Shown here piece by piece: positions 1 to 64,000 of a stretch of DNA of 64,000 bases (its first letter is position 1; every line of letters starts with the position of its first letter). The notes under the pieces are model-generated. The model had not been told where the DNA came from. It ran no database searches and saw only the letters and a program-made list of their open reading frames with translations. Position numbers and translations under genes: made by a program. This DNA is from Loxodes magnus (taxonomy: Eukaryota > Ciliophora > Karyorelictea > Loxodida > Loxodidae): assembly GCA_946699065.1 (NCBI GenBank), contig CAMPDV010000532.1:1-64000 (forward strand). The letters run 5' to 3'.

Positions 1-539
1 ATAATTAATTCTAGCTAAGCATATAATTATTGAATTATTTTAGATATATTATTTTTAATATTAATATCTTACTATTATAAAGGATTATTTTAAATTATAT
101 TTTGCTATCATTTAGAATTTTATATTATTAAAGTAATAAAGCTAAAGTTTCCTTTAGCTTACTTAAAACTTAAATTCCTTTTAGATATTTCTTCCTTTAT
201 ATTATCTATGTTTTATTAATTATAGTTAAATAAAGAGTTTTTTAAATGGCTTAATTAGCAATTTAATTAGTTTTTAGAACTTAAATTTTAATATTTATTT
301 ATAAAAATAAATGGTATAAATTAAAGCTATTTAGTAATAATATTTAAATTTAATGAAAGAGCTATTGCATGAAACTGTTTATTTAAATTTTAAATTAAAA
401 GAGCTTTTGACATCTATAAATGCAAGAATTGCTTCCTTTAATTATATACATTAGTAAATGTTTTTAATGCTTTTTAATTATATTTCGATCTCATCAATTT
501 TTAATTACTCTTGTTATAGTCTCTCTTTTATATCTTCCT
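1..539. other. A+T-rich stretch without recognised gene
   Basis: I see no supported frame, repeat unit or structured element here. It is A+T-rich DNA lying beyond the 3' end of the minus-strand LINE fragment that begins near 540. Confidence 0.4.
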
Positions 540-3300
540 TTTTTACTTTTTTCATTTCTAATAATTCTAATCTTCTTGATATAAATTACTTGTGGAATAT
601 TTTTATTTATAAATCTAAATATCCCAAATAAATCTTCGGAAGGGAGTTTACAAGTCCTTAATCATCTTTTACGATAGTCAATCTCTTATATTAGAATAGT
701 AAATACATTTAAAAATGTGATCAATTTTATCATACTCTCCACATATACAGTAGGGATTATCAATAGGATAATGACGATCTTAAAGATCTTTTCGGGGATT
801 ATAAGATTGGGCTCTAGTTTATATATACTGATAATTTCTTGTCTAAATGATTTGTTCAATTTAGTGTAAGTAATTACTAGAAATTGATTAAAAACGAAAT
901 TGTTCAGTATATATTTTAGCTTTTTTCATTCTCGTAAGCTTTTGAATAGAAATATTATTGTATTTTATCTCTTATATATTTAGTAAAATTTTTTAATTTG
1001 TACTAATCTTGGAATTCTACAGGTCGATACTATAGAGGTCTGATAATTGCTAAACTTTATCATAGTATTGAAATCCTTTTTGGCAGTTTGTAATAAAAAG
1101 AGAGCCATTGCCGATGTTGGAAAATCAATGTTTTTTTATTTCATTTTATAATAGAGTTTAAAAAACTTTATTGCCATAATGTGTTTGAAAAATAACCAGT
1201 TTAAATCTATGAAACATAACTTATTAACGTTGAAGCTGCTACTTAAAATGCTTTTCTTGAAATCATTCTCATACTTGATTCAATTCTATTCAAAACTCCA
1301 GTTATTCCTTTCTGAATTCACCATGGTACTACCTCTACTCCATATTCTGCTTTAGGTAATGTAAAAAATCTGCATAAAGTTTTAAAATGTCAAGAAATCA
1401 CATTCTTATATCTTATAAGTTAAAAAACAGCTTTTTCATTGTAACTAAATACTAGATCGCGACTTCTCTACAATGAAGATTAAAATTCTTCTTCTATTGT
1501 AGCATTACATTAAATATGTTACTAGTTCCTTTTAAAAAATTGGTTAATTGTCTAATCATAAATTTAAATTTTATTATTTCTAATGTTTCTTTAAAGTTTA
1601 GATGCATTCAGATTTGATAACATTGATCTTTAAGTGATTTTATGTAAAAATCTTACTTACTTCATTTATTAACTCCTTCAAGCACTTTGCAGTTTTGGAA
1701 AGAAGAATCAGATCATCTGCTCATCGTCTGCATGCGAAGCTAATACTCCAACCCTGGCATTTGAATCCCAAATAGGTACTTTTACTTTCCAAATATCTAA
1801 TTACTATGTCATAATATAACAATGCTAAAATGGTCCATGCGAACTTTCTTACATAACTCCATTGTTGTATTATAATGTTCTGGTGTTCTTTCCATCTATT
1901 TTAAATGAAGAATTTAGGTTTTTGTAAAACAACTCTAAGGCTTTTATTAGTCAAAGTGTTAGTTTAACTCTCTTTAATTGATTTAATAAAAGTCTTCTTT
2001 CTATTGAGTCAAGCATTTTTTCAACATCTATCAGTGTGCTATCAATTTAGTCTTACTTTAGTACGTTTCCTATAGTTGACAATTATTTGTTATATTATTC
2101 CATTTTATTAAGTTATTTATCTAATTTGTATAAAACCTATTTATGAAGGGTGAATCAAATTCTCTAATAAATCAGATTGTATAGTATTTTTGTTAAAGCT
2201 TTATCATATAGTTTTATAATAATAATAATAAGAGAAATAGGTAGTTAGTTTTTCCAGTTATCTTTATTTCCTATTTTAAATATTGGAATTATCGTCAATG
2301 TATTTAATTCCTAAGGGATTCTTCCAAATCTTAACATATTATTCATAAAAGAGTGAAGAATTATTAACAAATATTATCCACCATATTTCAGAAATTCACC
2401 TTTTATTCAAGCTGAAACAGCTGCTTTTCCATTCGTAATTTCTTTTATAATTTCTTGTATTTCTTGTATGGTAAAAAGATAAAATCCTTATAAATATGAG
2501 AGTTGATAATCTTTAATTTCTTAAATACTATCTTATATTTTATCTATTTTTTAATTACTAAGATTTATTTATTATTTAGTTATATTAAAATGTTTGTTAA
2601 AAATAAATTCTCCCATGGATCATCGGATTTATTTTTGATTTCTTAATTAAAGTTCATTTAATTTATTATTTTAGGGTTTTTAATTTTCTCAGTATGTGAA
2701 AATATTTCTTTAGCATCTTCATTTAGAAGTAAACATTTTTTTTGCTTTATTATTTTAAACTTTCACAAATTATACTTGAAGTCTTTCCAAAGTAGTTTCA
2801 CTGTTTCATGAAGATTAAATACTTATTATTTTATTCTTCCAGATATAATGCATGCTTCTTTATATATTGAGTTAGCCCTTTTAGACCTACATATTTCTTA
2901 GCAAGATCTCGAGGAAATTTGTTATAGCTTGAGTCTGGAATAAAGGATCCTAATGTTTAATCAGCATTTTATTAGATGTTATTTTTGATAAATTCATTTT
3001 AAACTTAAAGATTATCTTAATCTATCTAAAAGAATTCTAGATAAGTTTGCACGAAATATTCTAAATATTTTTGACGATTTATTGCATCTTATAACTTATT
3101 TATTTTATATTTCCTAAAATTCTTGCACATCTTCAATTAATCTCATATAAAATTAAGTTTTGTTTTATAAATCAATTTGAAGAAAAAATTTTCTTTTTAG
3201 CTATAATATCATCTTATCACTTTTTATCTTATAAAAGAATTGTTTTAAGAATTAAGTTTTTACCTTTAAATAATCTAGCAATTTTTCAGCTTTTTTCAGA
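540..3300 (-). pseudogene. 5'-truncated LINE ORF2: reverse transcriptase and C-terminal zinc motif
   Basis: Read on the minus strand with TAA/TAG as Gln, this is the RT half of a non-LTR retrotransposon. In order it shows a linker with TLGSFIPDSSYNKF (about 2,950), a finger motif NKDNWKNQLPISL (about 2,260; compare NYRPISL in the family), motif A LIDVEKMLDSI (about 2,020), a motif B like that of the copy at 37.6 kb, motif C ADDLILLSK (1,700-1,720), and a C-terminal Cys-His motif YCICGEYDKIDHIFKC (about 690-760). The endonuclease half is missing, so it is 5'-truncated. It is decayed: relative to the second copy it has a 1-base deletion near motif A, and motifs B and C fall in different frames. 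A TGA codon stands just before ADD, where families usually have an aromatic residue. The region beyond about 1,145 recurs at 36.8-39.0 kb. Confidence 0.8.
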
Positions 3301-4779
3301 CATTATGAATAAATATAATTACAATCTTTAAAATATCAATCAAATAGATAAATAAGCAAAAAATAATAACTATTGAATTAGAAAATGAATATGAAAACAT
3401 TTTAATTTAAATTCTTGATAAGATATTTTAAATTTAAATAACTGGTTAATCTTTTAAAAATCATATTTATTAAACCATTTTAAATGTTTTTATGTTTATG
3501 AATATTTAGTATCTTAAATTAAAAAATACTATATTATATAATAAATCAAGCATTTATTAAAGGAATGCTTAAATTATAAATTATAAATTATAATTTAGTT
3601 GTCTAATAATTTAGAATAAAACAAAAAATAGCTCATTATTAAGGTTATTTATTAAATTGAATGTTATTAGCATTATCGGCTTAGTAGAAACTTTTATTTA
3701 TATTATGCTATATATGTTTCTTTTTATACTGTACGAAATATTTGCCATTTTTTATAGATATAATTATAATAGTTATTAACTTACACTTTGTATATTATTT
3801 TAATTAATACAAAAGATTAAAGCTTTTCTTTAACCTTTTTTGATATAATGAAAACTATATTGATTTCTTAATTATTTACACTTTCATTTTATTAATCGTA
3901 TTATTTAATATTAGAATATAATTTTATTCTTATTTTAGATGGAAATATAAGATATTTTACAAGAAAGTTAAGATTTTTATAAATTTGCATATATTCAAAT
4001 TATTTATATAGTTTACTACCAAATGCTTTTTATATGATTAACAATCAATCAATTTTTTTTTTTAATTTTCAACTTTAATAAAATAGCTTCATTAGAAATT
4101 CAAATTTTAAGATTAATAAATAAAATCAATTTTCTATATACATAGTAGATATATTCAAGTTGCTTAAAATCAGAAAGCTTATCTTTAAAGCCATTCCTTT
4201 TAATATTACGAAATGAGAAAAAATTTTGAAGAGAAAAAATACTTAATATAGCAATTTTTTCTTAAAAACTAATTTTTCTCTTCTAAATTAACATCTTTTC
4301 GCAAACTAAAAACAGATAGTTAGTCGTAGTAAGCTCTTTTAAAAACTCTTTTACTCATCTTAAATTTTTAATGTTTTTCTAATTATTATAATAAAGCAGA
4401 ATATTTTTAAACTTAATTAATAAATTTTTTTTTCTATATTTGATATAGTTAGGTTAGATATATTATTTAGATCCTTGTTTAATACCTTTTTTTAGATTCT
4501 TTGTAAATTGGCCTAAAATTTATTATTACAGATGTATTGTACCTCATTTTTTCTATTTGATTGATCATATTTTATAAAGATATTTTTTAGTTCTTTTTGA
4601 TTAGTTATTTTAAAAAATTCGCAATATCTATTAAAAAGGTAGTTTTAAGCCCTCTTATGAAAAATATTTTTTTACTGATTTTGTTTCTTCCTAAAGTTGT
4701 CATTTATTTTTTTATCTTTACTTCTTAAAATTCATTTAAAAAACTTTTCAAATCTTTTAAAATTCTATCCCTTTAAGAA
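3301..4779. other. A+T-rich repeated spacer
   Basis: No gene is supported. The sequence recurs at 38.99-40.46 kb, and its last third (from about 4,450) recurs inverted at the right edge of the window (63.66-64.0 kb). Confidence 0.5.
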
Positions 4780-5500
4780 AAAGATTTATCTATCCCGAAA
4801 TCTTTTGTAGCGTTTAATTCAGAGCGAAAAAAGGATAATTTTTCACGATTTCATGGTTTATTTAATTATATCTCCTTTTTTCTTAAGATCTTTTTCATTT
4901 AATTAAATTCTTATAACATTAAAAATTTTAAAAGCGAATTTTTTCATTTACTTGAAAAGAAGTTCAAATTAAAAATTGTATTTTTTCCAAAGCATAAGCA
5001 ATAAATTATTTTATAATTTCAAAAATAATTTACCTTATCAAAAATATATTTTTAAATCAAAAACAAAACAATTTAGTTAAAAAATTTGGAAATCAAAAAT
5101 TTTTCTAACAAAAAACTGTTTGTTATTTTTACAAAATACCATTTCAACAAAAAAGATTTCCAAATTCTATTTTAATATAAATTTTTTTTAATTCCTTTTT
5201 TTTTCTCAAAAATCTTTTATATTTAGAATTTTTTCTTGAAATTTTATTCCTATTTAGGATTTTTCATCCCGAAATCAAAAAATTTATTCCGTCCCAGAAA
5301 TTTTTGGTAGTATAAAACGCTGAGAAAAAAAACAAATTTTTTATTTTGATGAAATTTAAGCTCTAAACCTGAAAGATAAATAAAACTTGTTATCAGAAAA
5401 ATTAATTTTCCAATCGGAAACGAAAAATGTTTAACATAATAATTAAAATTTAATTATAATAATAATAATAATTAATAATAATTAATAATTATAAATAATC
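4780..5500. repeat. A-tract modules plus (AAT)n microsatellite, copy 1
   Basis: Two related modules lie in direct orientation. One begins with CCCGAAATCTTTTGTAGCG (about 4,795), the other with CCCAGAAATTTTTGGTAG (about 5,290), each followed by a TCAGAGCG- or GCTGAG-type tail and long A/T tracts. Next come a short inverted repeat TTTCC-AATC-GGAAA (about 5,408) and an AAT/TAA trinucleotide microsatellite (about 5,455-5,500). The arrangement recurs at 18.83-19.64, 31.14-32.0, 40.46-41.75 and 63.0-63.7 kb, always downstream of a WD40 gene. I do not recognise a function. Confidence 0.75.
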
Positions 5501-6024
5501 AATATAAAATATCAATCATAAAAAATAAATAATAAAAAACAAAATTTAATTTAAAATAAAATAAATAAAATACTTAATTAAATTTTTTTTATTAATAATC
5601 AAGATTATAAACTAACTTTGCATTTACAAATAATATTTTAATTACTTCACAAAAATAAATGAAAATTTATAATTAACTTGAAATTTTTTATAAAATCTAA
5701 AAATAAATCAATAGAAAATTTTATAGAATAAAACTAAACTTAAACTTATTATACGTCTTCTTTTACCAAAATTATATTTAAAATATTTTTAAATATTACC
5801 ACTTTAAATCAACATACCTCACTAATTTCTATAACCTATATTACTCAACCTTTTTTTTAAACCAATAATATTTAAGAATATATCAAATTTTAATAATAAA
5901 TAAATAAAAAAACAAACACTTCATAAAACAAAAAACATTATTACCATTAAACATTCATTTAAATGCATAACCAATATCTTATATCTTTAATCGTAAAATT
6001 TAATTAAGTCAAATAGCAAGTTAC

Positions 6025-7093
6025 TCAACTCGAAACTCTCTACTTTCTTATCGTATTGTCCCATGCCCCCGATACCAACCATCTATTATCAACACTCAAT
6101 GCTATAGAATTTATTGAACTTGTATGTCCTTACAAAGTCTATATACACTCACCCTTATCAAAGTTCCAGATCTTGATCGTTCTGTCATCAGAACCAGAAA
6201 ATATAACACTTGAATCAACACTTAACTGAATACTTGATACACCACCTGCATGACCTTAAAGAGTACGAATACACTAACCAGATGAGAAGTCCCATATCTT
6301 AATAATCCTGTCATAAGAACCAGATATTATACACCTATTATCCTTAGACACTATCACCGATCAAACTTAGTCTAAATGCCCAGTAAGATTTCGCACAAGC
6401 TGACCAGTCCAGAAATCCCAGATCTTTATAGTTGTATCTTCAGATCCTGATATAATATATCTAGAGTCATAGGAGAGTACTACCGATCTAACTATATCAG
6501 TATGTCCCGTTATAGTTCTTAGGAGAGCACCTGTCTGGAAATTTCAGATCTTTATGGTTGTATCTTCAGATCCTGATATAATATAGCTAGAGTTCGGGGA
6601 GATTACTACCGAGTAAATTGAACCAGTATGTCCCGTTATAGCTCTTAGGAGAGCACCAGTCTATAAGTTTCAGATCTTTATCGTTTTGTCATAAGATCCT
6701 GATACTATACAGCTAGAGTCAGGGGAGATTACTACCGAGTTAACTGTAGAAGTATTTCCTGTTATAATTCTTATGAGAGCACCTGTCTGGAAATTTCAGA
6801 TCTTTATCGAATTTTCAGGATATCCTGAACCTGATACAATTCAATTCAGGTCACTTGATATGGCTACCGATATAACAGGTGAAGTGTCAGTAATGATTTA
6901 GTCTAAAAAATATTAAAGAAATACCTTTACTTTAGTCATAACTGATCTTATTTATTAACTTTTAGTAGCATAAGTTAGGCAGAATTTCATACTTAAAATG
7001 AAGTAGAGATATTTTCCCTAAAGCGTGGCTTCTCGCTCTTAAGAGTTTTCTTAAAAAAATACTTTTAGTAAATTGCTTTTCTTTTTTCTCCAT
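6025..7093 (-). CDS. Seven-blade WD40 repeat protein, copy 1
   Basis: Read with TAA/TAG as Gln, this minus-strand gene encodes one WD40 beta-propeller, a scaffold fold for protein binding; its partner cannot be inferred. It starts at ATG 7,093 ([10 protein letters not shown]). A basic N-terminal region of about 55 residues is followed by a 22-nt intron and then seven blades at a strict 126-bp (42-residue) spacing. Blades follow the pattern [27 protein letters not shown] and GHT. The last blade ends KWRVSS and TGA (6,025-6,027). Total length is 1,069 bp; without the intron it is 349 codons. Several blade tryptophans are TGA, for example KI-TGA-N and V-TGA-SV, where other copies or blades have TGG. 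If TGA is a stop, this is a pseudogene with several stops but no frameshift. Expression is not shown. Confidence 0.85.
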
Positions 7094-10000
7094 TTTAATT
7101 TTTATAACTTACTTCAATAAATATTTAATTAAAATAACTAATAAATTTTACTTACTTAATTTCAATACAACTAAACAATTAAATTATTTGTTAAGCATAC
7201 TTATAAATATCTTATTTCTTAAACATTGATTTTTCTATTTTTGTCTTAAAAAAAGACGAGATATAAAACTAATAGTGTACAAACTTTTATAATTTTAATA
7301 ATTTTTTATCTTTTTACTTTTAAATAAAAAGATAAATTATTATTTCAAAAGTTTTATAACGAAGAATTTATATCCCTATTATAATATCTTTAATATACAT
7401 CCATTAATTACAACTTATTTGTGCTTTAAATCAAAGACTCTTAATAAAAAAACCTTATTTCTTTATAGACCTTTTAAATTATAAATAAAATATTACATTT
7501 TTAAAAACTATTGCTATTAATTATTGTTTTTCACTTACATTTAATAAAAAAAAAATGATTTCTTTAAGCTTTTTACTAATTAAAAAAAATGAAATAAAAT
7601 AAGTTTCTTATTAATTAGCTTAAATAAATATTTAAAAGCATCAAATTATTTAAAACAAAGCATTTTTAGAATCTATAAGATAAACTCTTTTATTTATCCA
7701 CTTTCTTACTACTATTTCATTAAAACCTTTTATTTATAAAGGTCTCTCTTAAAATAATAAAATAATATAATTACTTTTAATGTTGATTCTAAGTAAGTTA
7801 AATAAATGTAATAAATAAAAGTAGTAGAAAGTAAATATTTAAACTAACTAGAAATGGTGTATCACTAATTTTATCTTACAATTATTAAATAGTAATATTT
7901 ATTATTAAAACAAGCTTTAATATGTTTAATTATGTCTATTAAATACTTAATATTTTATCCTTTTAGCTTTATTAGTTATTAATTTAATTTCTTTTTAATA
8001 AAGATATTAGATTAGTTATAATTAATAAATTTAGATAACTTTCTCTTTTTATAGCAAACTAATATTTATTATTTATGTTATTTTTGTAATTATCATTTCT
8101 AATTAATAATACCTAAATTATTCTAGATTATTTAAACATAAAAACTTAATTCTATTATTCTATACTTATCCAAAAAATATAGCTACCACTATTAATACTT
8201 TCTTTCTTAAAATAAGTTATTTGCTATTAAGAAAATTATAAGTTTTTTTAAGAAAGAAATAATATTTTTAATATATTCTATTATTATTTTCTGAATTAAT
8301 AGAAAGAATAAATTTAACATAATATGTTTCTTTGTAATAAGTATGAGATAATATAAGTATTAGATATAAGTTATTTAGAACTAATCTAACAGATTATTAT
8401 TTACTCTTAATACATTTTATTAGTCTACTATTATTCTATATCTTTCTGTTCCTAATCAACAATTCTCTATGTTTTGCTTTATAGCACATCATCATTTATT
8501 AATCTTATATATGATAAAAGATTAAAATATAAAAGGAAATATAGATATTTATAGAATTATTTGAAACTTAGACATTAAAATAAGTTTGAATTTTAGATTA
8601 TTTATAATTTTCCTAAATTTAAATTATATTTATATATAACTTTTTATTAACTATCTTTTGTAATTAACTTTCGTTTGCTGACAAAAAGATACATTTTGTA
8701 AAATATTTAGTCTTAATTTATCTAAGTTTATTTTAGTGAGTATAAGAATATATTAAATTTAAAGTATTAATGATACTAGTTCTATAAAACATTTAGGTAA
8801 TTATATGTACTAAAATAAATAGTAAAGAGAAAACATTATTCTTTTATATAATTAAATAAAGAAAAGCTAGCTTAAATCTTCTATAGAGTCAATTATTCAT
8901 ATATCTAAAATCCTCTATTTATCTTAAAATACAGTGTTTAATATATTATAGCCTACTTTACTAACTTACTTAATAATATTAATTCATAAAAATTTAAAAG
9001 AAAATTCCTTTTTACTTTAACTGTACTAGGAAATATTCTAAATACTTTAACTAGTTAAAGATAGGTTTAATTAGATACTAATAAGAAATTTTATTATCCT
9101 CTAGATAAAATATTTAATAAAGCTGTGATTGCATTTCTTATTAATGAAGAATAATATTTTAAATTAAAATAAGAAAAATTAATATTTTTCTATTTGTTTA
9201 ATAAATATTTAAAATAATTTATATAAAATCTCTTAATATTTTATAAAAAACCAAAGTAAATGCAAAATAATAAATTAAATATAATTTAAAAATATTAAGA
9301 AAATTTATAATTATAAATGATATTATAAATAGATATTTTAAATATTTTATTAATATTTAGATAAAACATATAATAAGATATGTAATCTATATTTTCACTT
9401 AGAAATGTAGTTAAATATTTTTAAAAGTTAAATTAAAAATTATATAAAAATGAATATAAAATTTGCTAATTATTTAATTGATACTATCAGTTTTATTAAA
9501 TTATTTAAAAATATTACTAAAAGTAAAAAATAAAGTATAAATTAATTAATTTAAAAAATTAAAAAAATTATAATTTCAAATTTTATATTTAACGATATTT
9601 GTGATAAAGATAAATATTAAAGAATAAAAATTTTATTAATCAAGCATCTATTGACTTTTTAAATAAAGAAATTCAGCAAAAAAATAATTATTCTTAGAAA
9701 TTTTCAATTTAAAAATATAAAATATTAAAAATGTTAAAAAATTCTCTAACTCTCAGATTTTTATAAGTAGCCTATTCAAAGATAGTTTATTTTTACTATT
9801 TTTCATCCTTTATGGATGTATATATGGTATAAGTATTAACTATTTTACTAATCTCAAATTTACTTCTGCTTAAGTGAAAACTTTTAATAAATAAGTAAAA
9901 ATTATTTAATTTTTTATTTTCTAAACTTAATATGAAATCCCACTAAATGTTTTTAAAAATAATTTAATTTATATCAATATTAAGATTCTAACTTTAAATG

Positions 10001-11999
10001 TTAAGTAAAGTAGCAAAATTAATTAAAATTTAAAATTAAAAACATATTTATTTTTTAATTTAATTTATTCAAATATACCTATAAATAAAAAAATATGAAA
10101 TTAGAACCATTTTTTATTAAAAGGAGAGTTAAAGATTGTCTAAGAACAATAAATAAATTAAATTAAATTAAAAGTTTTGATAAATTTGTATTAATAAAAT
10201 ATAAATGATAGAAAGTTGAATATTATTCTTGCTTATTTAAAGTTTAATATTATTTAAATATTTTAATTAAAATATTTCTGGTTATTAAATTTCATAAAAT
10301 TTACTAATTTATAATTACAAATTATAAGCTAAAATAATAATATTATAATAATAGTGTCTATAATTTATTTACGTATCTTATATTTATTATTTCTATAGAT
10401 TAATCTTAATAGAAAAATAATTAGTAATGATTAGTATTTAATAATTAATGCAATTGTATCTAATTTATAATTAAAATCAAAGTTTTCAAATTCTAGGTTT
10501 AACAGATTGGAAAATGCTATTTTTTTACTTAAAATAGATAATTAAAATTACATAAGAAAAAATTATTTATTTATAAATTAAATTATATCAATAGAGTATA
10601 AATCCCTTCTTATTTTTAGTTTAAAATATCCCTTTCTATTAAAAATAATTTTTAAACATTTTCGACGAAACTAATTATAAAAATCTCTTTTGCAATCAAT
10701 TAAAAACTCTATCAAGTTGATAAGTAATATTTATACTTTTATCGAAGAGAATTTCTTTCTAATTATATTATAGCAAATGGTTATCATACTTTCAAATATA
10801 TATAAAAATTAAAAAAAGTGAGACTAGCATTTTAAAGCCTTTTTATTATAAAAAAATGTATTTTATAGATAGTAAATTTAAACAAAGAAATTATAAAGTA
10901 AATAAAGAATATAATAATAAATTTTACATAATGTATGGATTCTTTTTATCTATTATAAAAATATTTAATTTCTTATTATATATTAAAATAATATATTTTA
11001 TATTTATAAAATAGTTTTAATTAATTTTTCATATAACTTTAGTTTAGCAAAATCTTTATAAATTAAAAAGAATTTAGATATCAAATTTAAAATATTTAAT
11101 TTGTAAAATGATTAAAAATGTAATAAAAATATAATATTATTTTAAGCTATAATTAGAAATAAAAGAAATTATATAATTTATGTATCCTATTTAAAAATAT
11201 AATTAAACTTATTTAATATATTTAAATAGCTTAAAAAATAATTTTCTTTATTTTTAAACATTTTATGCATAGCTTTAAATAATTTTAAGTTATATATAGA
11301 AATAAATATTACTATTTAATAAAAATTATAAATTAAATAATTAAATTTATATAATTCTTTTAAATTTTATTTAATAGTATTTTCATTTTTTATTATTTTT
11401 ATTGTTTATGCTTATTTATTTATAGTTTTTATTATTAGATTCTAAATATTTTTAATAGTCAAATTTTATATTTAGTTTTTATTTGTTTCAATACATTTTT
11501 CTATGCTGTAATTTTATGATTAAATTGTGTCATTTATAATATTTATCATATTCTTTTAGATTAAATATTATCTTATATTTGTTAAATTCTTGTCATAATA
11601 ACTTATTAATATCGTAATTATATTACTTAAAATTTAGGCCCCAATTAATTTAATTCTAGAGAATATCTTCCAATAAACTAAGTTTCTTCACTATAAATAA
11701 ATCTATTTTTCTATATTTTTAAATTATGTTCTTTCAAATTGGTATATTCTATTAAAAAATTACGATGATGCTAAATAAAGTTCGAAAAGGTTATTTTACT
11801 GATCATTTTTTCACTTTCAATTTTTTAATTCAAGAAATGTTTTACGCAAATCATATTTATCATAGTATTAGATCTGGCTTGTTTGTTAAACTAAAATCGA
11901 GAAATTAAACTTAAATGAAATAATATTATTTAAAAAGTATAATTTTATCTTTTCATTAGTATTATTGAATTCCTTCTTTTTTATAAAAACTCCTAATTT
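7094..11999. other. A+T-rich repeated upstream region, no supported gene
   Basis: This long block lies upstream of WD40 copy 1. Its first part (to about 10,490) recurs at 21.2-24.3 kb, and parts recur inverted at 28.4-29.57 and 60.0-60.6 kb. All of it recurs at 43.36-49.0 kb. A segment of about 240 bp (about 9,201-9,445) is absent from the copy at 23.3 kb. I see no convincing frame. The stretch next to the gene presumably holds its promoter, but no element is identifiable. Confidence 0.55.
9266..9279. other. Empty target site matching the 45.5-kb ORF1 insertion
   Basis: The 14 bases here differ at one position from the 14-base duplication AATAATTAATTAAA that flanks the ORF1 element in the paralogous segment (45,526-45,539 and 46,371-46,384). 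The flanks on both sides also match, so this is the pre-insertion form. Confidence 0.85.
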
Positions 12000-13061
12000 T
12001 TGGAGGAAAATAAATATCTATGTTATGAATGTAAAGAAATGGCACACTTTAAATGAAGCTATTTGATTTTATATTAATTTTAGATAAAACAGCAAATAAT
12101 AATTGATTTATTTATTTATAATTATATGAAATTGTTTCTCTGCTATTAAGAAATTTCAAGAAATACAGTGTTTCTAGCTCCTCGCTGTTCGTTAAAATTT
12201 TTTGGGGCAACTTTATGAATTCGCGTTCCCATCCGCGATTTTTTTAATAGTTTTACCTTTCTACATTCCTGTCGGGCTTGGTTATAACTCCATATTCTTC
12301 CTCTTATACATACTTCCATTCTCGTGCAAAAAAATCTTGTTCAGCCTAATTGCTTCTGTTCGCTTTGCTTATCACAAATTCCTTTGTTTCTATTGAAGCT
12401 CTTACAGTTCTGATATAGCTTTTATTGGTTTTAGAAGCGAAAGCATCTCTTCTTGATCGGAATTAGTCTCATTTGAGGTTAAGCTTAGGGTTTGACGAAT
12501 ATTGAGATCGATCCAGTATTTAACTATTCCATTCTTGATTCTTTTAGGAGTTTAATTTCCTATTCTTATTTCACTACTTAATCCCTCAGCTAAGTTGTGC
12601 TTTTATCCTAATGGTGTTGTATCCGAAGAACGCATCCATTTGTGTTCATAGTCATCTATACGATCCCCGTCCATTTAATTCTTTTCTTTGTGGCTTGAAA
12701 ATTAGTTTTTTGTTCTAGTATTTTAACTTTTAAACCTCTTCATTAAAGTTCATCACCCTTAATGCAAACTACGCTTCATCAAATTGCTCAGAGTTAAAGC
12801 CAAAGGATCGTTCCTAGTCACACAATACCATCTCCTACTACCTTCGAGGCCTCTCTTCCGTGTTCGGAGTTTACAGAGTTTGTTTCTGTCGTTTACCCTT
12901 CTTTGGAAGTTGTTAGATCCATTATTAAGTTTTTTTTGCTGATAAAAAGGTTAGTCTATTTAAAACAAAGACGTGAAGTTAGAAGAAATGGCATCTCGCT
13001 TGCTCTCTTCCTTTTTATCTTTAGAAGAGGTAGTAAAGAAGCCCTATTGGAAGTTTGGCAT
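12000..13061 (-). CDS. G+C-richer coding region of unknown function, copy 1
   Basis: A minus-strand region clearly richer in G+C than its surroundings. It begins at ATG 13,061 (MPNFQQGFFTTSSKDKKEE), with a basic N-terminal part of about 110 residues. Near 12,780 the best frame shifts by one base; the second frame then stays open for about 260 codons with ordinary composition, including RSFGFNSEQFDEAQFALRVM, DAFFGYNTIRIKAQLS and REWKYVQEEEYGVITKPD. In that second frame tryptophan appears both as TGG (QEWNS, REWKY, RGWERE) and apparently as TGA (five sites, such as YR-TGA-L-TGA-TQ). I recognise no family. It could be a host gene or the ORF of a mobile element, since its ATG follows an A-run as in the nearby retroposons. 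The frame change may be decay, a programmed shift or a missed intron. A second copy lies at 49.1-50.19 kb. Confidence 0.55.
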
Positions 13062-13399
13062 TTTTAATTTTCATATAAATTGATGTAATTTATAATTATC
13101 CAAGCTAGAAAAAACTTAAAATTTGATAATTTAATAATTTAAAATAATTTAATTATTAGATTTAACCTTTTTAAATAAAATTTAGTTTTCAAATAGCTTA
13201 ATAAATATTATTGCTTTTAAAAAAGCATCTTAAACATGTTTATTTTAAGTTTTGAAAATTAAATTTTATTTTATTAAATTATTAAATTAAATATGTTAAA
13301 GTTAATAATCTTAATTATTTTAGCTTTTAATATTGCTTCAATAAAAGCTTGCAATATTATTAGAATATAAATATTTAAAAGATATTTTAATTAAAAGTG

Positions 13400-15310
13400 T
13401 TTTTAAAGTTTCTATCTATATAGAGGACAAAAACTCAAGCTCTATAGATATATTTCACATTTCAAATGACGTGGATCACCATGCAAAGCAGCTTTCTAAA
13501 TTTATGAGAAAAATGAAAAACATATAAGATATCCTGCCTCGTCCTCTATTTGCTGCTATATTCTTTCTTTTTCTTGTTTAAAGATTCTTACTACTTAAAT
13601 AGCTTTTTCTGAAGGAATGTAGTCAATTTCCTCTTACGTTTCCTCTTATATTTCTTCCTATTTTTCTTCACTTTCTTCTACATATTTTTACTATACATCC
13701 TGATTTTTTCTTATAGTTTATCCTAATTACATTACTATAAGACTTGCTTATTCTTTACCTGATTTTCTTCTATTTCTCCAATTCATATCATAACTGTTAA
13801 GCTTAGGAAGTCTTTCCTTTGAAAACCTCATATACTGCGCTATTTTAAGAAACTGTTCTTGCAATTATAAATAGGATAAATTTGACTCTTAAAGGTGGCG
13901 TAGGTTTTTCTTCTTTATAGCCATCTAATTTTCTCTTTGATAGCTCGAGCCTTTTCTTCAGTTCAATCTTTTGCTTAACCGAAAATAATAATTTTCCATT
14001 CTTTGCTATTTTAAGATGTATGAATTTTATTTGAAAAGGGAGATCTTAAGATTTGATAAATATTTCCCATTTATTTAGTTTTATTTACTTTTTCTTATTC
14101 AGCTTATTAAGACTAAGAAAATTTTAAGTATTTTAGCGTATTTTTCAATCAACTTCTGCATCATTTAGGACTTTTCACACTTGGACAGATTGCTAAACAT
14201 AGAGTAGTAATTACATTCAAATTTATACAATTTTACCTTACTAAAGATAAATTCTTCTAAGTAGCATATAAGCTAGGCATTATTCACAGTCTCTAAAATA
14301 CTGTTCTTAAGCAACCCAATACAAAATTTCAGCTTATTGTCGTGTTTTGCACTGAACTTCATGCTTTTTTGTGTAAATATTCAATCAGTTAATCTCTTTC
14401 AAATATGCTTTTAATTTAAAGACTTGGAATATTTCTAGCAAATCTTTTCCAAATCATTCTTTGGATTTAGTCAGATAATCCATCAACTGTTATATTTTAT
14501 TGATGAGTAAAAAATAAACCATAGAAAAAACACCATAAATCGGTTATTTAAGAATGCTTTACTATTTAAAAATCTCTCATATTATAAAGTATGAAGTCAT
14601 AGTCACTAGGATGAAGAAAATTTTTATAATATCTATATTTTAAAGCTGCTTCAAGAGAGCTATTTCTCTTAATCATCAGTTCTTCCAATAGCTATATTCC
14701 TTATAATTTCAACTAAAAGCTTACCAAGTTAGGAACTTTCCCGGATTATTCTCTTGGAATTATTTATACAGTGTTTATCATAGCTATATATAGGTTAAAT
14801 ATATGTCTTCTCCTGATCTATAAAAAAACATTGAAGTACCATGCATACATACTAGATAAGACTAAACCATTTTAAAGCAAATATTTTTTATTTCTCATCT
14901 GATTTTAAAAACTTATTCTATGCATCAGGCTCTAGATATACGAAAGATGATATTAATCAGTTTTAATTCTCTGTAAGTTTCTCTCTCCAAAATGCATTAT
15001 TAATTATACTGCAAGGTAATAATCCTAAAACACCTCGCTAATTTACACGCTTCATCCTGAACCAATTATTTTTTCAACAAAAAAAAGATACAGTTTCCGT
15101 TTGTAATGCTACGACTGTTTCTAATAATTAAAAAACTAGCATCAGTTACTCATCAGCTTCAGTTTTACCATCATTAGTTTTAAAGGTATCATTAAGCATT
15201 TCAATTCCTACATTTTATCTCAATAAATTTTATCTCTCTGCAGCTCACTAAGTATGAGATGGTATTTAATAATTAATATTGGAGACAGACAATCTTAATA
15301 AGATATAAAA
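13400..15310 (-). CDS. Putative coding region of unknown function, copy 1
   Basis: The plus strand is strongly pyrimidine-rich, so the minus strand has the purine-rich look of ciliate coding DNA. Fluent segments on the minus strand include HPSDYDFILYNMRDF (about 14,600), DLPFQIKFIHLKIAKNGKLL (about 14,000) and a C-terminal part with RLPKLNSYDMNWRNRRKSG followed by an acidic Q/E-rich stretch and IDYIPSEKAIQVVRIFKQEK (13,550-13,800). These segments are not all in one frame. With few codons acting as stops, several frames are open at once, so boundaries and frames are uncertain. Relative to the copy at 50.6-52.5 kb it has lost about 100 bp near 14,150. No domain is recognised. Confidence 0.4.
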
Positions 15311-15330
15311 AGTACAGGGACTGTAAATTT

Positions 15331-15816
15331 AATTAATTAATTTCAACTAAAAAAGTTTTCGGACCGGAAACTCCTTTCCGATTGCATGAATCGACGCTCT
15401 CTTTTTATGGAATAACGGGAATATCCTGTTGTGCTCCAGGCACAGCTGTTCTATTTCAATGTTGTCTAAATCAAAGGTAATAGGATCTATATTAAATTAT
15501 CGTACTTTACCTTCTTCGTTTATTTTTTATTTCTTCGTTATTATTTTTATCGATTCAGTTGAGTGGTCTCTTTTTTCAGTTTTCAATGGAGGTGTTGATA
15601 GCTGTGTTAATTTTTCTGTTCTGAATTTTTATCTCAGTTCTTACTTGTCCTTTGATGGAAGAAGTCCGCTTTATTTTAATTTGTAGGATTTAGTATTTTT
15701 TATTAGTTCTTCTAATTTATTTTGTTGTTCTGGTTATTTTTATTAAGAAGAGCGTTAAGTTGAAGAAGAAATGGTGAGAATATTTGCTTCTGGTTTTCTC
15801 TCCTGTTCTGAGGAGG
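15331..15816 (-). mobile_element. Small retroposon with structured 3' end, element S1
   Basis: A segment of about 490 bp separates two repeat blocks and interrupts what would otherwise be continuous flank. On the minus strand it ends in a short (TTAA)n-like tail, preceded by about 115 bp that align at the same spacing with element S2 (18,332-18,646). The shared part contains two stem-loops (15,365-15,380 and 15,430-15,444) whose stems covary with those of S2. Its minus strand has one open frame of about 165 codons without TGA (for example QQKQPEQQNKLEELIKN and ITFDLDNIEIEQLCLEHN), but no family is recognised. A short ATTTA may be duplicated at both ends; this is weak. Confidence 0.6.
15365..15444 (-). 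other. Pair of stem-loops near the S1 3' end
   Basis: Given on the plus strand: CGGAAA-CTCC-TTTCCG (15,365-15,380) and TGTGC-TCCAG-GCACA (15,430-15,444). S2 has ACTGCAA-TTCC-TTGCAGT and TGCTTT-CGA-AAAGCA at the same relative positions. Different stem sequences with preserved pairing suggest an RNA structure, perhaps the 3' recognition signal for a LINE reverse transcriptase. Confidence 0.65.
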
Positions 15817-15829
15817 ATTTATTTTAGTC

Positions 15830-18310
15830 ATAAAATTAAATTATAATATAGATATATTTACTGCTATATATCTTTAATAATCTCTTATCAATATTAATTT
15901 TAACTACTTGACTGTCAATCTATCCTTTATCAAGTTCTTAATCAAGTACAACGTATCTGTTTTAAATTATAGTTTAGAAATTAGTTCTTCTTCAAAAGTT
16001 AAATAATATAAAGTCTCTTAGCTATTTTGAATTAACATTGTAATTTTTTATAAAAGCCTAATTTTCTTCCATTTTATTGATATGTTGTTTAGTAGATGGA
16101 TAATATGGATCTGGATATTTTCTCTTTAATTAATTTATAGAATCTTATTCCAAAGAATTTGCTTGAGTATCCTATTTTAGATTTTATGAATGAGAGTTGT
16201 TGAAAATCTAAAAAGATTATTCACAGAATTTTATGGATAGAAATGTTAAATTGGAAGAAATTTACTACTTTAAAATTTGGCTTATTTCAGATTTTCCATT
16301 AAAGTACATTTTTCTGATGCAACTTTATCAAAAGCTTTTAATTGATTAGTTGCTCATTTAGTTTATCATATTATTTCTAAAGTTTCATGTATTTAGAATC
16401 AATAAAGTCGCACTAGGAAATTTAGTCCAATTGTAGTAGGTCTGTTCCAGTAGCAGTATCTAAAGTAAAGTAACTGTTTGAATTTTTTAATCACTGGATT
16501 AAATTTCAACCTGTGTGTAATCATTCTATAGTTAAGGTTTTTTTGTTTATCTGAAAGCATCTTTAAATTCTTGGATATACTTTTTTTTACAAATCTAATT
16601 AACTTAATATACTTTAATAATCCAATTCTTTAAGTTATAGATTCTATTAAAGATGATTACATAAATCCGATTTCTAAGAATATTTTTTTCTCATTCAAAG
16701 TTTAAAATTTCAAGTTAGCTTTATAATATTTATACTTAATCAGTTACTTTTTAATTTTAAGATTTCAGTTATTAATTATAATTAAAAATATAGTTTAATT
16801 CAAGTTCCATATTAGTTTTTTATTATCAAACTTCTTAAAGTAGTTACCAAATGTGTTGTTATCCAGAAAATTACTATTAGTAGAATGAAAGTTATTATTT
16901 TAAATATTCCTATTTTGAATAAAATAATGATTCTTCAGTTTATGTTTGATCCATTTCTAATTTTATCTATTGCGTTTACGCTTCTTAATTTATAAAAACT
17001 CTATTGTTAGTTTAAGTTCTTTATTCAATACATTTTATTATAAAATCTTTTAAACAGTTATCTCTTTAGAATTATCATAAATTGTTTATACTGATTATTC
17101 GTGAATTCTCATTTACTCTTTGGATTAAAATGAAAACTAATTCCTCTCAAAACTTTATTTAAAAATTTTCTAAAGTAGTAATTAATTATGTTTTACTAAA
17201 GAAAGATATTATTTATAAGTAACATTATCTAATGAAATTGTTCAGTTTAATCTTCTACTTTAAAATTATTAATAGGTTATTTTTTATCTGTTATAATATT
17301 TAATTATTTTTTAAATAGCTTTTCCTAATAATATTATAAGGTAAATTTTAGTAACTATTTTTATTTTTTTGTATTTCTAATTAATTTTATTAATATATGC
17401 TTTATAATATGCTTTTGATGATTCTTAGTTATTTATCAAGGTTTATTTTTCTAGTTCATATTTTGTTTCTGAACTATCTAATTTTTCATTTAATAAAAAG
17501 TTCTTATCTATTAGTCTTTATATATCCTATTTAAGTACTTTTATACCTAAAAAAAATTAAATTTCATTAAACGAATTATTAATTGCTTAATTTTAAATTG
17601 CATTTGTCGGGCCACCATTTTATTATAGTTTTTTTCTTTAATTCTAAAGATCAGATAAATAGTGATACTTTGAATTAACAGAAATAATATTATTGTCTTA
17701 CTTTTAACTGTTTTTATTACATTCAATTTAATCGAATTTGATTACTATTATTCAAAAATAAATCTTAAGTTTATGTACTTTTTTTATATTGTAAAAGGAT
17801 ATTTTTATTTAAATTTAATTCAGATTTGAAAGCTTATCTTAAGAGATCGGAATGCCTTAGATAATATCTTAATTTTTCTAAGATTTTTTGGATGATCTTT
17901 TTGTATATTCGGCGGTAATATTTTAGACGTTTAAACTAGTTTTCTACCTATAGGTTTATTTTTCTTTCAATAGATGCCAAAATTGATGTCCATGATGAAG
18001 AGAATTTCGGTGGAACGCGTAAAAATTTATTTTCTAGTTTTTGACTACAGATATTTAGTAATTTTCTAAATAAATCCATTATTATGTTTACTTATTTGAT
18101 TTGTATCAACTCCTTTTCTTTTATTTGGAGGTTTTTATGCACCTGCCTGTGTTTGATCTATCAGTTTGCAGCTTCTTAATAATCAATTAAAGAAGAGTCA
18201 CTAGTTAAAACTAGTGAATTTTAAGTATTTTCCTTTTTTTTATTTAACCTGGTGCTTATAATGAATAATCATTAAACCACAATTATACAGTTTCTTTTGT
18301 ATACATGTAT
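15830..18310 (-). CDS. Putative coding region of unknown function (arm A)
   Basis: This is the reverse-complement counterpart of 32.26-35.28 kb. The plus strand is T-rich and the minus strand purine-rich. The clearest frame, better preserved in the other arm, runs along the last kilobase of the minus-strand sense and contains segments such as INQLKRKYPDPYFPSTKQHI, LRDLYYLTYEEELISKLQF and TKNLIKDRLTVKQLKLIL. The start is unknown and no domain is recognised. Other frames are also open, so this is a candidate rather than a firm gene model. Confidence 0.35.
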
Positions 18311-18331
18311 TAACGTTACTATCATTCATTA

Positions 18332-18646
18332 ATTAATTAATTAATTTCAACTTAAAGAGTTTTGGACTGCAATTCCTTGCAGTTTAACGACCCCAATACT
18401 CCCTTCATGGGATAACGGGGATATCCTGTTGCTTTCGAAAAGCAGCTGCCAGGGAGCTCCATAGCTATGGGCAGCCAGGCTTCAAGCCCCTACCAGGAGT
18501 GGATAATCAAAAAGAAGGCGTTCCCTTGCAAAGGTTGACTTTGACCAGGGACTTTCTCAGCGAAAGGAAAGGAACTTGTTCCTAGCCATAAAACCAGAAA
18601 GTATGATTCAGAAGGTCAATCTCAGCTCCCACCATCTTTTTAATTA
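18332..18646 (-). mobile_element. Small retroposon S2 with 15-bp target-site duplication
   Basis: A 315-bp insertion, distinctly richer in G+C than the surroundings, flanked by TACTATCATTCATTA at 18,317-18,331 and 18,647-18,661. The inverted arm has a single copy of this 15-mer at 32,247-32,261 in matching flanks, which is the empty site. On the minus strand the element starts with a 12-base A+T leader and an ATG at about 18,634, and the frame stays open to the tail (about 105 codons) if TAG is Gln and TGA is Trp. It ends in an (ATTA)n-type simple tail. It carries the same paired stem-loops as S1 and a perfect 12-bp palindrome CCATAGCTATGG (18,459-18,470). It looks like a SINE-type or ORF-bearing non-autonomous retroposon; I see no tRNA- or 5S-like head. 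Confidence 0.85.
18366..18444 (-). other. Pair of stem-loops near the S2 3' end
   Basis: On the plus strand, ACTGCAA-TTCC-TTGCAGT lies at 18,366-18,383 and TGCTTT-CGA-AAAGCA at 18,430-18,444. The distance between the two hairpins matches that in S1 to within a base, while the stem sequences differ in a compensated way. Confidence 0.65.
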
Positions 18647-18824
18647 TACTATCATTCATTATTTCAAGGACATTTAGCAGGAGAAACTCTTATAATCTAT
18701 GTAGATTCTCATCAAACTTATTTAGCAATGTGTTAAAAAGTTCATAAGCTTAATTTTTGATATCTTTATTTAAAAAGTATTGTTAAAAATTTGTATATCT
18801 TTAAAAACTTTAACCCTTTTTTTA

Positions 18825-19640
18825 ATTTATCCATCCCGAAAATCTTCTGTAGTGTAAGACTCAGAGCTAAAAAATAAAAAATAATTGTTTACAATTTCAT
18901 TCTTTACTTTCTTTTCTCTCCTTTTTAATTGAGATCCTGTTCAATTAAGTAAATTCTTATAAAATTTAAAAATTTTATCACTAGTTTTTTCATTTACTTG
19001 AAAAGAAAATCAAATTTAAAAAATTTTAATTCCAAGTAAAAAAATGCATTTTTATCAAAAAAAATAAACAATAAATTTTGTTTTTTATCATTTCAAAAAA
19101 ATTAAACTTATCATCTTTTTTTCTTGAAATAAAAAAGCAACAAAAAATTTGTTAAAATTTTTCAAATCAAATATTTTTCCTTAAAACAAAAATAAGTCTT
19201 TTCATTTTTACAAAATACCATTTTAACAAAAAAGATTTACAAATTCTAATTATACTAACAAATTTTTTTAATTCCTATTTTTTTCAAAAATCTTTTATAT
19301 TTAGAATTTTTTTGAAATTTGATTCCCTTTTAACTTTTTTCATCCCGAAATAAAAAATTTATTACTATTCAGAATTTTTTATCCCGAAATAATTAAATTT
19401 ATTCCGTCCCAGAAATCTTTGGTAGTGTAAAATGCTGAGTAAAAAATTTTTTTTTAATTTTCATGAAATTTAAGCTCTTAAATCTAAAGATAATGATAAA
19501 TAAAAAACTTATTATCAGAAAATTTTATTTTCCAATCGGAAACAATAAATGTTAAACATAAAATTTAAAATTTATAATAATAATTAATAATAATAAATAA
19601 TAATTAATAATAATTAATAATTAATAATAATTAATAATCA
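18825..19640. repeat. A-tract modules plus (AAT)n microsatellite, copy 2
   Basis: Same arrangement as at 4.78-5.5 kb: one module near 18,835, one near 19,385-19,440, the TTTTCCAATCGGAAA inverted repeat near 19,530, and an AAT/TAA microsatellite at about 19,575-19,640. It lies downstream of WD40 copy 2. Confidence 0.75.
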
Positions 19641-20132
19641 ATAATAAATATCAAAAAAAAAAAAAAAAAATTTAATTTAAAATAAATAAAATACTTAATT
19701 AAATTTTTTAAATTATAATCAAGATTATTAACTAACTTTAACCTTATAAATAATATTTTGACTACTTCACAAAAAAAATGAAAATTTTTACTTAACTTGA
19801 AATGTTTACAAAATCTAAAAATAAATCTATAAAAAATTTATAGAATAAAATTAAACTTATACTTATTATACGTCTTCATTTAACAAAATTATATTTTAAA
19901 TATTTTTAAACATTACCACTTTAAATCACATACCTCACTAATTTCTATAACCTATATTACTCAACCTTTTTTTAAACCAATAATATTTAAGAATATAACA
20001 AATTTTAAATAAATATAAAACAAATACTTCATAAAACAAAAAACATTATTAACATAAAACATTCATTTAAATGCATTACCAATATCTTATATCTTTAATC
20101 GTAAAATTTAATTAAGTCAAATAGCAAGTTAC

Positions 20133-21204
20133 TCAACTCGAAACTCTCCACTTTCTTATCGTCTTGTCATATCCTCCCGATACCAACCATCTATTATCAA
20201 CACTCAATGCTATAGAATATATTAATCCTGTATGCCCTTACAAAGTCTATATACACTCACCCTTATCAAAGTTCCAGATCTTGATTGTTCTGTCATAAGA
20301 ACCAGAAAAGACAACACTTGAATCAACACTTAACTGAATACTACTTACACCATCCGTATGACCTTAAAGAGTACGAATACACTAACCAGAAGAGAAGTCC
20401 CATATCTTAATAGTACTGTCATAAGAACCAGATATTATATACCTATTATCCTTAGACACTATCACCGATCAAACAAAACCTGAATGCCCAGTAAGAGTTC
20501 GCACAAGCTGACCAGTCTAGAAATCCCAGATCTTTATGGTTGTATCAGAAGATCCCGATATAATATATCTAGAGTCATAGGAGAGTACTACCGATCTAAC
20601 TATATCAGTATGTCCCGTTATAGTTCTTAGGAGAGCACCTGTCTGGAAATTTCAGATCTTTATAGTTTAGTCAGAAGATCCTTATACTATATAGCTAGAG
20701 TCTGGGGAGATTACTACCGAGGTAATAGGAGAATTATGCCCCGTTATAGTTCTTATGAGAGCACCAGTCTATGAATTTCAGATCTTTATAGTATCGTCAC
20801 CAGATCCTGATACTATATAGCTAGAGTTTTGGGAGATTACTACCGATCAAATAGTAGAAGTATACCCCGTTATAGTTCTTAGGAGAGCACCTGTCTGAAA
20901 ATTCCAGATCTTTATCGATTTTTCAGGATATCCTGAACCTGATACAATTCAATTCAGGTCACTTGATATGGCTACTGAGTAAACAACTTAAGTGTGACCA
21001 GTAAGGACTTAGTCTAAAAAATATTAAAGAAATACCTTTACTTTAGTCATAACTGATCTTATTTATTAACTTTTAGTAGCATAAGTTAGGCAGAATTTCA
21101 TACTTAAAATGAAGTAGAGATATTTTCCCCAGGATGTGGCTTCTCGCTCTTAGGAGTTTTCTTAAAAAAATACTTTTAGTAAATTGCTTTTCTTTTTTCT
21201 CCAT
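20133..21204 (-). CDS. Seven-blade WD40 repeat protein, copy 2
   Basis: A second intact-length copy of the WD40 gene, from ATG 21,204 to TGA 20,133-20,135. It is 1,072 bp, three bases longer than copy 1 because of an in-frame difference just after the intron. Seven blades lie at 126-bp spacing. The first-blade tryptophan is TGG here (near 20,917) but TGA in copies 1 and 4. The position before SV in the first strand of two blades is TGA (as in TI-TGA-SVV and FV-TGA-SVI), where other blades carry TGG. The glycine-rich turn of the last blade reads HTGLIYSI here. It is intact only if TGA is sense; otherwise it is a stop-riddled pseudogene with an uninterrupted frame. Confidence 0.85.
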
Positions 21205-24200
21205 TTTAATTTTTATAACTTATTCCAATAAATATTTAATTTAAATAACTCAATAAATTTTACTTACTTCATTTCAATACAATTAAACAATTAAATTATT
21301 TATTAAGCATACTTATAAATATCTAATTTCTTAAACATTAATTTCTCTATTTTTGTCTTAAAACAATGCAAGATATTAAACTAATAGAATACAAGCTTTT
21401 ACAATTTTAATTATTTTATATCTTTTTACTTTTAAATAAAAGGATAAATTATTATTCAAAAGTTTATAAAGAAGAATTATATCTTTATTATAATAACTTT
21501 AATATGCATTTATTAGTTACTATTTATTTGTGCTTTAAATCAAAGACTCTTAATAAGAAAACCTTATTTCTTTATAGACCCTTTTAAATGATAAATAAAA
21601 TTTTACAATTCTTTTAAATCTACTGTTATTAATTATTGTTTTTCACTTACATTTAATAAAAAAAAATGATTTCTTTAAGCTTTTTACTAATTAAAAAAAA
21701 TGAAATAAAATAAGTTTCTTATTAATTAGCTTAAATAAATATTTAAAAGCATCAAATTATTTAAAACAAAGCATTTTTAGAATCTATAAGATAAACTCTT
21801 TTATTTATCCACTTTCTTACTACTATTTCATTAAAACCTTTTATTTATAAAGGTCTCTCTTAAAATAATAAAATAATATAATTACTTTTAATGTTGATTC
21901 TAAGTAAGTTAAATAAATGTAATAAATAAAAGTAGTAGAAAGTAAATATTTAAACTAACTAGAAATGGTGTATCACTAATTTTATCTTACAATTATTAAA
22001 TAGTAATATTTATTATTAAAACAAGCTTTAATATGTTTAATTATGTCTATTAAATACTTAATATTTTATCCTTTTAGCTTTATTAGTTATTAATTTAATT
22101 TCTTTTTAATAAAGATATTAGATTAGTTATAATTAATAAATTTAGATAACTTTCTCTTTTTATAGCAAACTAATATTTATTATTTATGTTATTTTTGTAA
22201 TTATCATTTCTAATTAATAATACCTAAATTATTCTAGATTATTTAAACATAAAAACTTAATTCTATTATTCTATACTTATCCAAAAAATATAGCTACCAC
22301 TATTAATACTTTCTTTCTTAAAATAAGTTATTTGCTATTAAGAAAATTATAAGTTTTTTTAAGAAAGAAATAATATTTTTAATATATTCTATTATTATTT
22401 TCTGAATTAATAGAAAGAATAAATTTAAAATAATATGTTTGTTTGTAGTATGAGATAATATAAGTATTAGATTAGCAATATAAGTTATTTAAAACTAATC
22501 TAACAGATTATTATTTACTCTTAATATATTTTATTAGTCTACTATTATTCTATATCTTACTGTTCCTAATAAACAATTCTCTATGTTTTGCTTTATAGCA
22601 TATCACCATTTATTAATCTTATTACAAAAGACTTAAACCTAAAAAGAAATATAGATAATTATAGAATTATTTTAAACTTAGGCATTAAAATAAGTTTGAT
22701 TTTTAGATTATTTATAATTTTCCTAAATTTAAATTATATTTATATATTCCTTTTTTTTAACTATCTTTTCTAATTAACTTTCGTTTGCTGACAAAAAGAT
22801 ACATTTTGTAAAATATTTAGTCTTAATTTATCTAAGTTTATTTTAGTGAGTATAAGAATATATTAAATTTAAAGTATTAATGATACTAGTTCTATAAAAC
22901 ATTTAGGTAATTATATGTACTAAAATAAATAGTAAAGAGAAAACATTATTCTTTTATATAATTAAATAAAGAAAAGCTAGCTTAAATCTTCTATAGAGTC
23001 AATTATTCATATATCTAAAATCCTCTATTTATCTTAAAATACAGTGTTTAATATATTATAGCCTCCTTCACTAACTCACTTAGTAATATTAATTCATAAA
23101 AACTTAAAAGAAAATTCCTTTTTACTTTATCTTTACTTGGAAATATTCTAAATACTTTAACTAGTTAAAGATAGGTTTAACTAGAGACTAATAAGAAATT
23201 TTATTATCCTTGATAAAATAATTAATAAAACTGTGATTGCATTTCTTATTAATGAAGAATAATATTTTAAATTAAAATAAGGAAAATTAATATTTTTCTA
23301 TAAAAAATGAATATAAAATTTACTAATGATTTAATTGAAACTATCAACTTCTATTAAATTATTTAAAAATATTACTAAAAGAAAAATAAAGTATAAATTA
23401 ATTAATTTAAAAAACTAAAAAAAATTCTAATTTAAAATTTTATATTTAGCAATATTTGTGATAAAGATAAATATTAAAGAATAAAAATTTTACAAATATA
23501 GCATTGATTGATCTTTTAAATAGAGGGGTTCAACATAAAAATAATTATTCTTAGTAATTTTCAGTTTCAAAATATAAAAAATTAAAAATGTTAAAAAATC
23601 CTCAAACTCACAGTTTTCTTATAATCAGCCTATTCGAAGATACTTTATTTTTACTATTTTTCATCCTTTATGAATGTATATTGTGTTAAAATTACTAATT
23701 TTTTTATTAGTTTCAAATTTTAAACTTCTGCTTAAGTGGAAACTTTTCAATATTTGAATAAATAAATAAAATTATTTAATTTTTATTTTCTAAACTTAAT
23801 ATTAAATTCAGCTTTATTTTTAAAAATTATTTGATTTTATTTAAATATTAGAATTCTAATTTTATATATTAAGTAAAGTAGCAAAATTAATTAAAATTTT
23901 GAATTAAAATCATATTTATTTTTTAATTTTATTGATTAAAATATGTCTATAAATAAAAAAATATGAAACTAGGAGTGTTTTTTATTAAAAGGAGAGTTAA
24001 AGATTGTCCAAGAACAATAGATATACAAATAAAAGATAATTTGAATATTATTCTTGCTTATTTAAAATTTAATATTATTTAAATATTTTAATCTAAAATA
24101 AAAATTTCTGGTAATTAAATTGTATAAAACTAACTCATTTATAATTACAAATTATAAGCGAAAAATAATATAATTATAATAATACTATTTATAATTTATT

Positions 24201-24310
24201 TGCGTATCTTGTATTTATTACTTTTATAAATTTAATTTCATAGAAAAATAATTAATAATAATTAGTATTTAATTATTAATGAAATTGTATCTAATTTATT
24301 ATTAAAATCA
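21205..24310. repeat. Repeated A+T-rich region upstream of WD40 copy 2
   Basis: This matches 7.1-10.49 kb, nearly base for base between about 21.66 and 22.4 kb. About 240 bp present at 9,201-9,445 is missing near 23,300. The similarity ends near 24,310. The short standard-code frame at 22,588 has no supporting evidence. No gene is supported. Confidence 0.6.
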
Positions 24311-24359
24311 AATTTTTTTAATTCTAGCTTAAGATATCTTAAATAATTTAGTGAAATCA

Positions 24360-26000
24360 TTGTTAAAAATCCCTCAGTCCCTTTCTATCAGCACATGCTA
24401 ACAAAAAATTTGCTAGAAAAAATAAAAATTGTCTTTATAGATTGATTTTGATTTTTAGATACTTTTTATTTGAGTCTTATTTCCTAAATTGTTCTTATTC
24501 TCTACATTAAAGATCTTTCTCTAAATTCTATTTTTCACTTCCCATTTATTGAACTGAAAGCTGTAGCTCATTCAATGGTCCTAAATTATCTTACTTTATC
24601 TTTTTTTTGCTACTTTTGTAATTATTTAATGAGGCATTTCTTTATCTTGTGAAGATTTTTCTGAATCCTCAAATTCAGAATTCAAACTGATTATAATATT
24701 TCCTATTTTTTTATTTTATACTTCTTATATTGTTCTTTTAACAGGCATTTTATAGTGTTTTACATTTATTCTGCTCAATTAGTCCTTTTTCACTTTCAAA
24801 TAAAAATAATTTCCAACAGCTTCAGTAAATCATAAAGTCTTTAGATTTTATTTTTGAATATCTATTAATTTCTTTTTGATTTATGACTTATACTTTCTTA
24901 TTTACTAATAATCATAATTATTCTTATTTATTTGCTAAATCTAAAGTTCTAATTTTGAAATAGTTTCTCAATTTGTTTAGATGGAGATAAAATTTTAATA
25001 GTTCCCAGTTAATTGCTTTATTTCTTTAATTTAAATGAAATAAGAATCTTTCTTTTATTTAATTAAGATTTATATTAAATTAAAGATATTCAATTAATAT
25101 ATTTATTAATAGAAGTACTTTTAGTTAAGAAGTCTTCTACTATTATTAATTTCCTTTTTCTTAAAATTATACTAATTCCCTTTATCTAAACTTGAGTCTT
25201 ATTATTATTATTTTAAACTACTCCTTATTTCTAAATAAGATGATACTATGATTTTGCTCTAATGCTTTATAGCTAAAAGATTAAAATTTAAATATTATTA
25301 AAAGATAACCAAGCAAGCTAATGTTCTTATTCTAAATAATTCAATGAATGTTAAAGGTATTAGATAAATCAAGTTCATTTGAAGGTTTAAAACATTATTT
25401 CATATCTATAACTGCTCCTAAACTCTTCCTTTTTCCACTTCTATTCCCTTTTAGTTATTTTTGCTTTTTGGATTTCTTGATGTTCCAGTCAATGGAGAAT
25501 TGATTTCTATTAAATCCTTGAATTTAAATTACAACTTTCAGATAAACTCTTTAATTAACTTCAATTCTTTTAAACATCTTATTTGGTATCTTCTTTTCTG
25601 CTTAAAAATTGTCTCTTTAAGTTAAGTCCTAGTATTTTTAAGGATCTACATCTCAGCATGATACCATTTAAGAATTTTAATTAGCTTGAAATTTACACCT
25701 TTAAGTTTTATTATTATTAGGTTATAATTATACATATTAGTGATATTAAAGTGTTCTTATCTTAGTCTTCACTTGTTACTTCTAATGTTTATATTATTCT
25801 ATTAAGAATTAAATCTCTTCCTCAATCTTGCAAGTTAACTGTTCACAACTTGCTTATGAATAGTATCACTAAAATAGAAGGTTAAGCTGACTCTATAACT
25901 CATTTATAGTAACATTTAGTCTCTACAGCTAATAAAATCGCTTAGTAAGTTTTATTAAGTTGATAATGATTTACTTGCTTCAATAATTAAGGATTAACCT
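24360..26000 (-). CDS. Putative coding region of unknown function
   Basis: Unique sequence, T-rich on the plus strand. A minus-strand frame over about 25.3-25.7 kb reads fluently with TAR as Gln, including LKWYHAEMQILKNTRTQLKE, RRYQIRCLKELKLIKEF and INSPLTGTSRNPKSKNN. Start, stop and the rest of the frame are unclear, and two TGA codons occur within it. No domain is recognised. Confidence 0.3.
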
Positions 26001-26039
26001 TTTTCTTTTTTTAATAAATTTAATTTAAAAATTAATAAA

Positions 26040-26777
26040 ATGTAAGTGTCTATTTATTAAAATAGAGCCAAGAAAAGAGTTCATAGTAACCCTTCATTAC
26101 AGTGAAGTCTTAAATTATTAAAAATTAATAAAGTAATTTAAGCTTTTTAAGTAAACAGAACATAGATAGTCCAAGACTACAATTATAAAAAAAATTAGCC
26201 TGAGTATTTACCTATACAGCTAAACATTCCTATAGAAATATTGGAGATTAGATGAGAAGTAAAATTTATAAAAGACGGAACTGTATAAAAAGAGTAATAA
26301 TATGAAAGACAATCTATATTGCACGAATCTTAAAATAATAAAAAAGTAAGTATTTGTAAATTTAGAAAAATTAGAAGCATAAAGCTAATTAGAATCTTAA
26401 TTGGTAAGATAATAAGACTAATTAGTTCATCAATTGAAGAAAGTTTTAATAAAGAAAGTAAAATTTATAATAAATCAGAGGAAGATTAATTATTAGGGAA
26501 ATTTAAGAAAATAAGCTAATACCTATAGGTACTAAAAGATAATAGCCTGGCTATATAAATTAGTCTTCATTGATCTTCAAATTAATATCCTAAGATTTAT
26601 TCTTAGATATTATATTTCTCAGCAGTTGGAATTTTTTAATGCAAAAATTATAAAGTTAAGAAATAGAAGAGCTATTAAAATGTATAAATTTAATTGAGAA
26701 ACACTAAGAAATAAAAAAATATGTAATTAATTTTGTTAGAATAAATAAAGGCAACAAAATAAATTAAAATTTAGGCT
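26040..26777 (+). CDS. Putative Q/K-rich protein of unknown function
   Basis: A plus-strand frame from ATG 26,040 stays open to a TGA near 26,775 if internal TGA is read through. It begins MQVSIYQNRAKKRVHSNP and includes YLPIQLNIPIEILEIR and KFIKDGTVQKEQQYERQ, with three internal TGAs. A possible 20-nt intron (GTAAGT...TTTAG) lies at about 26,346-26,365. No family is recognised. The antisense standard-code frame at 26,771-26,962 is not supported. Confidence 0.3.
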
Positions 26778-26999
26778 TGAAAAAACTCTAAAGGCTTAAA
26801 TAAGCCAAAGCACGCACTCAAAGTTATCATAACATCTTTATAAATCGCAATTAGAGATCTAATTCTTGTTCTTTTAAGTTTTGTTCGAATTTCTACAGTG
26901 ATATATCGAATGTAAGTTCTACTCATTAGAAACAAGTATTGCTTGAATTTATGGTTATTCAACTTTTATTCAACTTTTATTCTAGTTTTCTTTTCATAG

Positions 27000-28390
27000 T
27001 TATGTTTATATTCAGCATGTATTTTTTTTTCTTTTAGCGCTGATATCTAACAGAAAAATTACACAAAATAACTTTATCAATAGATTTAGGCCTTCTTTTA
27101 ATTTTATAGAATCTTAGTTTTTTTCTTAAATTTTTCTTTTTATTATTGTTGTTTCTCTCATTTTATCTTTTGTTTTATTTTATTTATCTTTCCTAAAATT
27201 GTTTTATGCAATAGCTATTTCATACAATTTTTCAGCTTTTGAAGGTAATTTTCATCAAAATTAGAATCTAAAATTTCAGCTTTAACTTAAATATAATTTA
27301 CTTAGTTATAAATTTTCTAGGTGTAATTTATTTTGGTTGATTTAATGAAGTTCTTATTTTATTAGATTATAGATTTTCATTTAGCTTTTATCATTTTAGT
27401 TTTGTTAGCCTTATCTTGAATAATACTTAACTAACTTCAATTTTATTGTTTAATAGCAACATCTAGCATGATTAAAAATGAGATCCTTAATTATATAGTA
27501 AAATAGCTTATTAGAATAAATTTTTAGTCTTAGTTAAAGAAATGTAAAGTGAGTTAAAGCTAAAGGCTTAATATTAAGAGAGATAGTAAATTTAGTAAAA
27601 ATAAGTAATTTTTAAAGGTTTAGTTTATAGTTATTATATAAGGAAGGCTGTTTTTAGTTGTTAGAGACTTAATTTTAGTTTGAAATAGATTGATTAAAAT
27701 AATTAGAAACTTAATTTTAGTTGATTAATTTTATAATGATAATTGATGTGAGTATCTGAGTAATAGAAATGAGATAATGCAATCTAATACAATTTAAATA
27801 AAGATAAGTGGTAAAAATAAGATATAATTTTAGCTTATGCTTGGCTTTTAATTAAGCATAATATAATTAATTAATTAAAAAATTTGTTTACGCTAAATTT
27901 GAGTTCTTAATTCATTTTTACTTTCCGTTAATCTTTTTTTTCACTTATCTTAGATTATATTCAACTTTTCTCTAAAATTCCTCTTGTTTAGTTTCTATTT
28001 TTTTTAAAAAATTAATTTATTATATAATAACGTATGTTCATTAGATCCCAAAAAAATATTTGCCAATTACTTTTTAATATAATAAAATTCTTTCAATGTA
28101 TCTTTTCTTCCTTTTTTCTAATATTTCTTTAATGTAATCTTTTACTATAAAATCTATTTATTACTTCAGTTTTTCTTATTTATTACATATTCAGTAATCA
28201 AATTTGTAACTGCCTCATATATGTGTATTGGTTCAAAGTTTGGTAAATCTATTAGTTCTAACCTGTTATTGAGGTAAATGTTGTACAATTAAGATTTACA
28301 TCTTTCTCTTTCTTCCATATATTATTCCATGTACTTATGATGGGAGTTTCGTCTTATACTCCAGTATTGCAGAATTTACAAATTATGATG
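27000..28390 (-). other. T-rich unique region, possible LINE C-terminal remnant
   Basis: Most of this is T-rich DNA without a firm gene. At about 28.1-28.4 kb the minus strand has two overlapping fluent frames. One contains ICKFCNTGVQDETP, which vaguely resembles the C-terminal Cys motif region of LINE ORF2. The other begins MEEREKC-like from an ATG near 28,315, runs through NNRLELIDLPNFEPIHIYEA and ends at TGA. I cannot choose between them. Confidence 0.3.
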
Positions 28391-29573
28391 TGATATAAAT
28401 CAAAACATGAAGTATTGCTGATTAGGAACTGAAAGATATAGAATAATAGTAGACTAATAAAATGTATTAAGAGTAAATAATAATCTGTTAGATTAGTTTT
28501 AAATAGCTTATATTAGCTAATCTAATACTTATATTATCTCATACTACAAACAAACATATTATGTTAAGTTTACTCTTTCTATTAATTCGGAAATAATAAT
28601 AGAAGATATTAAAAATATGCTTTCTTTCTTAAAAAAACTTATAATTTTATTAATATCAAACAAGTTATTTTAAGAAAGAGAGTATTAATAGTGGTAGCTA
28701 TGTTTTTTGGATAAGTATAGAATAATAGAATTAAGTTTTTATGTTTAAATAATATAGAATAATTTAGGTATTATTAGATTGAAATAATAATTACAAAAAT
28801 AACATAAATAATAAATATTAGTTTGCTATAAAAAGATAAAGCTATCTAAATGTATTTATTACATTTATATATTTTGTTTAGAATCAACATTAAAAGTAAT
28901 TATATTATTTTGTTATTATAAGAGAGACCTTTATAAATAAAAAGTTTTAATGAAATAGTAGTAAGAAAGTGGATAAATAAAAGAGTTTATCTTATAAATT
29001 CTAAAAATGTTTTGTTTTAAATAATTTAATGTTTTTTAATATTTATACAAACTAATTAATAAGAAACTTACTTTATTTCATTTTTTTTAATTAGTAAAAA
29101 GCTTAAAGAAACAATTTTTTGATTAAATGTAAGTGAAAAACAATAATTAATAACAGTAGATTTTAAAAGAATTGTAATATTTTATTTATCATTTAAAAGG
29201 TCTACAACGAAATAAGGTTTTCTTATTAAGAGTCTTTGATTTAAAGCACAAATAAATAGTAACTAATAAATGCATATTAAAGTTATTATAATAAAGATAT
29301 AATTCTTCTTTATAAACTTTTGAATAATAATTTATCCTTTTATTTAAAAGTAAAAAGATATAAAATAATTAAAATTGTAAAAGCTTGTATTCTATTAGTT
29401 TAATATATTGCATTGTTTTAAGACAAAAATAGAGAAATCAATGTTTAAGAAATAAGATATTTATAAGTATGGTTAATAAATAATTAAATTGCTTAATTGC
29501 ATTGAAATGAAGTAAGTAAAATTTATTAGTTATTTTAATTAAATATTTATTGGAATAAGTTATAAAAATTAAA

Positions 29574-30642
29574 ATGGAGAAAAAAGAAAAGCAATTTACT
29601 AAAAGTATTTTTTTAAGAAAACTCCTAAGAGCGAGAAGCCACATCCTGGGGAAAATATCTCTACTTCATTTTAAGTATGAAATTCTGCCTAACTTATGCT
29701 ACTAAAAGTTAATAAATAAGATTAGTTATGACCAAAGTAAAGGTATTTCTTTAATATTTTTTAGACTAAATCATTACTGACACTTCACCTGTTTTATCGG
29801 TAGCCATATCAAGTGACCTGAATTGAATTGTATCAGGTTCAGGAATTCCTGAATTTTCGATAAAGATCTGGAATTTTCAGACAGGTGCTCTCCTAAGAGC
29901 TATAACAGGACATACTGATTATGTTAACTCGGTAGTAATCTCCCCTGACTCTAGCTGTATAGTATCAGGATCTTATGACAAAACGATAAAGATCTGAAAC
30001 TTATAGACTGGTGCTCTCCTAAGAGCTATAACGGGACATACTGGTTCAATTTACTCGGTAGTAATCTCCCCAGACTCTAGCTATATAGTATAAGGATCTT
30101 CTGACTAAACTATAAAGATCTGAAATTTCCAGACAGGTGCTCTCATAAGAACTATAACGGAACATACTGACTATGTTATATCTGTAGTAATCTCCTATGA
30201 CTCTAGATATATTATATCAGGATCTGAAGATACAACTATAAAGATTTGGAATTTCTAGACTGGTCAGCTTGTGCGAACTCTTACTGGGCATCCAGACTTT
30301 GTTTTATCGGTAATAGTGTCTAAGGATAATAGGTATATAATATCAGGTTCGGATGACAGGACTTTTAAGATATGGGACTTCTCTTCTGGTTAGTATATTC
30401 GTACTCTTCAAGGTCATACAGGTGGTGTATCAAGTATTCAGTTAAGTGTTGATTCAAGTGTTATATTTACTGGTTCTTATGACAGAACAATCAAGATCTG
30501 GAACTTTGATAAGGGTGAGTGTATCTAGACTTTGTAAGGGCATACAGGATGAATATCTTCTATAGCATTGAGTGTTGATAATAGATGGTTGGTATCGGGA
30601 GGATATGACAAGACGATAAGAAAGTGGAGAGTTTCGAGTTGA
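29574..30642 (+). CDS. Seven-blade WD40 repeat protein, copy 3
   Basis: Plus-strand copy and the easiest to read. ATG 29,574 opens [19 protein letters not shown], continuing through [21 protein letters not shown] 22-nt intron lies at 29,743-29,764. Seven blades at 126-bp spacing follow, ending KWRVSS and TGA (30,640-30,642). Length is 1,069 bp, the same as copy 1 (349 codons without the intron). The blades carry [20 protein letters not shown] and TGH signatures. TGA stands at DLN-TGA-IVSGS, at two KI-TGA-N sites and at HTG-TGA-ISSI; TGG is used in the other blade tryptophans. It is likely cytosolic, since no signal peptide or membrane segment is seen. The binding partner is unknown. Confidence 0.88.
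29743..29764 (+). other. 22-nt intron in WD40 copy 3
   Basis: GTATTTC...TTTTAG. Removing it joins the N-terminal frame (...SYDQSK) to the propeller frame ([10 protein letters not shown]...) in phase. An alternative donor six bases upstream (GTAAAG) gives a 28-nt intron and also keeps the frame. The same sequence is present at this place in the other four copies. Confidence 0.75.
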
Positions 30643-31139
30643 GTAACTTGCTATTTGACTTAATTTAATTTTACGATTAAAGATATAAGATATTGGTTAT
30701 TCATTTAAATGAATGTTGAATAGTAATAATTTTTTTTGTTATATGAAGTATTTGTTTTATATTTATTTAAAATTTGTTATATTCTTAAATATTATTGGTT
30801 TAAAAAAAAGGTTGAGTAATATAGGTTATAGAAATTAGTGAGGTATGTTGTTTTAAAGTGTTTATGTTTAAAAATATTTTAAATATAATTTTGCTAAATG
30901 AAGACGTATAATAAGTTTAAGTTTAATTTTATTCTATAAAATTTATAGATTTATTTTTAGATTTTATAAAAATTTCAAGTTAAGTAAAAATTTTTATTTT
31001 TTTTGTGAAGTAGTTAAAATATTATTTATAAGGTTAAAGTTAGTTTATAATCTTGATTATAATTTAAAAAATTTAATTAAATATTTTATTTATTTTATTT
31101 TAAATTAAATTTTGTTTTTTTATTATTAATTTTTTATGA

Positions 31140-32010
31140 TTGATATTTATTATTGATTATTAATTATTATTAATTATTATTGATTATTAATTATTATTTA
31201 TTATTATTTATTATTATTTATTATTATTTATTATTATTAATTATTATTAATTATTATTATAAATTTTAAATTTTATGTTTAACATTTATTGTTTCCGATT
31301 GGAAAATAAAATTTTCTGATAATAAGTTTTTTATTTATCATTATCTTTAGATTTAAGAGCTTAAATTTCATGAAAATTTAAAAAAAATTTATTTACTCAG
31401 TGTTTTACACTACCAAAGATTTTTGGGACGGAATAAATTTTATTATTTCGAGATAAAAATTCTGAATAGTAATAAATTTTTTATTTCGGGATGAAAAAAG
31501 TTAAAAGTGAATCAAATTTCAAAAAAATTCGAAATATAAAAGATTTTTGAAAAAAATAGGAATTTAAAAAATTTGTTAGTATAATTAGAATTTGTAAATC
31601 TTTTTTGTTAAAATGGTATTTTGTAAAAATGAAAAGACTTATTTTTGTTTTAAGGAAAAATTTTTGATTTGAAAAATTTTAACAAATTTTTTGTTGCTTT
31701 TTTATTTCAAGAAAAAAAGATGATAAGTTTAATTTTTTTGTAATGATAAAAAACAAAATTTATTGTTTATTTTTTTTGATAAAAATGCATTTTTTTACTT
31801 GGAATTAAAATTTTTTTAATTTGAATTTCATTTCGAGTAAATGAAAAAACTAGTGATAAAATTTTTTAATTTTATAAGAATTTACTTAGTTGAAAAGGAT
31901 CTCAATTAAAAAGGAGAGAAAAGAAAGTAAAGAATGAAATTGTGAACAATTATTTTTTATTTTTTAGCTCTGAGTCTTACACTACAGAAGATTTTCGAGA
32001 TGCATAAATT
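31140..32010. repeat. (ATT)n microsatellite plus A-tract modules, copy 3
   Basis: Reverse-complement version of the arrangement downstream of the other WD40 genes. TTATTA trinucleotide repeats are longest here (about 31,190-31,260). They are followed by TTTCCGATTGGAAA (about 31,291) and the two modules near 31,400-31,490 and 31,965-32,010. Confidence 0.75.
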
Positions 32011-32135
32011 AAAAAAAGGGTTAAAGTTTTTAAAGATATAAAAATTTGTAGCAATACTTTTTAAATTAAGATATCAAAGATTAAGCTTATGAACTTCTTG
32101 ACATATTTCTAAATAAGTTTGATGAGAATCCACAT

Positions 32136-32207
32136 AAAATGACGGGAGATTTCAACACCCTTTTATAAGGTTTTTTAGACAATCCTGAAAATAATTTGAT
32201 AATACAT
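32136..32207 (+). mobile_element. 72-bp scrap of LINE endonuclease
   Basis: Compared with arm A (about 18,700), this arm has an extra 72 bp bounded by ACAT on both sides. It reads MTGDFNTLLQGFLDNPENN, clearly related to MGDFNAPLQDYGDNPNND of the LINE at 35.8 kb, so it carries the GDFN motif of an APE-type endonuclease. It is far too short to function. Confidence 0.7.
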
Positions 32208-32261
32208 ATAGATTATAAGAATTTCTCCTACTATATGATCTTGAAATAATGAATGATAGTA

Positions 32262-35200
32262 ACGTTAATGAATGTATACAAAAGAAACTGTATAATTGTG
32301 GTTTAATGATTATTCATTATAAGCACCAATTTAAAGTAAAAAAATGGAAAATTTTCTTTTCAAAATTAAGATATTATCTAAGACACTCCGATCTCTTAAG
32401 ATAAGCTTTCAAATCTGAATTAAAATTTAAATAAAAATATCCTTTTACAATAGTCAAAAAGTACATAAACTTAAGATTTATTTTTGAATAACAGTAATCA
32501 AATTCGATTAAATTGAATGTAATAAAAACAGTTAAAAGTAAGACAATAATATTATTTCTGTTAATTCAAAGTATCACTATTTATCTGATCTTTAGAATTA
32601 AAATAAACAACTATAATAAAATGGTGGCCCGATAAAAGCAATTCAAAATTAAGCAATTAATAATTCGTTTAATGAAATTTAATTTTTTTTAGGTATAAAA
32701 GTACTTAAATAGGATATATAAAGACTAATAGATAAGAACTTTTTATTAAATTAAAAATTAGATAGTACAGAAACAAAATATGAACTAGAAAAATAAACCT
32801 TGATAAATAACTAAGAATCATCAAAAGCATATTATAAAGCATATATTAATAAAATTAATTAGAAAACAAAAAAATAAAAATAGTTACTAAAATTTACCTT
32901 ATAATATTATATAAAATGGCACCTAAGAAATAATAGACCTCTATTAACGAATACTTGAAAAAATAAGAATAACCTAATTTAATTGAAGAATAGTCTTAAT
33001 AAGATAAAGATTAATAATCTAAGGAATCCTTTGCATAATCAGTTCAGCAAAGGATATCAAATATTCAATATGACTTGTAAAAGCAAAGATAAAAAATAGA
33101 AAATTTAGAAAACTTACTAGAAAAATTAATGGAATAATTAAACCTATAATTCCCATCCATAGATGAATCATTAAATAAAATCTAATCGTAAATAGTAATT
33201 AAATTGGAATAAATTGATAAATAATTTAACGAAGTCCCTCAAATGTTCCAATTTAATTTTTCTTAAATTGAATATCAAATAAAGCAACTTTAAGAAAAAC
33301 AAGAATAATAACAAGTAATAATTTAAAAATTATAAGATTAATAAGATTAATAATCAAATATCCCAATGGAAATCGAATCGGAATTCTAATAATAAGAAAT
33401 AAATAAGATCAATTATTATCGCAAAAAGATTCGGTGCTATTTATGCTAGAAAAATCATTGCTGGAAAAAATGCTGGAAGAAACAAGAAATTGAAAAAATT
33501 AACAAGTAATAAATATTAGACTAACTTTTCAGAATATGACCAACAAGAACAGGATAAGTATACAGAAAGAAATTCTACAACTCAAGAAACAACGAGGTTT
33601 ATAAAAATGGAAGAAGAAACTATAACGATAATTAGTGGATGAGGGAAAGACAAGGATGGCGGACTAATGTAGTCCTACGCAGTCCTTTAGTTCAGGAAAG
33701 AGCAGGAACAAAAACAAGTGAACCCTGGAGTTCTTTTCTAAGACTATAAACTTAATTTTTTTTTTTATTAGGAAAAGCTATTTAAAAAATAATTAAATAT
33801 TATAACAGATAAAAATAACCTATTAATAATTTTAAAGTAGAAGATTAAACTGAACAATTTCATTAGATAATGTTACTTATAAATAATATCTTTCTTTAGT
33901 AAAACATAATTAATTACTACTTTAGAAAATTTTTCAATAAAGATTTGAGAGGAATTAGTTTTCATTTTAATCCAAAGAGTAAATAAGAATTCACGAATAA
34001 TCAGTATAAACAACTTATGCTAATTCTAAAGAGATAACTGTTTAAACAGATTTTATAATAAAATGTATTGAATAAAGAACTTAAACTAACAATAGAGTTT
34101 TTATAAATTAAGAAGCGTAAACGCAATAGATAAAATTAGAAATGGATCAAACATAAACTGAAGAATCATTATTATATTCAAAATAAGAATATTTAAAATA
34201 ATAACTTTCATTCTACTAATAGTAATTTTCTGGATAACAACACATTTGGTAACTACTTTAAGAAGTTTGATAATAAAAAACTAATATGGAACTTGAATTA
34301 AACTATATTTTTAATTATAATTAATAACTAAAATCTTAAAATTAAAAAATAACTGATTAAGTATAAATATTATAAAGCTAACTTGAAATTTTTAACTTTG
34401 AATAAAAAAAGAAATATTCTTAGAAATCGGATTTATGTAATAATCTTTAATAGAATCTATAGCTTAAAGAATTTGATTATTAAAGCATATTAAGTTAATT
34501 ACATTTGTAAAAAAATAAGTATATCCAAGAATTTAAAGATGCTTTCACATAAACAAAAATACCTTAACTATAGAATGATTACACACAGGTTGAAATTTAA
34601 TCCAGTGATTAAAAAATTCAAACAATTATTTTGACTTTAGATACGTCTACTGGAACAGACCTACTACATTTGGATTAAATTTCCTAGTGCGACTTTATTG
34701 ATTCTAAATACATAAAATTGTAGAAATAATATGATAAACTAATTGAGCAACTAATCAATTAAAAGCTTTTGATAAAGTTGCACCAGAAAAATATACTTTA
34801 ATGGAAAATCTGAAATAGAGCCAAATTTTAAAGCAGTAAATTTCTTCCAATTTAACATTTCTATTCATAAAGATCTGTGAATAATCTTTTTAGATTTTCA
34901 ACAACTCTCATTCATAAAATCTAAAATAGGATACTTAAGAAATTCTTTGGAATAAGATTCTATAAATTAATTAAAGAGAAAATATCCAGATCCATATTTT
35001 CCATCTACTAAATAACATATCAATAAAATGGAACAAAATTAGGCTTTTATAAAAAATTACAATGTTAATTCAAAATAGCTAAGAGACTTATATTATCTAA
35101 CTTATGAAGAAGAACTAATTTCTAAACTATAATTTAAAACAGATACGTTGTACTTGACTAAGAACTTGATAAAGGATAGATTGACAGTCAAGTAGTTAAA

Positions 35201-35275
35201 ATTAATATTGATAAGAGATTACTAAAGATATATAACAGAAAATATCTCTATATTATAATTTAATTTTATGACTAA
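32262..35275 (+). CDS. Putative coding region of unknown function (arm B)
   Basis: Plus-strand counterpart of 15.83-18.31 kb, interrupted by the ORF1 element at 32.9-33.77 kb. A frame over about 34.57-35.27 kb reads fluently: AVNFFQFNISIHKDL, LKRKYPDPYFPSTKQHINKM, LRDLYYLTYEEELISKLQFK and LTVKQLKLILIRDYQRYI. Three or so TGA codons fall within it. Start and function are unknown. If the interrupted copy were a gene, the insertion would split it; arm A keeps the uninterrupted form. Confidence 0.35.
32916..33755 (+). CDS. ORF1-type protein with coiled coil and CCHC zinc knuckle (N1)
   Basis: One frame from ATG 32,916 (MAPKKQQTSINEYLKKQEQ) with TAR as Gln. The middle is strongly coiled-coil and Q-rich (NLENLLEKLMEQL, LEQIDKQFNEV, IEYQIKQLQEKQEQQQ). 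A zinc knuckle C-YL-C-QKN-H-CWKK-C lies at 33,435-33,473; the spacing CX2CX3HX4C is one shorter than the usual CCHC box. A basic tail follows (VYRKKFYNSRNNEVYKNG). This is the domain order of LINE ORF1 or Gag-like nucleic-acid chaperones. One internal TGA (FRI-TGA-PTRTG) aligns with TGA in N2 and with Tyr in N3. The end is uncertain; in-frame TAA codons at 33,747 and 33,753 are the last before the T-run. Confidence 0.75.
33659..33680 (+). other. Bulged stem-loop in N1 3' region
   Basis: GCG-GACT-AATGT-AGTC-CTA-CGC: an outer 3-bp stem, a 4-bp inner stem, a five-base loop and a CTA bulge. N3 has the same layout with different stem bases at 62,865-62,888. Confidence 0.55.
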
Positions 35276-36815
35276 AATAAATAACATTAAAAAAATACGT
35301 TCATCTTGAAATGAGGGGACAAAAAAAGAAATTTTAATTTATGAACCTGAGCTCTTAACTAAATCAACAAGGAAAAAAAATTATTTTAGATCAAGATAAT
35401 CACTAAAAAAGAAGTAGCGTCAATCAAATTAAGATTGGATATGTCAACATAAATGGAATAGCAAGTAAACTATATGCAGTAGAATAAGTCATAAGAGAAA
35501 ATAGTATTGACATTTTTTCAATTAATGAAACTTGGTAAAAAAAATATTTCCTTCCAATATTAATATAAGGTTAAAGGACTTACTACAAAAATTCAGGAAA
35601 AGGAGGAGGTGTATGTCTAGTTATTAAAGAAGAGCTCAGTAGTACTGAAGAAACTAATATAATTGATGTATCCTAGAATCGATTTATCATAGCCAAACTA
35701 GATAATATATTTATTGCGATCAGTTACATGCCAGATAATAGCTAAAATGAGAACATAAAAGACCAAGCATATGACTATATTAATTTGCTACTTAATCGAT
35801 TCCAAAATAACCCACATATTCTAATGGGAGATTTCAATGCTCCTTTATAAGATTATGGAGATAATCCTAATAATGACTATGATGATACAAACAGATTCTA
35901 GGAACTTCTTATTCAGAAGTATCTTGAAATAGTAAATAATATGAACAGCAACATTTGAATACATAAAGGAACAGATTTTATGTATTGCAATGACTATATT
36001 GTAATAAACAATCATCTGAATATTAATCAATTTGAAAACTTCTAGGCTCATTATAACTAACTATTTACTAATCACATACCAATTACGGTAAATTTTCTCT
36101 TCAACACAATTCTCTATTAGGACATAATTACCTAAAGAAAATATAAAATTAGCAGGCTACAAGACCCTATTGACAGATAAAAATATTAAGAATCTATTTT
36201 TGAAACTTACAATTAATTTTTTTAATCCGATAGGAATAATTTAGAGGATTAATACTCATGTATTAAAGGGAATATATAATATAATGCAGATGTAATATTA
36301 GGTTCATTTATTCCAGACCCTAAATATAATAAACTTACAAAAGACCTCATAGAGAAGTATATTGAAGTTAAAAGAGCTAATCAAGTATATAAAGAAACTC
36401 ACGCGTAGTTTGGAAGAATTAATTAATAAGTAATTCCCTTTTTAAGAACAATTGGTAAGAAGGATATTAATATAGAGATTAAGTAACAAGACTATCTGAA
36501 TTTTACGAAATAGATATTAATAATTAGGAATATAATAGTAGCTTTAATACTTTTACAAAATATATTAAAAGTAAGATTCAACATAAATTTTATGAAGTAA
36601 CTATTAAAAGACTTAAAAGGAGGCCCACTGCAAAGTTATTTATAGAATAATTAGAATAATAATAATAATTCCCGTAAATTACCTATCCAATACTAAATAA
36701 ATAGTATCGAAAAGAAATAATTAGTATATACAAACTCAGAACCTAAAGTTACAACTTTCACAAGGATCTTTAAGACAGACATTATTTAGTTGAGAATTCC
36801 CATTGTATGTGTTTT
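35276..36815 (+). mobile_element. LINE with endonuclease but RT domain deleted
   Basis: The element begins directly at the end of inverted-repeat arm B. It carries an APE-type endonuclease and the post-endonuclease linker. Near 36,450-36,480 it jumps to sequence homologous to the C-terminal part of the RT ORF at 0.6-1.1 kb, such as RLSEFYEIDINN and FTKYIKSKIQHKFY, ending near QSYNFHKDLQDRHY and an H-C-M-C that matches the start of the Cys motif. The whole RT palm is missing, so it is non-autonomous. Confidence 0.8.
35311..36450 (+). CDS. LINE ORF2 N-terminal part: APE-like endonuclease
   Basis: A frame from ATG 35,311, TAR as Gln, gives a recognisable exonuclease-endonuclease-phosphatase domain that nicks target DNA for target-primed reverse transcription. 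Visible motifs in order: IGYVNINGIASK (N), SINETW (catalytic E), GGGVCLVIK, ISYMPDN (Y-P), ILMGDFNAPL (D and N), KGTDFMYCNDYIV (IDYI-like) and TNHIP (SDH-like, with T-N for S-D). All expected active-site blocks are present. One TGA at 35,956-35,958 (SNI-TGA-IHKGTDF) stands where APE-type LINEs often have Trp before this block. A linker with LGSFIPDPKYNKL, shared with the LINE at 2.9 kb, follows. The frame then runs into a deletion junction. Confidence 0.85.
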
Positions 36816-39000
36816 ATAATTGAATTTAAAAGTCTTTTTACCATAATGTGATTGAAAGATAACCAGTTTAAATATATGAAACATAACTTATTAATGTTGA
36901 AGTTGCTGCTTAAAATGCTTTCTTTAAATCATTCTCATACTTGATTCAATTCTATTCAAAACTCCAATTATTCCTTTCTGAATACACCATGGTACTACCT
37001 CTACTCCATATTCTGCTTTAGGTAGTGTAAAAAATCTGCATAAAGTTTTAAAATGTCAAGAAATCACATTCTTATATCTAATTAGTTGAATACTAGCTTT
37101 TTTCATTGCAGCTAAATACTTGATCGCGACTTCTCTACAATCAGGATTATAATTCTTCTTCTGATGTAGCATTACATCTAAATATGTTACTTTTTCCTTT
37201 TAAATAATTGGTTAATTATCTAATCATAAATTTAAATTTTATTATTTATAATGTTCTTTCAAATTTAGATACATTCAGATTTGATAACATTGATCTTTAA
37301 GTACGTTTATGTAAAAATGCTTACTTGTTTCATTTATTAACTCCTTCATATACTTTGCAGTTTTGGAAAGAAGAATCAGATCATCTGCTCATCGTCTGCA
37401 TGCGAAGTTAATATTCCAACCCTGGCATTTGAATTCCAAATAGGTACTTTTACTTTCCAAATATCTAATTACTATGTCATAATATAACAATGCTAAAATG
37501 GTCCATGCGAACTTCCTTACGTAACTCTATTGTTGTATTATAATGTTCTGGTGTTCTTTCCATCTATTTTAAATGAAGAATTTAGGTTTTTGTAAAACAA
37601 ATCTAAGGCTTTTATTAGTCAAAATGGTAATTTAACTCTCTTAAATTGATCTAATAAAAGTCTTCTCTTTATTGAGTCAAACATTTTTTAAACATCTATC
37701 AGTGTTGCTATCAATTTAGTCTTACTTTTAGCACTTTTCCGATAGTTATCAATTATTTGTTATATTATTCAAATTTATTAAGTTGTTTATCTGATTTTTA
37801 TAAATCCCATTTATGAAGGGTGAATCAAATTTCTCTAATAAAGCAGATTGTATAGTCTTTTTGTTAAAGCTTTATCATATAGTTTTATAATAATATTAAT
37901 AAGAGAAATAGTTAGTCAATTTTTCCAGTCATCTTTATTTCCTTTTTTAAATATTGGAATTACCAACAATGTATTTAATTCCTAAGGGATTCTTCCAAAT
38001 CTTAACATATTATTCAGAAAAGAGTGAAGAATTATTAACAAATATTATCCGACATATTTCAGAAGTTTACTTTTTATTCAAGCTGAAACAGCTGCTTTTC
38101 CATTCGTAATTTCTTTTATAATCTGTTGTATTTCTTGTATGGTAAAAAGATAAAATCCTTATAAATATGAGAGTTGATATTCTTTAATTTCTTAAATACT
38201 ATCTTATATTTTATCTATTTTTTAATTACTAAGATTTATTTATTATTTAGTTAGATTAGAATGCTTTTTAAAAATAAATTCTTTCATGACTCAATGGATT
38301 TATTTTTGATTTCTTAATTAAAATTCATTTAATTTATTTTTTTAGGGTTTTGAATTTTTTAGTATGTGAAAATATTTCTTTAGAATCTCCATTTAGAAGT
38401 AAAAGTTTCTTTTTTGCTTTGTTTTTTCAAACTTTCACAAATTATACTTGAAGTCTTTCCAAAGTAGTTTCGCTGTTTCATGAAGATTAAATACTTATTA
38501 TTTTATTCTTCCAGATATAATGTGTGCTTCTTTATATACTGAGTTAGCCCTTTTAAACCTACATATTTCTTAGCAAGATCTCGAGAAAATTTGTTATAAC
38601 TTGATTCTGGAATAAAGGATCCTAATGTTTAATCAGCATTGTATTAGATGTTATTTTTGATAAATTCATATTAAACTTAAAGATTATCTTAATCTATCTA
38701 AAAGAATTCTAGATAAGTTTGCACGAAATATTCTAAATATTTTTGACGATTTATTGCTTCTTATAACTTATTTATTTTATATTTCCTCAAATTCTTGCAC
38801 ATCTTTAATTAATCTCATATAAAATTAAGTTTTGTTTTATAAATCAATTTGAAGAAAAAATTTTCTTTTTAAGCTATAATATCACCCTATTACTTTTTAT
38901 CTTATAAAAGAATTGTTTTAAGAATTAAGTTTTTATCTTTAAATAATCTAGCAATTTTTCAGCTTTTTTCAGACATTATGAATAAATATAATTACAATCT
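36816..39000 (-). pseudogene. LINE reverse transcriptase fragment, copy 2
   Basis: Paralogue of 1,145-3,300, on the minus strand. It shows LAKKYVGLKGLTQYIKKH, FTIQEIQQIIKEITNGKAA, VIPIFKKGNKDDWKN-TGA-LTISL (usual NWRPISL/NYRPISL block), a motif A LIDVQKMFDSIKRR (about 37,700), motif B VTQGSSHGPF (about 37,510) and motif C ADDLILLSK (37,375-37,390). The C-terminal Cys motif of copy 1 is cut off at the junction with the plus-strand LINE near 36,815. Motifs B and C are in different frames, so it is dead. TGA codons occur at NWRPIS, LPF-TGA-LIKAL, TTQQI-TGA-II and before ADD. Confidence 0.8.
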
Positions 39001-40459
39001 TTAAAATATCAATCAAATAGATAAATAAGCAAAAAATAATAACTATTTAATTATAAAATTAATATAGAAACATTTTAATTTAAATTCTTTATAAGATATT
39101 TTAAATTTAAATAAGTTCTTAATCTTTTAAAAATCATATTAAATAAAGCATTTTAAATGTTTTTATGCTTATGAATATTTAGTATCTTAAATTAATAAAA
39201 TACTATATTATATAATAAATCAAACATTTATTAAAGGAATGCTTAAATTATAAATTATAAATTATAATTTAGCTATCTAATAGATTAGAATAAAACAAAA
39301 ATAGCTCATTTTTAAGGTCATTTATGAAATTGTGTATTATTCGCTTTATCATCTTAGAAAAATCTTTGCATTTTTTAATTTTATATATGTTTCTTTTAAT
39401 ACTGTACGAAATATTTCCCATGCTTAATAGATATAATTATAATAGTTATTAACTTACACTTTTTATATGATTTTAATTAATAAAAAAGATTAAAGTTTTT
39501 CTTTTATCCTTTTTTGATATAATGAAAACTATATTGATTTCTTAATTATTTACATTTTCATTTTAGTAATTCGTATTATTTAATATTATAATATAATTTT
39601 ATTCTTATTTTAGATGGAAATATAAGATAATTTACAAGAAAGTGAATATTTTTATTATTTTGCATATATTCAAATTATTTATAAAGTTTCTAGCAAATGT
39701 TTTTTATATTATAAATAGTCAATCGATTTTTTACAAATGTTTCAACTTTAATAAAATAGCTTCATTAGAAATTCAAATTTTAAGATTAATAAATAAAATC
39801 AATTTTCTATATACATAGTAGATATATTCAAGTTGCTTAAAATCAGAAAACTTATCTTTAAAGCCATTCCTTTTAATATTACGAAATGAGAAAAAATTTT
39901 GAAGAGAAAAAATACTTAATATAGCAATTTTTTCTTAAAAACTTATTTTTCTCTTCTAAATTAACATCTTTTCGCAAACTAAAAACAGATAGTTAGTCGT
40001 AGTAAGCTCTTTTAAAAACTCTTTTACTCATCTTTTCGATTTTAAATGCTTTTCTAATTATTATAATAAAGCAGAATATTTTTAAACTTGATTAATAAAT
40101 TTTTGTTTCTATATTTTATATAGTTAGGTTAGATACATTATTAAATCCTTGTTTAATTACTTTTTTTAGATTCTTTGTAAATTGGCCTAAAATTTATTAT
40201 TACAGATGTATTGTACCTCATTTTTTCTATTTGATTGATCATATTTTATAAAGATATTTTTTAGTTCTTTTTGATTAGTTATTTTTAAAAATTCGCAATA
40301 TCTATTAAAAAGTTAGTTTTAAACCCTCTTATAGAAAATTATTTTTTACTAATTTATTTCTTCCTAAAATTTAATTTATTTTCTTATCTTTACTTCTTAA
40401 AATTCATTTAAAAAACTTTTCAAATCTTTTAAAATTCTATGCCTTTAAGAAAAAGATTT

Positions 40460-41760
40460 ATCTATCCCGAAATCTTTTGTAGCGTATAATTCAGAGCGAA
40501 AAAAGGATAATTTTTCACGATTTCATGGTTTATTTTATTATGTCTCCTTTCTTCTAGAGATCTTTTTCATTTAAGTAAATTCTTATAACATTAAAAATTT
40601 TTAAAGCGAATTTTTCATTTACTCGAAAAGAAGTTCAAAATCAAAAATTTTATTCTTTCCAAAGCATAAACAATAAATTATTTTATAATTTCAAAAATAA
40701 TTTACCTTATCAAAAATATATTTTTAAAACAAAAACAAAACAATTTTGTTAAAAATTCTTCAAATCAATTAATTTTTCTAACAAAAAAACGTTTTTATTT
40801 TTACAAAATACCATTTCAACATAAAAGATTTCCAAATTCTATTTTGAATATAAAAATTTTTTTATTCCTATTTTTTTCTCAAAAATCTTTTATATTTGGA
40901 ATTTTTTCTTGAAATTTTATTCCTTTTTAGGATTTTTTATCCAAAATCAAAAAATTTATTCCGTCCCAGAAATCTTTGGTAGTAAAAACGCTGAGTAAAA
41001 AAACAAATTTTTTGTTTTCATGAAATTTAAGCTCTAAAATTGAAAGATTATGATAAATAAAAAACTTAATTCAAGAAAATTTTATTTTCCAATCGAAAAC
41101 GAAACATGTTAAACATTAAAATTAAAATTTATTATTGAACTTAAACACAAGAATAAACATATTTAAATATATTTATTAACATATAACTTAAAAAATTAAA
41201 TTATCGTCCCAAAATTCAAAATTTTTTTAGTTTTAATTCTATTAAAAAAAATCCCCTTTTTTACATATTAAAAAAAAATTTCTTCCTTGAAATATTTATG
41301 AAAAAAAGTTTTCAAAAAAAATTCAAAGATTTTTAAAATTAATTTCCATATTTTTCATCCAAAACGATTTTAGATAACTATTTTCAAAATTATTATAGAA
41401 ACGCTTTTCTAAGAAATGTTAAAAACTTTTTAAAAACTACTTTCAAAATTTGTATTCAAATTTTAAATTTTTTTATTCCGAAATAAAAAAATTCATTCCT
41501 ATTTAGATTTATTTATCCCGAAATAATTAAATTTTATCCGTTCCAAAAATCTTTGGTAGTGTAAAACGCTGAGCAAAAAACAAATTTTTCATGTTCATGA
41601 AATCCATACTCTAAAATTCTAAAATAAAAACTTACCATCAGAAAAATTAATTTTCCAATCGGAAACGAAACATATTAAACATAAAAATTAAAAGTTAATA
41701 ATTATAATAAACACTAATAATTAATTATAATTAATAATAATAATTAATATTAAATATCAA
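40460..41760. repeat. A-tract modules (three) plus microsatellite, copy 4
   Basis: Modules begin near 40,463, 40,955 and 41,515; the third is extra compared with other copies. The TTTTCCAATCG(G)AAA inverted repeat is present twice (about 41,085 and 41,653), suggesting tandem duplication of the second module. An AAT/TAA microsatellite follows (about 41,695-41,750). Confidence 0.75.
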
Positions 41761-42289
41761 TCATAAAAAATAAATAATAAAAAACAAATAATAAAAAAAC
41801 AAAATAAAAAAAAATTAAATTTAAAATAAAATAAAATGAATAAAATACTTAATTAAATTTTTTAATTAATAATTAATAATCAAAATTATAAACTAACTTT
41901 AACCTTATAAATAATATTTTAACTACTTCACAAAAAAAAAAATTTATACTCAACTTGAAATTTTTACAAAATCAAAAATAAATCTATAAAATTTTATCGA
42001 AAAAAATAAAACTTAAACTTATTATACGTCTTTATTTAACAAAATTATATTTTTAATATTTTAAACATTACCACTTTAAATCAACATACCTCACTAATTT
42101 CTATAACCTATATTGCTCAACCTTTTTTTTAAACCAATAATATTTAAGAATATAACAAATTTTAAATAAATATAAAGCAAACACTTCATAAAACTACAAA
42201 CATAATTACCATTCAAAATTCATTTAAATGCATAACCAATATCTTATATCTTTAATCGTAAAATTAAATTAAGTCAAATCATAAGTTTC

Positions 42290-43361
42290 TCAACTCGAAA
42301 TCCTCCACTTTCTTATCGTAAAGTCCCATCCTCCCGATACCAACCATCTATTATCAACACTCAATGTTATAGAAGATATTCATCCTGTATGCCCTTACAA
42401 AGTCTAGATACACTCACCCTTATCAAAGTTCCATATCTTGATTTTTCCGTCATAAGAACCAGAAAAGACAACACTTGAATCAACACTTAACTGAATACTA
42501 CGTACACCATCCGTATGACCTTGAAGTGTACGAATACACTAACCAGAAGAGAAGTCCCATATCTTAATAGTCTTGTCCCGAGAACCAGATATTATACACC
42601 TATTATCCTTAGACATTATCACCGATCAAACTTAGTCTAAATGCCCAGTAAGAGCTCGCACAAGCTGACCAGTCCAGAAATCCCAGATCTTTATAGTTGT
42701 ATCACCAGATGCCGATATAATATATCTAGAGTCAGGGGAGATTACAACCGATAAAACTGTAGAAGTATGTCCCGACAAAGTTCTTATGAGAGCACCATTG
42801 TGGAAATTTCAGATCTTTATGGTTTTGTCACCAGATGCCGATATAATATATTTAGAGTCTGGGGAGATTACTACCGATAAAACTGTAGAAGTATGTCCCG
42901 TTAAAGTTCTTATGAGAGCACCAGTCTACGAATTTCAGATCTTTATAGTTTTGTCATCAGATCCTGATACGATATAGCTAGAGTCTGGGGAGATTACTAC
43001 CGAGTTAACATAATCAGTATGTCCTGTTAAAGTTCTTTGGAGAGAACCAGTCTACAAGTTTCAAATCTTTATTGAATATTCAGGCTATCCTGAACCTGAT
43101 ATAATTCAATTCAGGTCACTTGATGTGGCTACCGACCAAACACGTGAAGTATGACCAGTAAGGACTTAGTCTAAATAATATTAAAGAAATACCTTTACTT
43201 TGGTCATAACTGATCTTATTTATTAACTTTTAGTAGCATAAGTTAGGCAGAATTTCATACTTAAAATGAAGTAGAGATATTTTCCCTAAAGTGTAGCTTC
43301 TCGCTCTTAAGAGTTTTCTTAAAAAAATACTTTTAGTAAATTGCTTTTCTTTTTTCTCCAT
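42290..43361 (-). CDS. Seven-blade WD40 repeat protein, copy 4
   Basis: ATG 43,361 to TGA 42,290-42,292, 1,072 bp as in copy 2, with the same intron and seven blades. The first blade's pre-SV position is TGG (as in SRVWSVA), while its KIW tryptophan is TGA. The next two blades also have KI-TGA-N. The last blade ends KWRISS and TGA. The C-terminal four blades use TGG throughout their KIW sites. No frameshift is present across the blades despite substitutions relative to the other copies. Confidence 0.85.
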
Positions 43362-45549
43362 TTTAATTTTTATAACTTACTTCAATAAATATTTAATTAA
43401 AATAACTCAATAAATTTTACTGACTTAATTTCAATAAAATTATTTATTAAGCATACTTATAAATATCTCATTTCTTAAACATTGATTTTTCTATTTTTGT
43501 CTTAAAACAAGACAAGATATTAAACTAATAGTACATGCTTTTAAAATTTTAATTATTTTATTTCTTTTTACTTTTAAATAAAGGATCAATTATTATATCA
43601 AAAGTTTATAAAGAAGAATTATATCTTTATTATAATAACTTTAATATGCATTTATTAGTTACTATTCATTTGTGTTTTAAATCAAAGACTCTTAATAAGA
43701 AAACCTTATTTCTTTATAGACCCTTATAAATGATAAATAAATATTACAATTCTTTTAAAAACTATTGCTATTAATTATTGTTTTTCACTTACATTTAATC
43801 AAAAAAATTATTTCTTTAAGCTTTTAACTAATTAAAAAATATGAAATAAAGTAAGTTTCTTATTAATTAGTTTGTATAAATATTAAAAAACATCAAATTA
43901 TTTATAAAAAAATATTTTTAGAATTTATAAGATAAAATCTTTTAATTGCCCACTTTCTTACTACTATTTCATTAAAACTTTTCATTTATAAAGGTCTCTC
44001 TTATAATAATAAAATAATATAATTACTTTTAATGTTGATTCTAAGCAAAATATATAAATGTAATAAATATAAGTAGTAGAAAGTAAATATTTAAACTAAC
44101 TAGAAAGGGTGTATCGCTAATTTTATCTTACAATTATTAAATAGTAATATTTAATTTATTATTAAAATAAGCTTTAATATGTTTAATTATGTCTATTAAA
44201 ATACTTAAAATTTTATCCTTTTAGCTTTATTAGTTATTAATTTAAATTTTTTCTCTTTAATTAATAAAGATATTAGATTAGTTATAATTAATACATTTAG
44301 ATAACTTTCTCTTTTTATAGCAAACTAATATTTATTATTTATGTTATTTTTGTAATTATCATTTCTAATTAATAATACCTAAATTATTCTAAATTATTTA
44401 AACATAAAAACTTAATTCTATTATTCTATACTTATCCAAAAAATATAGTTTCCACTATTAATACTCTCTTTCTTAAAATTAGTTGTTTTATATTAAGAAA
44501 ATTATAAGCTTTTTTAAGAAAGAAAGCATATTTTTAATATATTCTATTATTATTTTCTGAATTAATAGAAAGAGTAAACTTAAAATAATATGTTTGTTTG
44601 TAGTATGAGATAATATAAGTATTAGATTAGCAATATAAGTTATTTAAAACTAATCTAACAGATTATTATTTACTCTTAATACATTTTATTAGTCTACTAT
44701 TATTCTATATCTTACTGTTCCTAATAAACAATTCATCATGTTTTGCTTTATAACATATCATCATTTATTAATATTATTACAAAAGATTTAAACATAAAAA
44801 GATGATATAGATAGTTATAGAATTATTTGAAACTTAGGCATCAAAATAAGTTTGAATTTTAGATTATTTATAATTTTCCTAAATTTAAATTATATTTATA
44901 TAACTTTTTATTAACTATCTTTTGTAATTAACTTTCGTTTGCTGACAAAAAGATACATTTTGTAAAATATTTAGTCTTAATTTATCTAAGTTTATTTTAG
45001 TGAGTATAAGAATATATTAAATTTAAAGTATTAATGATACTAGTTCTATAAAACATTTAGGTAATTATATATACTAAAATAAATAGTAAAGAGAAAACAT
45101 TATTCTTTTATATAATTAAATAAAGAAAAGCTAGCTTAAATCTTCAATAGAGTCAATTATTCATATATCTAAAATCCTCTATTTATCTTAAAATCAAGTG
45201 TTTAATATATTATAGCCTCCTTTACTAACTCATTTAGTAATATTAACTCATAAAAACTTAAAAGAAAATTCCTTTTTACTTTAACTGTACTTGGAAATAT
45301 TCTAAGTACTTTAACTAGTTAAAGATAGGTTTAATTAGAGATTAATAAGAAATTTTCTTATCCTCTAGATAAAATATTTAATAAAACTGTGATTGCATTT
45401 CCTATTAATGAAGAATAATATTTTAAATTAAAATAAGAAAAATTAATATTTTTATGTTTAATAAATATTTAAAATAGTTTATATAAAATCTCTTAATATT
45501 TTATAAAAAACCAAAGTAAACGCAAAATAATTAATTAAACATAAAAAAA

Positions 45550-46335
45550 ATGGAATAATCTATTCGCCTTTCCAAAAACCAAATTAAGAACGCAAAAAGG
45601 AAAGCTGCGAAACAAATGCAGAGACAACAACAAGAAGAAGATAAATCAAGTTCCTCCTCTGAAGGAAAAATCATAATCGGAACAATAGAATCGAATCCAG
45701 TAAAGGTATAAAAATAATCCGAAATATAAATATAGCTTGAACAAATGAAAACAATAATACAAAATTATTAGGAAACAATTTACAACCAAGGGGAAAAAAT
45801 AAGAGAACTAATGAATACTACCGAAGATTAAAATAACGAGCTTCTAATAATTAGACGATAATTGATTTAGAATAATCTAGTCACGGAATAGTAACTATAT
45901 GAATAATCTCAATCGAATTTTAAGCAAGAACAAAATATGATTATCGAAAATGTTTCTACATAAGCAAACGTTTAAGAAAAATAGAATGACTAAAAGATTA
46001 ATGTAGATTTAATCAAAAGAATCGATTAACTTGAAAAAAAAGTATTTCTGAAGAGATTCAAGAAAAAACAAGGCAAACAATGCTATTATTGCAAATCAAA
46101 GTGACACTTATTACAAAATTGCGATTAGTGAAGATAAATTTAGATAAAAGAACAATAAAGAACGTTAAGCATACTCAGCAGACTCTGAATAACCTAAACA
46201 GGGATTTACAAGAGAAAACTATTCACATAAAAGACAGAAGTTCCTCTGTGGTTCCATCCACATAAAAAAATGGCGTGGTATCCATCCACGCTAAAAAAAT
46301 GGTAGCAAAAACCTGGTTGAAAATCCAGGGAATGC
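45550..46335 (+). CDS. ORF1-type protein with coiled coil and CCHC zinc knuckle (N2)
   Basis: A frame from ATG 45,550 (MEQSIRLSKNQIKNAKRK) with TAR as Gln. A basic N-terminus and SSSSEGK are followed by a coiled-coil region (LEQMKTIIQNYQETIYNQ, GEKIRELMNTTEDQNNEL, IKRIDQLEKKV). A zinc knuckle C-YY-C-KSK-TGA-H-LLQN-C follows at 46,081-46,122, matching the canonical CX2CX4HX4C if TGA is an amino acid. A further TGA after CDQ, and one in LSRL-TGA-ITQTG aligned with FRI-TGA-PTRTG of N1, follow. The N-terminal sequence is unrelated by eye to N1 and N3, so this is a distinct subfamily. The stop codon is not certain. Confidence 0.7.
46247..46329 (+). other. Tandem stem-loops at the N2 3' end
   Basis: Two tandem units of about 28 bases each form a hairpin: TGTGG-TTCCAT-CCACA (46,247-46,262) and CGTGG-TATCCAT-CCACG (46,274-46,290), each followed by an A-run and ATGG or AATGG. 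A third hairpin CCTGG...CCAGG lies at 46,312-46,329. The closing pair changes from T-A to C-G between the tandem units, preserving the stem. Confidence 0.65.
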
Positions 46336-49049
46336 TAAACTTTAATTACTTTTAGTTTACTATTACTATTAATAATTAATTAAATATAATTTAAAAAATA
46401 TTAAGAACATTTATAATTCTAAATGATATTATAAATAAATATTTTAAATATTTAATAATGTTTAGATAAAACATATAATAAATTATGTAATCTAAATTTT
46501 AACCTTAAAATGTAGTTAAATATTTTTAAAAGTTAAATTAAAAATTATAAGGAAAACTTAAGAAATTAAATTTTTCTATAAAAAATGAATATAAAATTTA
46601 CTAATTATTTAATTGAAACTATCAAATTCTATTAAATTGATTAAAAATATTGTTAAGGAAAAATAAAGTATAAATTAATTAATTTAAAAAATAAAAAAAA
46701 TTATAATTTAAAACTTTATATTTAACAATATTTGTGATAAAGATAAATATTAAAGAATATTAAAAATCTTACAAATCTAGCATCGATTGACTTTTTAAAT
46801 AAAGAAATTCAACAAAAAAACATAAAAAATTAAAAATGTTAAAAATGCTAGAAAATTCTCTAACTCTCAGATTTTTATAATCAGCCTATTCGAAGATAGT
46901 TTATTTTTACTATTTTTCATAAATTATGGATGTATATATGGTAAAAGTACTAATTATTTTACTAATCTAAAATTTTAACTTCAGCTTAAATGAAAACTTT
47001 TAAATATTTGAATAAATAAGTAAACAAATTATTTAATTTTTTATTTTCTAAACTTAGTATGAAATCCCGTAAAATGTTTTTAAAAATAATTTGATCTATA
47101 TCAATATTAAGATTCTAACTTTAAATATTAAGTAAAGTAGCAAAATTAATTAAAATTTTGAATTAAAAACATATTTATTTTTTTTATTTTATTGATTAAA
47201 ATATGCCTATAAATTAAAAAATATGAAACTAGGGCCATTTTCTATTAAAAGAAGATTTAAAGTTTATTTAAGAACAATAGATATACAAATAAAATAAGAT
47301 TAAATTTGTTGATAAATTTCTAATTAAAAAAATAAATTATAAATTATAAATTTGAATATCATTCTTGATTATTTAAAATTTAATATTATTTAAATATTTT
47401 GAATCTAAAACTAAATTTTTTTGTTATTAAATTTTATAAAACTAACTCATTTATGATTACAAATTATAAGCGAAAAATAATATTATTATAATAATAGTAT
47501 TTATAATTTATTTACGTATCTTATATTTATTATTTAAATTTAATTTCATAGAATAATAATTAATAATGATTAGTATTTAATAATTAATGCAATTGTATCT
47601 AATTTATAATTAAAATCAAAGTTGTCTAATTATAGGTTTAAGAGATAGGAAAATGTTAATTGTTTTTGATTAAAATAGATAATTAAAACTACATAAGAAA
47701 AAATTATTTATTTATAGAATAAATAATATCAATAGAGTATAAATCCCTTTTTATTTTTAGTTTCAAATATCCCTTTCTATTAAAAATCATTTTTTAAACA
47801 TTTTCAACGAAACTAATTGTAAAGGTATCTTTTGTAATAAATTAAAAACTCTATCAAGTTGATAAGTAGTATTTATACTTTTATCGAAGAGAATTTTTTT
47901 CTAACTATATTATAGCAAGTGGTTATCATACTTTCAAATATATATAAAAATTAAAATATAAATGAGACTAGCATTTTAAAACCTTTGCATTATAAAAAAA
48001 TGTATTTTATAGAAATTAATTTAAACAAGAAATTATAAAGTAAATAAAGAATATAATAAATAATTTTGCATCATGCATGGATTCTTTTTATCTATTATAC
48101 AAATTTAAATGTCTTATTATATATTAAAATAATATATTTTTTATAGTTTAAAATATAGTTTTAATTAATTTTTCATTAAACTTTAGCAAAATCTTTATAA
48201 ATTAAAAAATATTTAGATATCAAATTTAAAATATTTAATTTGTAAAATTATTAAAAATGTAATAAAACTACAATATTATTTTAAGCTATAATTAGAAATT
48301 AAAGAAATTATAAAATTTATGTATCCTATTTAAAAATTATAGTTAAACTTATTTAATATAATTAAATAGCTTAAAAAATAATTTTCTTTATTTTTAAACA
48401 TTTTAAGCATAGCTTTAAATAATTTTAAGTTATATATAGAAGTAAATATTACTATTTAATAAAAATTATAAATTAAATAATTAAATTTATATAATTCTTT
48501 TAAATTTTATTTAATAGTATTTTCATTTCTTATTATTTTTATTGTTTATGCTTACTTATTTATAGTTTTTATTATTAGATTCTAAATATTTTTAATAGTA
48601 AAATTTTATATTTAGTATTTATTTGTTTAAATACATTTTTCTTCGTAATAATTTTATGATTGAATTGTGTCATTTATAATTTTTATCATATTTTTTTAGA
48701 TTAAATATTATCTTATATTTGTTAATTTCTTGTCATAATAACTTATTAATATCGTAATTATATTAATTAAAATTTAGGCCCCAATTAATTTAATTCTAGC
48801 GAATATCTTCCAATAAACTAAGTTTCTTCACTATAAATAAATCTATTTTTCTATATTTTTAAATTATGTTCTTTCAAATTGGTATATTCTATTAAAAAAT
48901 TACGATGATGTTAAATAAAGTTCGAAAAGGTTATTTTACTGATCATTTTTTCACTTGCATTTTTTTATATCTCGAAAAATTTGACCAAAATCTTATTTAT
49001 CTCAGTATCAGATCCGGTTTTTTTTTTCAACTAGAATCGAATGATTAAG

Positions 49050-50192
49050 CTTAAATGAAATTCATGGTTTATTTAATAATTTTATCTTTTCATTAGTATA
49101 ATCGAATCCCTTCTTTTTTATAAAAACTTCTAACTTTTGGAGGAAAATAAGTATCTATGGAATTAATGAGAAGAAAATGCATATTTAAATGAAACTATTT
49201 GATTTTATATTAATTTTAGATAAAACACCAAATAATAATTGATTTATTTATAATTATATGAAATTGTTTCTCTGTTATTAAGAAATTTCAAGAAATACAG
49301 TGTTTCTAGCTCCTCGCTGTTCGTTAAAATTTTTGGGGCAACTTTATGATTTCGCGTTCCCATCTGCGATTTTTTTAGATAGTTTTATCTTTCTACATTC
49401 CTGTCGGGCTTGGTTATAACTCCATATTCTTCCTCTTATACATACTTCCATTCTCGTGCAAAAAAATCTTGTTCAGCCCAATTGCTTCTGTTCGCTTTAC
49501 TTATCACAAATTCCTTTGTTTCTATTGAAACTTCTTACAGTTCTGATATAGCTTTTATTGGTTTTAGAAGCGAAAGCATCTCTTCTTGATCGGAATTAGT
49601 CTCATTTGAGGTTAAGCTTAGGGTTTGACGAATATTGAGATCGATCCAGTATTTAGCTATTCCATTCTTGATTCTTTTAGGAGTTTAATTTCCTATTCTT
49701 ATTTCACTACTTAATCCCTCAGCTAAGTTGTGCTTTTATCATAATGGTGTTGTATCCGAAGAACGCATCCATTTGTGTTCATAGTCATCTATACAATCCT
49801 CGTCCATTTAATTCTTTTCTTCTGGCTTGAAAATTAGTTTTTTGCTCTAGTATTTTAACTTTTAAACCTCTTCATTAAAGTTCATCACCCTTAAAGCAAA
49901 CTACGCTACATCAAATTGCTCAGAGTTAAAGCCAAAGGATCGTTCCTAGTCACGCAATACCATCTCCTACTGCCTTCGAGGTCTCTCTTCCGTATTCGGA
50001 GTTTACCAAGTTTGTTTCTGTTGTTTACCCGGATTTGAAAGTTGTTAGGTTCATTATTAAGTTTTTTTGCTGATAAAAAAGTTGATCTAATTAAAGCAAA
50101 GACGTGAGATTAGAAGAAATGGCATCTCGCTTGCTCTCTTCCTTTTTATCTTTGGAAGAGGTAGTAAAGAAGCCCTATTGGAAGTTTGGCAT
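49050..50192 (-). CDS. G+C-richer coding region of unknown function, copy 2
   Basis: Paralogue of 12.0-13.06 kb, beginning at ATG 50,192 (MPNFQQGFF). The same one-base frame change lies between the N-terminal part and the long second frame. The TGA codons at the apparent tryptophan sites are the same as in copy 1. Most differences between the two copies are single substitutions, and the long frame is preserved in both. The family is not recognised. Confidence 0.55.
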
Positions 50193-50569
50193 TTTTTAAA
50201 TTTTATATAAATAGATGTAATTTATAATTATCCAAACTAGAAAAAACTTAAAATTTGATAATTTAATAATTTAAAATAATTTAATTATTAGATTTAACCT
50301 TTTTAAATAAAATTTAGTTTTCAAATAAGCTTACTAAATATTATTGCTTTTAAGAAAGCATCTTAAATATTTTTTATTTTAAGTTTTGAAAATTAAATTT
50401 TATTTTATTAAATTATTAAATTAAATATGTTAAAGTTAATAATCTTAATTATTTTAGCTTTTAATATTGCTTCAATAAAAGCTTGCAATATTATTAGAAT
50501 ATAAATATTTAAAAGATATTTTAATTAAAAGTGTTTTTAAAGTTTCTATCTATATAGGGGGCAAAAACT

Positions 50570-52560
50570 CAAGCTCTATAGATATATTTCACATTTCAAA
50601 TGACGTGGATCACCATGCAAAGCAGCTTTCTAAATTTATGAGAAAAATGAAAAACATATAAGATATCCTGCCTCGTCCTCTATTTACTGCTATATTCTTT
50701 CTTTTTCTTGTTTAAATATTCTTACTACTTAAATAACTTTTTCTGAAGGAATATAGTCAATTTCCTCTTACGTTTCCTCTTATATTTCTTCCTATTTTTC
50801 TTCATTTTCTTCTACATATTTTTACTATACATCCTGATTTTTTCTTATAGTTTATCCTAATTACATTACTATAAGACTTGCTTATTCTTTACCTGATTTT
50901 CTTCTATTTCTCCAATTCATATCATAACTGTTAAGCTTAGGAAGTCTTTCCTTTGAAAACCTCATATACTGCGCTATTTTAAGAAACTGTTCTTGCAATT
51001 ATAAATAGGATAAATTTGATTCCTAAAGGTGGCGTAGGTTTTTCTTCTTTACGACCATCTAATTTTCTCTTAGATAGCTAGAGCATTTTCTTCAGTTCAA
51101 TCTTTTGCTAAAACGAAAATAATAATTTTCCATTCTTTGTTATTTTAAGTTGTATGCATTTGATTTGAAAAGGGAGATCTTAAGATATGATAAATATTTA
51201 ACATTTATTTAGTTTTATTTACTTTTTCTTATTCAGTTTTTTAAGTACTAAGAACATTTTAAGTATTTTAGTGTATTTTTAATCTAAACAGGTATGGGAG
51301 CATTTTATTATACTAATCTAAGCATCTCCTGTTCAAACAGCACATCTATTAAACTAACTAGCTCCTAGAATAAATTCGGCAACTCCTGCATCACTTAAGG
51401 AGCTTTTCACACTTAGACAGATTGCTAAACATAGAGTAGTAATTCCATTCAAATTTTTACAATTTAACCTTACTAAAGATAAATTCTTCTAAGTAGCATA
51501 TAAGCTAGGCATTCTTAGCGGTCTCTAAAATACTGTTCTTAAGCAACCCAATACAAAATTTCAGCTTATTGTCGTGCTTTGCGCTGAACTTAATGCTTTT
51601 TTGTGTAAATATTCAATCAGTTAATCTCTTTCAAATATGCTTTTAATTTAAAGACTTGGAATATTTCTAGCAAATCTTTTCCAAATCATTCTTTGGATTT
51701 AGTCAGATAATCCATCAACTGTTATATTTTATTGATGAGTAAAAAATAAACCATAGAAAAAACACCATAAATCGGTTATTTAAGAATGCTTTACTATTTC
51801 AAAATCTCTCATATTATAAAGTATGAAGTCATAGTCACTAGGATGAAGAAAATTTTTATAATATCTATATTTTAAAGCTGCTTCAAGAGAGCTATTTCTC
51901 TTAATCATCAGTTCTTCCAATAGCTATATTCCTTACAATTTCAACTAAAAGCTTACTAAGTTAGTAACTTTCACGGATTATTCTCTTAGAATTATTTATA
52001 CAGTGTTTATCATAGCTATATATAGGTTAAATATACGTCTTCTCCTGATCTATAAAAAAACATTAAAGTACTATGCATACATACTAGATAAGACTAAACC
52101 ATTTTAAAGCAAATATTTTTTATTTCTCATCTGATTTTAAAAACTTATTCTATGCATCAGGCTCTAAATATACGAAAGATGATATTAATCAGTTTTAGTT
52201 CTCTGTAAGTTTCTCTCTCCAAAATGCATTATTAATTATACTGTAAGGTAATAATCCTAAAACACCTCGCTAATTTACACGCTTCATCCAGAACCAATTA
52301 TTTTTTCAACAAAAAAAAGATACAGTTTCCGTTTGTAATGTTACGACTGTTTCTAATAATTAAAAAACTAGCATCAGTTACTCATCAGCTTCAGTTTTAC
52401 CATCATTAGTTTTAAAGGTATCATTAAGCATTTCAATTCCTACATTTTATCTCAATAAATTTTATCTCTCTCCAACTCACTACGTTGGAGATGATATTTA
52501 ATAATTAGTTATTGTAGAAAGACAATCTTAATAAGATATAAAAAGTATAGGGACTGTAAA
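50570..52560 (-). CDS. Putative coding region of unknown function, copy 2
   Basis: Paralogue of 13.4-15.3 kb, longer by about 100 bp near 51,290-51,390. Candidate minus-strand segments include KHDNKLKFCIGLLKNS, LICYLEEFIFSKVKLQKF, SLSDAGVAEFILGAS and DLPFQIKCIQLKITKNGKLL, but they fall in different frames. A C-terminal acidic Q/E-rich stretch is shared with copy 1. I cannot fix one model; an alpha-helical protein is likely, and no catalytic motif is seen. Confidence 0.4.
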
Positions 52561-52565
52561 TTTAA

Positions 52566-53291
52566 TGGCAATAAAAAATGTTAATTAATATATAATAGAT
52601 TTTTAGAATATTTATACTACCAAAGGCGCGGTTTGGGTCAGAAGTAATTCCTTGAACTATTCTTCAGAGATAAAAAATAAAATGATATAATCACTAGCTA
52701 AAGAAAAATAGTAAGATGTGCTTTACAAAGTCTTAATTATACTTTTAATGAATCTTACTTTATTGTCTTGAATTGGTTATTCTTTTAAAATTACATTGCA
52801 ATGTATTATTTCAAATTCTATATAAAACTTTACACTGAATCTTAAACGGATCTCAGCTCTTATTTAGCATTTCTTTTTAACAAAGTAAAGAACAGTAGCC
52901 TTAAATATATCAAGAAATTAATATAAATGACTTAACATTTTCAAATAGACCTTTAAGATGCTAGTAGTAGCAAATAATTTTAAATAAAATAGAATAAAAA
53001 TTTTATTAAGATGTAATAGGAAGGTTGAGTGTGATGCCTACTTCACACCTTTATTTTAAAGATTAAGATAATAACATTGATTAATAGAAATTTAAAACTT
53101 ATACTTACACAATATTAAGCAAAACAATGATTCGAGAAATAGTATCAATTTTAAAATTAATGACCTTTAGTTGCAATTTATAGTATTATTTGAAATATAG
53201 GTACTATTAAATAAAACACTCTGAAATTTACATTTACGGAGAATAAGAATCCTATTACCATATTTCCTTAATGTGACACTCTGCAAATTTA
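52566..53291. other. Unique A+T-rich spacer
   Basis: It begins where the long direct repeat ends. No supported frame or repeat is seen. Confidence 0.4.
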
Positions 53292-53504
53292 ATGGAAGAA
53301 TTTAAAGACTTGAAAAATTATGATTTGCTTAAACTTATAACTTACAAAAAATTTAACTAAATCCTAACTTCCATACTCTAAGATAACTTTAAAAAATTGA
53401 CTACAGAATTAAATACTTTTATTAAAATTGCTTCAAAGAAGAATTTAAATTTTAGAGTAAAAAACGAACAAGTGGAAGAGTTAATGGAATAATTTGACTA
53501 GTGA
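53292..53504 (+). CDS. Small putative protein, 70 residues
   Basis: ATG 53,292 (MEEFKDLKNYDLLKLITYKK) to TGA 53,502-53,504, with three or four TAA/TAG read as Gln. The product would be helical and charged (for example KLTTELNTFIKIASKKNLNF and EQVEELMEQFDQ). No family is recognised. If TGA is read through, the frame continues. It may be a fragment. Confidence 0.35.
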
Positions 53505-53959
53505 GCAAGCTAAGAAAAAATTTATTAAAGAAAATTAAATCAAGATTATTGAAATGGAAGTTGCAAAAATTTTTTTATCATCTATATGAAATATGGTAAA
53601 CATATATAAATTTTAATTATTATATATTTTAATCAATATAAGTCAAAAAAATAACCATTTTTAATTTTTAACTTAGTTTTTAAAGTATATATCAAAAAAT
53701 TTTAATTTAAATTAGAATTATAATTGAAAATATTATTAAAGTTAAGGATTTAAAAATGAAAGCACATGTTTTCATAATTAAATAATTTTTTAAATTAAAT
53801 TAGTAATTAGTTATCATTTTCATATTATATCAAGATAAAAAATTGCTTTGCAAGTACAACAAATTTTTTGTTTAATTAAAATGCTGCAAAAATTTTAATT
53901 AATTATAAATAATAAAAATAAAAGTTTAGACTTAAATCTTGAGTTATTTTTACCTTCAA

Positions 53960-54295
53960 TTATCAATGGATCATTCCTTTATTCTTTCAATTCCAATTAA
54001 AGCTGCAATTTTTACTGATTTTCTTCTATTTTTTCTAATTTGCTGATCAGTTCTTTCTGCTTCTATTGCTAGTTTTGAGATTAACTACTCTAGTCTTATG
54101 ATATATTTCAAAATGCGTTAAGGTCTCTTTCTTAGATCATGAGTCTCGATTCTATTTCCTCTGCAATTTCAAGTTTTCCATTGACTTCTTATTGTCTATC
54201 TTCAACTTTTTGACCTCTTCTTGGAGGTCTAGCACAACTTTAATCAACTAATCATAGCTTATTTACTATTATGTGGTGAGATTCTATAAATTCAT
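53960..54295 (-). CDS. Putative coiled-coil segment
   Basis: The minus strand has overlapping open frames rich in K, E, Q and L. One starts at ATG 54,295 (MNLQNLTTQQQISYDQLIK, then LDLQEEVKKLKIDNKKSMEN) and meets TGA at 54,137. Another, one base out of phase, carries EIAEEIESRLMIQERDLNAF and KQKELISKLEKIEENQQKL. The coding strand is fairly clear; the frame is not. An intron or frameshift could join the two. Confidence 0.3.
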
Positions 54296-54299
54296 TTTA

Positions 54300-56100
54300 G
54301 TGTATAATTGAATATTAAGGTTTCATTCTTTTAGTAAATAAAAAATTTTAGTTCTAAACACTTAAAAATTTTTAATTAAATCAGATATACTTGCAAAATG
54401 AATTTTAAACATAGTATTCTAAAAGAATTGAATAGATATAGTTGAAAATAAATAATTTAAAAACCTAAATCAAGAAAAATCGTTTAGGTAACAGGCTAAG
54501 AGAGTGTTAGATAATCATAACAGAAAAGTTTTAAAAGTTGAAGCTGAGTAGCAAAAATATAAACATTTGATCAAAAATTTTTATAATAAATGACAAGAAC
54601 AATTTATTGTATTATATGCAATTAACTTTGGCTATAAACCAAATTCCATAAATTTCAATCATCTGCTTTATGTATGAATGAAATACTAAGAAGATTGTAC
54701 ATATAGACGAAAATTTTTTTTAATGGAATACTAGATATGAATGAATAAGTAGATTTTTGCTTAGAATCGAATGCTTTGAAATAAGCAAATGATTTCTTTT
54801 AGCACTAGAAGTTGCAAATCTTTAAAATTAAATAAACTAAATAAAACTTTTATTTAAATTTCTTATTTTAAATAGATATTGCTAAGAGGAACTAAATTAT
54901 AGCAATAAAAAAACTATTAAAAATTAAATTTATTGGTTTAGGTTTATTTTTGAATCAGCGTAAAACTTAATTTTCTAAATCTTTTGCTAAAAGAGAGAGT
55001 TAAGATGAAGGTTGTCAAATTTGTTTCTTTTAATGGTAATTAATTATTTTGAATCTAAGTAACATTTATACCAGGAAATCAAAAATTTGCACTTTATTTA
55101 GCAATTTTATTTAAGTTAAACATTTTTGAATGATTTAGTCTTTAGTTATTAATTATAAATACCAAAATTTTTTAATATTATTTTTACAAAAGTGACAGTG
55201 ATAAGATTCTAAATTAAGTTCTTAAAGACAAGCACCTTAGATCCTCAGCCCCAATATGATTATAATAGGAATTTGCAATCTTCATAAAATAGATAAAGCA
55301 ATAATAAGGAAAGGTTTCTACCTTTTAAATTTGTATTTAGTGTATAATATCTAATAGTTATATTTATAAATATGAATATTAAATACTTTATATCCTAAAT
55401 TATTGTAATAGTTATAGATTTATGTATCTAAAGAAATAATTAATTTATAGGTATTTATATTCATTTTATAAACAATTTATACTATTTGATTATCTAATTT
55501 TTATTAAGATAAACATATAAATGCACTAATAAGATAGTTAGATACAATTATTTAGATTGTATCTTATTAAATCGAAAGATTCTCTTTAAATACTTAATCA
55601 GTTTTAATTTTTATGTACATTTTTAAACATATAACTACTTGAGAAAATTAGAACTGAGAGTAGAGTTCATAGATGAAAGATTATATTTAATATAGAAATT
55701 ATTGAAATAAATAGAAGTTTATAAACATTCTAATAACGTAAAAGATTTCAAATAATTTTTGCTTATCTATTTTATTTTTTTAAAGTATAACATCGAATAA
55801 ATATAGTGCTAAGAGATTTCATTTTTTACATATACTGAAATATTTGAATTCTAAAATTTTAATAAAAAACAAAAAATAGGTATATAAAATTATAGAAAAG
55901 TGTTGATTGCTTTCAAAATGTAATTAAATAGTAAACATAGTAAAGATAAAATTATTTGAATTAGATTATTATTTCTTTTGTTTAAACATTTATTTAATTG
56001 ATGTATTTATGTTAAAAATAAAGATAAACAACTTTTAATTATATTTTTGCAATTTCTTTAGTTTTAAATCATTTATTAAGCTATATTACATTTTTCAATA
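54300..56100. other. Unique A+T-rich region without firm gene
   Basis: No recognisable protein, RNA or repeat. Purine and pyrimidine skews alternate over short distances, unlike the coding regions elsewhere in the window. Confidence 0.35.
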
Positions 56101-56489
56101 ATGATCAATGGTTTTTATGATAGGAAATTTTTTAAGCAGGTAAAAGCTTTCTTGCTGTCGTTAAGTTTAAAATGCATTAAAAATTAAATACTGCTGTTAA
56201 GCTGTTAAATACCTATTTTAGTTCTATCAAAGTTTTCTTTTAAAATCTTTTCCATTTTTACATTAGGCCAAGAATCAACTTTAAAACTTGTTCCATTAAT
56301 TCTGTTCCTATAAAATAAATTGGATGGCTAATTTAGGATAATAAAATTGTCAATTAATATGAGACTAAATCTTTTGCACTTGGTTTGTTTTCTTCGTCGT
56401 TTTTGAACTTATATATATTGGTACTTTACAAGTCTTTTTCTTATTTTGAATAGGAGTTTTTTCCACTCCAATTTCTGAGTTATAAACAT
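56100..56489 (-). CDS. Putative basic protein fragment
   Basis: A minus-strand frame from ATG 56,489 (MFITQKLEWKKLLFKIRKR), continuing RRRKQTKCKRFSLILIDNF and INGTSFKVDSWPNVKMEKIL, with TAR as Gln and no TGA for over 150 codons. Both tryptophans here are TGG. The family is unknown and the end is not defined. Confidence 0.3.
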
Positions 56490-59400
56490 GGAGATAGGAA
56501 AGTGTTTATTTTATCATTTTAATCTGCATTTTAATATGAAAATTAGTCCTTTCTTTAAATAGTTATTATTTCGTTTTAATTTAGTAAAAAATGATTAAAA
56601 ACTCAAAACGGAGAGTAAAATAAAGAATGTATGATATATTGGATCTAAAATACTTAATAGTTATATTTTAAAATAGCTATAAATATATTTAAATAATTTT
56701 ATAGGTTTGATAAATAAAATAATTATTCTATTATAAAATTTAAATTTTAAGTAGTTAAATTAATTATATCTTAGTTATATTCAATTTATTTTTGTATATT
56801 TTTGATTATTCTCTTTAGTTTTAATATTATTTTAGATTCTTTATTAAGGTAATTTATTATATAATAAGATAGATAATAAAATTAAAATTTTGTATTTAAA
56901 GTTTTATTATATTAATCTTTATATTTTTCTTAATTATCAAATATTTAACTTTAATTTTATTTATATAGATTTTACTTAATTTTATGTAAATTAAAATATG
57001 TTTGAATGTTTAATGTTGCTAACATAATAATTTAAATCTGGTTTAACTTAAATAGTTTCTAAATATTAATAGGGTTATAGTATGATTTGATAATGTAAAT
57101 AATTAATATTTCTATTTTAATAATTAATTAATCTAAAATACTTATAATAGCAAAATGGAAATATTGAAGTTATTTTTTATACTATTTAATACTCTAGCTA
57201 ATATTTGGTTTGTTTAATGATGATATACTAATTGAATAATGAATAGTTAGAGTAAATAAAGGTAATTAATTTAAATTAACTAAGTATATAAAGTTTTGAT
57301 TGGTATGTAATTAAAGTTAAACTTAAATAATATGGGTTCTAAAGTATTTAAGTTTTACTTATTTCTATATTATTATTTTCTTTTATTTTTCTTTTTGGTA
57401 TTATTTTATTAATATTATAAGATATAGTTTTGAAATACTAATATAAACTAAAGATACCATTAATATTTATAATTTAAAGAAATATTTATGTTAAAATACT
57501 ATAATTTAAAAGTTTAAATCATATTTCTGGTTTAAAGAACTAACTATTTAGTACATTTTTTAAATAAAACTATTAGTTTAGTATACTTCTTAAAAGATAA
57601 AAGCAAGCTATTTTATTTTAAATAGTTAATAGATTTAATTTAATAAATACAACATATTTATTTAAATATAAACCTATTTTCATTTATTTTAATTCATTTT
57701 ATTATTAATTACATAATAATTAGATATTACCAATATATATTATATCATATATTTATAATAGCATTTTTAATTATTCATAGATTCAATATTTCTTATGCTA
57801 TTTTAATTAACATATTAAATTTATATTTACTATCTAGAGAATATTATTTTGCTACTTTACATTTATTTAAATATTACTATAGTTTAATAGAAATTTCATT
57901 ATTTTTAAATTGCTAAATAATATTCAAATTATTTAATCATTAATTATACTTTATTTTTATTCTTTTATTTTGCTTATTAGTATATTTAAAACCTAAATAT
58001 ACTAATATTAGCATGCTCCTTAATATTAAATTATAAAGAAACTATTTATAGACTATATATTAATTCATTAGAGATTTAGTTATTATTATCTTATCATTTT
58101 CTATTTCTATTTTACTTGTAACTTTTGCAATTTACAATTTTCTATTACTTATTTAAGTTTCATTTTTTTAATTAAATATTAAGATATAATAGAATTTGAA
58201 TATACTCTAAAAACCTCTTTTAATATTATAATTTTTTAATTTTTATTAAGTATATTAATATTATATATAATGAAGTATTTAATTTATAGCTTTTTCCTTT
58301 TAACATTTATTTATAATAAAATAATTTTATAAAATTATATCTTAATTTATTTATATTAATATCAATTTAATCTTAATTCTTTTTTAATATTAATCATATA
58401 TTTCTTCCTTGTATATTTAAATTTTAATAATGTAAGCAAAATTTGATTTAAATAAGATTGAAATTTAATAATATTATAAAATATTAAATTACTTAATATT
58501 TTACTATTCTTAATATATTTTGCTTATTAATTTAAATTTTAATTAATTACTTTTAATATTATTATTTATTTATTTAAATGCTTTTAATTTACTAAGCTTA
58601 GTTAATTTATATCATTAACATATTTTATTATTCTTAATCTATTTATATTTCCCTTGTTTAAGCTTTTAGATTGGTTATTTGGAGAGAAATATCTTAATTT
58701 TTTAAGATTAATTATAATGTTGAGTGTTAATTAAGTAAATTTAATAAAAATAAAAATTTAGAAACATTAAAGCAAAAATATTAAAAAATGGTACTTGAAA
58801 GACATCTTTGATATAAATAATTAAATATTAAATAAAATGATATATATCTTTATAAAATTTTAGATATTTAATAAAGTTAGTGGAAATAAACTAAGAATAT
58901 GTTAAATAACAATTTAAAGCTTATAAATTTAAAAGTTATTAGGCTACTCAAAAATCTATTTTTATTTACAATTTTTGTACCAATCATTTATAAAAAAAAT
59001 AGTCAATCTTTACAAGTTAAAGACTTGGAAAATAAAATTTAAGAATAAGCTACTAATTACTTAATTAAATTAAAAAAAGAAAAATATTTCTTTAAGATTA
59101 AATTATCTAGCTAGTTTTTATAATTTTTTGTTTAATGAAATAATTATTTTTTATATTAAACATCTTTATAGAATTTTTTAATAAAATTAATAAACTGCTA
59201 TCATAATAATCTTCTTTAAAAGAGTTAATTTAATTTTATAATTAAGCTTTTTTCACGCTTATATATAATAATTTTTTAATTTGGCTGATTAAACTATTTC
59301 TCCTAATTTATGTATTACTTAATTATAAAATTCTAGTATTTTTTAATTTTAGAAATCAACTTTAAAAGTTATTTTAGATTGTATCAATAAATATTATGCA

Positions 59401-59999
59401 TTTTAATCTAAAGCTAATTATCTAAGAATAATTTACTTGGAGGCAACTAAATATCTTAAATAACTTTATAGAAATTAAATTGTTTTTTATTAAAGAAATT
59501 GATGAAATAAAATATAAAATAAAATGAAATGAAATGATTTTTTGCAAAAATAAAATTAGATAAAAAGCAATTATAGGTTAAATAAACTTCATTTAATAAA
59601 TATTTGTTTAAGATTCCAAATAAGAAGAATATTCAATGACTAATGATAATCTATAGTAATTATTTGTGCATGCTTAATTAAATTAAATTAAGATTTTTAA
59701 TTCTAAAATTCTATATATTATAGATAAAAACAGAAATTTAGTTAAATCAAAAATATTTAAAGAGATAAGAAAATATTTCAAGTATCTTAAGAAAAAAGAA
59801 GTCAGTTAGGGTAATATAAATATAGAAAATTAATTTTATTTAAAAAAAGGAACAATAATAAAAATTGGAAGTTTAAAATAAGGAATTAAAGGAATTTAAC
59901 TCTTCTCAACCAGTTGATAACAATTAAGCTATGTCAAATAATTAAGATATCTAAAGTCAATATAAAGCAGCAAAAAAATTCTATTTATATGTGGACGAT
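56490..59999. other. Unique, very A+T-rich region
   Basis: Almost pure A/T runs with few G or C. I see no frame, repeat copy, RNA gene or structured element that I can support. Confidence 0.45.
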
Positions 60000-60598
60000 T
60001 AAAAGAGTTTATCTTATAAATTCTTAAAATACTTTGATTTTAATAATCTGATGTTTTTTAATATTTATTTAAACTAATTAATAAGAAACTTATTTTATTT
60101 CATTTCTTTTAATTAGTAAAAGCTTAAAGATCTCACTTTTTTTGATTAAATGTAAGTGAAAAACAATAATTAATAACAATAGCCTTAAGAAAATGGCAAT
60201 ATTTTATTTATCATTTAAAAGGGTCTACAACGAAATAAGGTTTTCTTATTAAGAGTCTTTGATTAAAATACAAATAAATTGTAATTAATAAATGTATATT
60301 AAAGTTATCATAATAAGGATATAATTCTTCGTTATAAAACTTTTGAAATAATAATCTTTTATTTAAAAGTAAAAAGATATAAAATAATTAAAATTGTAAA
60401 AGCTTGTACACTATTAGTTTTATATTTTGTCTTGGTTTAAGACAAAAATAGAATTTTCAAATAAATGTTTTAGAAATAAGATATTTATAAATATGCTTTA
60501 TAAATAATTTTATTGTTTAATTTTATTGAAATTGAGTCCGTAAAATTTATTGAGTTATTTTAATTAAATATTTATTGAAGTAAGCTATAAAAATTAAA

Positions 60599-61682
60599 AT
60601 GGAGAAAAAAGAAAAGCAATTTACTAAAAGTATTTTTTTAAGAAAACTCTTAAGAGCGAGAAGCCACACTTTAGGGAAAATATCTCTACTTCATTTTAAG
60701 TATGAAATTCTGCCCAACTTATGCTACTAAAAGTTAATAAATAAGATCAGTTATGACCAAAGTAAAGGTATTTCTTTAATATTTTTTAGACTAAGTCATT
60801 ACTAACACTTCACGTGCTTGGTCGGTAGCCATATCAAGGGATCTAAATTGAATTGTATCAGGTTCAGCATTTCCTGAAAATTCGATAAAGATCTGGAATT
60901 TCCAGACAGGTACTCTCCAAAGAACTATAACAGGACATAATTCTCATGTTTGATCGGTAGTAATCTCCCCTGACTCTAGCTATATTGTATCGGGATCTTC
61001 TGACTAAACCATAAAGATCTGAAACTTATAGACTGGTGCTCTCATAAGATCTATAACGGGGCATATTTCTACAGTTAGGCCAGTAGTAATCTCCCCTGAC
61101 TCTAATTTTATCGTATCAGGATATGATGACACTACTATAAAGATCTGAAATTTCCTCAATGGTGATCTCCAAAGAACTATAACGGGACATACTGATATAG
61201 TTAGATCGGTAGTACCCTCCTATGACTCTAGATATGTTATATCGGGATCTTCTGATACAACTATAAAGATCTGGGATTTCTAGACTGGTCAGCTTGTGCG
61301 AAATCTTACTGGGCATTTAGGTTTTGTTTGATCGGTGATAGTGTCTAAGGATAATAGGTATATAATATCTGGTTCTTATGACAAGACTATTAAGATATGG
61401 GACTTCTCTTCTGGTTAGTGTATTCGTACTCTTTAAGGTCATACAGGTGTTGTAACAAGTATTCAGTTAAGTGTTGATTCAAGTGTTATATTTTCTGGTT
61501 CATGGGATAAAACAATCAAGATATGGAGCTTTGATAAGGGTGAGTGTATATAGACTTTGTAAGGGCATAAAGATGATATAAATTCTATAGCATTGAGTGT
61601 TGATAATAGATGGTTGGTATCGGGAGGATGGGACTAGACGATAAGAAAGTGGAGGATTTCGGTTGAGTAACTCGCTATTTGA
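60599..61682 (+). CDS. Seven-blade WD40 repeat protein, copy 5
   Basis: ATG 60,599, the same 22-nt intron, and seven blades whose KIW/KW sites fall at exactly 126-bp intervals (about 60,894 to 61,652). It is the most diverged copy but has no indel across the propeller. One base is missing after the last blade, so the C-terminus reads RISVEQLAI before TGA at 61,680-61,682 instead of RVSS-TGA. TGG is used in SRAWSVA, in the first blade KIW and in SGSWDKT; TGA in HV-TGA-SVV, FV-TGA-SVI and two KI-TGA-N sites. The antisense standard-code frame at 61,116-61,316 is a shadow. Confidence 0.85.
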
Positions 61683-62138
61683 CTTAATTTAATTTTACAT
61701 TAAAGATATAAGATATTGGTTATTCATTTAAATGAATGCTGAATGGTAATCATGTTTTTTGTTATACGAAGTGTTTGCTTTATATATTTATTAAAATTTG
61801 TTATATTCTTAAATATTCTTGGTTTTAAAAAAAGGTTGAGTAATATAGGTTATAGAAATTAGTGAGGTATGTTGTTTTAAAGTGTTTATGTTTAAAAATA
61901 TTTTAAATATAATTTTGTTAAATGAAAGCATGAAATAATTTTAAATTTATTTTTATTCTATAAAATTTTATAGATTTATTTTTAGATTTTGTAAAAATTT
62001 CAAGTTGAGTATAAATTTTAATTTTTTTTGTGAAGTAGTTAAAATAATATTTATAAGGGTAAAGTTAGTTTATAATCTTGATTATTATTGATGATTATTT
62101 TTTATTTAATATTATTATTTATTATATATATATATAAA

Positions 62139-62995
62139 ATGGCTTCTAAGAAATAAAAGAACTTTAAACAAAACATTTAAACAGGAAAATTCTCTAAAAA
62201 ATAAAAAAAGCGAAATAATTACAATGAGTGAAAGTGAGAAATATGATTGATATGACGTATATTAACCACTTGGAAATCCAGATCTAAAAAAACTTCCGAC
62301 ACAAACTCAAATAGAAATATTATCTAAGTCATTAAAAGAGTTTATGTTTAAAAATAGATACCTCACTGATAAAGTAGAAAAATTAGAAAAACTAATAACG
62401 TCTTTACTTGAGAAACAATATTAATAATCATAAGAAATAGAAAACAAACTGGAACAAAGAATTCTTTAAATTTAATAATAAATTCAGGTAACGCCATTTT
62501 CGATTTAACAGAATTAATCAGATCCTATGGAAATAGAAAATGAAGCCTCAAATTAAAATAAACAGTAAACGTTTATTTAAAATAAATAGTAAATTTAAAT
62601 TAAGTAAGTGTTACAGGAATAATAGTTTAAAAGAAGAATAAAATGCTACGTGTGCAATAAATAACACCAATGAAAATACTGCTACTAACTAAGCGAAATT
62701 TAAAGAAAGAATTAATAAGATATCTTTAGAAAACTATTTAGGATATATCCAACATGAAGCGGAAAAATTTATAGAAAAAAATTCTATAATTCAAATCTTA
62801 ATCCTTGGAGAAATAATTAGGAACGCTACATGCAAGATGAAGACTATTCAGAATATTAAAGGATGGTGCGCTAATGAAGTGCTACACCGCCTAACTAAGC
62901 CTAGTAGAAATTCAAGACTAACTAATGGAGACAAGCTGATAGAATAGGTCAGATGGCTGACTACTAAGGCTTTAACAAAGCTTTTTAACTTTTTA
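62139..62995 (+). pseudogene. ORF1-type protein with zinc knuckle (N3), frameshifted near N-terminus
   Basis: ATG 62,139 gives MASKKQKNFKQNIQTGKFSK, similar to the N1 start, but the rest of the protein lies in another phase, entered near 62,224 (MSESEKYD). It contains a short coiled coil (TDKVEKLEKLITSLLEKQ), MEIENEASN (compare PMEIESE in N1), a zinc knuckle C-YV-C-NKQ-H-Q-TGA-KY-C at 62,644-62,682, and IYRKKFYNSN (compare VYRKKFYNSR in N1). The TGA inside the knuckle aligns exactly with the TGG tryptophan of N1 (HCWKKC). A second TGA (PT-TGA-SG) aligns with Arg of N1, showing that not every TGA sits at a Trp site. Confidence 0.7.
62865..62888 (+). other. Bulged stem-loop in N3 3' region
   Basis: GGTG-CGCT-AATGA-AGTG-CTA-CACC: the same layout, loop start (AATG) and CTA bulge as in N1 at 33,659-33,680, with changed but still pairing stem bases, including one G-T wobble. 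Confidence 0.55.
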
Positions 62996-63005
62996 ACTTT
63001 TTTTT

Positions 63006-63700
63006 TTATAAAATTTTAAATTTTATGTATAATATGAATAGTTTCCGATTAGAAATTTATTTTTTGATAGTAAGTTTTATTTTTATTTTTCAATTTTAGA
63101 GCATGAATTTCTCTAAAAATGAAAAAAAAAATTTTAACGTTTTGTACTAGAGGAAATATTTGGAACGAAATAAATTTTTATTTTCAGGATAAAAAATTCT
63201 ACATAGGAATAAAATTTCAAGAAAAAACTCAAAATATAAAAGATTTTTGAGAAAAAATAGGATCTAAAAAAAATTTAAATTTAAATAAAATTTGGAAATC
63301 TTTTTTGTTGAAATGGTATTTTGCAAAAATAAAAAACACTTTTTTAGGAAAATTGTTTGATTTGAAAAATTTTGAACAAATTTTATTTTGTTTTTTTGAT
63401 TTTAAGAAAAAATTTTGATAAGGTAAATTATTTTTGAAATGATAATAAAAATTATTGTTTATGTTTTAGAAAAAATACAATTTTTAATTCTGAACTTCTT
63501 TTCGAGTAAATAAAAAGATTCGCTTTAAAAATTTTTAATGCTATAAGAATTTACTTAAATGAAAAGGATCTCAAGAAAAAAGGAGAAATAATAAAATAAA
63601 CCATGAAATCGTGAAAAAATTATCCTTCTTTTTCGCTCTGAGTTATACACTACAAAAGATTTTCCGGATGGATAAGTTATTTTAAGGGATAAATTTTAAA
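63006..63700. repeat. A-tract modules, copy 5
   Basis: Reverse-complement modules near 63,140-63,190 and 63,635-63,680, preceded by the inverted repeat TTTCCGATTAGAAA near 63,042. Same arrangement as downstream of the other WD40 genes. Confidence 0.7.
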
Positions 63701-64000
63701 ATATTTGAAATGTTTTTTAAATAACTTTTAAGAAGTAAATATAAAAAATAAATGACAATTTTAGGAAGAAACAAAATTAGTAAAAAACCTCTAAAAAAGT
63801 GCTTAAAGTTACCTTTTATGATAGATATTCTAAATTGTTAAAAAACTAATCTAAAATAAATTTAAAAATACATTTATAAAAATATGAACAGTCAAATATA
63901 AAAAATGAGGTATAATGCATCTGCAATAATAAAATTTAGGCCAATCTGCAAAGAATCCAAACAATTAATTAAACAAGGATCTAAATAATATATCTAACCT

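Follow-up and report, generated by a model that had tools for sequence, protein, structure and literature searches.

A hypervariable WD40 gene family and the karyorelict genetic code in nuclear DNA of Loxodes magnus

WD40 genes and other features of the window

The window, a stretch of 64,000 nt of L. magnus DNA, is AT-rich (GC 14–29% per 2 kb) and repeat-rich. Five copies of a WD40 gene, located via their shared 5′ end, lie within it together with the endonuclease domain of a retroelement. No tRNA and no Rfam match at gathering score was found within the 64,000 nt, and under the bacterial code the window holds no ORF of 150 aa. The features are as follows:

6025..7093, minus strand: WD40 gene copy 1, 348 aa, 5 internal TGA, 6 TGG, 22-nt intron, terminal TGA (Pfam WD40, 1.6e-68)
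20133..21204, minus strand: WD40 gene copy 2, 349 aa, 5 internal TGA, 6 TGG, 22-nt intron, terminal TGA (Pfam WD40, 1.4e-72)
29574..30642, plus strand: WD40 gene copy 3, 348 aa, ATG at 29574, exon 1 at 29574–29742, exon 2 at 29765–30642, Trp-TGA at 29824, 29995, 30121 and 30550, 6 TGG, stop TGA at 30640–30642 (Pfam WD40, 9.3e-70)
29743..29764, plus strand: intron of copy 3, 22 nt, GT..AG
35446..36012, plus strand: retroelement endonuclease (Exo_endo_phos; Pfam, 6.9e-11), with a TGA three residues before KGTDF
42290..43361, minus strand: WD40 gene copy 4, 349 aa, 6 internal TGA, 8 TGG, 22-nt intron, terminal TGA (Pfam WD40, 6.7e-75)
60599..61682, plus strand: WD40 gene copy 5, 353 aa, 5 internal TGA, 9 TGG, frame change near the 3′ end, termination at a TGA five codons beyond the shared end (Pfam WD40, 3.9e-67)

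Each WD40 copy starts with ATGGAGAAAAAAG. An intron of 22 nt follows after 169 nt in each of the five, always at the same place, and its length is inside the range published for L. magnus, where introns average 19.3 bp according to excerpts of PMC11441545. The products of 348–353 residues contain seven blades with a spacing of exactly 42 residues in every copy, and with TGA masked as X they match the Pfam WD40 family (PF00400) with E-values of 3.9e-67 to 6.7e-75. Together the five copies contain 25 internal TGA and 35 TGG codons. Reading them with NCBI table 6 or table 11 cuts the genes into pieces, whereas they are intact under table 27.

An initial annotation of the window, made from the sequence alone, had proposed that TGA encodes Trp within genes, for example at the KIW motif of the WD40 blades. 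This was borne out in the window copies, where 34 of the 35 KIW sites carry TGG or TGA (22 TGG, 12 TGA and 1 TAG). The Trp codon of the first blade is TGG in copies 2, 3 and 5 and TGA in copies 1 and 4, exactly as described there, and the terminal TGA right after the last blade is indeed common to four of the five copies, the copy at 60599 ending five codons on at another TGA. At three Trp columns, TGA is common to all five copies. When the gene at 29574 was aligned with the structure 2ymu (TGA masked as X), the Trp of a KLWN motif stood opposite two of the four internal TGAs; the third was opposite Ser at a variable loop position, and the first fell outside the alignments.

Some of the WD40 genes lie inside duplicated units that are ~90–97% identical (5239–9284 with 19354–23301 and 41488–45544). 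Further units of the same identity pair 1144–5457 with 36812–41135 and 9266–15333 with 46371–52566.

Sites outside the WD40 genes had also been put forward as Trp-TGA, and these fared less well. The endonuclease TGA exists, three residues from the KGTDF block and not adjacent to it as had been stated, and the PDB alignment of the endonuclease stops short of the site. The site in a reverse transcriptase at 37.9 kb found no support, with no RVT_1 domain in any frame of 33001–41800 at E ≤ 0.01; of the RT motifs sought, YVDD alone turned up, at 59988 and in a frame that lacks support. For a TGA said to align with TGG in another copy of a zinc knuckle, one weak zinc-knuckle-like TGA was found at ~46081, and its TGG partner was not located. 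A six-frame Pfam search of 11901–16900 and 36800–41800 returned no families, and the gene proposed at 12.0–13.06 kb likewise had no Pfam match. In the retroelement parts, TGA may have arisen by decay. The published macronuclear assembly of L. magnus comprises 706 Mbp, with abundant LINE-like elements that carry Exo_endo_phos_2 and RVT_1 (PMC11441545, in part); the table 27 code, the Exo_endo_phos endonuclease and the 22-nt introns of the window fit that genome.

The WD40 family and selection on its blades

The WD40 family extends far beyond the window. The genome searched has 7,843 contigs with 705,730,643 bases in total. In it, the 30 nt at the 5′ end of the gene recur without mismatch at 716 sites, of which 18 copies were read and some may be alleles, as the assembly is not phased (PMC11441545, in part); the reversed pattern has none. 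The 13 copies from outside the window (L128–L140) come from 13 other contigs and were picked among the best 40 exon-1 matches. All 18 copies have an intron of 21–22 nt. By blade pattern, 17 are in register, while L134 misses one anchor yet ends at the shared TGA. The KIW column of the 17 in-register copies contains 78 TGG, 38 TGA, 2 CGG and 1 TAG (n = 119), counts that are not independent because the copies are related. In four copies (L136, L137, L138 and L139), otherwise intact, ACG replaces the ATG start, which counts against live genes. ACG starts may also be present in 14 of 40 scored exon-1 matches, whose alignment begins at base 3.

Selection on these genes differs between sites. The part encoded by exon 1, 56 residues, is constant, with dN of 0.0064 and dS of 0.098 over the 18 copies. 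Within the blades, amino-acid change is greatest at positions 14, 16, 32 and 34 of 42, both among the five window copies and again among 17 copies. In 16 copies, dN/dS was 2.55 at these four positions (sites chosen from the same data), 0.20 at residues 15 and 33, which lie inside each pair, and 0.40 at the 38 other positions of blades 1–6 (L133 and L134 left out), values that exchange of blades between genes could have inflated. Among 96 blades there are 78 different combinations of the four residues. Blade positions 14 and 16 are hypervariable columns, where a TGA on its own proves nothing about the code.

The substitution rates indicate purifying selection on exon 1 and the blade framework, and since the reading frame is also kept, the WD40 genes are not decayed. 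Raw differences among the five window copies are spread evenly over the three codon positions (352, 357 and 382) and look neutral, yet split by site they point to purifying selection plus four diversifying sites. In nine of ten pairs of window copies, moreover, the 550 bases upstream are more similar than the coding part, as expected if some sites diversify.

TGA at tryptophan columns and its decoding

Protein kinases provide a test of the code in a family unrelated to the WD40 repeats. A search with Pkinase (PF00069) scored 136 domains, and the 90 highest by score, all distinct sequences, were read; domains were thus selected by score, the program's own reading of TGA being unstated, and were aligned with MAFFT with TGA as X. 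They contain 93 in-frame TGA and 127 TGG codons. When the consensus was built without TGA, 67 of the TGAs lay in columns with at least 30 other residues, and at 46 of these Trp is the majority residue; the 26 TGAs outside such columns fall in one thinner column, where the other letters are mostly TGG. The column of the D-x-W-S motif holds 45 TGG, 33 TGA and 12 Phe/Tyr, and two more Trp columns hold 15 TGG, 26 TGA and 7 others, and 32 TGG, 13 TGA and 21 others. These three columns, 204 of 23,026 codons, account for 72 of the 93 TGAs (Fisher 3.6e-134, the columns having been chosen after the alignment was seen), so that the enrichment at conserved Trp columns that the initial annotation had named as a check is present; the other 21 TGAs lie elsewhere. 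Five codons from which a single step could yield TGA never occur in the three columns (AGA 0/683, GGA 0/828, CGA 0/71, TTA 0/776, TCA 0/286), and TAA occurs there in 4 of 436 cases. Decay of TGG, AGA, CGA and GGA, considered as the source of the TGAs, was rejected on these columns. Across the alignment, the column profile of TAA/TAG resembles that of CAA/CAG.

The distribution of TGA also depends on the distance from the stop. In 17 WD40 copies, the last 20 codons before the stop hold 39 TGG and no TGA as Trp codons, compared with 79 TGG and 80 TGA further upstream; the Fisher value of 1e-10 for this difference is overstated, since the copies are related and the near sites represent few columns. 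The direction is that published for L. magnus, in which Trp-UGA, and likewise TAA, is depleted before the stop (PMC11441545, in part). A depletion of TAA was not visible in the WD40 copies, which have too few Gln codons there.

The initial annotation had predicted a tRNA-Trp with the anticodon UCA. A dedicated tRNA of this kind serves in other systems that read UGA as Trp. A search pattern that admits both CCA and UCA and demands one anticodon-arm sequence gave 126 matches in the genome and 2 in a reversed control; with UCA alone it gave no match genome-wide, and CCA genes were present instead. As UCA appeared in none of the 126 matches, a reading of UGA by tRNA-Trp(UCA) is unlikely here, the pattern being one that could miss a strongly diverged gene. 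An Rfam tRNA search of the genome returned only tRNA-Lys and tRNA-Ala among 30 of its 63 matches. Four tRNA-Trp(CCA) genes were read. The anticodon stem has five pairs in two of them (L125 and L126) and 4 bp in the other two (L124 and L127), whose top pair is broken, with A or T opposite C. The 3′ strand of the L124/L127 stem occurs in 98 of the 100 matches listed, a comparison that covers the 3′ strand. Long tandem arrays of tRNA-Trp(CCA) were seen among the matches listed at G000:C67:482321–491198 (spacing ~187 bases) and C148:157298–168941 (~241). According to excerpts of PMC13092985, a tRNA-Trp(CCA) with a 4-bp stem raises UGA readthrough and had already been found in Loxodes.

Two eRF1 genes, L002 and L003, lie 35 kb apart (G000:C196:19713 and 54613). 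Neither has an internal TGA and both end in TGA; more in-frame TGAs follow just after the stop. L002 aligns with a PDB structure of eRF1 over residues 6–432 of 436. In both genes, TAA or TAG stands at the Gln of the GGQ motif, which by itself points to Gln, and together with the kinase profile this upholds the assignment of TAA and TAG to Gln made in the initial annotation. An altered eRF1 had been suggested there as well. Changes are present in both genes, RAQNIKS in place of TASNIKS and Phe in place of the Tyr of YxCxxxF (FxCxxxF), but they carry little weight for the code, because PMC4967479 (in part) found no clear connection between single eRF1 changes and genetic codes.

An aminotransferase-like frame elsewhere (L001) reads GWKIG#CIGP, where # is TGA, at a position that we take to be Trp. 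The gene downstream of it is presumably pelota.

The code of Condylostoma (table 28), in which all three stop codons are sense and all three can terminate, resembles the present case in the sense reading of UAA and UAG and in a UGA that is Trp or stop depending on context. However, Condylostoma also uses UAA and UAG as gene ends (PMC4967479, in part). Here, 16 of the 17 WD40 copies read to their end have TGA at the common terminus behind the last blade, where neither TAA nor TAG was seen, and the 17th has a frame change and a TGA five codons on; with TAA/TAG taken as Gln, TGA was the one codon at which a frame could close. The expected C-terminus of both eRF1 genes also falls at TGA, and the published gene model of L. 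magnus has UGA as its only stop (PMC11441545, in part). Table 28 is therefore very improbable for this genome. Weaker still, and close to negligible, is table 6, in which UGA is stop only and the internal TGAs would be decay in dead repeats: the repeat-rich window, the lack of RVT_1 in 33001–41800, the four of 18 WD40 copies without ATG and the neutral look of the raw codon-position counts speak for it, but the 90 kinase domains place UGA inside functional genes, at Trp columns that the other one-step source codons tested never occupy, and the WD40 copies keep their frame, are under strong purifying selection in exon 1 and, in the window, all share TGA at three of the Trp columns.

The kinase and WD40 Trp columns, the tRNA-Trp genes and the avoidance of TGA near stops all agree with TGA as Trp inside genes and as stop at gene ends, as the initial annotation had it. 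This is the published karyorelict code (table 27, Loxodes and Parduczia) and not a new one. For L. magnus, table 27 assigns UAA and UAG to Gln and UGA to Trp or stop, UGA being the sole stop and also Trp at a sufficient distance from the poly-A tail (PMC11441545, in part). The Gln assignment, the Trp/stop assignment and the depletion of Trp-UGA are the same here, with no difference in the features tested, and the result amounts to a clean rediscovery of that code from raw sequence.

As to mechanism, UGA would be read by tRNA-Trp(CCA), some of it with a 4-bp anticodon stem, which by default would outcompete eRF1 at this codon. Near the mRNA end termination would win, and Trp-UGA would consequently be avoided in that region. 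A model with translation as the default and the transcript end letting eRF1 win is set out in PMC4967479 (in part), and in light of the literature the competition at UGA is likely, as are roles for the tRNA stem and the mRNA end. Taken jointly, it is almost certain that the nuclear DNA of L. magnus is read under table 27, with tRNA-Trp(CCA) and eRF1 probably competing at UGA, and that 29574–30642 is an intact spliced WD40 gene.

Likeness to fungal allorecognition genes

We consider the WD40 locus, for which a recognition role is proposed here by analogy, to be of greater interest than the code. The correct code exposes a very large WD40 family whose variation falls at positions that a fungus uses for allorecognition. 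In the WD40 repeat of Podospora anserina, codons 7, 9, 25 and 27 are under positive selection around the conserved codons 8 and 26, 69 repeats show 55 combinations, and the selected residues lie on the top face of a modelled propeller (PMC1805685, in part). These repeats belong to the WD40 sensors of the HNWD/NWD allorecognition genes, which are also treated in PMC2873952 and PMC4986451 (both in part).

The Loxodes genes resemble HNWD/NWD in having WD40 repeats with high internal conservation. In both, diversifying codons form pairs, each around a conserved residue, and the pairs are 18 codons apart; the spacing is identical and the numbering is offset by seven. However, the Loxodes ORF of 348–353 aa (56 aa from exon 1 plus the propeller) is too short for a NACHT or HET domain, unlike HNWD/NWD. 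Family size differs too, with ten members in Podospora (PMC1805685, in part) compared with 716 exact 5′ matches in the Loxodes genome.

The gene at 29574–30642 could thus be part of a ciliate recognition repertoire: a large family of seven-bladed WD40 proteins that stand alone, combine a constant N-terminus with four diversifying residues per blade at the spacing of a fungal NLR, and lack the NLR body. We offer this as a tentative proposal and hold it to be somewhat less probable than its opposite. The four variable residues per blade would be expected on a binding face and, by analogy with the fungal proteins, the family may act in the recognition of self and non-self, in mating or in the recognition of parasites. 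If real, this would be a convergent recognition repertoire in a ciliate whose somatic nuclei do not divide (PMC11441545, in part). None of the literature matches listed describes a hypervariable WD40 family in a ciliate, no paper was found for Loxodes with WD40, and the main text of PMC11441545 does not contain the term WD40.

A change in repeat number, as in HNWD/NWD, is hinted at by L133. In this copy, seven anchors at the 42-residue spacing precede a further repeat in which the sequence read breaks off, and it therefore appears to be eight-bladed. Two of its adjacent blades are near-identical, a pattern that points to a recent blade duplication or change in repeat number.
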